Shown here: positions 1-64,000 of the stretch, piece after piece
Position numbering within the stretch: the stretch's first letter is position 1
Layout of the letters: every line of letters starts with the position of its first letter
Origin: Omphiscola glabra
Lineage: Eukaryota; Mollusca; Gastropoda; Lymnaeidae
Length of the DNA: 64,000 nt
Direction of reading: 5' to 3'
Assembly: GCA_964017045.1 (NCBI GenBank)
Contig: OZ024796.1
Span: 374,501-438,500 of the forward strand
Notes under the pieces: generated by a model
Seen by the model: the letters and a program-made list of their open reading frames with translations, nothing else
Database searches by the model: none
What the model was told of the DNA's origin: nothing
Translations under genes and position numbers: made by a program

Positions 1-242
1 GGCAGGCCATCCACTCGATAGTCATTATGGGTGAGAAACCTCTCAGATATAGCATACATCTTCATCTTCAACTCGAAAGTTTGGAGGATATGACGTCATG
101 CGTTCAATGCGAGAAATTGGTTTGGGTTTCAATACTTTTGGTGACCGGGTCAAATGAAAAAATATATATAAAAAAGCTGTCCTTATCTGGATATAGATTC
201 TCCAAAATCTGTTTAATTGATTTTTGCATGGCTACTTATAGC

Positions 243-613
243 CCTGAGCTGTCTGGCACTGGGTTGTCTGGCACTGAGTTGTCTGGCACTGAGCTGTCTG
301 GCACTGAGCTGTCTAGCAATGAGCTGTCTGCTGGCACTGAGCTGTCTGCTGGCACTGAACTGTCTGCTGGCACTGAGCTGTCTAGCAATGAGCAGTCTGC
401 TGACACTGAGCTTTCTGCTAGCACTGAACTGTCTGCTGGCACTGAGCTGTCTAGCAATGAGCTGTCTGCTGGCACTGAGCTGTCTGCTGGCTCTGATCTG
501 TCTGGCATTGATCCGCCTGGCACTGAGCAATCTGGCACTGAGCAGTCTGGTACTGACATATCTGGCACTGAGCTGTCTGGCGCTGAGCTGTCTGGCACTG
601 AGCTGTCTGATAA
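243..613. repeat. 15/18-bp minisatellite
   Basis: Units are CTGTCTGGCACTGAG and CTGTCTGCTGGCACTGAG with an AGCAATGAG variant, roughly 22 copies. Open frames in three readings are a by-product of the unit length. Confidence 0.9.
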
Positions 614-1150
614 ACTCGTAACTTTCTCTATGTCTTCGAAGCGTGTCATGAATTTATTGTTTTAATTTTTTGAAAAGTCTACTGCCAACAGAATTTTACT
701 ACATAAACTGTATTTCAATAACAAATTAAATATAAATTAAAAAAGTAAATTTACAAAATGAGGTAAATTAATGCCTATATTAGAAGTGACTTTTGATTCA
801 AGTCGCTAAGAGTGTGTGTTGTTGTTAAATAATACTTTATAAGTAGGTCATTTCATAAAATATTTTTGTCACTGCCTAAACTTTCGGGAGAAAATTATTG
901 TAATTAATTCTTTCTGAATAAAATTATCAAAAGTATATTTTAAATAAGTTAACAATAAGTTAACAATAAGTTAACAATAAGTTAACAATAAATGACAGGG
1001 ATCACGTCTTTGTAAATCCTCTATGGCTCTATAGTCTATATTATGTGGTGTCAAAAATATCAGAGCGTGAGAATCACCGACACGATACATAGACATAAGA
1101 CTCGGTGTTATGTGCATCCTTACAATGGCTCCAATCTTTCATATAAACCT
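614..1150. other. AT-rich DNA, no gene seen
   Basis: No supportable exon. A short 11-bp repeat (AAGTTAACAAT, about 4 copies) lies at 946-991. Confidence 0.6.
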
Positions 1151-1155
1151 CTCTG

Positions 1156-1672
1156 ATGGGTCCCACTCCATCTTCAACTTGAGATGGTTACCAGCCCCGT
1201 CCTCTGGTGGGCCCCACTCCATCATCAACTGTGAGATTGTTTACGGCCCCGTTCTCTGGTGGGTCCCACACCATCATCAACTGTAAGATGGTTACTAGCC
1301 CGTCCTCTGGTGGGCCCCACACCATCATCAACTGTCAGATGGTTACCAGCCCCGTCCTCTGGTGGACCCCACACCATCTTCAACTGTGAGATGGTTACCA
1401 GCCCGTCCTCTGGTGGGTCCCACTCCATCTTCAACTTGAGATGGTTACCAGCCCCGTGCTCTGGTGGGTCCCACACCATCATCAACTGTGAGATGATTAC
1501 CAGCCCGTCCTCTGGTGGGTCCCACTCCATCTTCAACTTGAGATGGTTACCAGCCCCGTGCTCTGGTGGGTCCCACACCATCATCAACTGTCAGAATGGT
1601 TACCAGCCCCGTGCTCTGGTGGGTCCCACACCATCATCAACTGTGAGATGGTTACCAGCCCCGTCAACAATG
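1156..1672. repeat. About 53-bp minisatellite
   Basis: The unit contains GATGGTTACCAGCCCCGTCC, TCTGGTGGGTCCCACACCAT and CATCAACTGTGA, about 10 copies, GC-richer than its surroundings. Confidence 0.9.
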
Positions 1673-2039
1673 CCGTGAACTCCCTCACCCCTACATGTGT
1701 CAACAAATGTTAACATTGCTCCGCTAACTGTTCACGAGTACAACCTGGCGGCTCACATTCATCCTGGAGGTGCAGAGGCGTGCACGGGGTGAGCCGGGCG
1801 GGAGGGAGGAGCGCCCCTCGTAAATATTGATAAACCCCATAAAGTCGTGGACAGACTTCGGCTTTATCTTGATGAATGAGTGCACGATGAGGGACTATAT
1901 TTTTAGATGCGTAGTAACACGTTCTTAAACGCCCTGCAAATCATTGAAACCCTTGCCTCGTTACGGAGTGTTGATATATTTTAATGGCGACGGGAACTAT
2001 TTCTATCATTGACAAATCTAAAAACATTTTACAGCAGAA

Positions 2040-2392
2040 AGTTTTAGGAATATGTTTAAAAATTATTCTAGAAACAAATTAATAAAAAGATTTGGTACGT
2101 TGACTCCATAGCGTAAAAACCAAATTCACACTTTTACATACCTACAATATCTTTTAAAGTTTGATTTTAATACTGTACTTTCTTTCCATTCTTCTGAACT
2201 TTCGTTTTGTTTAGGACTTGTGACCATTCATATTCTTTAATTTTTATAAAAACATGTAGAAAAAAAGGATATTATGTCAATTTAATTTATAATTATATTA
2301 ATGATTTCACTGTACCGATGAAGGCATTTTGCCGAAACGTTTGAATTTGTATTTTATCGAATCATAATTAAAGCTTAACATACAATGTTTTA
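2040..2392 (+). mobile_element. Penelope-like element 3' fragment
   Basis: A degenerate reading NKLIKRFGTLTP (about 2,071-2,107) and a tail GATGAAGGCATTTTGCC, GAAACG, then ATTAAAGCTTAAC match the copy at 51,830-52,285. The GTL-N/T-P ending followed by a (C)TGATGA...GAAACG segment is typical of Penelope-like elements. Broken; no intact frame. Confidence 0.6.
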
Positions 2393-2536
2393 ATTGACAC
2401 AAAGTGCTTGTGTCTCATAAATCTTACTTGAAAGCGTTATCTTAATCCAACACTTTCATATTTAGGTGTAAACAATGAATGACGTCACTGCAGAACAGCT
2501 ATGACTTTTTAGGCTTTTTATTTCGACAATAACCAT

Positions 2537-2884
2537 GTAAGTAGCTGTCTATGAGGGTAAGAAGCTGTATATCATTGTAAGAAGCTGTCTATGAGGGTAA
2601 TAAGCTGTATATCATTGTAAGAAGCTGTCTATCGGGGTAAGAAGCTGTATATCAGGGTAAGAACACGAACACTTAACACAGAACACCGTACACAGAACAC
2701 CGTACACAGAACACCGTACACAGAACACCGTACACAGAACACCTAACACAGAACACCTACACAGAACACCTTACACAGAACACCTTACACGAACACCGTA
2801 CACAGAACACCTTACACAGAGCACCTAACACAGAACACCTTACACAGAACACCTTACACAGATCACATTACACAAAACACCTAA
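2537..2884. repeat. Two adjacent short minisatellites
   Basis: First about six copies of AAGAAGCTGTCTATGAGGGT (20 bp), then from about 2,668 some 15 copies of CAGAACACCGTACA (14 bp). Confidence 0.85.
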
Positions 2885-2889
2885 TACAT

Positions 2890-3485
2890 GTAAAGCTTGA
2901 AGACCAAGACTTGTGAAAGATGTTATCTCAAACCTTTAAAATGTGCATTTGGTGTCTTACAATTTTCACAATCTAACATCATCAGATCATTAAAACACAA
3001 TTGTTAATGTGACGATGTCACTAGCCCCCACCAGATGGCGCTGATTTCACTAAACTTTTCGCTAAATGTGCTAAATTAGGTTCTTAAAATATTAACGCAA
3101 GTGCGTTGGTGGGTAATTTCTTTTTTGTCTTATGGAAATGGTGCAATAAATCGGCATTTGATTATTAATATAGTTCAAGGACTGTGGCGTACCGGGAAAA
3201 GGGGGGAGGGGGGGTAGCACTAATTGTGAATCTTATAAAGTGCGTTGTCCATTAATTTTAGTACATGTGAAATCCACGCATTTCGGCCGACATTGTAAGG
3301 AGGGTTATAGTTATATTTTGAAAATAAAGGCGAAAATATTGGGGGGGGGGGGGTCCAAATAAAATCAATTAGTTATTAAATATATCGTGTAGTCGCTTCT
3401 CCAGGACCTCATTTTGAATTTATGTTTGAGAGCCATTGGGAAATGTTGAGTTTTACAAACCTTTTTTGTAAATCCGACCATGACC
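2890..3485. other. No gene seen
   Basis: Low-complexity AT-rich DNA with G-runs at about 3,198-3,213 and 3,341-3,353. No supportable feature. Confidence 0.5.
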
Positions 3486-3489
3486 TTAC

Positions 3490-3705
3490 CAAGCACACTC
3501 TCTGGTGTGCAAGTACCAAGCACACTCTCTGGTGTAAAAGTACCTAGCACACTCTCTGGTGTAAAAGTGCCTAGCATACTCTCTGGTGTACAAGTGCCAA
3601 GCACACTCTCTGATGTACAAGTACCAAGCATACTCTCTGGTGTACAAGTACCAAGCACACTCTCTGGTGTACAAGTGCCAAGCACACTCTCTGGTGTACA
3701 AGTAG
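3490..3705. repeat. 27-bp minisatellite
   Basis: The unit is AAGCACACTCTCTGGTGTAC then AAGTACC, 8 copies. All frames are open because 27 is divisible by 3. Confidence 0.9.
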
Positions 3706-4383
3706 AAACAACTGGCCCCTAACAAACATGTAACATACGGATATTTGAGGTTTATTTACTGCTGAGTAGAAAGTACTAGTCATGTCAGTGCAGTGATACA
3801 TACATATAATTATAAAGAGTGATGAACTAATTAAGTGGTCATATTGTAATGGTTGGAAAAGCGGTTGTGTAGATTTTGTTTCATTTATTTAAAAATAAAA
3901 ATAAAGATGCAATGTATGAGTCATTGCAAAAGTGAATTATATTATTTTGTGAAGTGTCTATGTAAATAAAGAAGTGATTTGTGAAGATTTGGACTTCGTT
4001 TTGTGACAGTTGTGAGAAATAATTCTTAGTTGATATATATTCTTAGATCTAACATTCATGTAGATATCCGCTCAGGTCATAACACGTTGTAATGGTAACA
4101 GTAACAGTGATTTCAGTATAGAGACAGGTGTTACATTGGTGTCAGAAGTGTTCTGATTACAAGTCGCAGTGTGGTTTCAAGACCCTGGGCCTAACAAACT
4201 CCCTCTCTAGTGTAAACACAATCTTGCATCAAATGATAAAATTTGCATATCATATATACCATTGTTAAGTTAACTCGATGCATTGGCCTGGATCTTTTAA
4301 AAAAAAAAAAAAAGCTTTTATAGAAAACTAACACTGAGGATTTTCATTCACTCACGGCAAAGGTGTTGTGTCATACGCTAAGG

Positions 4384-4857
4384 CAGGGGTCACCATACTT
4401 TTTTAACTGTGGGCCGGATAACTTACAAAATGACAAATCCGGGCCGCATAATTATTATGTACAGTGATAGATTAATACTGAAATCAAGGTTGTGTAAACT
4501 TGTCATTTAAAGAAGAGTTCTTCAGTGGAATGGGGTCACAAGATGTAGAGGTGCAGTCCGTAGTAAAAAAAGATCAAACGAACTCGCACTTTCAAAATGT
4601 CATAGCTCATAAAGTAGCTAGAAACTTGATTCTGGTTTCATTGGTTTTATTTGAAATTAGCTCGATATAACTGCAATATTTTATAATTTTGGGGAATTTT
4701 TTTTTTAATAACTAATTCTAAACACAATATTAAAATTGTATCAGAACGTCTCATGTTCCATACTGCTAACGTGCAAATTTAAGTACCGTCGGCGGGCCTG
4801 ATGAACTGACGTCGCGGGCCTAATATGGCCCGCGGGTCGTAGTTTGGTGACCACATA
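4384..4857. mobile_element. hAT-type MITE
   Basis: Starts CAGGGGTCACCATACTTTTT and ends AGTTTGGTGACCACATA, an imperfect terminal inverted repeat, with GGGCCGCA / TGGCCCGC subterminal inverted motifs. Flanked by GCTAAGG at 4,377-4,383 and 4,858-4,864, an 8-bp target duplication with one mismatch. No coding capacity. Confidence 0.75.
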
Positions 4858-5039
4858 GCTAAGGTGTAGCGTCAAAGGTTAAGGAGTTACTGCTTCCCAT
4901 GAACACAGGAACAAAATCACTTTGAAAAACATCTTGTCTTTTATTCCAAATTGAATCAATTCCTTGCTTGACTAAATAACAACAATGTTGACTTGAAAAA
5001 CATGACCTTCATATTGGGGGCTCTTGACTTTAGTCCAGC

Positions 5040-5336
5040 AACCAACCTTTGAACCCATAATGTTAACTTGTAATAATGTCCCACCAAACTTTGAACTCAT
5101 AATGTTAACTTGTAATAATGACCCACCAAACGTTGAACCCATAATGGTAACTTGTAATAATGACCCACCAAACTTTGAGCTCATAATGTTAACTTGTAAT
5201 AATGACCCACCAAATGTTGAACCCATAATGTTAACTTGTAATAATGACCCACCAAACTTTGAGCTCATAACGTTAACTTATAATAATGACCCACCAGACG
5301 TTGAACCCACAATGTTAACTTGTAATAGTGACCCAC
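5040..5336. repeat. 42-bp minisatellite
   Basis: The unit contains AATGTTAACTTGTAATAATG and ACCCACCAAACTTTGAACCCAT, about 7 copies. Confidence 0.9.
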
Positions 5337-5596
5337 CGTGCATGTGGTCATATGTGTCAATGCTGAGCCTCACATATATTTTGGTGACCACCTGCCTTTT
5401 TCATTTGTGAATTCTCTGCATTAAACAATTAGCTCAAATTATTTCCACATCATAACTTGGAGCCCCTTAAAAATCCAGGGCCCCCAGCAGCTACAAGTCG
5501 GGGGAGGGGGTGCAGAGCCCAGGTGACGGCCCTGATAAATGAAAATGAAATACCCAATCAGCGGAGTCATCTAGGCACTTGTTTCCTACAGTACCG

Positions 5597-6155
5597 TTAG
5601 CATCTCTGTGTACAGTTAGTGTCTCTGTGTACAGTTAGCATATCTGTGTACAGTTGGCATCTCTGTGTACAGTTGGCATATCTGTGTACAGTTGGCATCT
5701 CTGTGTACAGTTGGCATCTCTGTGTGACGATCACAGAAAGCCCATACGATTAACAGGTGTCTAGTAATTACAAATGAAGCACATACTATTCTATGGAAGC
5801 TGACACACCATCCCATGGGAAGCTGACATACCATTCCAGGTGAAGCTGACACACCATTATATAGGAAGCTTACACACCATTCTATGGGAAGCTTACACAC
5901 CATTCTATGGGAAGCTTACACACCATTATATGGGAAGCTTACACACCATTCTATGGGAAACTGACACACCATTCTATGGGAAGCTGACACACCAACCCAT
6001 GGGAAGGTGACATACCATTCCAGGTGAAGCTGACACACCATTCTATGGGAAGCTGACACACCATTCTATGGGAAGCTGACACACCATTCTATGGGAAGCT
6101 GACATACCATTCTATGGGAAGCTGACATACCATTCTATGGGAAGCTGACATACCC
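5597..6155. repeat. Two adjacent minisatellites (19 bp and 23 bp)
   Basis: Seven copies of CATCTCTGTGTACAGTTGG (5,597-5,732) are followed from about 5,790 by about 15 copies of AAGCTGACACACCATTCTAT then GGG. Confidence 0.88.
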
Positions 6156-6159
6156 CACC

Positions 6160-7540
6160 AATGTGTGTGAAGCTTTTCTAAACTCAACAGTAAAATCTTG
6201 ACAACAATCTCAGTGTCACGCTGACCGAAAGCATTTCCTTTGTTTGTTTCCTTAACTAAGCCTCAGAGACTCCAACAAAGGTCCAGGTGCTTCCGATTTG
6301 GTATGGGACACATTGCTTAGGGGTGGGGGATGGTGAAATTAAGAGATAGGGAAAAAAGGTGGTTTGACTGGGGGATAGGGTAGTACAGCTAGGTTATTTG
6401 GAGACGTTGTGATCACATGACGTCATTGTTCCCCATTCTAGTCTGGTGACATTTCTCACGACTTCTAGTCTCCCTTGACCCCCATGCACGGCCCTGCAGC
6501 GGGTAGAGTGCTGAACATCGAGACCGGATTTCGTCTTTTTTAAACTCTGCTGTTGACATTCCCCACACACGAGACTCAAAGAAAAATGTCCTCTTTGAGT
6601 CCGTCGTCAGAAAAACAGGACACAAACCTCTGATGAATTTTAATAACATCGCGTGCTCTTCGGATTAAAGAATCACCCCCTTCTCATCTTATGTAACAAT
6701 GCAGCTTAAATTCTTTTAATGATTTCCCCCACAAACAAATATGTTTTCCTCGGCTTGTCTTTCCGCTCGCAGCGCTATTCCCAAACAGGTGCAAGGCGCA
6801 ACAACCAGCTATAATTCCACTTCCGAGATTGCTTCCCTTTGTTTTATCCGACACCTTATTATTTTGTGTGTCTGTCATCATTCAAACCCAATCGGGGATC
6901 CACCCATTCTTGACAGTCTGTTGGGTCTGATAACGTATTTCCCCCGGCGTGCCGCTCACACAAAAGTTCAACAGATAGACGGCGGTGCTTTTTGCTAATG
7001 TGCCTGACATTTCTAGAAATGCCGAAAATTAACTGAGTGAACTACGTCTGCGTCTGTCTTGTTGTGTAGTCTATTTATGATGTCAGACTACTTTATCGCC
7101 CCCCCCCCCCAGTTCCGGTGTGATATGCTGCGTCTCGGTCTTACAGAAAAATGATGACGGTTTGTCTTGGATTTTCGGAAAATCCTCGAAGTTGGTGCGG
7201 AGAGTCTACACTAAAGGACATCATTAGTGGCGCGCAAATTGTTTTGTCTAGCAAAACTACCCTGACCCCCCAAACGTCCTTGAAGTATAATTTCATCTTT
7301 GTCTGTAAGACGATGTTTTTAAAATTACTTTTTAGAAAGAAAGAGATATTAATGCCCGATATTTATTATAATGTCTGATGGTGAATGGTTTGTTCCATGT
7401 AATGTTGGCGACTTAAATATAGATATGCGTGGCTATTGCTTATCAGACCGAATAGCAAAAAATAGAGGGTCTGATCTGTAGAGCAAGATAATAACCGGTA
7501 AATAGGAAATACATCTTTGTTTTTAAAAACTCCTCCACGT
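6160..7540. other. Unique DNA, no exon supported
   Basis: This is one of the few non-repetitive stretches upstream of the kinase gene and a possible place for its missing 5' exons or promoter. Short open frames exist on both strands (for example 6,741-6,998), but none has domain content or paired splice sites I can defend. Confidence 0.4.
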
Positions 7541-7551
7541 GACGTCACAGG

Positions 7552-8098
7552 AATGGGACATTCATTTTGTACCGTCCCCTTGGCCTACGGACATTCATTT
7601 TGTACCGTCCCCTTGGCCTAGGGACATTCATTTTGTACCGTCCCCTTGGCCTACGGACATTCATTTTGTACCGTCCCTTTGGCCTAGGGATATTCATTTT
7701 GTACCGTCCCCTTGGCCTACGAACATTCATTTTGTACCGTCCCCTTGGCCTAGGGACATTCATTTTGTACCGTCCCCTTGGCCTTGGGACATTCATTTTG
7801 TACCGTCCCCTTGGCCTATGGACATTCATTTTGTACGATCCCCTTGGCCTACGGACATTCATTTTGTACCGTCCCCTTGGCCTAGGGACATTCATTTTGT
7901 ACCGTCCCCTTGGCCTACGGACATTCATTTTGTACCGTCCCCTTGGCCTAGGGATATTCATTTTGTACCGTCCCCTTGGCCTACGAACATTCATTTTGTA
8001 CCGTCCCCTTGGCCTAGGGACATTCATTTTGTACCGTCCCCTTGGCCTAGGGACATTCATTTTGTACCGTCCCCTTGGCCTACGGATATTCGTTTTAG
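7552..8098. repeat. 33-bp minisatellite, about 16 copies
   Basis: The unit is TTCATTTTGTACCGTCCCC then TTGGCCTAGGGACA. CTACGG and CTAGGG variants alternate in part, giving a 66-bp higher-order unit. Open in three frames only because 33 is a multiple of 3. Confidence 0.95.
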
Positions 8099-8234
8099 GA
8101 ATACAGCATATGCTTCAGGTTACAAACGAATGATTGCACTTTAGCACTATAGAAGTATAGCACTATAGCAGTATAGCACCATAGCAGTATAGCACCATAG
8201 CTGTATGGCACCATAGCAATATAGAACTATAGTA

Positions 8235-9390
8235 AAAAAATTGTCAAATCAAACAAACAATAGTGAACAAATATAAATAATAAGCAAAGAGGTCTTTTTA
8301 AAACACAGTTTCAAAATCTTTGTGCTTTTGTGTAACCATGTAAGAATACAATTGTACCATTTAGTTTTGTAGGGTTTGGGATCTTTCGTCACCTTTCCTG
8401 AAAACAATGACAACATTCGCTAGAAACGCTTACTTATCATTATCTATATGTACGGGAATAAGGACTTAACAGCTGACCCGCATTTTCATAAACTAAAATA
8501 AAAAAGGGCATGGAGGTTACTTGAGATAACCCCACTATGTAACAGTCATCACTTCCACTCACTTGGTGAGGAGTGTGCAGTGCAATACGTCATCAGTTCT
8601 GAGTGTTTCCCTGACGTCTCTAGTTACTAAGTACTCACTTCAGTACTTAATGAAGACCGCAGTCTTTCCTGGGGCATTTAACTATTTTTTGTGACGTGAG
8701 GAAACGATCATTACATATTTCTTGGACTCCTGGGTCCGAGAACAATGGACAGACGAACGCGCTTCCGTCAGCTGACGTCACATCTTTTGTTGTGGGAACC
8801 AATTAGTAGCGTGTGTTGCTTTGTGTGTCTGATACTGAAGAGTGTGCACACGAGATAAGAAAGAAAATGGTTTACAAAGGAGGGGGGGGGGGACAATCAT
8901 TACAGAGAAGCAAGGAAATGTCCTTTAGGATATATTTCGTGAAGGTTCCAACCGTTGCCATAACAACGCAGAGTGTGTTGTTTTCTCCTCCCTTCCCCTC
9001 TTTTAGTTAGTTCTACGTTACTGTAACAACGTCTACAGTTTGAAGCGGTTGATAAGCCAACTTTAAAACAAGCAGTTGTTGAAGTGCTACATTTAATTTA
9101 TTAAAACTAAGATGGAAATAAATTTGTTTAAAATAATTCGATGTCCCATTGTCAATATTTCATCATTAATATTCCAACATAAATTAATTATTCTCCATTC
9201 TCCCCGGACAAAATGCATCACTGCAGGCTCAAACTTTTTACTGTGGTTTAAGAATAAATGTTTACCGCACATTCTCAAACAGCTGTCCGGCTCAAGGTCA
9301 AGGTCGATTTCCAGGTTCAAACAACATCTGAAAAAACACGGGCCTTAATTCTCCTGTTCAGCCACTGCTTAGTTCCCCTTTCAAACTAAA
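8235..9390. other. No gene seen
   Basis: AT-rich unique sequence with a short G-run near 8,881. No EGF-type cysteine pattern or supportable exon was found. Confidence 0.5.
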
Positions 9391-9394
9391 GGAA

Positions 9395-10620
9395 TAAGAA
9401 AGTATTGATAGCACTCGCTAGTAGACAATTTAATAGCACTCGCCAGCAGACTGATAGCACTCGCCAGTAGACAGTTTAATAGCACTCGCCAGTAGACTGA
9501 TAGCACTCGCTAGTAGACAATTTAATAGCACTCGCCAGTAGACTGATAGCACTCGCCAGTAGACAGTTTAATAGCACTCGCCAGTAGACTGATAGCACTC
9601 GCTAGTAGACAATTTAATAGCACTCGCTAGTAGATAATTTAATAGCACTCGCTAGTAGACAATTTAATAGCACTCGCCAGTAGACTGATAGCACTCGCTA
9701 GTAGACAATTTAATAGCACTCGCTAGTAGACAATTTAATAGCACTCGCTAGTAGACAGTTTGATAGAACATGCTAGTAGACAGTTTGATAGCACATGCTA
9801 GTAGACAGTTTGATAGCACATGCTAGTAGATAGTTTGATAGCACTCGCCAGTAGACAGTTTGATAGCACTCGCTAGTAGACAGTTTGATAGAACATGCTA
9901 GTAGACAGTTTGATAGCACATGCTAGTAGACAGTTTGATAGCACTCGCTAGTAGACAGTTTGATAGCACTCGCTAGTAGACAGTTTGATAGCACATGCTA
10001 GTAGACATTTTGATAGCACTCGCCAGTAGAAAGTTTGATAGCACTCACCAGTAGGCAGTTTGATAGCACTCGCTAGTAGACAGTTTGATAGCACATGCTA
10101 GTAGACAGTTTGATAGCACTCGCCAGTAGACAGTTTGATAGCACTCGCCAGTAGACAGTTTGATAGCACTCGCCAGTAGACAGTTTGATAGCACTCGCCA
10201 GTAGACAGTTTGATAGCACTCGCCAGTAGAAAGTTTGATAGCCATCGCTAGTAGACAGTTTGATAGCACTCGCAAGTAGACAGTTTGATAGCACTCGCTA
10301 GTAGACAGTTTGATAGCACATGCTAGTAGACATTTTGATAGCACTCGCCAGTAGAAAGTTTGATAGCACTCGCCAGTAGACAGTTTGATAGCACTTGCCA
10401 GTAGACAGTTTGATAGCACTCGCCAGTAGAAAGTTTGATAGCACTCGCTAGTAGACAGTTTGATAGCACTCGCAAGTAGACAGTTTGATAGCTCTCGCCA
10501 GTAGACTGATCGCTCTCGCCAGTAGACAGTTTGATAGCACTCGCTAGTAGACAGTTTGATAGCACTCGCCAGTAGACAGTTTGATAGCACTCGCCAGTAG
10601 ACAGTTTGATAGCACCAGTA
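9395..10620. repeat. 25-bp minisatellite, about 50 copies
   Basis: The unit is TAGCACTCGCTAGTAGACAG then TTTGA. The first 350 bp mix in a 21-bp shortened unit (TAGCACTCGCCAGTAGACTGA). Variants ACATGC and GCCAG recur in blocks, indicating segmental duplication inside the array. Confidence 0.95.
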
Positions 10621-10675
10621 GACACCATATTTCTTGGGCAATTTAGACGCTCAATTTTTCACGTCAATTGACAAA

Positions 10676-10812
10676 GCGACTTTGTCTGCCTCCTTGTTTA
10701 TCTGCCTCTTTGTTTGTCTGCCTCGTTTTTTGTCTGCCTCCTTGTTTGTCCTCCTCTTTGTTTGTCTGCATTCTTGTTTGTCAGCCTCCTTGTTTGTCTG
10801 CCTCTTTGTTTG
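10676..10812. repeat. TTTGTCTGCCTCC short repeat
   Basis: About nine copies of a 16-18-bp pyrimidine-rich unit (GTCTGCCTCCTTGTTT). Confidence 0.8.
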
Positions 10813-10814
10813 AG

Positions 10815-11755
10815 ATATTTTCTTGCCTAATTACTAATTAAAGACTATGCACTTGGGATTCTTTGATCATTCCTTGCTCAATGTCCTTGACCTTCAATCC
10901 CAATGCCAGGGACAAGGGTGTATTAATACACACAAACACACACACACAAGAGGTCGCTTGGTACAGGAAATTACTTCATATTTGATAAGAGAAAGTGTAC
11001 AACAGGTGTACAATGAATGCATTCCATGTACAGGGTCAGCTTGGATGACTGAAAAATGTTGTAAAACAAAACTGCAAGCAAAGTTCAGTTCAAAACTCCC
11101 CTTACAACCAGACTTGGCAACCAACAAACCGATTTGCAACCAACAACCCGACTTGGCAACCAACAACCCGACTTGGCAACCAACAACCCGCACATCTTAG
11201 GGATAATATACATGGATATCCCAACAAAATCATATGTATGTATAATGCTTTTAGAGCTCACATATGTGTGAAGACGAAATGAGATTTTGTAAAGTGCAAT
11301 ATTTCAAGGCTTGACAAAAAGAATTATTTGTTGATTGAAATCTCCACATTTCCGTGTGTCATCATCCATTCGTCTTACGATTATCATCCATTAGTGTTAA
11401 GATTATCAGCTCAGGTTTGGATAACAATGAAACATTTCAGTTCACCGGTAAATAGCTCCGCCCCCCACTCGACCCACCCACTCGTTCTATGTCCTATCAA
11501 CGTAGTTGAATGTGCAGTACACGCCCAGTTACAATCGTGCAGTTGATTCATCATAGGATTGAGCTACTACTTATGTCATTATTTCCTAAGCGCTAAAAGG
11601 ACAATCTGTCTAGAATTATTTCCAAAAGGCAGTAATTTTTTTTTTACTGAATTTGTATTGCATGATTTTTTGGGAAAATTTATAGTGTGTGTGTGTGTTT
11701 GAAAATGATTGACAGTGTGTGCCACGATGAAACTTTAACATAAATAGGGGGTATA
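10815..11755. other. No gene seen; small repeat inside
   Basis: Apart from four or five copies of CCGACTTGGCAACCAACAA at about 11,100-11,190, nothing supportable was found. Confidence 0.5.
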
Positions 11756-11761
11756 ATAAAT

Positions 11762-12062
11762 CGTTACCGGAAATTTGATCGAAAGAAATTTCGTCGACGG
11801 AAAATTGATCGACAAAAATTTGATCGAACGGACATTTGGTCGAATCTTTTTTTCAGTTCACGCGTTAAAATTTTCGTTAAGTTTCTTTTAAACGCACTAT
11901 ACTATATAGTAAAACGAAATAATGCATTCAAAAAGAAATTTGAAGCAAAATTTGAACGTGTGGACTGAAAAAAAGATTCGACCAAATTTCCGTTCTATCA
12001 AATTTCCATCGATCAATTTTCCATCGACGAAATTTCTTACGATAAAATTTCCGGATACGATA
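11762..12062. mobile_element. Foldback MITE, complete copy
   Basis: The left arm begins TTACCGGAAATTTGATCG and includes TCGTCGACGGAAAATTGATC; the right arm is its reverse complement, ending CGACGAAATTTCTTACG and AAATTTCCGGATACG. Arms of roughly 100-120 bp flank an AT-rich centre. Related copies lie at 21,645-21,940 and 40,690-40,805. Confidence 0.8.
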
Positions 12063-12221
12063 ATAAATATGGAGTAGAATAAATATGTAGTATAACTTAA
12101 TACAAACTTATATTTAAAATAAATTATATAACATTTCACAACAACAAAATATAGAGATATTAATATTATTAAGACACCCTGGCAGTTCTAGGGTAGCAAG
12201 CCAGTAACACGAACCTAGTCT

Positions 12222-15200
12222 TTACTACCAAAGCCTTGGTCTTTACTGCAAACACATTGGTCTTTACTACCAAAACCTTGGTCTTTACTGCAAACACATT
12301 GGTCTTTACTGCAAACACATTGGTCTTTACTGCAAACACATTGGTCTTTACTGCAAACACATTGGTCTTTACTGCAAACACATTGATCTTTACTGCAAAC
12401 ACATTGGTCTTTACTGCAAACACATTGGTCTTTACTGCAAACACATTGGTCTTTACTGCAAACACATTGGTCTTTACTGCAAACACATTGGTCTTTACTG
12501 CAAACACATTGGTCTTTACTGCAAACACATTGGTCTTTACTGCAAACACATTGGTCTTTACTACAAACACATTGGTCTTTACTGCAAACACATTGGTCTT
12601 TACTGCAAACACATTGGTCTTTACTACCAAAACCTTGGTCTTTACTGCAAACACATTGGTCTTTACTGCAAACACATTGGTCTTTACTGCAAACACATTG
12701 GTCTTTACTGCAAACACATTGGTCTTTACTGCAAACACATTGGTCTTTACTACAAACACATTGGTCTTTACTGCAAACACATTGGTCTTTACTGCAAACA
12801 CATTGGTCTTTACTGCAAACACATTGGTCTTTACTACAAACACATTGGTGTTTACTACAAACACATTGGTCTTTACTGCAAACACATTGGTCTTTACTAC
12901 AAACACATTGGTCTTTACTACAAACACATTGGTCTTTACTACAAACACATTGGTCTTTACTGCAAACACATTGGTCTTTACTGCAAACACATTGGTCTTT
13001 ACTGCAAACACATTGGTCTTTACTGCAAACACATTGGTCTTTACTGCAAACACATTGGTCTTTACTGCAAACACATTGGTCTTTACTGCAAACACATTGG
13101 TCTTTACTACAAACACATTGGTCTTTACTACAAACACATTGGTCGTTACTGCAAACACATTGATCTTTACTGCAAACACATTGGTCTTTACTGCAAACAC
13201 ATTGGTCTTTACTACAAACACATTGGTCTTTAATACAAACACATTGGTCTTTACTGCAAACACATTGGTCTTTACTACAAACACATTGGTCTTTACTACA
13301 AACACATTGGTCTTTACTACAAACACATTGGTCTTTACTGCAAACACATTGGTCTTTACTGCAAAAAGATTGGTCTTTACTGCAAACACATTGGTCTTTA
13401 ATACAAACACATTGGTCTTTACTGCAAACACATTGGTCTTTACTGCAAACACATTGGTCTTTACTACAAACACATTGGTCTTTACTACAAACACATTGGT
13501 CTTTACTACCAAAACATTGGTCTTTAATGCAAACACATTGGTCTTTACTGCAAACACATTGGTCTTTACTGCAAACACATTGGTCTTTACTGCAAACACA
13601 TTGGTCTTTACTACAAACACATTGGTCTTTACTACAAACACATTGGTCTTTACTGCAAACACATTGGTCTTTACTACAAACACATTGGTCTTTACTACAA
13701 ACACATTGGTCTTTACTGCAAACACATTGGTCTTTACTGCAAACACATTGGTCTTTACTGCAAACACATTGGTCTTTACTGCAAACACATTGGTCTTTAC
13801 TGCAAACACATTGGTCTTTACTACAAACACATTGGTCTATACTGCAAACACATTGGTCTTTACTGCAAACACATTGGTCTTTACTACAAACACATTGGTC
13901 TTTACTACAAACACATTGGTCTTTACTACCAAAACATTGGTCTTTACTGCAAACACATTGGTCTTTACTGCAAACACATTGGTCTTTACTGCAAACACAT
14001 TGGTCTTTACTGCAAACACATTGGTCTTTACTGCAAACACATTGGTCTTTACTGCAAACACATTGGTCTTTACTGCAAACACATTGGTCTTTACTGCAAA
14101 CACATTGGTCTTTACTGCAAACACATTGGTCTTTACTGCAAACACATTGGTCTTTACTACAAACACATTGGTCTTTACTGCAAACACATTGGTCTTTACT
14201 GAAAACACATTGGTCTTTACTGCAAACACATTGGTCTTTACTGCAAACACATTGGTCTTTACTGCAAACACATTGGTCTTTACTGCAAACACATTGGTCT
14301 TTACTACAAACACATTGGTCTTTACTACAAACACATTGGTCTTTACTACAAACACATTGGTCTTTACTACCAAAACATTGGTCTTTACTGCAAACACATT
14401 GGTCTTTACTGCAAACACATTGGTCTTTACTGCAAACACATTGGTCTTTACTGCAAACACATTGGTCTTTACTGCAAACACATTGATCTTTACTGCAAAC
14501 ACATTGGTCTTTACTGCAAACACATTGGTCTTTACTGCAAACACATTGGTCTTTACTGCAAACACATTGGTCTTTACTGCAAACACATTGGTCTTTACTG
14601 CAAACACATTGGTCTTTACTGCAAACACATTGGTCTTTACTACAAACACATTGGTCTTTACTGCAAACACATTGGTCTTTACTATAAACACATTGGTCTT
14701 TACTACAAACACATTGGTCTTTACTACAAACACATTGGTCTTTACTACCAAAACATTGGTCTTTACTGCAAACACATTGGTCTTTACTGCAAACACATTG
14801 GTCTTTACTACAAACACATTGGTCTTTACTGCAAACACATTGGTCTTTACTACAAACACATTGGTCTTTACTACCAAAACATTGGTCTTTACTGCAAACA
14901 CATTGTTCTTTACTGCAAACACATTGGTCTTTACTACAAACACATTGGTCTTTACTACAAACACATTGGTCTTTACTGCAAACACATTGGTCTTTACTAC
15001 AAACACATTGGTCTTTACTGCAAACACATTGGTCTTTACTACAAACACATTGGTCTTTACTACAAACACATTGGTCTTTACTGCAAACACATTGGTCTTT
15101 ACTACAAACACATTGGTCTTTACTGCAAACACATTGGTCTTTACTACAAACACATTGGTCTTTACTACAAACACATTGGTCTTTACTGCAAACACATTGG

Positions 15201-18200
15201 TCTTTACTGCAAACACATTGGTCTTTACTGCAAACACATTGGTCTTTACTACAAACACATTGGTCTTTACTGCAAACACATTGGTCTTTACTGCAAACAC
15301 ATTGGTCTTTACTGCAAACACATTGGTCTTTACTGCAAACACATTGGTCTTTACTGCAAACACATTGGTCTTTACTGCAAACACATTGGTCTTTACTGCA
15401 AACACATTGGTCTTTACTGCAAACACATTGGTCTTTACTGCAAACACATTGGTCTTTACTGCAAACACATTGGTCTTTACTGCAAACACATTGGTCTTTA
15501 CTACAAACACATTGGTCTTTACTGCAAACACATTGGTCTTTACTGCAAACACATTGGTCTTTACTGCAAACACCTTGATCTTTACTACAAACACATTGGT
15601 CTTTACTGCAAACACATTGGTCTTTACTACAAACACATTAGTCTTTACAGCAAACACCTTGGTCTTTACTACAAACACATTGGTCTTTACTACAAACACA
15701 TTGGTCTTTACTGCAAACACATTGGTCTTTATTGCAAACACATTGGTCTTTACTGCAAACACATTGGTCTTTACTGCAAACACATTGGTCTTTACTACAA
15801 ACACATTGGTCTTTACTACAAACACATTGGTCTTTACTACAAACACATTGGTCTTTACTACCAAAACATTGGTCTTTACTGCAAACACATTGGTCTTTAC
15901 TGCAAACACATTGGTCTTTACTGCAAACACATTGGTCTTTACTGCAAACACATTGGTCTTTACTGCAAACACATTGGTCTTTACTGCAAACACATTGGTC
16001 TTTACTGCAAACACATTGGTCTTTACTACAAACACATTGGTCTTTACTGCAAACACATTGGTCTTTACTATAAACACATTGGTCTTTACTACAAACACAT
16101 TGGTCTTTACTACAAACACATTGGTCTTTACTACCAAAACATTGGTCTTTACTGCAAACACATTGGTCTTTACTGCAAACACATTGGTCTTTACTACAAA
16201 CACATTGGTCTTTACTGCAAACACATTGGTCTTTACTACAAACACATTGGTCTTTACTACCAAAACATTGGTCTTTACTGCAAACACATTGTTCTTTACT
16301 GCAAACACATTGGTCTTTACTACAAACACATTGGTCTTTACTACAAACACATTGGTCTTTACTGCAAACACATTGGTCTTTACTACAAACACATTGGTCT
16401 TTACTGCAAACACATTGGTCTTTACTACAAACACATTGGTCTTTACTACAAACACATTGGTCTTTACTGCAAACACATTGGTCTTTACTACAAACACATT
16501 GGTCTTTACTGCAAACACATTGGTCTTTACTACAAACACATTGGTCTTTACTACAAACACATTGGTCTTTACTGCAAACACATTGGTCTTTACTGCAAAC
16601 ACATTGGTCTTTACTGCAAACACATTGGTCTTTACTACAAACACATTGGTCTTTACTGCAAACACATTGGTCTTTACTGCAAACACATTGGTCTTTACTG
16701 CAAACACATTGGTCTTTACTGCAAACACATTGGTCTTTACTGCAAACACATTGGTCTTTACTGCAAACACATTGGTCTTTACTGCAAACACATTGGTCTT
16801 TACTGCAAACACATTGGTCTTTATTGCAAACACATTGGTCTTTACTGCAAACACATTGGTCTTTACTGCAAACACATTGGTCTTTACTACAAACACATTG
16901 GTCTTTACTGCAAACACATTGGTCTTTACTGCAAACACATTGGTCTTTACTGCAAACACCTTGATCTTTACTACAAACACATTGGTCTTTACTGCAAACA
17001 CATTGGTCTTTACTACAAACACATTAGTCTTTACAGCAAACACCTTGGTCTTTACTACAAACACATTGGTCTTTACTACAAACACATTGGTCTTTACTGC
17101 AAACACATTGGTCTTTATTGCAAACATATTGGTCTTTACTGCAAACACATTGGTCTTTACTGCAAACACATTGGTCTTTACTACAAACACATTGGTCTTT
17201 ACTACAAACACATTGGTCTTTACTACAAACACATTGGTCTTTACTACCAAAACATTGGTCTTTACTGCAAACACATTGGTCTTTACTGCAAACACATTGG
17301 TCTTTACTGCAAACACATTGGTCTTTACTGCAAACACATTGGTCTTTACTGCAAACACATTGGTCTTTACTGCAAACACATTGGTCTTTACTGCAAACAC
17401 ATTGGTCTTTACTGCAAACACATTGGTCTTTACTGCAAACACATTGGTCTTTACTGTCTTTACTACAAACACATTGGTCTTTACTGCAAACACATTGGTC
17501 TTTACTGCAAACACATTGGTCTTTACTGCAAACACCTTGATCTTTACTACAAACACATTGGTCTTTACTGCAAACACATTGGTCTTTACTACAAACACAT
17601 TAGTCTTTACAGCAAACACCTTGGTCTTTACTACAAACACATTGGTCTTTACTACAAACACATTGGTCTTTACTGCAAACACATTGGTCTTTATTGCAAA
17701 CACATTGGTCTTTACTGCAAACACATTGGTCTTTACTGCAAACACATTGGTCTTTACTACAAACACATTGGTCTTTACTACAAACACATTGGTCTTTACT
17801 ACAAACACATTGGTCTTTACTACCAAAACATTGGTCTTTACTGCAAACACATTGGTCTTTACTGCAAACACATTGGTCTTTACTGCAAACACATTGGTCT
17901 TTACTGCAAACACATTGGTCTTTACTGCAAACACATTGGTCTTTACTGCAAACACATTGGTCTTTACTGCAAACACATTGGTCTTTACTACAAACACATT
18001 GGTCTTTACTGCAAACACATTGGTCTTTACTGCAAACACATTGGTCTTTACTACAAACACATTGGTCTTTACTGCAAACACATTGGTCTTTACTGCAAAC
18101 ACATTGGTCTTTACTGCAAACACCTTGATCTTTACTACAAACACATTGGTCTTTACTGCAAACACATTGGTCTTTACTACAAACACATTAGTCTTTACAG

Positions 18201-19995
18201 CAAACACCTTGGTCTTTACTACAAACACATTGGTCTTTACTACAAACACATTGGTCTTTACTGCAAACACATTGGTCTTTATTGCAAACACATTGGTCTT
18301 TACTGCAAACACATTGGTCTTTACTGCAAACACATTGGTCTTTACTACAAACACATTGGTCTTTACTACAAACACATTGGTCTTTACTACAAACACATTG
18401 GTCTTTACTACCAAAACATTGGTCTTTACTGCAAACACATTGGTCTTTACTGCAAACACATTGGTCTTTACTGCAAACACATTGGTCTTTACTGCAAACA
18501 CATTGGTCTTTACTGCAAACACATTGGTCTTTACTGCAAACACATTGGTCTTTACTGCAAACACATTGGTCTTTACTGCAAACACATTGGTCTTTACTGC
18601 AAACACATTGGTCTTTACTACAAACACATTGGTCTTTACTGCAAACACATTGGTCTTTACTACAAACACATTGGTCTTTACTACAAACACATTGGTCTTT
18701 ACTACAAACACATTGGTCTTTACTACCAAAACATTGGTCTTTACTGCAAACACATTGGTCTTTACTGCAAACACATTGGTCTTTACTACAAACTCATTGG
18801 TCTTTACTACAAACACATTGGTCTTTACTGCAAACACATTGGTTTTTACTACAAACACATTGGTCTTTACTGCAAACGCATTGGTCTTTACTGCAAACAC
18901 ATTGGTCTTTACTACAAACACATTGGTCTTTACTACAAACACATTGGTCTTTACTGCAAACACATTGGTCTTTACTGCAAACACGTTGGTCTTTACTACA
19001 AACACATTGGTCTTTACTGCAAACACATTGGTCTTTACTACAAACACATTGGTCTTTACTGCAAACACATTGGTCTTTACTGCAAACACATTGGTCTTTA
19101 CTGCAAACACATTGGTCTTTACTGCAAACACATTGGTCTTTACTGCAAACACATTGGTCTTTACTACAAACACATTGGTCTTTACTACAAACACATTGGT
19201 CTTTACTACAAACACATTGGTCTTTACTGCAAACACATTGGTCTTTACTACAAACACATTGGTCTTTACTACAAACACATTGATCTTTACTACAAACACA
19301 TTGGTCTTTACTACAAACACATTGGTCTTTACTACAAACACATTGGTCTTTACTGCAAACACATTGGTCTTTACTGCAAACACATTGGTCTTTACTACAA
19401 ACACATTGGTCTTTACTACAAACAAATTGGTCTTTACTACAAACACATTGGTCTTTACTACAAAAACCTTGATCTTTACTACAAACACATTGGTCTTTAC
19501 TACAAACACATTGGTCTTTACTACAAACACATTGGTCTTTACTGCAAACACCTTGATCTTTACTACAAACACATTGGTCTTTACTGCAAACACATTGGTC
19601 TTTACTACAAACACATTGGTCTTTACAGCAAACACCTTGGTCTTTACTACAAACACATTGGTCTTTACTACAAACACATTGGTCTTACTGCAAACACATT
19701 GGTCTTTACTACAAACACATTGGTCTTTACTACAAACACATTGGTCTTTACTACAAACACATTGGTCTTTAATACAAACACATTGGTCTTTACTGCAAAC
19801 ACCTTGATCTTTACTGCAAACACATTGGTCTTTACTGCAAACACATTGGTCTTTACTACAAACACATTGGTCTTTACTACAAACACATTGGTCTTTACTA
19901 CAAACACATTGGTCTTTACTACAAACACATTGGTCTTTACTACAAACACATTGGTCTTTACTACAAAACCTTGATCTTTACTACAAACACACTAA
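12222..19995. repeat. 21-bp satellite array, about 370 copies, with higher-order structure
   Basis: The unit is ACATTGGTCTTTACTGCAAAC with common variants (TACAAAC, TACCAAAAC, TTGATC). Because 21 is a multiple of 3 and the unit lacks stops in several frames, very long open frames appear on both strands (for example NTLVFTA repeated); they are not evidence of a protein. Rare variants recur at fixed spacing. CATTGTTCTT occurs at 14,901 and 16,287. ACATTAGTC ends its ATTA at 15,640, 17,026, 17,602 and 18,190. The array therefore contains a 1,386-bp (66-unit) duplication and then copies of a 588-bp (28-unit) block, one with a 12-bp deletion near 17,455. Single-base loss at about 19,685 shifts the frame. 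Confidence 0.97.
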
Positions 19996-20610
19996 AAAAA
20001 GAGGAACTTAATACATATAAACATAGTTGTTTCCCTTAGAACCTTCCTCTCAACCAAAATTGTTTCCCTTAGTCCTCCTCAAGTCGAGGCTTATCCGAAG
20101 TTGTTTGTAGAGATTTTGGGATAACTTCCCACACAAGAGAGCTCTTACTAAAAGGGAGATTATCTCTGACTTCAAACCTTCACAGTGATGGTCTCAATCA
20201 GAGTTTCACGTCCAACACTCGGCTGTTCGTTTCTTGATGTTAAAAAAACGACAAAGTGTGGGTGTAAATAACGACAACGTGTGGATGTAAATAACTACAA
20301 CGTGTGGATGTAAATACCAATAGCTTCTTTGATTGGTGATGCCTTAAAGATCAATTTTAACTTTTTTTTATGTATCACAAACATGTAAGCTCTTATTGTT
20401 CTAGGAGCGGCAATTGCATTCTTCATACTTGATTAGAAATGACAGCAGTAGTATAACGTGAAGTTACTTGACAAAACATACATTCAAGTAACAGACGTTA
20501 TTAGCATCCCAATGAGTGCTAACTTCTGGTGATTTACATTTGGTTTGTGATAAACACTTTTTTATGAGATTCTAATTTTGTTATTATTCCTTATTTTTCT
20601 ATATAGTTTG
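19996..20610. other. No gene seen
   Basis: Contains a three-copy repeat of AACGACAACGTGTGGATGTA near 20,265-20,320 and otherwise unique AT-rich sequence. Confidence 0.5.
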
Positions 20611-20624
20611 AGGACCCACGATCC

Positions 20625-20810
20625 ATTTATTGATCATTCTCGCTCCTGGTTTGATCTCAGTTTGCCTTCCCTTAGATAAGTTGCCGTCCAAGACTAACGA
20701 GTCCCATCCACCCGGGTTCTTTGGGATGTTGGCCTTGATGGGGACTGAACTCCAGACCACCATCTGCTATTTTGACTGAGTCAGTTTAGACCGCTCGCCC
20801 CCCCTCCCCA
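20625..20810 (-). mobile_element. tRNA-derived SINE, partial
   Basis: On the minus strand it reads GCGGTCTAAACTGACTCAGT, then GGTCTGGAGTTCAGTCCCC (B-box-like), then CCCGGGTGGATGGGACTCGT and GGCAACTTATCTAAGGGA. The body matches the copies at 47,275-47,700 (plus) and 32,705-33,230 (minus). Confidence 0.65.
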
Positions 20811-20884
20811 TCCCAGCATTTACAATAACAATAGTTGATATACCATTGTTATTGTGTCCTACGACAGTAACACGTAATCTAATC

Positions 20885-21065
20885 TCAATTTATTTAGACA
20901 TCCATGTTCCCTTGTTATCTAAATTTTATTGACATATCCATGTTCCCTTGTTATCTAAAGTTTATTGACATATCCATGTTCCTTTGTTATCTAAAGTTTA
21001 TTTAGACATCCATGTTCCCTTGGTATCTAAAGTTTATTGAGACATCCATGTTCCCTTGTTCATCG
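20885..21065. repeat. About 37-bp minisatellite
   Basis: About five copies of TCCATGTTCCCTTGTTATCT then AAAGTTTATTGACA. Confidence 0.85.
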
Positions 21066-21644
21066 ATCACACGATACATCAATTATTAAACGCATCCATA
21101 TTTATACAAAATAAATGCAAATATATAAACGGGAAAACCCATCCTTGATAGGAATGTAATCAACTGGAAAAAAGTAATGGAATGATCCATTATGATAAAT
21201 CGTGTATCTTATGTGAATATTGTGAGAAACCTTCAGAATAAAAACTCTCGAATCATCTGAGCATTCAATGGCAATCCATTGTCTGCTTCGAGGATAAACT
21301 AGCGTCCCATAATGCAACATTCGTTAAAACGCAATTCAGTATCAGTATGTATGTTTTTGTTTGTTGGCTAAACTGACCTCTATCATTTACATGTTGCCGC
21401 GGAGGGGCTATTTATAGTATGATAATTGTGTAAAGTTTAGTGACCTCTCAGAGGAAATGTACCGTTATTTATAGTCGTTATAATGGATAAGTTGACAGCG
21501 TTGGTATCAACAAAATAAGTGGAAGTAACGACGCTCAGATTACTTCCGATCAAAAATAACATTTCAAACATAGCATGTCATTGTTGTTGACATCTGAAGA
21601 TATTGACAATTAATTTCCTTTCCCTTTTGGAGATTCTGTATGGG

Positions 21645-21940
21645 AGGATTACCGGAAATTTGTTTGAAAGCAATTTCGTCGACGGAAAATTGATTGACGG
21701 AAGTTTGATCGAACGGAAGTTTGGTCGATTTTTATTTTTCAGTTCACACGAGCAAATTTTCGTCAAATTTAATTTTTGAATGCATTATTATACTATAGAG
21801 TATAACCCATTATTATACTATAGAGTATAACCCATTATTATAATAATATAGTATAACAAAAAAGAAATGCCTTCAAAAAGAAATTTAACGCAAAATTTAA
21901 TCTTGTGAACTGAACAAAAAATTTCAACTTACACATTATT
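21645..21940. mobile_element. Foldback MITE, diverged copy
   Basis: The left arm TTACCGGAAATTTG ... CGTCGACGGAAAATTGATTG is clear. The right arm survives only as CTTGTGAACTGAACAAAAAA and following bases. The centre holds three copies of TATTATACTATAGAGTATAA. Confidence 0.7.
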
Positions 21941-21984
21941 TGAACGTTTGATTGACCATCTTATTAGTAGCATTTGGTCAACTA

Positions 21985-22205
21985 TTTTATGCACTTTTTA
22001 TTGGTCCTGTTATTGGACCTCGTATTGGACCTCTTATTTGGTCTCTTATCAGACCTCTTATCGGACGTCTTATGGTACCTCTTATTGGACCTTTTATTTG
22101 GTCTCTTATTTGACATCTTCTTGGCCCTCGTATTGGACCTCTTATTGGCCCTCTTATTGTACATCTTAACGGACCTCTTATAAGACCTCTTAAAGGACAG
22201 CTTAT
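21985..22205. repeat. 10-11-bp GGACCTCTTAT repeat
   Basis: Irregular tandem copies of TTGGACCTCTTA with TTTGGTCTCTTA variants lie just upstream of RTK exon 1. Confidence 0.8.
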
Positions 22206-22284
22206 TTGACCTTTCTACTGTTAACAAAAATCTATTGTGTCCAAATTCACACCATACTTAATTCGTGCCTTAAATCTATTTCAG

Positions 22285-22524
22285 ATTGTCCAGTCGGCCT
22301 GTGGGGGGACAGCTGCCAAAAGATGTGTCCAGTCGGCCTGTGGGGGGACAGCTGCCAGAAGATGTGTCCAGCCGGCTGTCTGACCGACTGCAAACAGGAA
22401 GGAGACAAATGTGCTGTGGGCTGCACCATGAAGCAAGGAAAATGTTTTGGTGGCTGCAACAAGCTAGACGGGAAGTGTGTGGCAGGATGTGGTGAGGGCT
22501 GGTTCGGAACTAACTGTGAAAAAA
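22285..22524 (+). CDS. RTK exon 1 of those seen: EGF-like modules with internal duplication
   Basis: The exon lies between TTTCAG and AAAA|GTGAGT, 240 bp, phase 1 to 1. It encodes a cysteine-rich stretch starting [14 protein letters not shown] and ending [12 protein letters not shown]. The 13-residue block [13 protein letters not shown] occurs twice in tandem (39-bp period, 22,287 and 22,326), followed by a diverged third start at 22,365. This is an in-frame duplication of the exon's 5' end. The remaining cysteine spacing (GC-x-DC, KCAVGC, KCFGGC, KCVAGC) resembles MEGF/laminin-type EGF repeats. Module boundaries are uncertain because of the duplication. Confidence 0.85.
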
Positions 22525-25500
22525 GTGAGTTCGAAATGTTGACCCCAAAAAAACGTCGCCATTGGGATCTTGAAGTTTTTGTAATGAATGTGGCGTAGGA
22601 ATACGTGCGGCACTTCTTTTCTTTATATTGAGAGGTGGTATTTTGGGCGAAGTGCAGAGGTTTTTTTGTTGTTGTTTTTAAATGGGGCGACAAAAACCCT
22701 ACGCCGCCCAGGCGCCACTTACCCTATCACCTGACCAGCCCCTGTCACTGCCACTTACCCTATCACCTGACCAGCCCCTGTCACTGCCACTTACCCTATC
22801 ACCTGACCAGCCCCTGTCACTGCCACTTACCCTATCACCTGACAAGCTCCTGTCACTGCCACTTACCCTATCACCTGACCAGCCCCTGTCACTGCCACTT
22901 ACCTTATCACCTGACCAGCCCCTTTCACTGCCACTTACCCTATCACCTGACCAGCCCCTGTCACTGCCACTTACCTTATCAGTGAATCTCTTTGAATTGA
23001 ATAAATTACAATAATGATAACTAATAGTTGCTATTTTGTTTGAATCCACGAACTAAACTAGATATTTTAAGCATTGGTGTTTGATGGGGAGGTGGGTAAG
23101 TTTTGGTGTTTGATGGGGAGGTGGGTAAGTCTTGGTGTTAGAAGGGGATGGTGGGTAAGTCTTGGTGTTTGATGGGGAGGTGGGTATGTCTTGGTGTTTG
23201 ATGGGGAGGTGGGTAAGTCTTGTTGTTTGATGGGGATGGTGGGTAAGTCTTGGTGTTTGATGGCGAGGGTGGGTAAGCCTTGGTGTTTGATGGGGATGGT
23301 GGGTAAGTCTTGGTGTTTAATGGCGAGGGTGGGTAAGCCTTGGTGTTTGATGGGGATGGTGGGTAAGTCTATGTGTTTGATGGGGAGGTCGGCTGGTCAA
23401 CAATCAATTATAGCTTCATTGTCGCCATCACGCCTGTATTCTATGACTCGTAGTTTTGAATCTATGTTTTCACTTGTCCACAGTCTGTAATGACCAACAC
23501 TATGGTTACAACTGTGTCAACACTTGCGGTCACTGTTACAACGAAGAACCTTGTAACGCCGTTACTGGAGAGTGTAAATATGGATGTGTCCAAGGCTTCC
23601 GAGGCAGCAGCTGCAAGCAACGTAGGCAGAAGAAAACAATTGCTATAGACATATTTGTTTTTCTTTTCATTATTTTTGTTCTCTAAATAAATTGTCATGA
23701 GTTTGGTTACTTTGTCAACTATTGCATACATCTGTCAATAGGACCGGTGTATATCAACATTCTTATCCTAATAATTTATAACACAAGATGATATATTTTT
23801 TGATAATTGATTATCTTTCAGAAATTTATTTTAATTTGCCCAACAATCAATTTGTTTATAATTTATAATAATTTCTTTCTGGATGTCTTGTTTGTGACGT
23901 CCTGTTTGTGACTTGCATCTGTAGTAAGAAAATTTTCTTGAAACTTCCACTACAATACTGACTCTTCTGACGCATGTCCACTGCAAAACTGACTCTCCTG
24001 ACGCACTTTCACGACAATACTGACTCTTCTATCGCACCTCTACTGCAATACTGACTATTCTAACATATTGTAGATTACTTTTTTTGAAATATATAATTAC
24101 CGTGTGCCTTTGAAAAAGTGATATTTCAACTTAAAGTATCAATATTTTTCAAATGACAGATTGTGAAGACAACACTTATGGCTACAACTGTAATGAAACT
24201 TGCGGCCATTGCAGACGGAACGAATCTTGTAACAAGATGACTGGGAAATGTACTGGGGGCTGTGACCGGGGCTGGTCTGGTGATACGTGCAAACAAGGTG
24301 AGTGGTGGGGGACTGTGACAGTAGGCTGTGACTGGGGCAGGTCTGGTGATACGTGCAAACAAGGTGAGTGGTGGGGGGCTGTGACAGTAAGCTGTAACAG
24401 GGGCAGTGACAGTTGCAAACAAGGTACCCGTCATGGGCTGCGACAGGCGGGGTTGTCATATACAGGGCTGGTCTGGTAATACGTTAAATAAGGTGAGTGA
24501 CATGGAAATGAGTGAAACAAAGTTTGGGAAAACCTGAAAAAAATAATAATGCAACAAAACAACGAACGTATCGGCAAGAAGCCTTCATCAGTCAAAAGTC
24601 AAAGCAGAATTAAATAAAAATAACACTTAGCTGAAATGTAGAATCCAAGGGGAATAAAGGATTATTTGTAATTAGAAACATCACCATGGTAACCGTGGAA
24701 AACAGTTGTCATTATGAACGTCTCTTTCAAATGTAAAAATAATTTCATGAAGAAGTGTGTACAGGAAACATGACATTTGTGAACATATGACATTTGTGAA
24801 CATATGACATTTGAGAATATATGACATTTGTGAACATATGACATTTGTGGACATATGACATTTGCAGGGGGGGGAGAGACAACAAAATAGAGTTACACAA
24901 AATGAAACCAGTGTTTATGATGTTTATAAGGTTCATCAAAATAAAAATAGACAGATAGGAAGGCGCTTCATTCTCATAGGGGGGCGCTGCATTCTCATAA
25001 GAAGGTGCTTCATTCTCATAGGGGGCGCTGCATTCTCATAGGAAGGCGCTTCATTCTTGTAGGAGGGTGCTTCATTTTCATAGGAGGGTGCTTCATTCTC
25101 ATAGGAGGGTGCTTCATTCTCATAGGAGGGTGCTTCATTCTCATAGGAGGGTGCTTCATTCTCATTGGAGGGTGCTTCATTCTCATAGGAGGGTGCTTCA
25201 TTCTCATAGGAGGGTGCTTCATTCTCATAGGAGGGTGCTTCTTTCTCACACGCATAGTCTTTTCTAAACCCTTCAACTGTTGCACTTGCTTGAAGTTCAT
25301 TTAAACAAATTTACGATTCTATCGTCCCCCAAAGAATTTTTTTAACATTTGTCTTGAGAACTTGCCCATATATCAATATAAGATGAGAACTTGGCCATAT
25401 ATCAATATAGGATGAGAACTTGGCCATATATCAATATAGGATTAAAACTTGGCCATATATCAATATGGGATGAGAACTTGGTCATATATCAATATGGGAT

Positions 25501-28500
25501 GAGAACTTGGCCATATATCAATATAGGATGAGAACTTGGCCATATATCAATATGGGATGAGAACTTGGCCATATATCAATATGGGATGAGGTGTTTTAAT
25601 TCGTTATACATGAAAAGTTCTCCGAAGAATTGGCGTTTGTTGGGATGTAGGCAGTTAAAAAACCTGGTCATTTGCATACGTCTTTTGTATCAAACAAAAA
25701 AAATCCCCGACTTTCTGGAAGCAAACCACATCCCGGCCCTTAATCCCACTGACAACAGGCATCTTCTTATAGAACTACAATTGGTGCCATTGTGTAGGTT
25801 GTCGGTGTTATTATCTGGTCTCTAGCGTTCAGCAGACGTGTGCGAAGTCGTTTATCTGGCCAGCCCTCAAAGATGGCGCCCCAGCTTGCCAGGTTGTTTG
25901 CGTAACGATGAGATAACCGAGCGGTTGGAAATAGTTGCCAGGATTTCCAGGAAGAGGCAAACACTCATTGCACTTTATTAGACCCACGTTTTCAAACAAA
26001 CCGTTTATTTAGTGAGAAAGGATTGTTCGGAATTTAACATTTTAAAAATATTAAAATTTTAAAAATATTATAAAAACTGTTTTATTTCCTGTCTAAAAAA
26101 TATTTGAAAATGACAAGGGAGCTGATCACGATGCCTTAAAATGTTAACATTAATTTCGATCATCCAGAGTTCTTGTTCTTATAAGTTTAAGTGGGAAAAA
26201 GAACCTCTACGTTAGAACTAAAGTTCTGGGGTCCTATGGTACTGTGGGTCACTGTGGTTCACTGAGGGTCATTGTGGGTCACTGAGCGTCACTGTGGGTC
26301 ACCGCGGCAAATTTAAAATTATATCCAAATTTATGTTGATATTAAATTAATTTTTTTTAAAACAACAAAACTCAAGTTTAATTTTTAAAATGTTCACATT
26401 TCTATTTATGTAAACTGTTGGACTATATGGATATAATTTGATGAAGTTTATGAAGACGTCTCTAAAGAATTTTTAAAATTTATGTCAACCCCCCTGCCCC
26501 CCCCCCCTTTTTTTTTTCTTTTCCATCTATCAACTTTACGAAGTTCAATTTACACCTCAACCCGAGGCGTAGTTTACAGGGGCGTTATCTTCAGATGTCT
26601 TAGGGCGTTTTCCTATTCTAATGGCCACAAATTCTGCAGAAATACCTTGCCATAGATCCCCAATGAACATGATCTCATTGACCTTGACCGAGTATCCCAG
26701 TGACTCTAAGTGACGCCATGGATCTTGTCTGCAACATTGTCTATTTATAACCTGTGTTTGCTGAACATGTCACAGCTCATTATTTCCACAAACGTTTTCA
26801 GCGTGTGATAAAGGGAGCCATGGTGTCGACTGTTTGGAACAATGTGGCAACTGTAAGGCCAACACCACATGCCATCACCACACCGGAGACTGTATTGAAG
26901 GATGTGCACCTGGGTGGAGGGGAGGAAAGTGTAATGAGGGTAAGTTTACAATAGAAAGTGTAATGAGGGTGAGTTAACAATAGAAAGTGTAATGAGGGTG
27001 AGATAACAATAGAAAGTGTAATGAGGGTGAGTTAACAATAGAAAGTGTAATGAGGGTAATTTTACAAAATAAAATGTAATGAGGGTGAATTAACAATAGA
27101 AAGTGTAATGAGGGTGAGTTAACAATAGAAAGTGTAATGAGGGTGAATTAACAATAGAAAGTGTAATGAGGGTGAGTTAACAATAGAAAGTGTAATGAGG
27201 GTGAGTTAACAATAGAAAGTGTAGGAGCACTTGTTGATGTCCAGTTGAAATAACTGCATGTTGGTTTTTGTGTCGCCGCCAGTGTATATAATTTAGGGCT
27301 AGGAAATTTGAAAAGATGTTCTGATCGGTTGACCTTGGTTGACCTTGGTTGACCTTGGTTGACCTGACTGTTGGGATTGGTTGATTTGAATAATTGAACT
27401 GAGGGTTTTAATTTTGATCATGAAGCGAGTTCTTTTATGAATTGGAAAATTATGACAGATTATTTTCATGTTTTATTTAGGGGCACGTTGGCAAGAAACT
27501 TCTATAATTTAGACCAATGATCCCAATATTTGTCTATGTTCACAGTCTGCATTCAACCAATGATCCCAATATTTGTCTGTGTTCACAGTCTGCATTAAAC
27601 CAATGATCCCAATATGTGTCTGTGCTCACAGTTTGCATTAAACCAATGATCCCAATATTTGTCTGTGTTCACAGTCTGCATTAAACCAATGATCCCAATA
27701 TTTGTCTGTGTTCACAGTCTGCATTAAACCAATGATCCCAATATTTGTCTGTGTTCACAGTCTGCATTAAACCAATGATCCCAATATTTGTCTGTGTTCA
27801 AAGTCTGCATTAAACCAATGATCCCAATATTTGTCTGTGTTCACAGTCTGCATTAAACCAATGATCCCAATATGTGTCTGTGTTCACAGTTTGCCCAGCT
27901 GGGAAATACGGTCCGAATTGCCGTGCAATGTGTGGCAGGTGTCTTAAAGGTACTTGTGATCACATGACTGGCGAGTGTCATGGCGGCTGTACAAGTGGCT
28001 ACTGGGGGTCTCGGTGCAAGGAAGGTAGGTCATTTTCAATACGTCTGGCTATAACATGTGTTGCCATAGCAACAGTTAGCCTGGCTATAACATGGGTCAC
28101 CATAGCAACAGTTAGTCTATCTATAACATATGTCACCATAGCAACAATTTGTCTGGCTATAACATGGGTCACCATAGCAACAGTTAGTATATCTATAACA
28201 TGGCTCACCATAGCAACAATTTGTCTACCTAAAACATGGGTCACCATAGCAACAATTTGTCTGGCTATAACATGGGTTTCCATAGCAACAGTAATGTTTT
28301 GTAAAGGTTGAAGGGGCCTCACATTGATCCAGCTAATTGACGCAGCAGCTATGGTCCCCAGCTATGGCCCCTATCTATGTTCCCCAGCTTTGGCCCCCAG
28401 CTATAGCTCCCAGTTCTCGCTCCCAGCTATTGCTCCCAGCTATTGCCCCCAGCTATGGCCACCAACTATGGCCCCCAGCTATGGCTCCCAGCTATGGTCC

Positions 28501-31500
28501 CCAGCTATGAGCCCCATAAGGGAATGCATTTTCTAGTTATGCCATTGCTTGACTCAAAAGTTTCTTTTCCCGTCTCTAAACAATAAGCGGACAACTCTTG
28601 CAATGATATGTCAAGATTCGACAAAAGATAACATGTCATATCGGTATCATCTCGGTGTCACCTCGGTGTCATCTCGGTGTCATCTCGGTGTCATCGTTTC
28701 TTGATCTGTCATAACAATTTTTTTCTCCTGATGTCAGCATAATAGGATGTCTGGTCATAAGTATTTTTTTTAAATCCATTTTGTTATCCTGACATCAGCA
28801 TATCTTTTATCTGTGTCAGTCACACATAACAGTTTACCCCATCTTTTTTTTTACCCAGCCTGCCCATCCGGATGGTATGGTGAAAACTGCACTTTTCCCT
28901 GTGGTCACTGCCAGGGATCGTCCAGCTGTGAACCTATGAATGGGATCTGTCGCGAAGGATGTGCATCTGGTTACCATGGTGTTATGTGTTCCCAAAGTAA
29001 GTCTGCTCAGGCTGAACCACGACACTTTGATATTACATGACTTACCTCTGTCCAAAACTGACAATTTAAGTAGTTTCAAATATCTTTGATATTACATGAC
29101 TTACCCCTGTCCAAAGCTGACAATTTAAGTAGTTTCAAATATCTTTGATATTACATGACTTACCTCTGTCCAAAGCTGACAATTTAAGTAGTTTCAAATA
29201 TCTTTGATATTACATGACTTACCTCTGTCCAAAGCTGACAATTTAAGTAGTTTCAAATATCTTTGATATTACATGACTTACCTCTGTCCAAAGCTGACAA
29301 TTTAAGTAGTTTCAAATTTCTTTGATATTACATGACTTACCTCTGTTCAAAGCTGACAATTTAAGTAGTTTCAAATATCATTGATATTACATGACTTACC
29401 TCTGTCCAAAATCTGACAATTTAAGTAGTTTCAAATATCTTTGATATTACATGACTTACCTCTGTCCAAAATTGACAATTAAGTAGTTTCAAATATCTTT
29501 GATATTACATGACTTACCTCTGTCCAAAGCTGACAATTTAAGTAGTTTCAAATATCTTTGATATTACATGACTTACCTCTGTCCAAAATTGACAATTAAG
29601 TAGTTTCAAATATCTTTGATATTACATGACTTACCTCTGTCCAAAATTGACAATTAAAGTAGTTTCAAATATCTTTGATATTACATGACTTACCTCTGTC
29701 CAAAACTGATAATTTAAGTAGTTTCAAATATCTTTGATATTACATGATTTACCTCTGTCCAAAACAGACAATTTAAGTAGTTTCAGATATCTTTGATATT
29801 ACACGACTTACCTCTGTCCAAAACAGACAATTTAAGTAGTTTCAGATATCTTTGATATTACATGACTTACCTCTGTCCAAAACTGATAATTTAAGTAGTT
29901 TCAAATATCTTTGATATTACATGACTTACCTCTGTCCAAAGCTGACAATTTAAGTAGTTTCAAATATCTTTGATATTACATGACTTACCTCTGTCCAAAG
30001 CTGACAATTTAAGTAGTTTCAAATATCTTTGATATTACATGACTTACCTCTGTCCAAAATTGACAATTAAGTAGTTTCAAATATCTTTGATATTACATGA
30101 CTTACCTCTGTCCAAAACTGATAATTTAAGTAGTTTCAAATATCTTTGATATTACATGACTTACCTCTGTCCAAAGCTGACAATTTAAGTAGTTTCAAAT
30201 ATCTTTGATATTACATGACTTACCTCTGTCCAAAATTGACAATTAAAGTAGTTTCAAATATCTTTGATATTACATGACTTACCTCTGTCCAAAATCTGAC
30301 AATTTAAGTAGTTTCAAATATTTTTTTATATTACTTGACTTACATCTGTCCAAAACAGACAATTTAAGTAGTTTCAAATATCTTTGATATTACATGACTT
30401 ACCTCTATCCAAAACTGGCAGTTTAAGTAGTTTCAAGTATTTTTGATATTACATGACTTACCTCTATCCAAAACTGATAATTTAAGTAGTTTCAAATATC
30501 ATTGATATTACATGACTTACCTCTGTCCAAAACAGACAATTTAAGTAGTTTCAGATATCTTTGATATTACATGACTTACCTCTGTCCAAAACTGATAATT
30601 TAAGTAGTTTCAGATATCTTTGATATTACATGACTTACCTCTTTCCAAAACTGATAATTTAAGTAATTTCAAATAACTTGGATGTTTTACTTCCAAAACA
30701 TAAATGAAATAAGTCAATAGAATGAACTGAATGAGTTCATTCATTGAACAAATATATATAGACTTAACTAAATGACGTCATCGTGATCCATGTTGTGATC
30801 ACGCCAATCTTCCACTGTGACCACAGCTATGTGGAGAAACATGTTCCACTGTGACCAAAGTTATGTGGGAATTATGTTCCACTGTCAGCAAAGTTATGTG
30901 GGAACCATGTTCCAATGTGACCTTAGCTATGTGGGAACCATGCTCCACTGTGACCAAAGCTATGTGGGAACCATGTTCCACTGTCAGCAAAACTATGTGG
31001 GAACTATGTTCCACTGTGACCAAAGCTATGTGGGAACCATGTTACAAACCCATGTTTTGTTCCTTTCAGATTGCTCGGCTGGTACATACGGCGACGACTG
31101 CAAATTTCTTTGCGGGCAGTGTAAGAGTGGATCAGCGTGTGACGTCATATCCGGTCTTTGCACATCCGGGTGTGGGGAAGGCTGGGAAGGGGACAAATGC
31201 AAAACTGGTAATACATGTATTCAATACTTTTAGAGAGTAAGTAAATACCTCTGATAAAATAGTTTCATAGAGTGTAGACATTAGATTATCATTACGACTA
31301 GAAGGGCGATATGTGAGACCTAGGATTAGGGGCCATAGATATTCCTATTTAAGTATTTAAATGAGAGCCGAGACACCTGAAGGTTTTAAAGACGGCCATA
31401 GAATCCTTGCTTGCAGCACATATTGGTGAAACAGCTCATACTGATAACAGCTCATACTAATGAAACAGCTTTTAATTTAAAAAACAACCCTTGATTATCA

Positions 31501-34500
31501 TACAAATGACCCAAATACCATCTACTTTATTTTAGCAATTGATGATAAAAATTACCTTTATATTTCGTTTTACTTCATTGCGCTTTCCGTTGAATGAACA
31601 ACATACTTTGAATATCGAATCTGCTGACCACATCTGTCTCCCCCCCCCCCCCCAACAGGAGTCCAACGAACAACAAATGCCTTTCACTCGTCACCCACAT
31701 TCCCTGTCCTTATCATCTGCCTGGTGGCTGCGGTCATTCTCATCACTATCGTCTTCACCTACTTCGTCGTCGTCCGACCAAGGAAGACGGCACTAAGGCG
31801 GCTGTACAACACATCGGTAAGTGGAATAGTGTCATTGTTGGCCGTCTGGTCATGTAGTGTCATTGTTGGCCGTCTGGTCATGTAGTGTCATTGTTGGCCG
31901 TCTGGTCGTATTGACTGAAAATGAATATTGCATACATTGACCACGGAATTGGAAAATACATTAATATTAGCAACGGCTCTCTAAAGAAAAGAAAATAATT
32001 ATTTTGCATGTATATGGTAATATGAGAACTAAAAGACTCCCCAAAAAGACTCCCCCCAAAAGACGCCCCCCCAAAAGGACACCCCCAAAAAGACGTCCCA
32101 CAAAAGACACCCCCCCCAAAATGACACCCCCAAAAAGACGCCCCCAAAAGGCACCCCCCCAAAAGACGCCCCCAAAAGGCACCCCCCAAAGAGACGCCCC
32201 CGAAAGACACCCCAAAAAAGACGGCCCCCAAAAGACACACACCCCCAAAAAAGACACCCCCAAAAAAGACACCCCCCAAAATACCCCCCCCCCCCAAAAG
32301 ACGCCCTTAAATCCATTTACACGAAAACTCAACCACATCACATATTTGTAGCACACTAGCATTCGAGAGTAATGTATTCTAAAGTAATGCATAGTAAAGT
32401 AATGCGTTGTAAAGTAATGTAGTCTAAAGTAATTCAGTCTAAATTAATGTATTGTAGACTTCATTGGTTTAAACGTGTACCATGACTTTATCCATGGAGA
32501 CATGCAAAACAAGAAATGACTTTTAACAGTGTAAGAAACGAAATTAGCAGGTTCCTTTTAAGTGATTGAATTATCACCTATTAGCTGATGACAAGCAGAT
32601 GTAGGTCACTGCCAACAGTCGAAATACTTTTGTTATCTTGTGTCTAACATTGGTCGTCTTTCGCATCTGAAGATGGCCAGGCTTCAATTCTAGCAGTAGC
32701 CTTGAGTTAAGTTTTATTTTGTTTAAAATGAGGAAGAGCCACTCTATTCGTCAGCCTCACACTCTAGTCCTTTCCAATTCGATCCAATGGCAAGACTTAG
32801 TCAAGACGACTGGAGATTAACCAGGATGCAGTGGATGACCAATGGCAAGACTTAGTCAAAACGACTGGAGATAGACCAGGATGCAGTGGATGACCAATGG
32901 CAAGACTTAGTCAAGACGACTGGAGATAGACCAGGATGCAGTGGATGACCAATGGCAAGACTTAGTCAAGACGACTGGAGATAGACCACGATGCAGTTGA
33001 TGACCAGCATTGTTTCATGTGTCGCACTGCGCTCATTATGCGTTCCACGTTGCAAAATTTGTCGGAAATGTCTTAGTGTCAAGGCCATACTGCCTATGGG
33101 ACTCCATCTCCGGGTTTAATTTCAGAGTTTGCATTCACTAAGATGATTTGCCTGCTCTTAAGTCTTAGCTGAGTTGCCATCCAAGTACCACAAGATTTTC
33201 TCTCTTGTATTTCCTATTACTAAACTATTGCATTAGCAGAGTAACATTAAATATCACTCTGGTAAGACAAGTAAACATATGTATGACACAGTTATTGTAT
33301 GTATGACACAGTTCTTGTATGTATGACACAGTTCTTGTATGTCTGACACAGTTCTTGCATGTATGACACAGTTATTGTATGTCTGACACAGTTCTTGCAT
33401 GTATGACACAGTTATTGTATGTCTGACACAGTTCTTGCATGTATGACACAGTTACTGTATGTATGACACAGTTCTTGTATGTATGACACAGTTCTTGTAT
33501 GTCTGACACAGTTCTTGTATGTATGAAACAGTTCTTGTATGTATGACACAGTTCCTGTATGTATGACACAGTTCTTGTATGTCTGACACAGTTCTTGGAT
33601 GTATGACACAGTTCTTGTATGTATGACACAGTTCTTGTTTGTATGACACAGTTCTTGTTTGTATGACACAGTTCTTGGATGTATGACACAGTTCTTGTAT
33701 GTATGATACAGTTATTGTATGTCTGACACAGTTCTTGCATGTATGACTCAGTTCTTGTATGTCCGCAGAGCAATGAACACCTCAGCAACACCTATGAACA
33801 GATTGTTGGGAGCCCTTGGGAGATACAGCGGGGTCAGCTGTCACTTAGCAACGAGTTGCTGGGCAACGGCCAGTTCGGGCAGGTCAAGCGAGGACACGTG
33901 AAAATAAATGGGGTCAAGGTCCCTGTTGCCATCAAATCTTTGAAAGGTGAGGATCTGATTAGAACGGAAGCATGTTGTTTTTTGTTTTTTTTAAATGCGT
34001 GTAATGCTCAATTTCGTTTAGTTACCAACAAACTGTGTTAAAAAAGATGGATACAAAATAAAAAAATTAATCTTTAAAAAAGGATTTAATTGAACTTTAA
34101 ATTGAACAATATTTATAGGATTTTTTTAGGTAGGTTTGGTGAGTCACACCAACTGGATTTCGATTTATTTCGCCAAAGTAAAAGAAATCTATGTAGAAAT
34201 GAGTTTTTTCTATTCTGTCAGAAAGTGCTCTCATTTGTCAGATGTCATTTTTCGTATGTTCTTGACAAGTAAAATTTTCCATATGTCACACAGATAATCT
34301 AACATTTTCCATGTGTCACACAATTATAATATAACATTTGCCACACGTCACACACAGATAACGAAACATTTTCTATATGTCAAACAGTTAATGTAACATT
34401 TTCCTAATGTCCCTTACCGATAATGTAACATTTTCCATATGTTCCACACAGATAATGTAACATTTTCCATACGCCCCACACAGATAATGTAACATATTCC

Positions 34501-37500
34501 ATATGTCCCACACAGATAATGTAACATATTCTATATGTCCCACACAGATAATGTAACATTTTCCATATGTCCCACACAGATAATGTAACATATTCCATAT
34601 GTCCCACATCGACAATGTAACATTTTCCATACGCCCCACACAGATAATGTAACATATTCCATATGTCCCACACAGATAATGTAACATTTTCCTTATGCCC
34701 CTTACCGATAATGTAACATTTTCCATATGTCCCACACAGATAATGTAACATTTTCCATACGCCCCACACAGATAATGTAACATATTCCATATGTCCCACA
34801 CAGATAATGTAACATATTCCATATGTCCCACACAGATAATGTAACATTTTCCATATGTCCCACACAGATAATGTAACATATTCCATATGTCCCACATCGA
34901 TAATGTAACATTTTCCATACGCCCCACACAGATAATGTAACATATTCCATATGTCCCACACAGATAATGTAACATATTCCATATGTCCCACACAGATAAT
35001 GTAACATTTTCCATATGTCCCACACAGATAATGTAACATATTCCATATGTCCCACACAGATAATGTAACATTTTCCTTATGCCCCTTACCGATAATGTAA
35101 CATTTTCCATATGTCCCACACGGATAATGTAACATTTTCCACATGTCCCACACAGATAATTTAACATTTGCCATTTGTCCCACACAGATAATGTAACATT
35201 TGCCATTTGTCCCACACAGATAACGCATCAGCCAAGGACAAAAGAGATTTTCTAAACGAGCTTTCCATTTTAAAACGTGTTGGAAAACATGACAATGTCG
35301 TCTGCTTGGTGGGTGCGTGTCATATAAAAGGTGAGTACCTCTGCTTAGTGGGGTTGTGTCATATAAAAGGTGAGTACCTTTGCTTGTTGGGGGTGTGTCA
35401 TATAAAAGGTGAGTACCTCTGCTTGGTGGGGGTGTGTCATATAAAAGGGGAGTACCTCTGCTTGGTGGGGGCATGTCATATAAAAGGTGAGTAGCATGCT
35501 TGGTGGGGGATCGTCTCATATAATAGGTGAATACCTCTGCTTGGTGGGGACATGTCATAAAAGGGGAGTACCTCTGCTTGGTGGGGGCATGTCATAAAAG
35601 GGGAGTACCTCTGCTTGGTGGGGGCATGTCATATAAAAGGGGAGTACCTCTGTTAACCGTTTGACACCTAGTTTATTCCAGCACTGTTACAATCGCCATG
35701 GTTTTATGTTTGAAATTGTGTTTCTATTTAATTTGTCCAGGTTGGATACAATATGCAGGATTGAAATCTGTTAGCCATAAGTCCATTCGATAAAGTGGGG
35801 ACATCCTTAGGGGACGTTCGTAAATTACGTCACGCAAAAAATGACCTTTTAAGACCCCCCTCCCCCTTTGTCACGAAGTGTCACAAATTCTTTTCCCCAC
35901 CCCGTGTCACGTCACAACTGATAAAATCAAAACATACATAAAATTTTCATAAATAAACTAAGATTTTATTATATATTTGGATTGAGATGTAGCATTATTA
36001 GAAAACTGTGACGCGAAAAAACGAAGTCATCCACAAGCCGAATGTAACATGACCACAACAGTTCTTTGCGTCATTTTTCCATATGTCCAGAAAGTGTGAG
36101 CGACCGAGTTCATAGTAACTATAATACCTGAGGCAATGTTGACCTCAAATTATTGTTTTTTTAATATTAATTAAATAAAAAAATGTCCAAATTAGAAAAT
36201 TTAGATTATTAAAAAGTCACGAAATTTCGAACCCCCACTCCCCCTGTCACAAAGTGTCAAAAATTCTCGAACCCCTCTTTCCCCCTCATGAGCGTGACGT
36301 AATTTGCGAACGATCCCTTACATTAAATCTGTTAGCCATAGGTCCCTTGGATAAAGTGGGGCAAGTATGACAGTACATGATATATTGACTCTATTTGTCT
36401 CTGCCAGGTGTTATGTACGTCGCCATGGAGTACGCTAAACATGGAGATTTGCGTACATTCTTACGTCACAGTCGACGACTTACGTCACTGCACGAGTATG
36501 ACAACACGTCATCACCGTTTTTGCACACGGCACTACGCCCACAGTCTCTGATCAAGTTATCACTTGACACAGCTCAGGGATTGAAACATTTGGCCGAAAA
36601 ACAGGTGAATCTATAAAATATCTTTTCACTGGGGGAAAACAGGTGAATCTATAAATAGTATCTGACTGGGAAAAACTGGTCATATTTAACACACATACAC
36701 AGTGACACTAGAGATATGACCTATTAAAGGTAGCTGTCTATGCCAGATGTCGTTGACAGATGGACGGATGGCAACGCACTGACCAACAGGTGGCATAATG
36801 CTTTGTTAGACACATAGAGAAATGCTGCTCTCGGGGTTTCCGCGATGTGTCAGACATGAGCAGCGGCAAAGTCGATTTGGTTTACAGAGAAGGCGTGGAA
36901 ATGAGGGGTGGGAGGGGGCTGTACACAGAACAACATTTAAATATTAAGAATGAAAATAAAATTGTTTTTAAAGCGTATATTTTTGGCTCTCATTTCTGTT
37001 TACATTTTGGGGTCACCTCTTTTTTGTTCCATATACCTTCTATATACCTTCTATATACCTTCCATATACCTTCTATATACCTTCCATATACCTTCTATAT
37101 ACCTATGTTGTACGTGTACACATGAAATTCTAGATGACTTCAAACGTACCAACAGTCTTCCAATCACCCAGCTATGGGGGCCACTTTGATCACGTCCGCA
37201 GGGATCGGGTTGCTTCTAGCGGCGTATTCGGGAAAGGGGCAAGACCCGTGACTCCTATCACTGGGGGCCACTTTGATCACGTCCGCAGGGATCGGGTTGC
37301 TTCTAGCGGCGTATTCGGGAAAGGGGCAAGACCCGTGACTCCTATCACTGGGGGCCACTTTGATCACGTCCGCAGGGATCGGGTTGCTTTTAGCGGCGTA
37401 TTCGGGAAAGGGGCAAGACCCGTGACTCCTATCACTGGGGGCCACTTTGATCACGTCCGCAGGGATCGGGTTGCTTCTAGCGGCGTATCCGGGAAAGGGG

Positions 37501-40500
37501 CAAGACCCGTGACTCCTATCACTGGGGGCCACTTTGATCACGTCCGCAGGGATCGGGTTGCTTCTAGCGGCGTATTCGGGAAAGGGGCAAGACCCGTGAC
37601 TCCTATCACTGGGGGCCACTTTGATCACGTCCGCAGAGATCGGGTTGCTTCTAGCGGCGTATCCGGGAAAGGGGCAAGACCCGTGACTCCTATCACTGGG
37701 GGCCACTTTGATCACGTCCGCAGGGATCGGGTTGCTTCTAGCGGCGTATCCGGGAAAGGGGAAAGACCCGTGACTCCTATCACTGGGGGCCACTTTGATC
37801 ACGTCCGCAGGGATCGGGTTGCTTCTAGCGGCGTATCCGGGAAAGGGCCAAGACCCGTAACTCCTATCACTGGGGGCCACTTTGATCACGTCCGCAGGGA
37901 TCGGGTTGCTTCTAGCGGCGTATCCGGGAAAGGGGCAAGACCCGTAACTCCTATCACTGGGGGCCACTTTGATCACGTCCGCAGGGATCGGGTTGCTTCT
38001 AGCGGCGTATCCGGGAAAGGGGCAAGACCCGTAACTCCTATCACTGGGGGCCACTTTGATCACGTCCGCAGGGATCGGGTTGCTTTTAGCGGCGTATCCG
38101 GGAAAGGGGCAAGACCCGTAACTCCTATCACTTTTAAATCCTTTATATTAACTTCGCTTTAATTCGGATGTTTTTCTGTCTTGGTTTGTAGTTATTGACC
38201 CACTTCCCGTCATCCTATCGAGCTGAAATTCCTAGACTCGTTGCCGATGACAACACATTCTTTTGAATTTTCAGTCCCACCCCAGCCCCAAAAGTCCGTT
38301 TAACGCTACCAAATGACGTCACACAATAAAATTCCCGATAACTGCGCTAAATGAGACGCTTTAAAAAATCACAAGAGCTTTGGGTGCGTAAAATTCTCTT
38401 TTGTTTTTCAGAAATATTTGTTGAAATAAATATGTGGTGTAAAAGCGGGTGGGTCAGAATATTCATATACTTCAGGGGCGTGAAAAAATATGCAGTTGCG
38501 AGCCTTGGGGAGGAGCACTAATTGGGAGTCTTATAAAGTGCGTTAGAGTTTTGTCAGCTCCACCTCCACCCTAATTGCTCAATATTACATTTTATAAAGG
38601 AAAAAAAAGGTTTGTTTCAAGAGGGGGGGGGGGGTATTTCAATAATTTTAAAAATAGAACTTTTTTTATCTATAGAATGTCTGGATTTCACACTTTGGAA
38701 CATATACATTATGACATTTTGAGCCTACGGAACATATACATTATGAACTTTTGAGCCTATGGAACATATACATTATGACATTTTGAGCCTACGGAACATA
38801 TACATTATGACACTTTGCACCACCTTTGTAAATTTGTTTGCGCTGCCTGTAATTTTATCTTGGATCCGCCACTGCTCTCAAGAATTTGGCATCATTAGCG
38901 GTTTATGCACGTAAAAAGATTACGAATTAATGTTGAACTATGTCTGACTTGTCAATGTTTTTTTTCCCCCTGCCAGATAATCCACCGTGACGTAGCTGCC
39001 AGGAACGTTCTATTGGGAGACAAACTTGTCGCCAAAATAGCAGATTTTGGTCTGTCGAAAAATGACCAGACTTACGTTAAGACCTCCAGTGTAAGTTCAT
39101 TTTATGACCAGACTTACGTTAAGACCTCCAGTGTAAGTTCATTTTATGACCAGACTTACGTTAAGACCTCCAGTGTAAGTTCATTTTATGACCAGACTTA
39201 CGTTAAGACCTCCAGTGTAAGTTCATTTTGTATCTATCTTGTCGCATAACCTTTCTTTTTTTAAGTAGAACTTTGGGGGGAGGGGGGCCAAAAACCACCT
39301 CCCCACCCACACCCACACCTCCCCACCCACAACTCCCCACCCACACCTCCCCATCCCCACCCAAAAAAGAAACGCTGATTTGATCCTATTCAATGATTGT
39401 TTTGTTCACAATTATAAAAAAAGCATTACATAGCATTTTGTTCATTGATGTACGACCCCTGGAAATATGTTGCCCTTGTGGGTTAAGACAAGCGTGTACA
39501 CAACTATTGAACTCTCCCCCATAGACAGCGACGAGGCCATGACAGGCAGTTCCGGATCATACCAGCGAGAAGCCAGTATAGGAACTGCTCATTCCTACCA
39601 AAGACAATCAGGGACTGGAACAAGCTTCCAAAAGGAACAGTTGAGGCGACAACGCTTGACTCATTTGCGTCTATTGCCTCAGGCCTTCCAACCCCTAGTG
39701 CATGATACCCTCAAACAGTCACTCTTGTAATCAGTGAAATATCCTCATCAACACCAGGCACAGAGACATTGCAAATCCCATCTACATTCATAGGCGCCAT
39801 AATGATCAATAAATTGATCGTGGGCCCTTAATATATAGAAGAAGAAGAAGTAAAGTGGTTTGTTTTCTTTGTGCCAAAAATCAGATTTAAAAAAACACAT
39901 TACTCACTATATTTATGTGTGATATTCACTGATATGCTGGGAATGATGATTCTGGCAATGAATTAGAAATTTGTCTATGACGTCATTCACAGCCAATCTC
40001 CAACTCTATTGTAATGATATAACTTCGAAACAGATGTCGTTTTTTTATGGTTTTCAACGGGGAATTTCATCTCTGCAACCATCTTGTGAAGATTCTCCAG
40101 GAGCTATGATATTGTTTCCGAATAGTTAGCTTCTTCTTAGAGAAATATAATTAATATTTATTCTTAAATCTTTTCTTTTTTTCTTTACAGACTAGGGTGC
40201 CAATCAGGTGGATGGCCGTAGAGTCCCTGTTCAACAACACATACACCTTACAGAGTGACGTGTGAGTACAATTTTGAAACAATAATATTTTCCTAAAACA
40301 TAGGTGCCGGTTGGTTTGTGAATTATATTCAACTACTTTTATTTCCATTTCACGGAGCTAAAAAAACATAGTCAAATCTTTGATAGACATCCTAGTCTAA
40401 AAGGGGATTTAAATCTTTGAAATTTAGGTGGAATCTGTCTTTAACAATCGTGCAATCTTTCAGAAGTGAAAACCCAAGTCAACAGTCACAGCAATATGGC

Positions 40501-43500
40501 GGTATAACTTCCGTTTAAACAGAGTTTTTAAACAGCGCAACAGTGTGTAGATAATATTCTCCACTGTTCATCTTAATTAATACAGATAATAAGCCTCATG
40601 TGTTACGAAAATCGCCCTATGTTTCAAAATAGAAATAAATTTACATAAGCAAAACTTTCTATATATATACTACCAAACATAAAGATAAAGGACAATTTTC
40701 GTCAAATTTGATCTAGTGGACTGAGAAAAAAAAATCGACCAAACTTCCGTCGATCAATTTTTCGTCGACGAAATTTCTTTCAACAAATTTCTGGATACGA
40801 TCATAATTAACACTGGCTATTTTATGGACATTAATTGCGTCATTTGATAAGAATTCTGGTTAAGAGAGTTTGTTTCGTCGAAAGCGTGGGCAGCCGGAAG
40901 CACTTACACACTGAACGTATCAAAAACTCCAAAATGGACGAAGCTGGTTGAAGTACTCAAGTACGTATGTACTTATGTGCGCCGTACCATTGATAACAAG
41001 GAATGGTTCCATCGTGTGAATCTACAGAAGGGAAAGATAACATGACACATAACATTCTAAACAGTAATACAACCAGTCCATAAGTGGAACTAAGCGTAAA
41101 TTATGAGATTAAAGAAAAACATGATTGGATGTCACGAGGAGCTCTTTCACAAGAGTGAGACAAGGGGGTGTTAGGTGCCAACCGGCTATTTGGAAACCAG
41201 ACCATCTCTTTCACAAGAGGGTGACAGGTGCCAACCGGGCTATTTGGTACCAGACCATCTCTTTCACAGGAGGGTAAAAGGTGCCAACCGGGCTATTTGG
41301 TAGCATACCATCTCTTTCACAAGAGTGAGACTAGAGGGTGATGGGTGCTAACCGGGCTTTTGGTACCACACCATCTCTTTCACAAGAGGGTGATGAGTGG
41401 CAACTGGGCTATTTGACACCAGACGACAGTTGTCATTGACGACCTCAAATTTGCACTGTTTATTTTTTAAAAATCATAAAATTCTCAAATTTAACAGAAA
41501 AACGTGTAACTTTGAGCCTGTTTTTTTAGAACATTTAATTAAATCGTAACCGTTTTCATGATTTAAAACAATCTACGAAGGGCTTGCAAAAGACTAGTCC
41601 GACTAGTGGCTTCAGCATTTCTAAACCCGTGTAAAGAAATGTTGACGAGTAGGCCTACAACTTTCTTGCCATGTTGACGAGTAGGCGTACAACTTTCTTG
41701 CCATGTTGACGAGTAGGCCTACAACTTTCTTGCCATACACTTGAAAGATCCGCCTTACTTTGTGCTTTATTCTGATTTAACTTGGAGCTCAGATGGCATT
41801 CCTTGCATAGCATTAAATATCAGAGCTAATATTCACTTTTATTTCAGGTGGTCATTTGGAATTCTGCTGTGGGAGATCTTCACACTGGGAGGGACGCCTT
41901 ACTCCAGCATCGACAGTCAACAGCTGTTTACTTACCTGAAGGACGGACACAGGTTAAGAAAGCCCAGACTGTGTGACCAGGACATGTAAGCTCAACACAT
42001 ATTTAGTTCAATAAATTGACATTCATTTACAGCTCAACGGGAGTTAAATCTCAGCACATCCACGACATTAAATGGGGTCATCTCAGCACATCCATGACAT
42101 TAAATGGGGTCATCTCAGCACATCCACGACATCAAATGGGGTCATCTCAGCACATCCACGAAATTAAATGGGGTCATCTCAGCACATCCACGAAATTAAA
42201 TGGGGTCATCTCAGCACATCCACGACATTAAATGGGGTCATCTCAGCACATCCACGACATTAAATGGGGTCATCTCAGCACATCCACGACATTAAATGGG
42301 GTCATCTCAGCACATCCACGACATTAAATGGGGTCATCTCAGCACATCCACGAAATTAAATGGGGTCATCTCAGCACATCCACGAAATTAAATGGGGTCA
42401 TCTCAGCACATCCACGACATTAAATGGGGTCATCTCAGCACATCCACAACATTAAATGGGGTCATCTCAGCACATCCACGACATTAAATGGGGTCATCTC
42501 AGCACATCCACGACATTAAATGGGGTCATCTCAGCACATCCACGACATTAAATGGGGTCATCTCAGCACATCCACGACATTAAATGGGGTCATTTCAGCA
42601 CATCCACGACATTAAATGGGGTCATCTCAGCACATCCATGACATTAAATGGGGTCATCTCAGCACATCCACGACATTAAATGGGGTCATCTCAGCACATC
42701 CATGACATTAAATGGGGTCATCTCAGCACATCCACGAAATTAAATGGGGTCATCTCAGCACATCCATGACATTAAATGGGGTCATCTCAGCACATCCACG
42801 AAATTAAATGGGGTCATCTCAGCACATCCATGACATTAAATGGGGTCATCTCAGCACATCCATGACATTAAATGGGGTCATCTCAGCACATCCACGAAAT
42901 TAAATGGTGTCGTATTAAGCCATCTCAGCACATCCACGAAATTAAATGGGGTCATCTCAGCACATCCACGAAATTAAATGGTGTCGTATTAAGCCATCTC
43001 AACACATCCATGAGATTAAATGGGGTCATCTCAGCACATCCATGACATTAAATGGTGTCGTATTAAGCCATCTCAACACATCCATGAGATTAAATGGGGT
43101 CATCTCAGCACATCCACGAAATTAAATGGTGTCGTATTAAGCCATCTCAACACATCCATTAGATTAAATGGGGTCATCTCAGCACATCCATGACATTAAA
43201 TGGGGTCATCTCAGCACATCCATGACATTAAATGGTGTCGTATTAAGCCATCTCAGCACAACCATGACATTAAATGGTGTCATCTCAGTACATCCATGAC
43301 ATTAAATGGTGTTGTATTTAGTCCAGAAAATGGCGATATAAAGTCTTTTCACTTCTCTGATTACGAATTTTGACGTAATCAACTTTGACGTAATCAACTT
43401 TGACCTAATCTATTTTGACCTATTCTTTTCATTCAGAACATAAATACAGAGCTAAATATTGCCAACTTCTTTATGGAATTCAAGATATATTTATGTTTGT

Positions 43501-44428
43501 TATTTTATATGTAGATCTATACATTTTTCCCATTCATATAATTATTTATAATTTAACAATTTTAATGGCAGCTATTTATATTTACTTACAAACAATAAAT
43601 TATTAGAACAAATTAACAACAATAAATCATTAGACCAAATTACCAACAATAAATCATTAGAACAAATTACCAACAATAAATCATTAGAACAAATTACCAA
43701 CAATAAATCATTAGACCAAATTACCAACAATAAATCATTAGAAAAAAGTAGGCCTACCAACAATAAATCATTAGACCAAATTACAATATTTATCTTATTG
43801 ATGAGAACCAAGGCAATAAATTGACCACCTCAAACCATTAAATTAAAAAAAACTTATGTAACCTTAGTCAAGAGCTGTATTTGTGACTTTGTTTAAGGAT
43901 TTCTCCCTAGGCACAATGCTACCAAATTTGTCACTTTAATCTCTGAGCAACAACATTATGCACAGTTTTAAAGTTATAACTATGTAAAACTTTTTCTAGG
44001 TATGCCATGATGCTCCAATGTTGGAATGATGTGCCAGAGAGGAGACCAACGATTGATGAACTTAGTGCCAGGTTACAGCGAATGTTGGAGAATAGTCAGG
44101 TAACTTTCCCTAGTTATGCATTGCAAACTGCATTTCAAAAACTGAGATGGAATTTTTTAAAATAATAAAATTAAATTTTCACTTATACTGTGAATCCAGT
44201 TGCTTAACAGTTCATAAGTTTATTCATAAGTTCGCTTGTATTTTTGAAACAATATCTTTGGCTGATTCAAACATTTAGCTTTTTAAAAACTTTATGGTAT
44301 TAAGTAAAAACACATTTTATTACTTTAGTTTATTTTTATATCTCATCATTATTCAGGTTTACATGAATATAAGTGTCCAGGAAGAGTCATTGTATACAGA
44401 GATAGACCATGATAGAGAAAACTCCTAA
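22285..44428 (+). CDS. EGF-repeat receptor tyrosine kinase, Tie-like; 16 exons, 5' end not found
   Basis: This entry spans the whole readable gene; its exons follow separately. Joined, they give 733 complete codons plus a stop: seven EGF-like exons, a transmembrane helix, a juxtamembrane segment and a full tyrosine kinase. Seen directly: glycine loop [12 protein letters not shown] lysine, HRDVAARN catalytic loop, [16 protein letters not shown] and [18 protein letters not shown]. All 15 internal junctions are GT-AG and phase-consistent. The tail reads [17 protein letters not shown], closely resembling the C-terminus of vertebrate Tie2, and the activation loop has the same length and a single tyrosine (TYVK), as in Tie2. 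From family knowledge, it should be a plasma-membrane receptor that autophosphorylates and recruits SH2 adaptors; YMNI fits a Grb2-type YxN site. No immunoglobulin or fibronectin domain is visible, so orthology to Tie is inference; an FGFR/Tie-like lophotrochozoan receptor is the alternative. The first exon starts in phase 1, so at least one upstream exon is missing. Confidence 0.9.
22700..22985 (-). repeat. 36-bp array resembling an inverted EGF exon end plus donor, about 8 copies
   Basis: The minus strand of each unit reads AGTGACAGGGGCTGGTCAGG, TGATAGG, GTAAGTGGC. Translated it is SDRGWSGD, the same as CDRGWSGD in exon 3, followed by a GATA(A/G)G|GTAAGT donor. It lies inside the intron after exon 1, in antisense orientation. 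Confidence 0.8.
23075..23395 (+). repeat. 28-30-bp array with GGGTAAGT in every unit
   Basis: The unit is TTGATGGGGATGGTGGGTAA then GTCTTGGTGT, about 11 copies. Each carries a donor-like GTGG|GTAAGT, although no exon adjoins it. Confidence 0.88.
23484..23621 (+). CDS. RTK exon 2: EGF-like module
   Basis: Acceptor CCACAG, donor AAC|GTAGGC, 138 bp, phase 1 to 1. It encodes a 46-residue, eight-cysteine module ([18 protein letters not shown]... GFRGSSCKQ). Each following extracellular exon holds one such module, the classic symmetric class 1-1 EGF exon. The donor is weaker than most in the gene. Confidence 0.88.
23700..24150. other. RTK intron 2, short repeat only
   Basis: Four imperfect copies of a 32-bp unit (CTTCCACTACAATACTGACT...) lie at 23,938-24,060; nothing else is supportable. 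Confidence 0.6.
24160..24297 (+). CDS. RTK exon 3: EGF-like module with repeated donor
   Basis: Acceptor TGACAG, donor AACAAG|GTGAGT, 138 bp, phase 1 to 1. It encodes [18 protein letters not shown] ... [12 protein letters not shown] with eight cysteines. The exon end and donor are repeated downstream with donors at 24,364 and 24,493 and a weak GTACCC at 24,424. The frame stays open to 24,479. Confidence 0.9.
24258..24500 (+). repeat. Tandem copies of RTK exon 3 end plus splice donor (4 copies)
   Basis: The unit carries GGCTGGTCTGGTGATACG, TGCAAACAAG and GTGAGTGG. Copies end at donors 24,298 and 24,364 (exactly 66 bp apart), 24,424 (degraded to GTACCC) and 24,493. The first two donors are equivalent and in the same phase. 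Splicing at the second would add 22 residues containing one cysteine-bearing half module. Confidence 0.85.
24535..24660 (-). mobile_element. Repeat tail with TGATGAAGGCTTC motif
   Basis: The minus strand reads CTGATGAAGGCTTCTTGCC, GATACGTTCGTTGTTTTGTT, homologous to each arm of the palindrome at 59,231-59,623. The CTGATGA ... GAHAC layout resembles a degraded hammerhead core as in Penelope-like tails. Confidence 0.5.
24765..25600. repeat. Three minisatellites in RTK intron 3
   Basis: GAACATATGACATTTGT (17 bp, about 6 copies, 24,765-24,865), GGGTGCTTCATTCTCATAGGA (21 bp, about 13 copies, 24,955-25,250) and GAGAACTTGGCCATATATCA then ATATGGGAT (29 bp, about 8 copies, 25,355-25,590). Confidence 0.9.
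25600..26760. other. RTK intron 3 remainder
   Basis: Mostly unique, AT-rich sequence. It has a short GGTCACTGTG repeat at 26,236-26,310 and a C/T homopolymer tract at 26,495-26,522. No exon seen. Confidence 0.5.
26802..26939 (+). CDS. RTK exon 4: EGF-like module
   Basis: Acceptor TTTTCAG, donor AATGAGG|GTAAGT, 138 bp, phase 1 to 1. It encodes [17 protein letters not shown] ... [12 protein letters not shown] with eight cysteines. The last 13 bases and the donor are copied in a 29-bp array immediately downstream. Confidence 0.9.
26927..27224 (+). repeat. 29-bp array of RTK exon 4 end and donor, about 10 copies
   Basis: The unit is GAAAGTGTAATGAGG, then GTGAGTTAACAATA. After the true junction there are nine further copies ending near 27,191, most keeping GAGG|GTGAGT, a good 5' splice consensus. 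Copies with GTGAAT or GTAATT are weaker. Because 29 is not a multiple of 3, downstream donors would shift the frame. Confidence 0.9.
27514..27889 (+). repeat. 43-bp array of RTK exon 5 acceptor, 9 copies
   Basis: The unit is CAATGATCCCAATATTTG, TCTGTGTTCACAG, TCTGCATTAAAC. Each unit carries a TTCACAG acceptor; one copy near 27,800 has AAAG and another near 27,627 has CTCACAG. The last unit (27,858-27,889) provides the real acceptor. The TCTGC after each AG resembles the real exon start TTTGCCC. Confidence 0.9.
27890..28024 (+). CDS. RTK exon 5: EGF-like module
   Basis: Acceptor TGTTCACAG, donor AAGGAAG|GTAGGT, 135 bp, phase 1 to 1. It encodes [18 protein letters not shown] ... [13 protein letters not shown]. 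It is one residue shorter than its sister modules. Its acceptor is the last of nine tandem copies. Confidence 0.9.
28030..28700. repeat. Minisatellites in RTK intron 5
   Basis: CTGGCTATAACATGGGTCAC then CATAGCAACAGTTAGT (about 36 bp, 7 copies to 28,300), CCCCCAGCTATGG (12-14 bp, about 13 copies, 28,345-28,515) and TCATCTCGGTG (4-5 copies near 28,640-28,695). Confidence 0.9.
28859..28996 (+). CDS. RTK exon 6: EGF-like module
   Basis: Acceptor TTTTACCCAG after a T-run, donor TCCCAAA|GTAAGT, 138 bp, phase 1 to 1. It encodes [18 protein letters not shown] ... [13 protein letters not shown], with eight cysteines. Confidence 0.9.
29025..30690. repeat. 59-bp minisatellite, about 28 copies, in RTK intron 6
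   Basis: The unit contains CTTTGATATTACATGACTTA, CCTCTGTCCAAAGCTGACAA and TTTAAGTAGTTTCAAATAT. The minus strand of each unit carries ACAGAG|GTAAGTCA, a strong donor consensus in antisense. Variants AAACAGAC, AAATTGAC and AAACTGAT form blocks. Confidence 0.95.
30805..31055. repeat. 33-bp minisatellite upstream of RTK exon 7
   Basis: The unit is TTCCACTGTGACCAAAGC then TATGTGGGAACCATG, about 8 copies. It stops just before the exon 7 polypyrimidine tract and does not include the acceptor. Confidence 0.9.
31070..31207 (+). CDS. RTK exon 7: last EGF-like module
   Basis: Acceptor TCCTTTCAG, donor AAAACTG|GTAATA, 138 bp, phase 1 to 1. It encodes [18 protein letters not shown] ... [13 protein letters not shown]. 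The donor matches consensus weakly after GTAA. It is the last ectodomain exon before the membrane helix. Confidence 0.9.
31659..31816 (+). CDS. RTK exon 8: transmembrane helix
   Basis: Acceptor CCAACAG after a C-run, donor ACATCG|GTAAGT, 158 bp, phase 1 to 0. It encodes a short stalk ([16 protein letters not shown]), about 22 hydrophobic residues beginning [17 protein letters not shown], and a basic stop-transfer ([12 protein letters not shown]). This fixes a type I topology with a cytoplasmic kinase. Confidence 0.92.
31816..31915 (+). repeat. 33-bp repeat at the start of RTK intron 8
   Basis: TAGTGTCATTGTTGGCCGTC then TGGTCATG is repeated three times starting 11 bp after the donor; the donor itself is not copied. 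Confidence 0.85.
32035..32310. repeat. C/A-rich strand-skewed repeat
   Basis: About 20 irregular copies of CCCCAAAAAGACGCC. Guanine is nearly absent from the plus strand. The antisense open frames rich in GGVFWG are artefacts of this repeat. Confidence 0.85.
32705..33230 (-). mobile_element. tRNA-type SINE copy with internal tandem expansion
   Basis: The minus strand body (CTTGGATGGCAACTCAGC ... TCTGAAATTAAACCCGGAGA, TGGAGTCCCATAGG) matches the 47.3-kb copy. Within it, a segment of about 56 bp containing CCAATGGCAAGACTTAGTCA is tandemly repeated four times (32,785-33,005). Confidence 0.7.
33255..33768 (+). repeat. 20-bp array up to the RTK exon 9 acceptor, about 25 copies
   Basis: The unit is TATGACACAGTTCTTGTATG; variants include TCTGACACAG and GCATG. 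The real acceptor GTATGTCCGCAG|AGCAATG is a variant of a unit (GTATGTCTGACACAG), and each unit contains an AG after CAC. Confidence 0.92.
33769..33946 (+). CDS. RTK exon 9: juxtamembrane and kinase glycine loop
   Basis: Acceptor TGTCCGCAG, donor TTGAAAG|GTGAGG, 178 bp, phase 0 to 1. It encodes [19 protein letters not shown], then the N-lobe start with [11 protein letters not shown] and the VPVAIKSLK lysine. The tyrosine in NTYEQIVG is a plausible juxtamembrane phosphosite. Confidence 0.93.
34270..35219 (+). repeat. 32-bp array carrying the RTK exon 10 acceptor, about 29 copies
   Basis: The unit is ATAATGTAACATTTTCCATA then TGTCCCACACAG. The true exon 10 boundary is CCCACACAG|ATAACG, the terminal unit of the array. 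Variants (TACGCCCC, TATTCC, CTTATGCCCCTTACC) form higher-order blocks. Confidence 0.95.
35220..35330 (+). CDS. RTK exon 10: kinase alpha-C helix
   Basis: Acceptor CCCACACAG, donor ATAAAAG|GTGAGT, 111 bp, phase 1 to 1. It encodes [19 protein letters not shown] (with the alpha-C glutamate) and [18 protein letters not shown]. The exon is sandwiched between an acceptor array on its left and a donor array on its right. Confidence 0.93.
35306..35650 (+). repeat. 39-bp array of RTK exon 10 end and donor, about 9 copies
   Basis: The unit is TCATATAAAAG, GTGAGTACCTCTGCTTGG, TGGGGGTGTG. GT is intact at 35,331, 35,370, 35,409, 35,487 and 35,527 (GTGAAT); the others have GGGGAG. The frame remains open to about 35,494, so downstream donors at 35,370 and 35,409 would add 13 or 26 residues ([13 protein letters not shown] type). 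Confidence 0.93.
35810..36317. mobile_element. Harbinger-type MITE in RTK intron 10
   Basis: Ends GGGGACGTTCGTAAATTACG and CGTAATTTGCGAACGATCCC are inverted repeats; TTA flanks both sides (35,807-35,809 and 36,318-36,320), as for PIF/Harbinger. The flanks themselves are a direct repeat of about 40 bp (AATCTGTTAGCCATA ... ATAAAGTGGGG). Confidence 0.7.
36408..36604 (+). CDS. RTK exon 11: kinase hinge and insert
   Basis: Acceptor CTGCCAG, donor GAAAAACAG|GTGAAT, 197 bp, phase 1 to 0. It encodes [19 protein letters not shown] (hinge; the gatekeeper position aligns to V), a kinase insert of about 25 residues and the alpha-E helix ending GLKHLAEKQ. The exon end plus donor is duplicated once at about 36,635-36,646. 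Confidence 0.92.
36596..36660 (+). repeat. Two-copy duplication of the RTK exon 11 donor
   Basis: AAAACAGGTGAATCTATAAA occurs at the true junction (donor 36,605) and again about 40 bp later, so two equal donors stand side by side. Confidence 0.75.
37020..37110. repeat. 11-bp CTTCTATATAC repeat
   Basis: About eight copies of ATACCTTCTAT / ATACCTTCCAT in RTK intron 11. Confidence 0.85.
37167..38132. repeat. 87-bp GC-rich minisatellite, 11 copies
   Basis: The unit contains GGGGGCCACTTTGATCACGT, CCGCAGGGATCGGGTTGCTT and CTAGCGGCGTATTCGGGAAA. It is very homogeneous and GC-richer than its surroundings, and lies in RTK intron 11. Both strands are open for about 300 codons because the unit is 29 codons without stops; no start context or splice logic supports a protein. 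Confidence 0.95.
38690..38820. repeat. 32-bp repeat, 4 copies
   Basis: GGAACATATACATTATGACA then TTTTGAGCCTAC, in RTK intron 11. Confidence 0.85.
38977..39090 (+). CDS. RTK exon 12: catalytic loop, DFG and activation loop
   Basis: Acceptor CCTGCCAG, donor TCCAGT|GTAAGT, 114 bp, phase 0 to 0. It encodes [24 protein letters not shown] and TYVKTSS. Joined to exon 13, the DFG-to-WM interval is 24 residues, as in Tie2, which supports the first donor as canonical. The last bases of the exon and its donor are repeated three more times downstream. Confidence 0.94.
39062..39230 (+). repeat. 42-bp array of activation-loop exon end and donor, 4 copies
   Basis: The unit holds GACCAGACTTACGTTAAG, ACCTCCAGT and GTAAGTTCATTTTAT. 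Period is 42 bp, with equivalent donors at 39,091, 39,133, 39,175 and 39,217. The frame is open throughout, reading [14 protein letters not shown] per unit. Alternative donor use would insert 14, 28 or 42 residues and extra YVK tyrosines. Confidence 0.95.
39500..39851 (+). mobile_element. 5'-truncated LINE, C-terminal remnant
   Basis: The plus frame at 39,526-39,696 reads [40 protein letters not shown] and [14 protein letters not shown], ending in TGA. This is the familiar C-terminus of LINE reverse-transcriptase proteins (RTIRDWN-LP-x-VEA-T-LDSF). The 3' end is a GAA microsatellite (about 39,839-39,850). Upstream of 39,505 the frame is broken. Confidence 0.75.
40191..40261 (+). CDS. RTK exon 13: P+1 loop
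   Basis: Acceptor TTCTTTACAG, donor GACGT|GTGAGT, 71 bp, phase 0 to 2. It encodes [33 protein letters not shown] is the receptor-tyrosine-kinase P+1 signature. Confidence 0.93.
40690..40805. mobile_element. Foldback MITE, right arm only
   Basis: ATCGACCAAACTTCCGTCGA, TTTTTCGTCGACGAAATTTC and AAATTTCTGGATACGAT match the right arm of the 11.8-kb element. It lies in RTK intron 13. Confidence 0.65.
41140..41735. repeat. Two minisatellites in RTK intron 13
   Basis: A unit of about 58 bp with CTCTTTCACAAGAGGGTGA and CCAACCGGGCTATTTGGTAC (5 copies, 41,140-41,425) and ATGTTGACGAGTAGGCCTAC then AACTTTCTTGCC (32 bp, 3 copies, 41,640-41,735). Confidence 0.88.
41848..41985 (+). CDS. RTK exon 14: kinase C-lobe
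   Basis: Acceptor TTATTTCAG, donor GACAT|GTAAGC, 138 bp, phase 2 to 2. It encodes [20 protein letters not shown] and continues to [11 protein letters not shown]. The split codons at both ends are restored exactly by exons 13 and 15. Confidence 0.93.
42045..43325. repeat. 32-bp minisatellite, about 40 copies, in RTK intron 14
   Basis: The unit is CATCTCAGCACATCCACGAC then ATTAAATGGGGT. In the right third a longer unit with GGTGTCGTATTAAGC interleaves, making a higher-order repeat. Direct repeats have no unique spacers, so it is not CRISPR-like. Confidence 0.95.
43585..43790. repeat. 27-bp minisatellite
   Basis: About seven copies of CAACAATAAATCATTAGAAC then AAATTAC, in RTK intron 14. Confidence 0.9.
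44000..44099 (+). CDS. RTK exon 15: end of kinase domain
   Basis: Acceptor TTTTTCTAG, donor AGTCAG|GTAACT, 100 bp, phase 2 to 0. It encodes [20 protein letters not shown] and [13 protein letters not shown], with the conserved CW and RPT residues that close the kinase fold. Confidence 0.93.
44357..44428 (+). CDS. RTK exon 16: C-terminal tail and stop
   Basis: Acceptor TTATTCAG, stop TAA at 44,426-44,428, 72 bp. It encodes [19 protein letters not shown] and RENS. Two tyrosines, YMNI and YTEI, sit where the Tie2 tail has its two adaptor-binding tyrosines; this is the strongest Tie-like signal outside the kinase domain. Confidence 0.9.
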   Translation, partial: VYMNISVQEESLYTEIDHDRENS

Positions 44429-44840
44429 CTGTTGTTGAACATTACATGGGAATCAAGATACAAGGCGCATAATTAAGAAAATATTTGTATTTTGCTATGT
44501 TGACCAAAATCATTGCAATTAGTTGAATTGATTCTACAAGGTTGATTAATGCATCATGCACATCATCCCAAGTTACATCTCAGCCTGTAATCTCATGTCA
44601 TATCACAGTATGCATAGAGTGTCATTTCAAACAAAAGACAATGATAATTGATGTGATCAATATTAATATTTCATGCAGAATGTGTATAAACTCTCCATCA
44701 TAATCATTGAGAACGATTTAAACAAAATATTTATATAGCTATGTTGAAAGGTTTTAAGGAACTCCACTGGCTTTATGTTTAAATTAAAAAGTCTTGAAAT
44801 ATTTATTTCATTTTTAGTTGATTTTTACTGTTAATTGGAC

Positions 44841-44975
44841 TTTTAGATGACTTTTAATATATTTTTTCAAGTTAAACAAGCTTGTACAGTATTCCTCTAA
44901 ATTAAAGACTTTTAGATGACTTTTAATATATTTTTTCAAGTTAAACAAGCTTGTAACAGTATTCCTCTAAATTAG
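44841..44975 (+). repeat. Tandem duplication in the RTK 3' UTR
   Basis: A segment of about 66 bp beginning GACTTTTAGATGACTTTTAA and ending CTCTAAATTA is present twice in direct orientation, with a 1-bp indel. Confidence 0.85.
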
Positions 44976-45339
44976 CATTTTATAGTTTAGAATTTATCAT
45001 GAAATATATCTAATTATTTTCTGTACAAATGAAAGTAAGTAAGCAAGTTCATACTTGTATCACAGATATCATTAATTTCCCTTGAACACTATTGTAACCA
45101 TATATTTCATTAATTCAGTGCTTAACATGATGTGGCAAACTGCTATAAAAATTTATTGTGGTATTTAAAGGATAGTTTTATTGGTTAAATATTTTTATGT
45201 CATATTTTTTTGAGAGCTAGATAATTCCTTTATTATAAACTGATGTATTCTTAATTTTGAATTGCAATTTAAATTCACACCATAAGATGGCTAATTTTCA
45301 AACGTTCAATTATTTTGTGCATCTTGATAATTTATGCAA

Positions 45340-45345
45340 AATAAA
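45340..45345 (+). promoter_or_regulatory. Candidate polyadenylation signal for the RTK
   Basis: AATAAA lies about 0.9 kb after the stop codon in AT-rich DNA. Other AT-rich matches exist, so the real 3' end is not established. Confidence 0.3.
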
Positions 45346-45654
45346 ATTAAATTAAGTTTTCAAGTTTATATCTTGAAGAAAAAAAAATTCAAATTGAAAA
45401 ATCTCTTTGTTTTTATGACTACAAATGTAGTACTTAGTACGGTATACATATAGTATAGTGAAATCTCTTTGGAGAATTTTTTTTTTTTTTTTTTAAATTA
45501 TTCAGATTTTTTTAAGTCAGGAAATCGACAAACTCAATGTGTAAATACAAAGATAATGAAGAAATTATTTTAAATTGATTTAGTGGCATTTGAAAATATT
45601 TACTGAGATTAAGCTATTAAGTATTGAATGAATTTGAGAATGATGTGATTTAGA

Positions 45655-45970
45655 ATGTTAGACTGAATGATTTGACTTAGAATGGTAGATTGAATGATGT
45701 GACTTAGAATGATAGATTGAATGATATGACTTCGAATGGTGGCTTGAATAATGTGACAGAATGGTAGATTGAATGATGTGACTTAGAATGGTAGATTGAA
45801 TGATGTGACTTAGAATGGTAGATTGAATGATGTGACTTAGAATGGTAGATTGAATGATGTGACTTAGAATGTTAGACTGAATTATGTGACTTAGAATGGT
45901 AGATTGAATGATGTGACTTAGAATGGTAGACTGAATGATGTTATTTTAGAATGGTAGAGTGAATGATGTC
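45655..45970. repeat. 28-bp minisatellite
   Basis: About 12 copies of GAATGGTAGATTGAATGATG then TGACTTAG, downstream of the kinase gene. Confidence 0.9.
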
Positions 45971-46084
45971 ACGATTATGTACATTTTTGTTAATTAACTT
46001 ATTCTGTTTTCACATTTTTTGCTTTTTTTTAATGTATGCATAATGTTAATTATTTTTCTTCCACTTTTAAATTCAATTCATTTA

Positions 46085-46705
46085 GCAGAAAGTACTAATC
46101 CTTATCCAACTTCATGTAGCAGACAATACTAATCCTTGTCCAACTTCATGTAGCAGACAGTACTAACCATTGTCCAACTTTCTGAGAACTGAAAAAACCT
46201 TGTTGAATTGACCAATTAATGAGAAAAATGTTCTCATAATTAAATATTTGCTTTCAATGAATTTATGTTGCCATATTATGGTACCACAATTTAAGTACAT
46301 ACAGTTTGTATGGTGTGTGATATGTAATGTACTTTTTTTACTAACTATACTGGGTGTAAATTTTGAAGAAGAAAAAAGCTATATGATATGTATTATAGTT
46401 AAAAATATGATGTATTATGTGTTGAAATTTGAAATGTTGATTTCTAACATTTTCATTTATTATTTACTTACAGAATGACATCCATAACTAAACAAGCCAT
46501 TTATAGAACATGGTTGGAATGAATGACAATTGCTTGTTTTTTTAATGACTTAATTCCCAAATATTTTTGCTTTGATAATTGGCGGTAGAGAAGATAATTG
46601 GCGGTAGAGATGATAATTGACGGTAGAGATGATAATTGGTGGTAGAGATGATAATTGACGGTAGAGATGATAATTGGCGGTAGAGATGATAATTGGCGGT
46701 AGAGA
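46085..46705. repeat. Two short tandem repeats
   Basis: A 35-bp unit with TAGCAGACAGTACTAATCC (3 copies, 46,085-46,175) and ATAATTGGCGGTAGAGATG (19 bp, 7 copies, 46,578-46,705). Confidence 0.88.
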
Positions 46706-47221
46706 CCCAGAAGAGAAAAGCACCATGCCAATGTTTGTGTTTATTTTTAAGCTGTCCTTTTGCATTACCTGTATTATGTATATTACATTTGAATGGATTC
46801 TATAAATACCATCCAAGTGGTCACTTTATTTGACTTAACATTGTTTATTTTTATTATCCATGTATGGTTGATAGATGAGATTAGTGTATTTTTATGTACA
46901 CAATTGCATACACATTCTTATGAACATATGCCTCTGAGTTGTTTCAAAATGTATGTATTTTGAGTTAACAATGTCAACTTAAATGTATACTATTGTATGT
47001 ACTGACAATCACCTACAACCAATTATAATCTGAAGGTTTACATTTTGTAAAGTATGTGTGTCATAATTTGAAACATTTCTTGTGTATCAATGTTGGCATG
47101 AATGCTATGAACATTATAAACTTTTTTTCATGAGAGCTACAATTGTCGACTTTGTTCTTTCAGTTTACGTTTAATGTTCTTTGCTTTCAATATTTTTATG
47201 TCTTTTGATACTAAACTAAGT

Positions 47222-47740
47222 CAATCCCAAGCTGGTGGTCCCAAGCTGGTGGTCCCAAGCTGGTGGTCCCAAACTGGTGGTCCCAAGCTGGTGGACTCGA
47301 GTTTAATCCCCAGCAAAAACATCACCTGCACCCTGGGTGGATGGGATTTGTTGACCTTGGATGGCAGGGTGGATAGGACTTGATGACCTTGGATGGCAAG
47401 GTGGATAGGACTTGTTGACCTTGGATGGCAACTAATCTGAAAGATGGAAAACTCTGAAATCAAACTCTGAGATGGAGTCCCGTATGACATTGACATGATG
47501 AACATTGTGAGAACCCCTGCGACGTAGAATGCACAATGAAACATGCCCACACACCGCTGGTCATCTACTGCATCCTGGACTATTTCCAGTCATCTTGACT
47601 ACGTCTTGCCATTGGAACAAATAGGCAAGGGCGAGAGAGTGAGGCTGACGAATGGGGCAACTCTACCTCACTTTAAACAAAATACAGCTCAAGTCAAGGC
47701 TACAAGTCAAGTTGAAGTTCTGGTCAATATCGTATGCCAA
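47222..47740 (+). mobile_element. tRNA-type SINE with two internal tandem expansions
   Basis: The head repeats CAAGCTGGTGGTCC five times (47,229-47,290) before GGACTCGAGTTTAATCCCC. The body segment GATAGGACTTGTTGACCTTG then GATGGCA is repeated three times (47,335-47,430). The rest (GATGGAGTCCCGTATGACAT ... GAGGCTGACGAATGGGGCAA) is the reverse complement of the 32.7-33.2-kb copy. Confidence 0.7.
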
Positions 47741-47834
47741 GGATGAACTATATATATTATGAGTTCTTAAACATCTCCATGTCTGAGAGTACCTGTTATC
47801 AAGTTCAAAGACCCTTTGACGGAGATAAGCTTAT

Positions 47835-47960
47835 TTGGGGGATATGTGATAAAGTATTGCATTAATTTTAACAGCAGAAATACATTACAAAAGAGTAGTT
47901 GGGGGATATGTGATAAAGTATTGCATTAATTTTAACAGCAGAAATACATAACAATAGAGT
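47835..47960. repeat. 62-bp direct duplication
   Basis: TTGGGGGATATGTGATAAAG then TATTGCATTAATTTTAACAG is present twice in tandem. Confidence 0.85.
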
Positions 47961-47964
47961 TAAT

Positions 47965-49010
47965 AGAAATGGTAAAACTACATCTACAAATTCTTTTAAA
48001 CGAACAAGTGTGCTCAAGTTGTCAAATTTGAAGAATGGTTGCTTTAGAAGTATATTTTTATTAATATAAATCGGTGAGAAATAAACCTCCCAAAATGAAC
48101 AAAGTCAAAACCTTACGAATGAAAATAAATAGGAGAGCAAAAATGAATATTTATTTTTAAAAATATTTATTATAGTCAATATAATTCCTAGTAAATACAC
48201 AAAGGATGAAATAGTTTCAAATAAACAAATTTTTTTATTCCAATTTTCTTAATAAAACCTAACAAAAATTAATATTTCACCAATATCTATCCACAATATC
48301 TATCAATGTATCCACCAGATATTTTAAATCGGATCCATGCAAACAGCTGTTGTATATTAATTCTCATTTATTGAGCTGATTATTGGTAATTCGGTATGAG
48401 TAAATATCTTGCCACTTAGATCTAAAAAAAAATGTACATGTTACAAAAAAAAATGTACATGTCACAATTAAATATTTTACTTATTTCTTGGCATAATATA
48501 ATTTAAGCAAACATTTCACTTAACTCTTTGGTTGTAAGAAAAAAATAACAAAAATAAACCAAATGTCAGCATTATAATGGTCAGCATCACAAAAGTCAGT
48601 CAGCATGACAAAAGTCAGTCAGCACCACAAAAGTCAGTCAGCACCATGCAGCTACATAAACTGACTTTCCTAAACAAAGCTCACTAAAAATAAATACAAC
48701 TGCACATTAAATCATATATTTTATCATTTAATCATACAGATTACTTTAGGAATCTCATTCCTAATACTTTAGGAATATCATTCCTAATACTTTAGGGATC
48801 ACATTCCTAATATTTGATGGATCTCATTCCTAATACAAACCTGGAAAGATCAAAGTCAGTGAGAACGCACTATAACAATAGGATACAAAAACACTGTCAT
48901 CATTGTTTCAATGTGCCAAAGACATGTCAGCAAACTCAACATTAATCAGGACACAAGTTTATTTTAAAATATCCAATTCTTGTGGTTACTAATGCAATCT
49001 GTCAATTGAG
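47965..49010. other. Intergenic, short repeats only
   Basis: Small repeats of AAAAGTCAGTCAGCA (48,580-48,650) and ATTCCTAATACTTTAGGAAT (48,740-48,835). No gene seen. Confidence 0.6.
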
Positions 49011-49011
49011 G

Positions 49012-49335
49012 AGCATACACAGGTGGTTTGCCAGACAGTTAACATACACAGGTGGTTTGCCAGACAGTTAACATACACAGGTGGTTTGCCAGACAGTTAA
49101 CATACACAGGGGGTTTGCCAGACAGTTAACATACACAAGTGGTTTGCCACACAGTTAACATACACAGGTGGTTTGCCAGACAGTTAACATACACAGGTGG
49201 TTTGCCAGACAGTTAACATACACAAGTGGTTTGGTTTGCCAGACAGTTAACATACACAAGTGGTTTGGTTTGCCAGACAGTTAACATACACAAGTGGTTT
49301 GGTTTGCCAGACAGTTAACATACACAAGTGGTTTG
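49012..49335. repeat. 29-bp minisatellite
   Basis: CATACACAGGTGGTTTGCCA then GACAGTTAA, about 10 copies; the later copies gain a GGTTT insertion. Confidence 0.92.
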
Positions 49336-49929
49336 TAAATGACAGCCCTAAGAAAGTAGCTAGAAAGACAAATCCAGAAGTAAGTATATTATAAGACAAA
49401 TTTAGTAATTCATAGGCAAGTTGCTTCCTGTGGCAATGAAAATAATGACTGAAGAAATATTTTTGGGATAAGGGGAATTGATAATAATAATAATAAAACT
49501 TTTTTAAAACCTCTATTTATGCTGTGACAATATCGAATATTTCTATATTTAGAATCCATAAATAAATCCAAGATTTTCTGTTATACCCAAAGACAATTTT
49601 TTTAAATCAGAATCTCAGCTCATGAGTTGACAATTTCAAATGTAGGACAAAGGCTACCTATTTTATAAACATAAATTAATTGAGGACGAGTGTGGCTATA
49701 ATCATAACAAAATATCTTCATAGTATATAAATACACCTTAGTAAATAGATACACCTAAAGCATGTTAACAAAAACGTTTGCTATGATATCAAAATAGTTT
49801 TGGAAAAGTTGAGAGAGTAGAAATGTAAAAACTACTTTTACCACAGAACACGTTGAGCTTTCAAGTCAAAGACAAAAAGTGAACAAGAAGTTACTTTTAG
49901 ATTAGTGGGCTGAAACTGTGAGTGGAAAC

Positions 49930-50365
49930 TTGTAGGGTAAAGCTGTCTTTAAGTAAGACATAACATTCTAGGGTAAAGATGTCTTTAAGACATAACATTC
50001 TAAGGTAAAGATGTTTTTAAGTAAGACAAAACATTCTAGGGTAAAGATGTCTTTAAGACATAACATTCTAGGGTAAAGATGTCTTTAAGTAAGACAAAAC
50101 ATTCTAGGGTAAAGATGTCTTTAAGTAAGACATAACATTCTAGGGTAAAGATGTCTTTAAGTAAGACAAAACATTCTAGGGTAAAGATGTCTTTAAGACA
50201 TAACATTCTAGGGTAAAGATGTCTTTAAGTAAGACAAAACATTCTAGGGTAAAGATGTCTTTAAGATATAATATTCTAGGGTAAAGCTGTCTTTAAGTAA
50301 GACATAACATTCTAGGGTAAAGATGTCTTTAAGATATAATATTCTAGGGTAAAGCTGTATTAAGA
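49930..50365. repeat. 27/31-bp minisatellite
   Basis: ACATTCTAGGGTAAAGATGT then CTTTAAGTAAG, about 14 copies, with and without the 4-bp GTAA. Confidence 0.92.
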
Positions 50366-50369
50366 CATG

Positions 50370-51400
50370 AAAAACAGCATGTGACAAGTCAGTTGTTTTT
50401 ACTTGCATGAAAACCTTAAGAATGCATTTCACACAAAACTACTTTTTTAAAATCAGATATTTCAAATATTTTTTCAAAGTTAAAATACTTAAAGTAAATT
50501 CTGTTGTTGTTTTTTTAACAACCATATCCACAAAACTTCTTTACAAAGACTCATGATATGTTTTATATAAATCCCACAAAGTCTGTTTCAGTGATAGAAG
50601 AAAGAACTTCCCAATATGTCATAATAAATATACATATTTCAAGATATAACATATAGTTTATAAATGCACAGTCAAATGAATATGAAGAATAATGCTAAAG
50701 TGTATGCCTAGCGTATGCCTTATATTCTATGGCTTTCCCTCAAATCAAGACAATGGATGTAGAAAAATTGTAAATTTAAATGTTGATTGAACAAATTACC
50801 AACCGATGTTTAATCAAAATATATTTTTTTAATCAATCTGACCTTTTTTAAAATGTTGAGATTTTTAACAGCATTTGCTTACTAAATATCTGGCTTCATT
50901 GCTTACTTGATATCTGGCTTCATCTCCTTTATTTCAACTAAATTTTAAAAATATTTGGCACATTTGTCTCCGTTCTGAAGGATTAAAAGTAGAGTAGAAT
51001 TTAAATCTTTACAAATGAATAATGAGCTGGTTCATGTTTTATATCTTGTTATGAGTAGGAGCATTGGCAAAACAGCTGTTTAATCAAAAATAATAGAAAG
51101 ATTTTCATCCATGAATTAAATTCACTTCAAAGATCCATAAGATTATTAAGAGTACTGTCAATTTTTTTGGACATCAAAATTAACCTTACATAAGAACATA
51201 TCTACGTCCATTTATTGTAAGACAACAGACAGTCATAGTTTCCTGCTATATTCATCGTCCCATGCTAAGTCATGTTAAAATTCCATTCCTATCTTTCAAT
51301 TATTCAAACTAAGAAGATGTTGCAGCAATGACAATTTTTGGGAAAGGACTGCAGAAATGTTGGATATTTTCCAATGTAGATTATATCCTGAGCCAATTTT
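50370..51400. other. Intergenic, no feature seen
   Basis: AT-rich unique DNA. Confidence 0.5.
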
Positions 51401-51404
51401 AAAA

Positions 51405-51595
51405 GCAGGTGTCACTCCAATAAAAGGTATGACCAGACAGCTGTCACTAGAATTAAAGGTATGACCAGACGGCTGTCACTAGAATTAAAGGTATGATCAG
51501 ACAGCTGTCACTAGAATTAAAGGTATGACCAGACGGCTGTCACTGGAATTAAAGGTATGACCAGACAGCTGTCACTCGAATAAAAGATATGACCA
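51405..51595. repeat. 32-bp repeat
   Basis: AATTAAAGGTATGACCAGAC then AGCTGTCACTAG, about 6 copies. Confidence 0.88.
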
Positions 51596-51829
51596 GATAC
51601 GATGTGTTTAAAGTGACTCATTCTGACAGTGGGGATAACTCTAAATTCATTTTAACTTTTCATCCCCATAACCTTATGGCTCGTTACCTAGTTCTCAAAA
51701 GCCAGTTCATTCTTACAGCAGACCCTGTCACCAATGAGATTTTCAAAAAAACTCTTTTTGCTTTATGAGGGACAAGCGCCTTAGGGACATAATTGTTAGA
51801 TGCCACCCTCCCCCCCTGTTATTAAAGCA

Positions 51830-52285
51830 CATATTGGCACCAAAAGTTGCAACCGTAGCCATTGTAACACATGTACCTACGTGACTAAAGTTGACAAGAT
51901 CACATTCCCTCTGGAAATATTCAGATTCAAAGATGGTTTTAATTGCACACGTTGAAATGTGATTTACACAATCCTTTGAAAAAAAAATGTGTGGAAATAT
52001 ACGTAGGAAAGACAGGATGTCGCCTTGGAGACTATTTAGAAAACCCCTGTATAACATCAATAAACAAGCCCTTTGTCCAGTTTCAAAACATTTCAATAGT
52101 GCTGAACATTTTGGAACATTAGACATTGCAGTTACTACAGGTATATTGTATGCAAGTAATACACCGGATATAATTTTTATGGAAAATAAATTAATAACAA
52201 TATTTGGTACATTGACTCCATACTGATGAAGACATTTGCCAAAACGTTTACATTTATATTCTGTGTAATCATTATTAAAGCTTAA
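51830..52285 (+). mobile_element. Penelope-like element 3' remnant with GIY-YIG piece
   Basis: The plus strand encodes, with frameshifts and stops, CVEIYVGKTGCRLGD (about 51,988-52,032), the C-terminal half of a GIY-YIG nuclease motif, then SKHFNSAEH and ENKLITIFGTLTPY (to about 52,224). Next come CTGATGAAGACATTTGCC, AAAACG and ATTAAAGCTTAACC. The order GIY-YIG, FGTLTP, then a hammerhead-like core fits the end of Penelope-like retroelements. Broken and not functional. Homologous to 2,040-2,392. Confidence 0.7.
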
Positions 52286-52289
52286 CCTA

Positions 52290-53550
52290 TTTCCACATTA
52301 TTTGTGGGGCATTTATCTAAGGATGGACATTTTTAAATACTTAAAAAATGTCCAGTGGCTGTCTTCAGCAGTATGTGAGGCATGTACAAAAATGGAGCCA
52401 AGAAATTACAGACACAATTGTAATATAGAGCAAAACTTGGACAAACAATATGTAAAAGTCCCCTTTTATTAGACCACAGTTTCATTCCCTAGTGTGGAGC
52501 ATTTGCTTCTGATTTCATCTTTATGGAACATTCAATACATGTTTGAAACGTCAACTCAAAAGTAAGTCAAATGTTTTCTGAACACTGCACACACAAAAAC
52601 TACATAAAGGCTTAAACTCATAATGAAAATATCTTTCTAGGATAATTTTTTGTATACTCTCAAAGAGATGTAATGTTTTTAAAAAATCTAATTAGTTAAA
52701 TAAATATTAAATAGCATTTTTTTCATCCTAATTTTTTGTTAACATAATAAGTGAAAATTGAGTTTGAGAAGGTGGGTGGTTTGAAGGAAGTTTCAAATAA
52801 AGTAATAATTTTTTTTAATTGGAATGTCCAGAAATACTGTTTGACATAAAACTTGACAAAAATATAAAAATAAAGTCAATTTTACAAGGTGATAGATCAT
52901 AGCAGTTTTTTTCAAATAACAAACCTTTCATTATAAATGAAACATTTATGCTATGATAAGAGAGAGATATCATTTCTTTCTTATTGATCATTAGACTTAT
53001 ACGTTCAGTCTGTTTCATTATGGCACATTTATAACATACATTATAAATAAAATAAAACTTGTGCAGGTCCACCGTTGAAAACTGAAAGCCTAAACACCCT
53101 GAGAAGTCACGTTGGTTAAAAGCATATCACTGGCTTATTATATATATATATATATATATATACATGTTAGAGCAAAAACCAAAAGTTCAGCCAGTTCCCA
53201 TTTAAACAGCCGCTTTGCAATTTGGCCGAGAGGTGTGGCCATGGTCCGATGTACTTGAAATAACCTATGTATATGCTAGTTTTGCAGGCTATTTGGCGTA
53301 GTGGCAGGAAATCCCTGACCAAAGTTAGATGTGCTGATGCAAGACTTTCTTATAGTTGTCATGATATCGCCTCATACCATTTTGAAAATTGACCGGCCAA
53401 ATCGCAAAAATAAAGAATATTTAGGACTTTGGATGGTCAATTTACAGCTATATTAGCAATTTTCCAATTTGCCTGGCCAGTTCCCAAATGGGCCGTAACA
53501 TATACATTATCGTTACAATGAAATAAATGAGGATGAAGTAAGACGTAGCC
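52290..53550. other. Intergenic / TMEM68-like 3' region
   Basis: AT-rich DNA with a (TA)n tract at about 53,137-53,162. Probably includes the 3' UTR of the minus-strand gene; no clear minus-strand AATAAA was chosen. Confidence 0.4.
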
Positions 53551-53551
53551 T

Positions 53552-53647
53552 TCATCGTAAGAAAGGAATTCGTTCTAGCAAAGCACGTAGTATACTTCCT
53601 GGACAGGTCTGATGCTTCTCAATTAATTTTTCAATTGCTGTTTTGAC
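53552..53647 (-). CDS. TMEM68: TMEM68-like exon 8: C-terminus and stop
   Basis: Acceptor TTTCAAG after a T-run, TGA stop at 53,552-53,554, 96 bp. It encodes VKTAIEKLIEKHQTCPGSIL and RALLERIPFLR, aligning with the end of vertebrate TMEM68. Confidence 0.92.
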   Translation of the reverse strand, partial: VKTAIEKLIEKHQTCPGSILRALLERIPFLR

Positions 53648-56600
53648 CTTGAAAAAAAAAAAAAAATCTTCTTAATTTAAAAACTGCCTTCATGAAACTG
53701 CATAAAGAGTAAATGTAACAATGTAGGCCTATGTCATAGCTTATGAACTGACAATTTACAGAGTAAATATTACAATGTATGTTATTGCTTATGAACTAAC
53801 AATTTTTACAATTTTAAAAGTTATCTTAGCTTTGAATGCATAGCCCTCATGGATTTCAATACAATTTCATCACCTTCACTTAAAGCATTCATGACCTTCA
53901 CTTAAAGGATACATGACCTTCACTTAAAGGATACATGACCTTCACTTAAAGCATTCATCACCTTCACTTAAAGGATACATGACCTTCACTTAAAGTAATC
54001 ATCACTTCCACTTACAGGAAGATCAACCTCCTTGTTTTTACAAATGGTCATTTTAAATAATTAAATTTTTGTTCTCCTATATAAATAATACAATAAATGA
54101 AACATTGGTCTATTGGTACTCACCCTTTCTGCCAACTCCTCTGCGGTCAAGTTAGGATTAGGTAAAATAGGCTCACCAAAAATTGTTCTGAAGAAAGAAA
54201 ATAATTATATTATCATTTGAATGACAATGCAAATAATATATAGAATAATGAACAGATGTTTAATTAAAATTTTATCAGGGGTTAGATTGATGATTAAATT
54301 ACTTCTAACATTGTCAACTGATGATTACATGGCCAACTAAGGATTAATTTACTTCTAACATGCTTAAAACACTTATATCATGGCCATCTGATGTTAAAAC
54401 ACTTATATCATGGCCATCTGATTTTAAAACACTTATATCATGGCCATCTGATGTTAAAACACTTATATCATGGCCATCTGATGTTAAAACACTTATATTA
54501 TGGCCATCTGATTTTAAAACACTTATACCATGGATAATATATAATCTTAAATATTTTTTAATAAAATACCAATAAAAATTCAATTCCTACTTCAATTTAA
54601 CAGGAAAAAATCCATAGACTGGTACGCATGGTATCCTTGTTTTTTCATAAAATCCCCTAAGCCAAGCTGAAATTTTAAAAAAAAAATTAACATGGTTTAC
54701 AATCATCCTACTTTAAATCTACAAGTTAGATCACTTCAACACATAAAAACATATCTACAAGTTAGATTAATTCAACACATCAATACATATCTGATATTTC
54801 TATTAAATTATATTTTGTATACTGGTAAAATGAAAATAGAATTTTTCATTGAAATACATTATTTCAGCATAAATCACAGTTCATGGATCAATGTTAATAT
54901 TACATTCTGTTAATTATTGGCATATTGAAAGAAATCAATATCATCAAACCTCTTGCCCAATAAGGAGTCCTGAAAGCTTCCCTGATATTCTTAGTAAACA
55001 TTGGTATGATTGGCTGAAATTAAAATTTTAAACATCTGAGATATTATTTTAATGGAACTAAAAAAAATGCAAAATGAATTTCATGTGTAAAATGTCTTTT
55101 TACTCATGGGCAACCATTTAGTTTTTAATGAAACATTTTTACCACAATATACTGTGAAAGTGAAACTGAGAATTTACAGCAATGACACGGGCTGTTTCTA
55201 AGTTTAGAATTTACAGCAATGCTACAGGCTGTTTCTAAGTTTAGAATTTACAGCAATGCTACAGGCTGTTTCTAAGTTTAGAATTTACCGCAATGCCACA
55301 GGCTGTTTCTAAGTTTTTAGCAATGGAAAGTTATGATAAGAAAGAAACACCACTTTTCTATTTAAATGGTATTTTTGCTTTGACTCAGGTGTCTGATGTG
55401 TTGCTATAGACATAAACTTATTGATAAGTTTCATTAGACATAGTCAAGATAAAACAATTACCACGTTTGCTTGTAATGCAACTTTTGCAAATCCACATCT
55501 TTTATTCCACAGTAATTTGTAGTTCTCATCACTAAAAAGCCCTTCTCTAACTCCACCTTGGAATGTAAGTTTTGGAGAATAACATTAAATTAGTAATTAT
55601 CTAGTAATTTTGACAACTTATGATAAGTTTGGCAGTGGCAAATATACATGACTTGTACTCTGACTCTTATCTCTGTTGTGAGAATATTATTATGATTTAT
55701 TATGATTTCACACTTTTTATACCAAAGTAGTAACAAAGGACTAATTAGACTTTATACAATAACTACCCACCTGGTGCTATAGATAGCAAATGTCCACTAG
55801 TCAATACATCGACACAACTAGAAACAGTTCCTGGTGCTACATTAAAAACTTCCATCATTGTTTGCCAACCTAAAATATAAAAACAGCAGAAAGTAAAGCA
55901 ACTCTTTAGTATTAAACGACTTTTTCTGCAACACTCAATGACAGAAGCCGTTGTTAAATTAATCTAGTGTTATTTAATTTATTTTGTCAATAAAGTTCAA
56001 TGAGCAAAAAAAAAAATTATTTTTACAGGTTTTGAAATAAGTTGAAAAGTTTTATTATTCAATAAAGTTCATAACTAATATTTTCAATATTCATATTTCT
56101 ATTTATATAAAATCCAAGTAAAACTAAGTATTATTTTATCATGCTATTATAAAGTATAAAATCTTTGCCCACTCATTTAAAGTAAACAGTCCTGAATCAA
56201 TATTTATTTTTCTACACATTTTAACAGCTTTTTAAAGGCCTTTTTATTTGTCCTAAATATTTAAGCTCAAATTATTTTATTTTTTTAAGGTTGACTTAAG
56301 TTATCAAGCATTAAGATGACAGCTGTACATGAGTTTTGTGTCATGACTTTTGTCAGAAACTTTGACTTTTTCAAACACAACCAGAGATGGAAGATTTTAG
56401 GGACATTTACCACGCTTACCTTCTTATAATTCACATCCGTGTCCCTCAGAGATCGCAATTTAAAAAAAACTTGTTATTTTTAATTCATTCAAAAGTATTT
56501 TGAAGTAAGTTTCAAACCTGGCATGTAAAAGAGAAACTTGTCTCCAACTAAATGAATGAGTCGGTTCTTCTCCAGCAAGACAGTGGTTAAAACATAGTAG

Positions 56601-57344
56601 AGGTCAACAGGTAAAACTCCATGATAGTAAATAATCAAAGCAGGGCCCGTTTCTGGTATGTGGTGGAGACCTTCAACTTCATAGCCTGGTTAAAAATAAA
56701 GAGCAATAAAAATTAAATAGGATTTATAAAATGTGTCTCCCCTTTTATTTAAAATAAAACATTTTCCATTTAAAAAAGAAATTAAAAAATATAAAGCTAG
56801 CATCGCACGCACACTAACAAAAAAAAAAAAAAAACTTAGATATTAGAAGTTTTCTTTCTTCTCTACAATAATAAAACCTTTTTTAACAATATTTACATTT
56901 TTATTTATAAAAAAAAAAATACTTGGAACTGTGAGTAATCCGGGGATATCCATATATTACGTATTGATATGCAAAAATAGTGACATTTTCATACCCCGTT
57001 CACCCCCCCCCCCCTTTTCGCCTGTTGCACTCAAACATTTGTTGGACCCGTTTAAAGAATCAATGATGAAGTTGTATTTTACCATGCCATATTCTTGCCT
57101 GAGCCCACCAGAAGACACCTAGTGTTTTTCTTGCACCATCCCAAAAGTCATGATCATATGCTGCTTTCAATTTCATTCGCTGTTTGTAAATGAACAGAGC
57201 AAGCGATGTAAGATAAAGAAAGAGCACAATAAAGGCAGGGAACAAAAAGGTAATAAGTATGGGGTACAATACCCAGAGAACCCAAGATATGTAGTCAATA
57301 TCGAAGCTGTTAACATAAACAACAAATCCTGATATGATGTCCAT
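53552..57344 (-). CDS. TMEM68: TMEM68-like ER glycerolipid acyltransferase, complete, 8 exons
   Basis: This entry spans all eight coding exons (listed separately), totalling 924 bp and 307 residues; vertebrate TMEM68 is about 320. All junctions are GT-AG and phase-consistent. The N-terminus has two adjacent hydrophobic segments (residues about 19-52), then YDHDFWDGARKTLGVFW, the acyltransferase block YYHGVLPVD (H109, D115), IAPGGVREG (about 174-182) and PIIPMFTKNIREAFR, all recognisable TMEM68 blocks in order. From family knowledge, TMEM68 is an ER membrane protein of the plsC/DGAT2-related acyltransferase group that makes triacylglycerol from monoacyl- and diacylglycerol; the HG...D block is catalytic. 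The ATG at 57,342-57,344 is the first methionine before the membrane segments. The gene is antisense to, and well separated from, the receptor kinase. No frameshift or missing key residue is seen. Confidence 0.93.
53870..54010. repeat. 23-bp repeat in TMEM68-like intron 7
   Basis: TTCACTTAAAGGATACATGA then CC, about 6 copies. Confidence 0.85.
54124..54187 (-). CDS. TMEM68: TMEM68-like exon 7
   Basis: Acceptor TTCTTCAG, donor GAAAGG|GTGAGT, 64 bp, phase 2 to 0. It encodes TIFGEPILPNPNLTAEELAE and R, matching the conserved GDPI ... TAEELAE block of the family. Confidence 0.92.
54345..54530. repeat. 30-bp repeat in TMEM68-like intron 6
   Basis: TTAAAACACTTATATCATGG then CCATCTGATG, 6 copies; it does not include a splice site of this gene. 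Confidence 0.9.
54591..54666 (-). CDS. TMEM68: TMEM68-like exon 6
   Basis: Acceptor ATTTCAG, donor AAATTGAA|GTAGGA, 76 bp, phase 1 to 2. It encodes AWLRGFYEKTRIPCVPVYG and FFPVKLK. Reading on without splicing meets TAG at once, so the junction is required. Confidence 0.9.
54950..55013 (-). CDS. TMEM68: TMEM68-like exon 5
   Basis: Acceptor AATTTCAG, donor GCAAGAG|GTTTGA, 64 bp, phase 0 to 1. It encodes PIIPMFTKNIREAFRTPYW and AR. Confidence 0.92.
55160..55315. repeat. 39-bp repeat in TMEM68-like intron 4
   Basis: GAATTTACAGCAATGCTACA then GGCTGTTTCTAAGTTTA, 4 copies. Confidence 0.88.
55462..55556 (-). CDS. TMEM68: TMEM68-like exon 4: GGVRE block
   Basis: Acceptor ATTCCAAG, donor AACGTG|GTAATT, 95 bp, phase 1 to 0. 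It encodes GVREGLFSDENYKLLWNK and RCGFAKVALQANV. Confidence 0.92.
55771..55869 (-). CDS. TMEM68: TMEM68-like exon 3
   Basis: Acceptor TATTTTAG, donor GCACCAG|GTGGGT, 99 bp, phase 1 to 1. It encodes WQTMMEVFNVAPGTVSSC and VDVLTSGHLLSIAPG; the last residues pair with GVRE of the next exon. Confidence 0.92.
56518..56685 (-). CDS. TMEM68: TMEM68-like exon 2: catalytic HG...D block
   Basis: Acceptor TAACCAG, donor ATGCCAG|GTTTGA, 168 bp, phase 1 to 1. It encodes YEVEGLHHIPETGPALII, YYHGVLPVDLYYVL and VGDKFLFYMPG. The invariant histidine and aspartate are present. Confidence 0.93.
57083..57344 (-). CDS. TMEM68: TMEM68-like exon 1: start and membrane segments
   Basis: ATG at 57,344, donor TGGCATG|GTAAAA at 57,082, 262 bp, phase 0 to 1. 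It encodes MDIISGFVVYVNSFDIDY, two contiguous hydrophobic stretches, then AAYDHDFWDGARKTLG and ARIWHG. Confidence 0.93.
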
Positions 57345-57487
57345 TTTTTTTACATGAGCTCAGCCAGCAGCAGGCTGACTCATTTTTCTGAAATTAGTTC
57401 ATGCTGGTTTGTTAGCTCAATAATTGAAGAAGATATCCACTGGGTACACTTTTATGATCATGAAGAATATTGATGAACTTGGGTAAA
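57345..57487 (-). other. Probable 5' UTR segment of the TMEM68-like gene
   Basis: On the minus strand CATTTCAG at 57,488-57,495 is a plausible acceptor for an exon running into the ATG at 57,344. An upstream non-coding exon would then lie further right, but none can be named. Confidence 0.35.
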
Positions 57488-57489
57488 CT

Positions 57490-59228
57490 GAAATGAAAAG
57501 TTTATATAACAAAATTAATAAAAATTGTATTTAAAATAACAGTTGGAAAGACAAAATTTATGGTTATAACTTAAAATTTTTAGTGGTTCACATTATTTAA
57601 ATAAATAGTAAACAATATATTTTTGGGCTTAAAAACGACAGGACAGCAAAGATATTGTATTTATTTATTCAGCTTCATAATGTAGGGTTCAAAATTTTGA
57701 AAATTTAAATTTTGTAACATAAAATTAAATTATTTAATAGCATTATAGCCTTATAGCCTAGTAAAATTTAAATTGATCAGTGATTCAAGAATATATCCAA
57801 AATAAATTACCAAATGTGGAATTTCTCAAATTTAACATAAAAAATTGCTGGAAATGTTATTTGTGTGACCCTGATACTCAGTAAGAAAAGGAAATTAAAT
57901 TGTTTTTAGGTAATACTTAAGTTATGATTATTTAAATCAGCCCATATTCAATAATTTAATTTGATATTAATATTGTTTTAGAGCTTTTTTCCCTAGTTTT
58001 TTTTATCAAGTATAGCTTTTAAAACTCTAACAAATGGAAAATACCTGAACCTTACAATCAACATTGAATCAAAGTAATATCACTTAGTGTTTGTCATTTT
58101 TTTATCTTGTATCAGGCTTTCCCGAGTTCTTATAAACTGGCAGTTGAATTATAAAATTTTAATATTGTATACATTATGTGTTTTTATTGGTTTCTGAGGA
58201 CTAGGCCTAGAATTATAAAATTGGCTACTACAGTTTCAGTTGAACACGTAACACAGGCAACACAGGTAAGGATAAAACTAAAAGACTGACACAAATAAAT
58301 TATTTTTCATTTGTGATCAAATTGATTGAGTTTGAGTTCTTTCAAATTTATATTTCCATTTTTAGGTCAATATTCTCATTATATTAAATTAATGCCAAGA
58401 CATAATAAAAAAAATAATAAAAAAACAAGTCACTCAAGCAAGTGTCCTTGTTTTAAGTTTTAGGGATTTTAGCATTTGAATTTGCCTACCCACTTGGCTT
58501 TGACTTATACTAAAATAAAGATTAATAATACTTATTAGTAAGTTATTAGTTTTACTCTTACGCCCACTTACGCTTAATTGGTTTTTCGTCCCACTTTTTC
58601 TGAAAACTCCTTGGTGGGTCTTTTCCATGAGAATTGAGAAACACTGAGTTGAATAATTAGAGGCTATAAATAATAAATTAAGAATCATTTTCTGTCATAA
58701 TTTATTTTGTGAAATAAAAATATTTATCATTAATTATTAACAATGTGGGTGATTTTATGCCTCGCTTAGCCTAATAAATCCTACAACAATATATCAGTAT
58801 CATAATTATAACACTACGGAAAATAAATTAAATCATGTAATGTAAACTTTTTCCAAAATAATTGGACCACTTCTTACATTCTTCATTATATAAATAATTA
58901 TACAGCCTATTCAAGAGCGATCACTCTCCCTAATAGCGAAAATAACTATCTGCTAGTATAACGTGACGAATAGCAGATTTTTTAAGTAGGTTTGACTGCG
59001 GTAATATTTGTTTATATTTTTTATGATCTAAAACAATTGCGTTTATGTAGTTTTCTGTTTCCTATTCTCTTCAGAACATATTAATTTTATTAGATTTAAT
59101 AAAAAATTTACTAATTTATTATTTAATGTATTAATTTTTTTTTATAGACTCGCAATAGTTTAAGTTTAAGACTTACTGTCATTTACTTCTGGTAATAATG
59201 GGTAGACTGCAATCAGGTTAGCACAATA
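57490..59228. other. Intergenic, no gene seen
   Basis: Very AT-rich. It would contain the promoter of the minus-strand TMEM68-like gene; no defined element is recognised. Confidence 0.4.
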
Positions 59229-59230
59229 GG

Positions 59231-59623
59231 AAATTAGTAAAACACAGTAAGGTTAAACCTGATAAAAGGAACGCAACAAAACAACGAACGTGTCGGCAGG
59301 AAGCCTTCATCAGCGAAAAAACAGAAAAACTAATAAAATTAAGAAATGTATCAAAAAATATAATGTAGCACATTTGCTCAGAAGTAGTGTCCAAGAAGAG
59401 GGCAGCAAAAGATTAGTGACCCACTAATCGGGTCACTAATCTTTTGCTGCCCTCTTGGCAGTCTTGGACACTACTTCTGAGCTAAGTGCTACATTATATT
59501 TTTTTATACATTTTTTAATTTTATTCGTTTTTCTGTTTGTTCGCTGATGAAGGCGCAGGAACACGTTTGTTGTTTTGTTGCGTTCCTTATATCAGGTTTA
59601 ACCTTACTGTGTTTTACTAATTT
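59231..59623. repeat. Long near-perfect palindrome (arms about 190 bp)
   Basis: The left edge AAATTAGTAAAACACAGTAA is mirrored by TTACTGTGTTTTACTAATTT. The centre is GATTAGTGACCC-ACTAATC-GGGTCACTAATC near 59,427. Each arm contains a CTGATGAAGGC tail related to 24,535-24,660, so this looks like two copies of one mobile tail joined head to head. Confidence 0.9.
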
Positions 59624-59624
59624 A

Positions 59625-60860
59625 CACTTACTTCTGGTTCTGGTAGGGTATTTTGCTGCATCCATGTACTAGCATATGTGCAACGGTTGGGGAAGCGATG
59701 CTGCCATCCTAACTTAATAACTTACCATATACAAAGGTTTCAAGGGTAGACGAAAACCTGAAAAAGGACAACGCAAAAAAGGATGTTTCGGTCAAAAGCC
59801 TTTGACAGCTAAGAAACACGGTCACGGGGAAAATTACTCTTTGTTTCTTTGTTGTTGGAGGTGTCTTTTTTACCTAAGCCTAAACGTTCGCCTTTTCTTC
59901 TTTTAAAAAAAAATATGTTTTACTTGTATTTTTTCATGTTTTCCTCTACCCTTTGTATATTTCTTATTGCTTCATCTTCTGCCTGTAAGCAGTCCTCCTC
60001 TAGTATGTAAGCCAAGCCCACACGCTACCAACATGTTGATGGCATGCGGAACCACTCCTTTTTATAAATTGAAAGTAACCTCCCATAAGTCTACTTTTAG
60101 TTTTGCTTTTTGTTACCTGAGTCTTTAGCAGAAAATACATCATTCGTTTTAACCAGCGCAGCTTTCACATGTAAGCTAACAATTCTAATATTATTTAAGT
60201 CAAACCAGAGTCATTCGTCTTTTTTTGAACTTAATTATAGCTAATCAATTTTGAAAGAGCTGGAGCCGAAAACTGTCTCCGAACTGTGCAAGTCCACCAA
60301 CTAAGCACCAAGCTTCGGCCATGGTGACCAATCAAGCCTTGGTTGAGTGAGAACATTGGTTACAAGGAAACATGACCACATACATTGAATTAACATTGTA
60401 CTTGCTCGAACAAGTTGTTGCTTTTTCTTTCCAAGACTGACATTTCTGTCTATATAATATATTATGAATATTAATATTGGGAATTTTAAGTGCGACTACA
60501 GACTACGTGTAATTTACTGGTACTATGACTGTAATCTCTGGTTAAAGTTTACTACTACTACTACTAATCATACAATGATAATAATAATAATTGATAAGTT
60601 AGGCTAACGTACGCGACTTAGGCCACCTAAATTTGGTAAGTGCAAAGAAGAGATGCCATGTTACATTACATGTTTTTTTCCCCATGGCCGCCTACTTGGT
60701 TGACATGACCAGTTAATTCTGTCACTAAACCTTACTAAATGTATCCTCAAACATAACCTGAACCCTAAATGTATCCCTAAACCTAACCTGGATCCTAATT
60801 CACAGCAACTTTAATAAACATGCAAAAGAGATCTCTTATTTGCATTGACCAAATTATTGG
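59625..60860. other. Intergenic, no gene seen
   Basis: Another diverged tail (CCTGAAAAAGGACAACGC ... TTTCGGTCAAAAGCC) lies at about 59,757-59,812, and a short CTAAATGTATCC repeat at 60,735-60,795. Confidence 0.45.
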
Positions 60861-60867
60861 GTACTCC

Positions 60868-61375
60868 TCAGAACGGCGGTCCCAAATTAAAAAATTTAAA
60901 TTAAAAAGTGTCCAGCTACTAGCCTAATAGCCGCCGATAAATGTTGACTTAAATGTATTCTTTTTTAAAAGATCAGGATCTTCATCAGGCTCTTTATCAT
61001 CATCGTCTCGTGAAATTAAAGAAAATAAAAAGGAGAAGAAAAAGAAATAAAAATGCAAGAGATAAACAAAAATTATATCGTTGAATAGCTGTTTTATTTT
61101 ATACGGTGTTCAGCAAGCCACACTAACCAAAGCATACCGTGCCTTCAACATTGTGTAATAAGTTTGCATAAATGTTTCCTGAAAAAACATTATTTGAAAT
61201 ATGAACTTGCGCTTGCTGTCTGCCAGCCGGGTATTGTTACTTAGTCTGCAAACAAAATTTGAAGTAAAAAATGATGTCACCCATTATTGGCGGCTATTAT
61301 GCCGGTAGCTGGACACTTTCTAACGAAAAGTATTCTATTTTTAATTTGGGACCGCCGTTCCGAGGAGTGCCGCCT
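60868..61375. mobile_element. DNA transposon / MITE with about 80-bp terminal inverted repeats
   Basis: Left end ACTCCTCAGAACGGCGGTCC ... AGTGTCCAGCTACTAGCC, TAATAGCCGCC; right end GGCGGCTATTATGCCGGTAG, CTGGACACTTTC ... GGACCGCCGTTCCGAGGAGT. The internal 350 bp is AT-rich without a transposase frame. The target duplication is not clear. Confidence 0.75.
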
Positions 61376-61712
61376 AATGTATATTGATGATATTTTTTGT
61401 CAGGCCATTATACTTAAACTTAAATGACTGAATAATTAAATTAACATTGTAAATATGTATTTTTTATATGCATGTTTTATTTTTATCCTCACACTGGGGG
61501 CCAAACACAGTATTTGTAACTTGTGACACATCTTTAAAAAAGGTTATACCGGTAATTGAAATATTGAAGTGTATATGTGTTTAATTAATTTAAATCCCTT
61601 CATGAAATAAATGGTAATAAAATCCATATATTTTTAATTAAATTGAATTAACGTATACAATGTACAGATAAATGCATTGGTTTGAATGACAACAGCATTC
61701 AATTAAAAAGCA

Positions 61713-61793
61713 ATGGATCTGAGCTTGAATGACTTGCCCTTGCGTCGTCTTTCTTTCTCACAAGCTTCACTGCATGAAGGTATCAAAAGACAG
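61713..61793 (+). CDS. Unidentified gene exon 1
   Basis: ATG at 61,713, donor AGACAG|GTTGGT, 81 bp, phase 0. It encodes MDLSLNDLPLRRLSFSQASL then HEGIKRQ. An upstream coding exon cannot be excluded. Confidence 0.55.
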
Positions 61794-62605
61794 GTTGGTT
61801 GTACACTGTATTCATGTTATTTTTATTATTTTTAGCAAAAGACAACCAAGAGCAAAAAGTCGAAGTCTTCTCTTTATGATGACATTAGCACTTACTTAAA
61901 TTATAATTATTATTTTTGTTTTTTTTATTGACAAACTTCTTCATTTATTTCAAAGTTTGTTTTCACCATCAATGTTTTCTTTTAAGATAAATAATAATAT
62001 TACTAAAATAATGATTTTTTTCAACAAATTTTTCAATTTTTCAATCTTTGAATAGATTATAGCTGACATTGCTTCAGAACTTTCAAACCTGTCAACTCCA
62101 TCTGAAAAAAAAGACCTAGTGAAGCTAGCAAATAATCTTGTTCCTTTCTTAAATGATCCAACATTTTCCTCGATTTGGGTTGAACTCTTTGATAGACTCT
62201 CAAGTTTTGCAGCTGATGAAGAGGTCATTTCAGTTTTTAACAGTGCTAACCAAAAACAAGCTGAGCTTTTTGAAGAAAAAAATAAAAGTAAGTGTAAGTG
62301 TAATGTATTGATAGATTCTTAATATGCTTATCTGTACTTTTAAACAATTAATGTCTAGTTAAGCAAAGTATTTGATATATTTTTACAAAAAAGTACAAAA
62401 TATTCAGAGAACATTTTGGCCTATAGTTTATTTAATTTAAACAAATATTGTTTCAGAAACAATCCCAGTTTCAGTTCTGCATCGTTTATGGCTGACCCAT
62501 CTGCCATGTTTGGAATTTACTGTTCTTACAATTATCAAGCATATCTCAACATCCAAGTACTGTTTTCCAGCCAGGATTAGGGATGTGCTGAAAAAAAGTT
62601 TTATT
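61713..62605 (+). CDS. Unidentified gene, first three exons, probably running off the window
   Basis: Three phase-compatible exons start at ATG 61,713. The 27-residue first exon (MDLSLNDLPLRRLSFSQASL...) is followed by a 77-residue helical, acidic exon and a hydrophobic-helical third exon. Codon use is regular and the junctions are good, so a real gene is likely, but I do not recognise the family. The leucine-rich amphipathic character suggests an alpha-helical (HEAT-like) scaffold; that is a guess. No stop is reached in the spliced reading, so it should continue beyond 62,605; no further exon was found before 64,000. A mobile GC-rich insertion follows 60 bp after the third exon. Confidence 0.6.
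62056..62287 (+). CDS. Unidentified gene exon 2
   Basis: Acceptor TTGAATAG after a T-rich tract, donor AATAAAA|GTAAGT, 232 bp, phase 0 to 1. It encodes IIADIASELSNLSTPSEKKD, LVKLANNLVPFLNDPTFSSI, WVELFDRLSSFAADEEVISV and FNSANQKQAELFEEKNK. The open frame with good splice sites is the firmest part of this gene. Confidence 0.7.
62457..62605 (+). CDS. Unidentified gene exon 3
   Basis: Acceptor TTGTTTCAG, donor TTTATT|GTGAGA, 149 bp, phase 1 to 0. It encodes TIPVSVLHRLWLTHLPCLEF, TVLTIIKHISTSKYCFPARI and RDVLKKSFI. Without splicing it would end at a TAG after AATATAATTAAC, so the 3' boundary is less certain. Confidence 0.6.
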
Positions 62606-62666
62606 GTGAGAAATATAATTAACTAGCTGATAGCTTTGCCCAGAATTACATTGACTTAAGTCTAAC

Positions 62667-63232
62667 GTCGCATAGGAGATGGCGTCGGTGGGCCGTCGAG
62701 TGCGAGCTCTTAATGCCCCCCCCCCCCGGCGCTCCCCCACACAAGCCAGCGCACTGAAGGTCTCCCCGACGCCAGCCAGTGCGGAAGGGCGCTGGGAACT
62801 CCCCCTATGGCTAGGGGAAGCCCGGTCGACCGATGACGCTGCGTTTAAAGCGTCCGCAGTCCACTCTCCAAGGGTCAGGACGGGTTTGCTTCCACTCCGG
62901 AGGGAAGGTGTTGCGTTACCACCGCCCTGGGAGTCTTTCGGTTGGGACGAGTAGTGGTGGGACAAAACAGTTGCCTAGGAGCGGCTTTCTCACGGCCGCA
63001 TAGCTAAAATCATCGGCATGGGTTTTGGGCGCCACCCAAGCCTCATATCCATCAAAGGCAACAAGTAATTATGTTTGTCGCTACTCCTGTTGCGTTGGGA
63101 GTCATGCCTTTGGCCGGGGTTTTTGGCTTTGGGTGAACAAGTCCGACCTACTAGTCCGCCACGCCACGAATAGGCAAACCCCATGTGGACGCCCCCAAGT
63201 CTCCTCGGGGGCACTGCCGCTTACGCAGCACA
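62667..63232. mobile_element. GC-rich insertion with 14-bp target duplication
   Basis: The 566-bp segment is bracketed by GACTTAAGTCTAAC at 62,653-62,666 and 63,233-63,246. It is strikingly GC-rich against AT-rich neighbours and includes a C-run at 62,717-62,729. A 91-codon open frame (62,679) has no recognisable domain. The duplication length suggests a non-LTR retroelement or SINE; the family is not recognised and no poly(A) is seen. It lies just after exon 3 of the unidentified gene. Confidence 0.7.
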
Positions 63233-63249
63233 GACTTAAGTCTAACATA

Positions 63250-64000
63250 ACAGCGCTGTCCATAATGTGTCATATAATTTATTACTGGAAGGGGGACCCT
63301 ATAAAATTTATTTAGATAAAGTACCTTTAAAAACTGTAAATTGGATGAACGGACTGGTCCATAAAGTGAAGGGACTGGTCAATATAGTGCAACAGCTATC
63401 ACTTAAATGTAGCAGTTAAACTTTACAAGATCTGTAAGTACCAAATTTGGTAGGTAATGTCTTTTTTATAATTAATAATTTGCCCTAGCCTAAAAAAAAA
63501 TAGACATAGTTACAATAACCTGCGCAAAAAGTATCTTGTTCTACCATTTCTACCATTTCTTTCAGGAACTGTAAAAATTTTAAACAAGGATTCAAAGTTA
63601 TTTCATAATCCCTTTCATAATCCTTACAAATAAATATCCAAGGCAACATTTTAAGTTTAAAATTGGTTTGGGGGCCCCAGAATTGAAAGTTATACTTATA
63701 ATTTCAGGTCCTTGTGGGCCAACCTGGTTATGGTTGCTGTTTTATCTGATAAATTTCAAGGGTGCTAGTGCAATCATTTTCAGGTTCTTCGAAAAATAGA
63801 ATGTCACAAAGAGTATTACATATTTCTTAAATAATACATTTTTTAAATAGGTGTAATGACTACATTGGTATGCCCTACACATTCCAGTCCAGTGGTGATT
63901 ATCTATACTATGAAAAATTTATTTTTTATTTTGTGAATTATTTATTTTTCTGGCTTTAACTTGAGCAGGGGCATTAACCCTGATATTTATACCCATATTT
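63250..64000. other. No exon identified
   Basis: AT-rich DNA, probably an intron of the unidentified plus-strand gene. TTTTAAATAG at about 63,843-63,852 is a possible acceptor, but the following frame (GTG TAA) closes in the expected phase. Confidence 0.4.

Follow-up and report, generated by a model that had tools for sequence, protein, structure and literature searches.

In a receptor-kinase gene of the gastropod Omphiscola glabra, minisatellites lie across several exon-intron junctions as in-place copies of the DNA found there; the outermost splice sites are intact, and the repeated sites show no extra conservation. We consider it probable, at roughly 0.7, that local DNA was amplified in place, that arrays covering a junction were tolerated with the outermost copy as the working site, and that array placement has a modest donor-side bias.

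Results

Gene structure

The window, a stretch of 64,000 nt of contig OZ024796.1 that was analysed as a whole, contains a receptor-kinase gene (22285-44099, plus strand) in which 15 exons were found. Exon boundaries were fixed by a single open frame that runs through all 15 exons when the outermost splice sites are used, together with GT-AG introns (14 of 14). Its product has EGF-like repeats rich in cysteine, then a hydrophobic segment, then a tyrosine kinase. In one alignment to EGFR, the kinase showed no insert at the joints between exons 10/11, 11/12 and 12/13, the sole exception being that EGFR lacks one residue a few positions past the 10/11 joint.

Exons (all plus strand):
22285..22524: exon 1, EGF-like, with an in-frame 39-nt coding array from the acceptor
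23484..23621: exon 2
24160..24297: exon 3
26802..26939: exon 4
27890..28024: exon 5
28859..28996: exon 6
31070..31207: exon 7
31659..31816: exon 8, transmembrane segment, judged by eye
33769..33946: exon 9, start of the kinase domain
35220..35330: exon 10
36408..36604: exon 11
38977..39090: exon 12, HRD, DFG and the first part of the activation loop
40191..40261: exon 13
41848..41985: exon 14
44000..44099: exon 15, end of the kinase domain; its own donor is predicted to be CAG|GTAACT

Minisatellites at splice junctions

The gene region holds 37 merged arrays with best-scoring periods of 10 to 108 and 1.9 to 38 copies; they consist of head-to-tail units of about 10-100 bp in several copies, and are minisatellites by that definition. 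They cover 10,626 of the 21,815 nt of the gene. Comparison of TRF intervals with the exon boundaries bore out the initial annotation, which had arrays repeating the donors of exons 3, 4, 10, 11 and 12 and the acceptors of exons 5 and 10: all seven junctions are spanned, and the units at the five donors cross the boundary and repeat the donor.

Arrays spanning junctions (all plus strand):
24258..24406: 66-nt array over the exon 3 donor, 40 exonic nt; donors at 24297 and 24363
26925..27223: 29-nt array, 10 copies, over the exon 4 donor, 15 exonic nt
35301..35652: 39-nt array, 9 copies, over the exon 10 donor, 30 exonic nt
36598..36670: 38-nt array over the exon 11 donor, 7 exonic nt; with only 1.9 copies, the weakest of the five donor arrays
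39062..39229: 42-nt array, 4 identical copies, over the exon 12 donor, 29 exonic nt; open in frame
27509..27894: 43-nt array, 9 copies, over the exon 5 acceptor, 5 exonic nt
34269..35223: 32-nt array, 30 copies, over the exon 10 acceptor, 4 exonic nt

Two more degraded copies of the exon 3 donor lie past its array, at 24423 and 24492. By eye, a pattern several copies long recurs in the exon 10 acceptor array, as is typical of unequal exchange. The exon 9 acceptor, previously given as a probable further case, was rejected as a demonstrated copy: the upstream array stops 6 nt before the junction, and the real acceptor, TGTCCGCAG, cannot be recognised as a copy of its unit (shuffle P = 0.17).

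Other arrays in the gene:
22283..22376, plus strand: 39-nt array of 2.4 copies that runs in frame from the exon 1 acceptor into the coding sequence; copies open AG|AT at 22283, 22321 and 22360
22714..22981, minus strand: 36-nt array in intron 1, an inverted copy of the 3' end of exon 3 with the minus-strand donor motif GGGTAAGT
23074..23389, plus strand: 29/30-nt array in mid intron 1 with sense GGGTAAGT, attached to no exon
28043..28292, plus strand: 36-nt array beginning 18 nt past the exon 5 donor, which lies outside it
29025..30683, no strand assigned: 59-nt array, 28 copies, beginning 28 nt past the exon 6 donor, with antisense GAGGTAAGT in its units
30810..31043, plus strand: 33-nt array stopping 26 nt short of the exon 7 acceptor
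31827..31907, plus strand: 28-nt array beginning 10 nt past the exon 8 donor
32784..33006, plus strand: 55-nt array within a dispersed repeat, off junctions, used as a comparison case
33278..33762, plus strand: 20-nt array, 24 copies, stopping 6 nt short of the exon 9 acceptor, with 24 CAG sites inside

The inverted array in intron 1 matches exon 3 at 25 of 28 ungapped positions (score 41, compared with a best of 36 among 1500 36-mers of the window outside arrays); the gapped score is 54, the maximum over 3000 shuffles being 36. Three donor-motif arrays in the gene are unattached to exons, two of them antisense. GGTRAGT on either strand occurs in 3 of the 31 gene arrays that do not span donors (0.38 in shuffles, P = 0.008) and in 3 of 76 such arrays window-wide (P = 0.046), with none among the 44 outside the gene, and the looser GTRAGT gives P = 0.087 for the gene and P = 0.48 for the window; enrichment of donor motifs away from junctions is therefore weak. 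The 55-nt stretch of the dispersed repeat is present 4.1 times at 32784-33006 and once at 47427-47703, where CCA flanks it on both ends; the single-copy version could be a contracted array. For units of at least 17 bp, just two arrays have matches at other places in the window that exceed the highest value of 60 shuffles, and neither is an element common to the junction arrays.

The idea that an EGF-like exon is attached to the antisense donor arrays was discarded: a profile of exons 2-7, searched against 1854 six-frame ORFs, recovered exons 1-7 and gave a weak match to the inverted array itself (E = 0.0065), and all remaining ORFs scored E 0.26 or worse. There were no matches to Rfam at the gathering threshold, no tRNAs with ARAGORN in its bacterial setting, and no Pfam matches at 0.01 for seven other ORFs.

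Placement of arrays relative to junctions

Some overlap with junctions is expected because arrays fill 53% of the intron sequence. With the exonic overhang limited to the unit length, which we judged a fair null, arrays span 7 of the 30 junctions vs. 3.0 under random placement (P = 0.026). The excess lies in the donors (5 of 15 vs. 1.5 expected, P = 0.011), whereas acceptors show none (2 of 15 vs. 1.5 expected, P = 0.46). Chance overlap had been called unlikely, which holds only in part: random placement alone would give about three spanned junctions. When the exon 1 coding array and the two 1.9-copy arrays were dropped, 6 spanned junctions remained (P = 0.050). The overlap test depends on the exonic limit: 40 nt gives P = 0.064 for all junctions and P = 0.025 for donors, 100 nt removes the excess (P = 0.76 and P = 0.37, respectively), and at 10 nt none of 3000 runs reached 7, although this last limit is not a fair null because five of the observed arrays exceed 10 nt. 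All placement P values are optimistic because the gene was picked for its pattern.

Array starts show the same side. An array begins within 30 nt of the donor in 8 of the 14 introns vs. 2.8-3.0 expected (P about 0.002-0.003), and this roughly 3-fold concentration near 5' splice sites appeared under all 8 detection settings, with P at most 0.0025 for starts within 30 nt; at 60 nt, the donor-start excess falls to P = 0.024 and 0.034. This one gene shows a donor-side excess, and the amplification of junction DNA into arrays is supported.

Conservation and coding effect of the repeated splice sites

Conservation was checked in 5 of the 7 junction arrays, those at the donors of exons 4, 10 and 12 and at the acceptors of exons 5 and 10; the arrays of exons 3 and 11 have about 2 copies. 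Across all copies, differences per column in splice-motif vs. other columns were 0.67 vs. 0.25 in the exon 4 donor array, 0.67 vs. 0.70 in the exon 10 donor array, 0.25 vs. 0.23 in the exon 5 acceptor array, and 2.75 vs. 1.96 in the exon 10 acceptor array; the copies of the exon 12 donor array do not vary at all. With the outermost copy removed, the values were 0.56 vs. 0.20 (exon 4), 0.67 vs. 0.67 (exon 10 donor) and 0.25 vs. 0.14 (exon 5). None of the four varying junction arrays shows excess conservation of splice motifs over the rest of the unit, and GT is gone from 4 of the 9 copies in the exon 10 donor array.

Among the alternative acceptor sites listed, premature stops follow from every one at exon 5 (7/7 CACAG), exon 10 (21/21 CACAG) and exon 9 (24/24 CAG); the alternative donors at exon 4 (9/9) and exon 11 (1/1) lead to stops too. 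Alternative donors that remain open in frame are found at exon 3 (2/3), exon 10 (3/3 strong copies) and exon 12 (3/3), the three of the five donor arrays whose unit length is divisible by three; at exon 12 each copy would insert 14 residues into the kinase activation loop. Isoforms from these donors are therefore possible as judged from the reading frame. By matrix score, repeated donors are equal in 2 copies at exon 3, 4 at exon 10, 2 at exon 11 and 4 at exon 12.

Discussion

We propose that short local stretches of DNA amplify in place, which would give rise to minisatellites all through the gene. Where the duplicated stretch straddles a junction, the exon-adjoining copy would retain the exon end and the splice site as they were, leaving the message unchanged and the array tolerated; the remaining copies would sit in the intron, their splice sites being passengers. 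Arrays once formed would expand and contract by slippage or unequal exchange, and interior splice motifs would drift. In favour of this account, the outermost copies yield one open frame, and DNA without splice sites was amplified too, as in the dispersed repeat and the exon 1 coding array. Neutrality is an inference, as are the mechanism of amplification and the use of outermost sites by the RNA. Plain neutrality, however, does not predict the donor excess; the clustering of starts in the exon end or the first 30 intron nt suggests a bias of initiation near 5' splice sites.

A bolder version, which we regard as distinctly doubtful, makes donors the birthplaces of arrays: in this genome, new arrays would arise by preference at a donor or in the roughly 30 nt downstream of it, introns would lengthen from the 5' end outward, donor sequence would be multiplied, and donor-bearing arrays would be shed elsewhere and reoriented. 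The inverted copy of exon 3 that lies in intron 1 could be an example of such a shed array. If true, this process would extend exons in frame, as with the activation-loop repeat at exon 12, and would supply new splice sites in other places.

Donor bias is also what separates in-place amplification from pure chance placement, with which it is otherwise compatible: dense arrays must overlap some junctions, and splice sites would then be irrelevant. This is unlikely but a serious contender, given the array density of the introns, the acceptor counts at expectation, the loss of the excess under the 100-nt limit, and the choice of a single gene for its pattern; the donor-side excess of starts under every detection setting argues against it. 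The initial annotation read the arrays as ladders of equivalent splice sites, possibly making isoforms or buffering site loss. Of that interpretation, the amplification of junction DNA is supported and a functional ladder is not. Equal-scoring donors and in-frame open inserts speak for a ladder, and the units divisible by three at exons 3, 10 and 12, with their open alternatives, could hint at use; against it, the copied motifs show no extra conservation, GT is lost from some, most alternative copies lead to stops, and two of the three unattached donor-motif arrays are antisense. We therefore rejected the ladder as the default reading and think it improbable; the extra splice signals resemble tolerated side effects of array growth more than a maintained reserve of sites. 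Least credible of all is a mobile element that makes introns and brings splice sites with it. The relocated, inverted donor-bearing array at 22714-22981 would fit such an element, but every junction array corresponds to the edge of the exon it adjoins, and comparing units between junction arrays gave no match above the shuffle maximum; an introner-like candidate was rejected, as this shuffle-controlled comparison found no element common to the junction arrays within the window.

Comparable cases exist. The 31-bp VNTR of human CBS reportedly crosses the boundary of exon 13 and intron 13; in VNTRs of this type the unit holds the exon end and the donor, which is repeated head to tail, as in our five donor arrays. 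VNTRs of this kind are also characterised by copy numbers that differ between individuals and by alternative donors seen in RNA. The present gene differs in having five donors and two acceptors affected, and is known here from one sequence. Amphioxus is said to be rich in minisatellites and to carry 'mirage' minisatellites in introns at the exon-intron boundaries of one gene, at the Adh locus, an observation attributed to Canestro and colleagues in 2002; our gene likewise has intronic minisatellites at its exon-intron boundaries, but it also has acceptor-side, inverted and coding arrays. Mirages are reported from the 5' ends of amphioxus introns; in the present gene, array starts show a bias to 5' intron ends. 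Introns can be created by internal tandem duplication of exon sequence containing AGGT, which likewise multiplies splice-like sequence, but here existing introns are lengthened, with no sign of a new one. A spread of DNA bearing splice sites is also what introner elements produce, but the junction arrays of this gene share no common element sequence within the window.

Should the donor bias fail genome-wide, the case would still show that copies of splice sites can accumulate, probably harmlessly, and would caution against taking repeated splice motifs for function. If the bias holds genome-wide, a feature of 5' splice sites, whether sequence, transcription-coupled structure or tolerance, would be linked to the birth of minisatellites and to the lengthening of introns.

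Gene structure and product

The exon table gives a single open frame of 710 codons on the + strand across 15 exons, 14 of them in 22285-41985 and the 15th at 44000-44099, and 14 of 14 introns are GT-AG. The exon 2 donor (5' splice site) at 23621 is weak (AAC|GTAGGC, score 3.8 with a donor scoring matrix). Exons 1-7 encode cysteine-rich repeats in phase 1-1, which we call EGF-like because of their cysteine pattern and their match to one another; a Pfam search with the gene's protein gave no EGF family below E 1e-3. The hydrophobic segment in exon 8 was judged by eye to be a transmembrane helix. Exons 9-15 encode a tyrosine kinase (Pfam PK_Tyr_Ser-Thr, E = 6.7e-75 in a search on exons 1-14), and the closest solved structures by sequence, among the best 60 of 2508, are the EGFR, Tie-2, FGFR and Ret kinases. 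Such an architecture marks the gene as an animal one.

Tandem arrays at exon-intron junctions

With TRF (score 50, calls merged), we identified 37 arrays in the gene region, covering 10,626 of 21,815 nt, and 10,402 of 19,683 nt of intron sequence (53%). As the initial annotation had described, arrays repeat the donors of exons 3, 4, 10, 11 and 12 and the acceptors (3' splice sites) of exons 5 and 10; all seven junctions are spanned by TRF arrays. Other arrays lie close to exons:

Exon 1, in-frame coding array beginning at the acceptor
Exon 5, array start 18 nt past the donor
Exon 6, array start 28 nt past the donor
Exon 7, array end 26 nt short of the acceptor
Exon 8, array start 10 nt past the donor
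Exon 9, array end 6 nt short of the acceptor

When arrays were randomly re-placed, with an exon overhang of at most one unit each, 3.0 spanned junctions were expected vs. 7 of 30 observed (p = 0.026). The claim that chance overlap is unlikely was only partly borne out: the excess lay with donors (5 vs. 1.5 expected, p = 0.011), and acceptors had none (2 vs. 1.5, p = 0.46); the junction-overlap result is sensitive to the permitted exon overlap. With the exon 1 coding array left out, 8 of 14 introns have an array beginning at the donor or no more than 30 nt from it, compared to 2.8 expected under gene-wide placement (p = 0.0018) and 3.0 when each array was kept to its own intron (p = 0.0027); on the acceptor side the 30-nt count was 4 vs. 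2.8-3.0 (p = 0.30-0.36). Across eight detection settings, the donor-start count was 7-9 vs. 2.3-3.0 expected (p ≤ 0.0025 in all), and the acceptor-side count was never significant. With a 60-nt window the donor-start excess was weaker (p = 0.024-0.034). Because the 30-nt window was chosen post hoc, after the data had been seen, and the gene was chosen for its pattern, we grade the donor-side excess of array starts, in one gene, as suggestive. Chance placement, which we consider rather unlikely, departs from in-place amplification with extra splice sites as passengers solely by denying this donor bias, and confidence in the one does not exclude confidence in the other.

Possible function of the repeated splice sites

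The initial annotation had proposed that the copies form a ladder of equivalent splice sites, serving isoform diversity or as a buffer. For 5 of the 7 junction arrays, we aligned the copies to the unit and compared differences per column between splice-motif and other positions; the exon 12 array, with 4 identical copies, is uninformative on conservation.

Differences per column, splice-motif vs. other positions
Exon 4 donor: all copies 0.67 vs. 0.25; without the outermost (exon-proximal) copy 0.56 vs. 0.20
Exon 10 donor: all copies 0.67 vs. 0.70; without the outermost copy 0.67 vs. 0.67
Exon 5 acceptor: all copies 0.25 vs. 0.23; without the outermost copy 0.25 vs. 0.14
Exon 10 acceptor: all copies 2.75 vs. 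1.96

GG replaces GT in 4 of 9 exon 10 donor copies. Use of the alternative acceptors leads to a stop in the insert or exon in every case (7/7 CACAG at exon 5, 21/21 CACAG at exon 10 and 24/24 CAG at exon 9), as does use of the alternative donors of exon 4 (9/9) and exon 11 (1/1). The frame stays open for alternative donors at exon 3 (2/3), exon 10 (3/3 strong sites) and exon 12 (3/3). In the exon 10 donor array, the frame runs into a stop past the fourth copy. The predicted exon 12 insert, 14 residues per copy, would extend the kinase activation loop; when the first copy is read as the donor, this loop shows no additional residues in alignment with EGFR.

Donor motifs also occur in three arrays that span no donor:

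22714-22981, intron 1, GGGTAAGT on the minus strand
23074-23389, mid-intron, sense donor motif
29025-30683, antisense donor motif

The first is an inverted relative of the last coding bases of exon 3 (ungapped identity 25/28, score 41, where the top score among 1500 36-mers taken from the window outside arrays was 36; gapped score 54, where none of 3000 shuffles scored above 36). Its minus strand reads SDRGWSGD, the exon 3 counterpart CDRGWSGD, and a search for an exon attached to it found none. An antisense donor is useless to the gene, which favours the passenger reading. Exon 2 lies between two arrays that are inverted relatives of each other, 22714-22981 and 24258-24406; they are separated by 1.3 kb, and transcribed together they could base-pair within the RNA.

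Array formation

Units of junction arrays match their own exon edge with scores of at least 104 each; when 25 units were compared with all exon regions, the top score with a distant exon was 54 (22714 with exon 3) and the next 26.5. A dispersed repeat occurs at 47427-47703 and, in the opposite orientation, at 32696-33152. A 55-nt stretch is single in the former, where CCA flanks it at both ends, and present in 4.1 copies in the latter; the pair offers a natural before-and-after view of amplification. Amplification of the stretch in place is the simpler reading, the alternative being that the single copy may be a contracted older array. In-place amplification at a junction would likewise keep the exon-proximal copy intact, and the array would presumably be tolerated for that reason. 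The donor bias is the part that in-place amplification leaves unexplained.

Other features of the window

The array at 12218-19991 is 7.8 kb long and built of 21-bp units (GTCTTTACTGCAAACACATTG); on the + strand one frame stays open for 2536 codons, as a period divisible by three permits. Another dispersed repeat, with GATCGAAA-like 15-mers, occurs in both orientations, at 11764-12069, 21649-21806 and 40704-40809. By eye, the sequence at 39520-39740 in intron 12 looks like the final part of a reverse transcriptase from a non-LTR retrotransposon and contains a stop. The ORF fragments at 51738-52223 are reminiscent of a Penelope-like element's C-terminal region and had no Pfam match. G+C falls from 0.38-0.45 (36-44 kb) to 0.30-0.32 (44-60 kb) and is 0.36 in the final 4 kb, and array cover is down to 0-14% beyond 52 kb.

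Relation to known boundary minisatellites

Minisatellites across exon-intron boundaries are known as single cases, e.g., in human CBS, and as a described class in amphioxus. Since boundary minisatellites as such are already known, the point worth testing in this gene is the donor-side bias.
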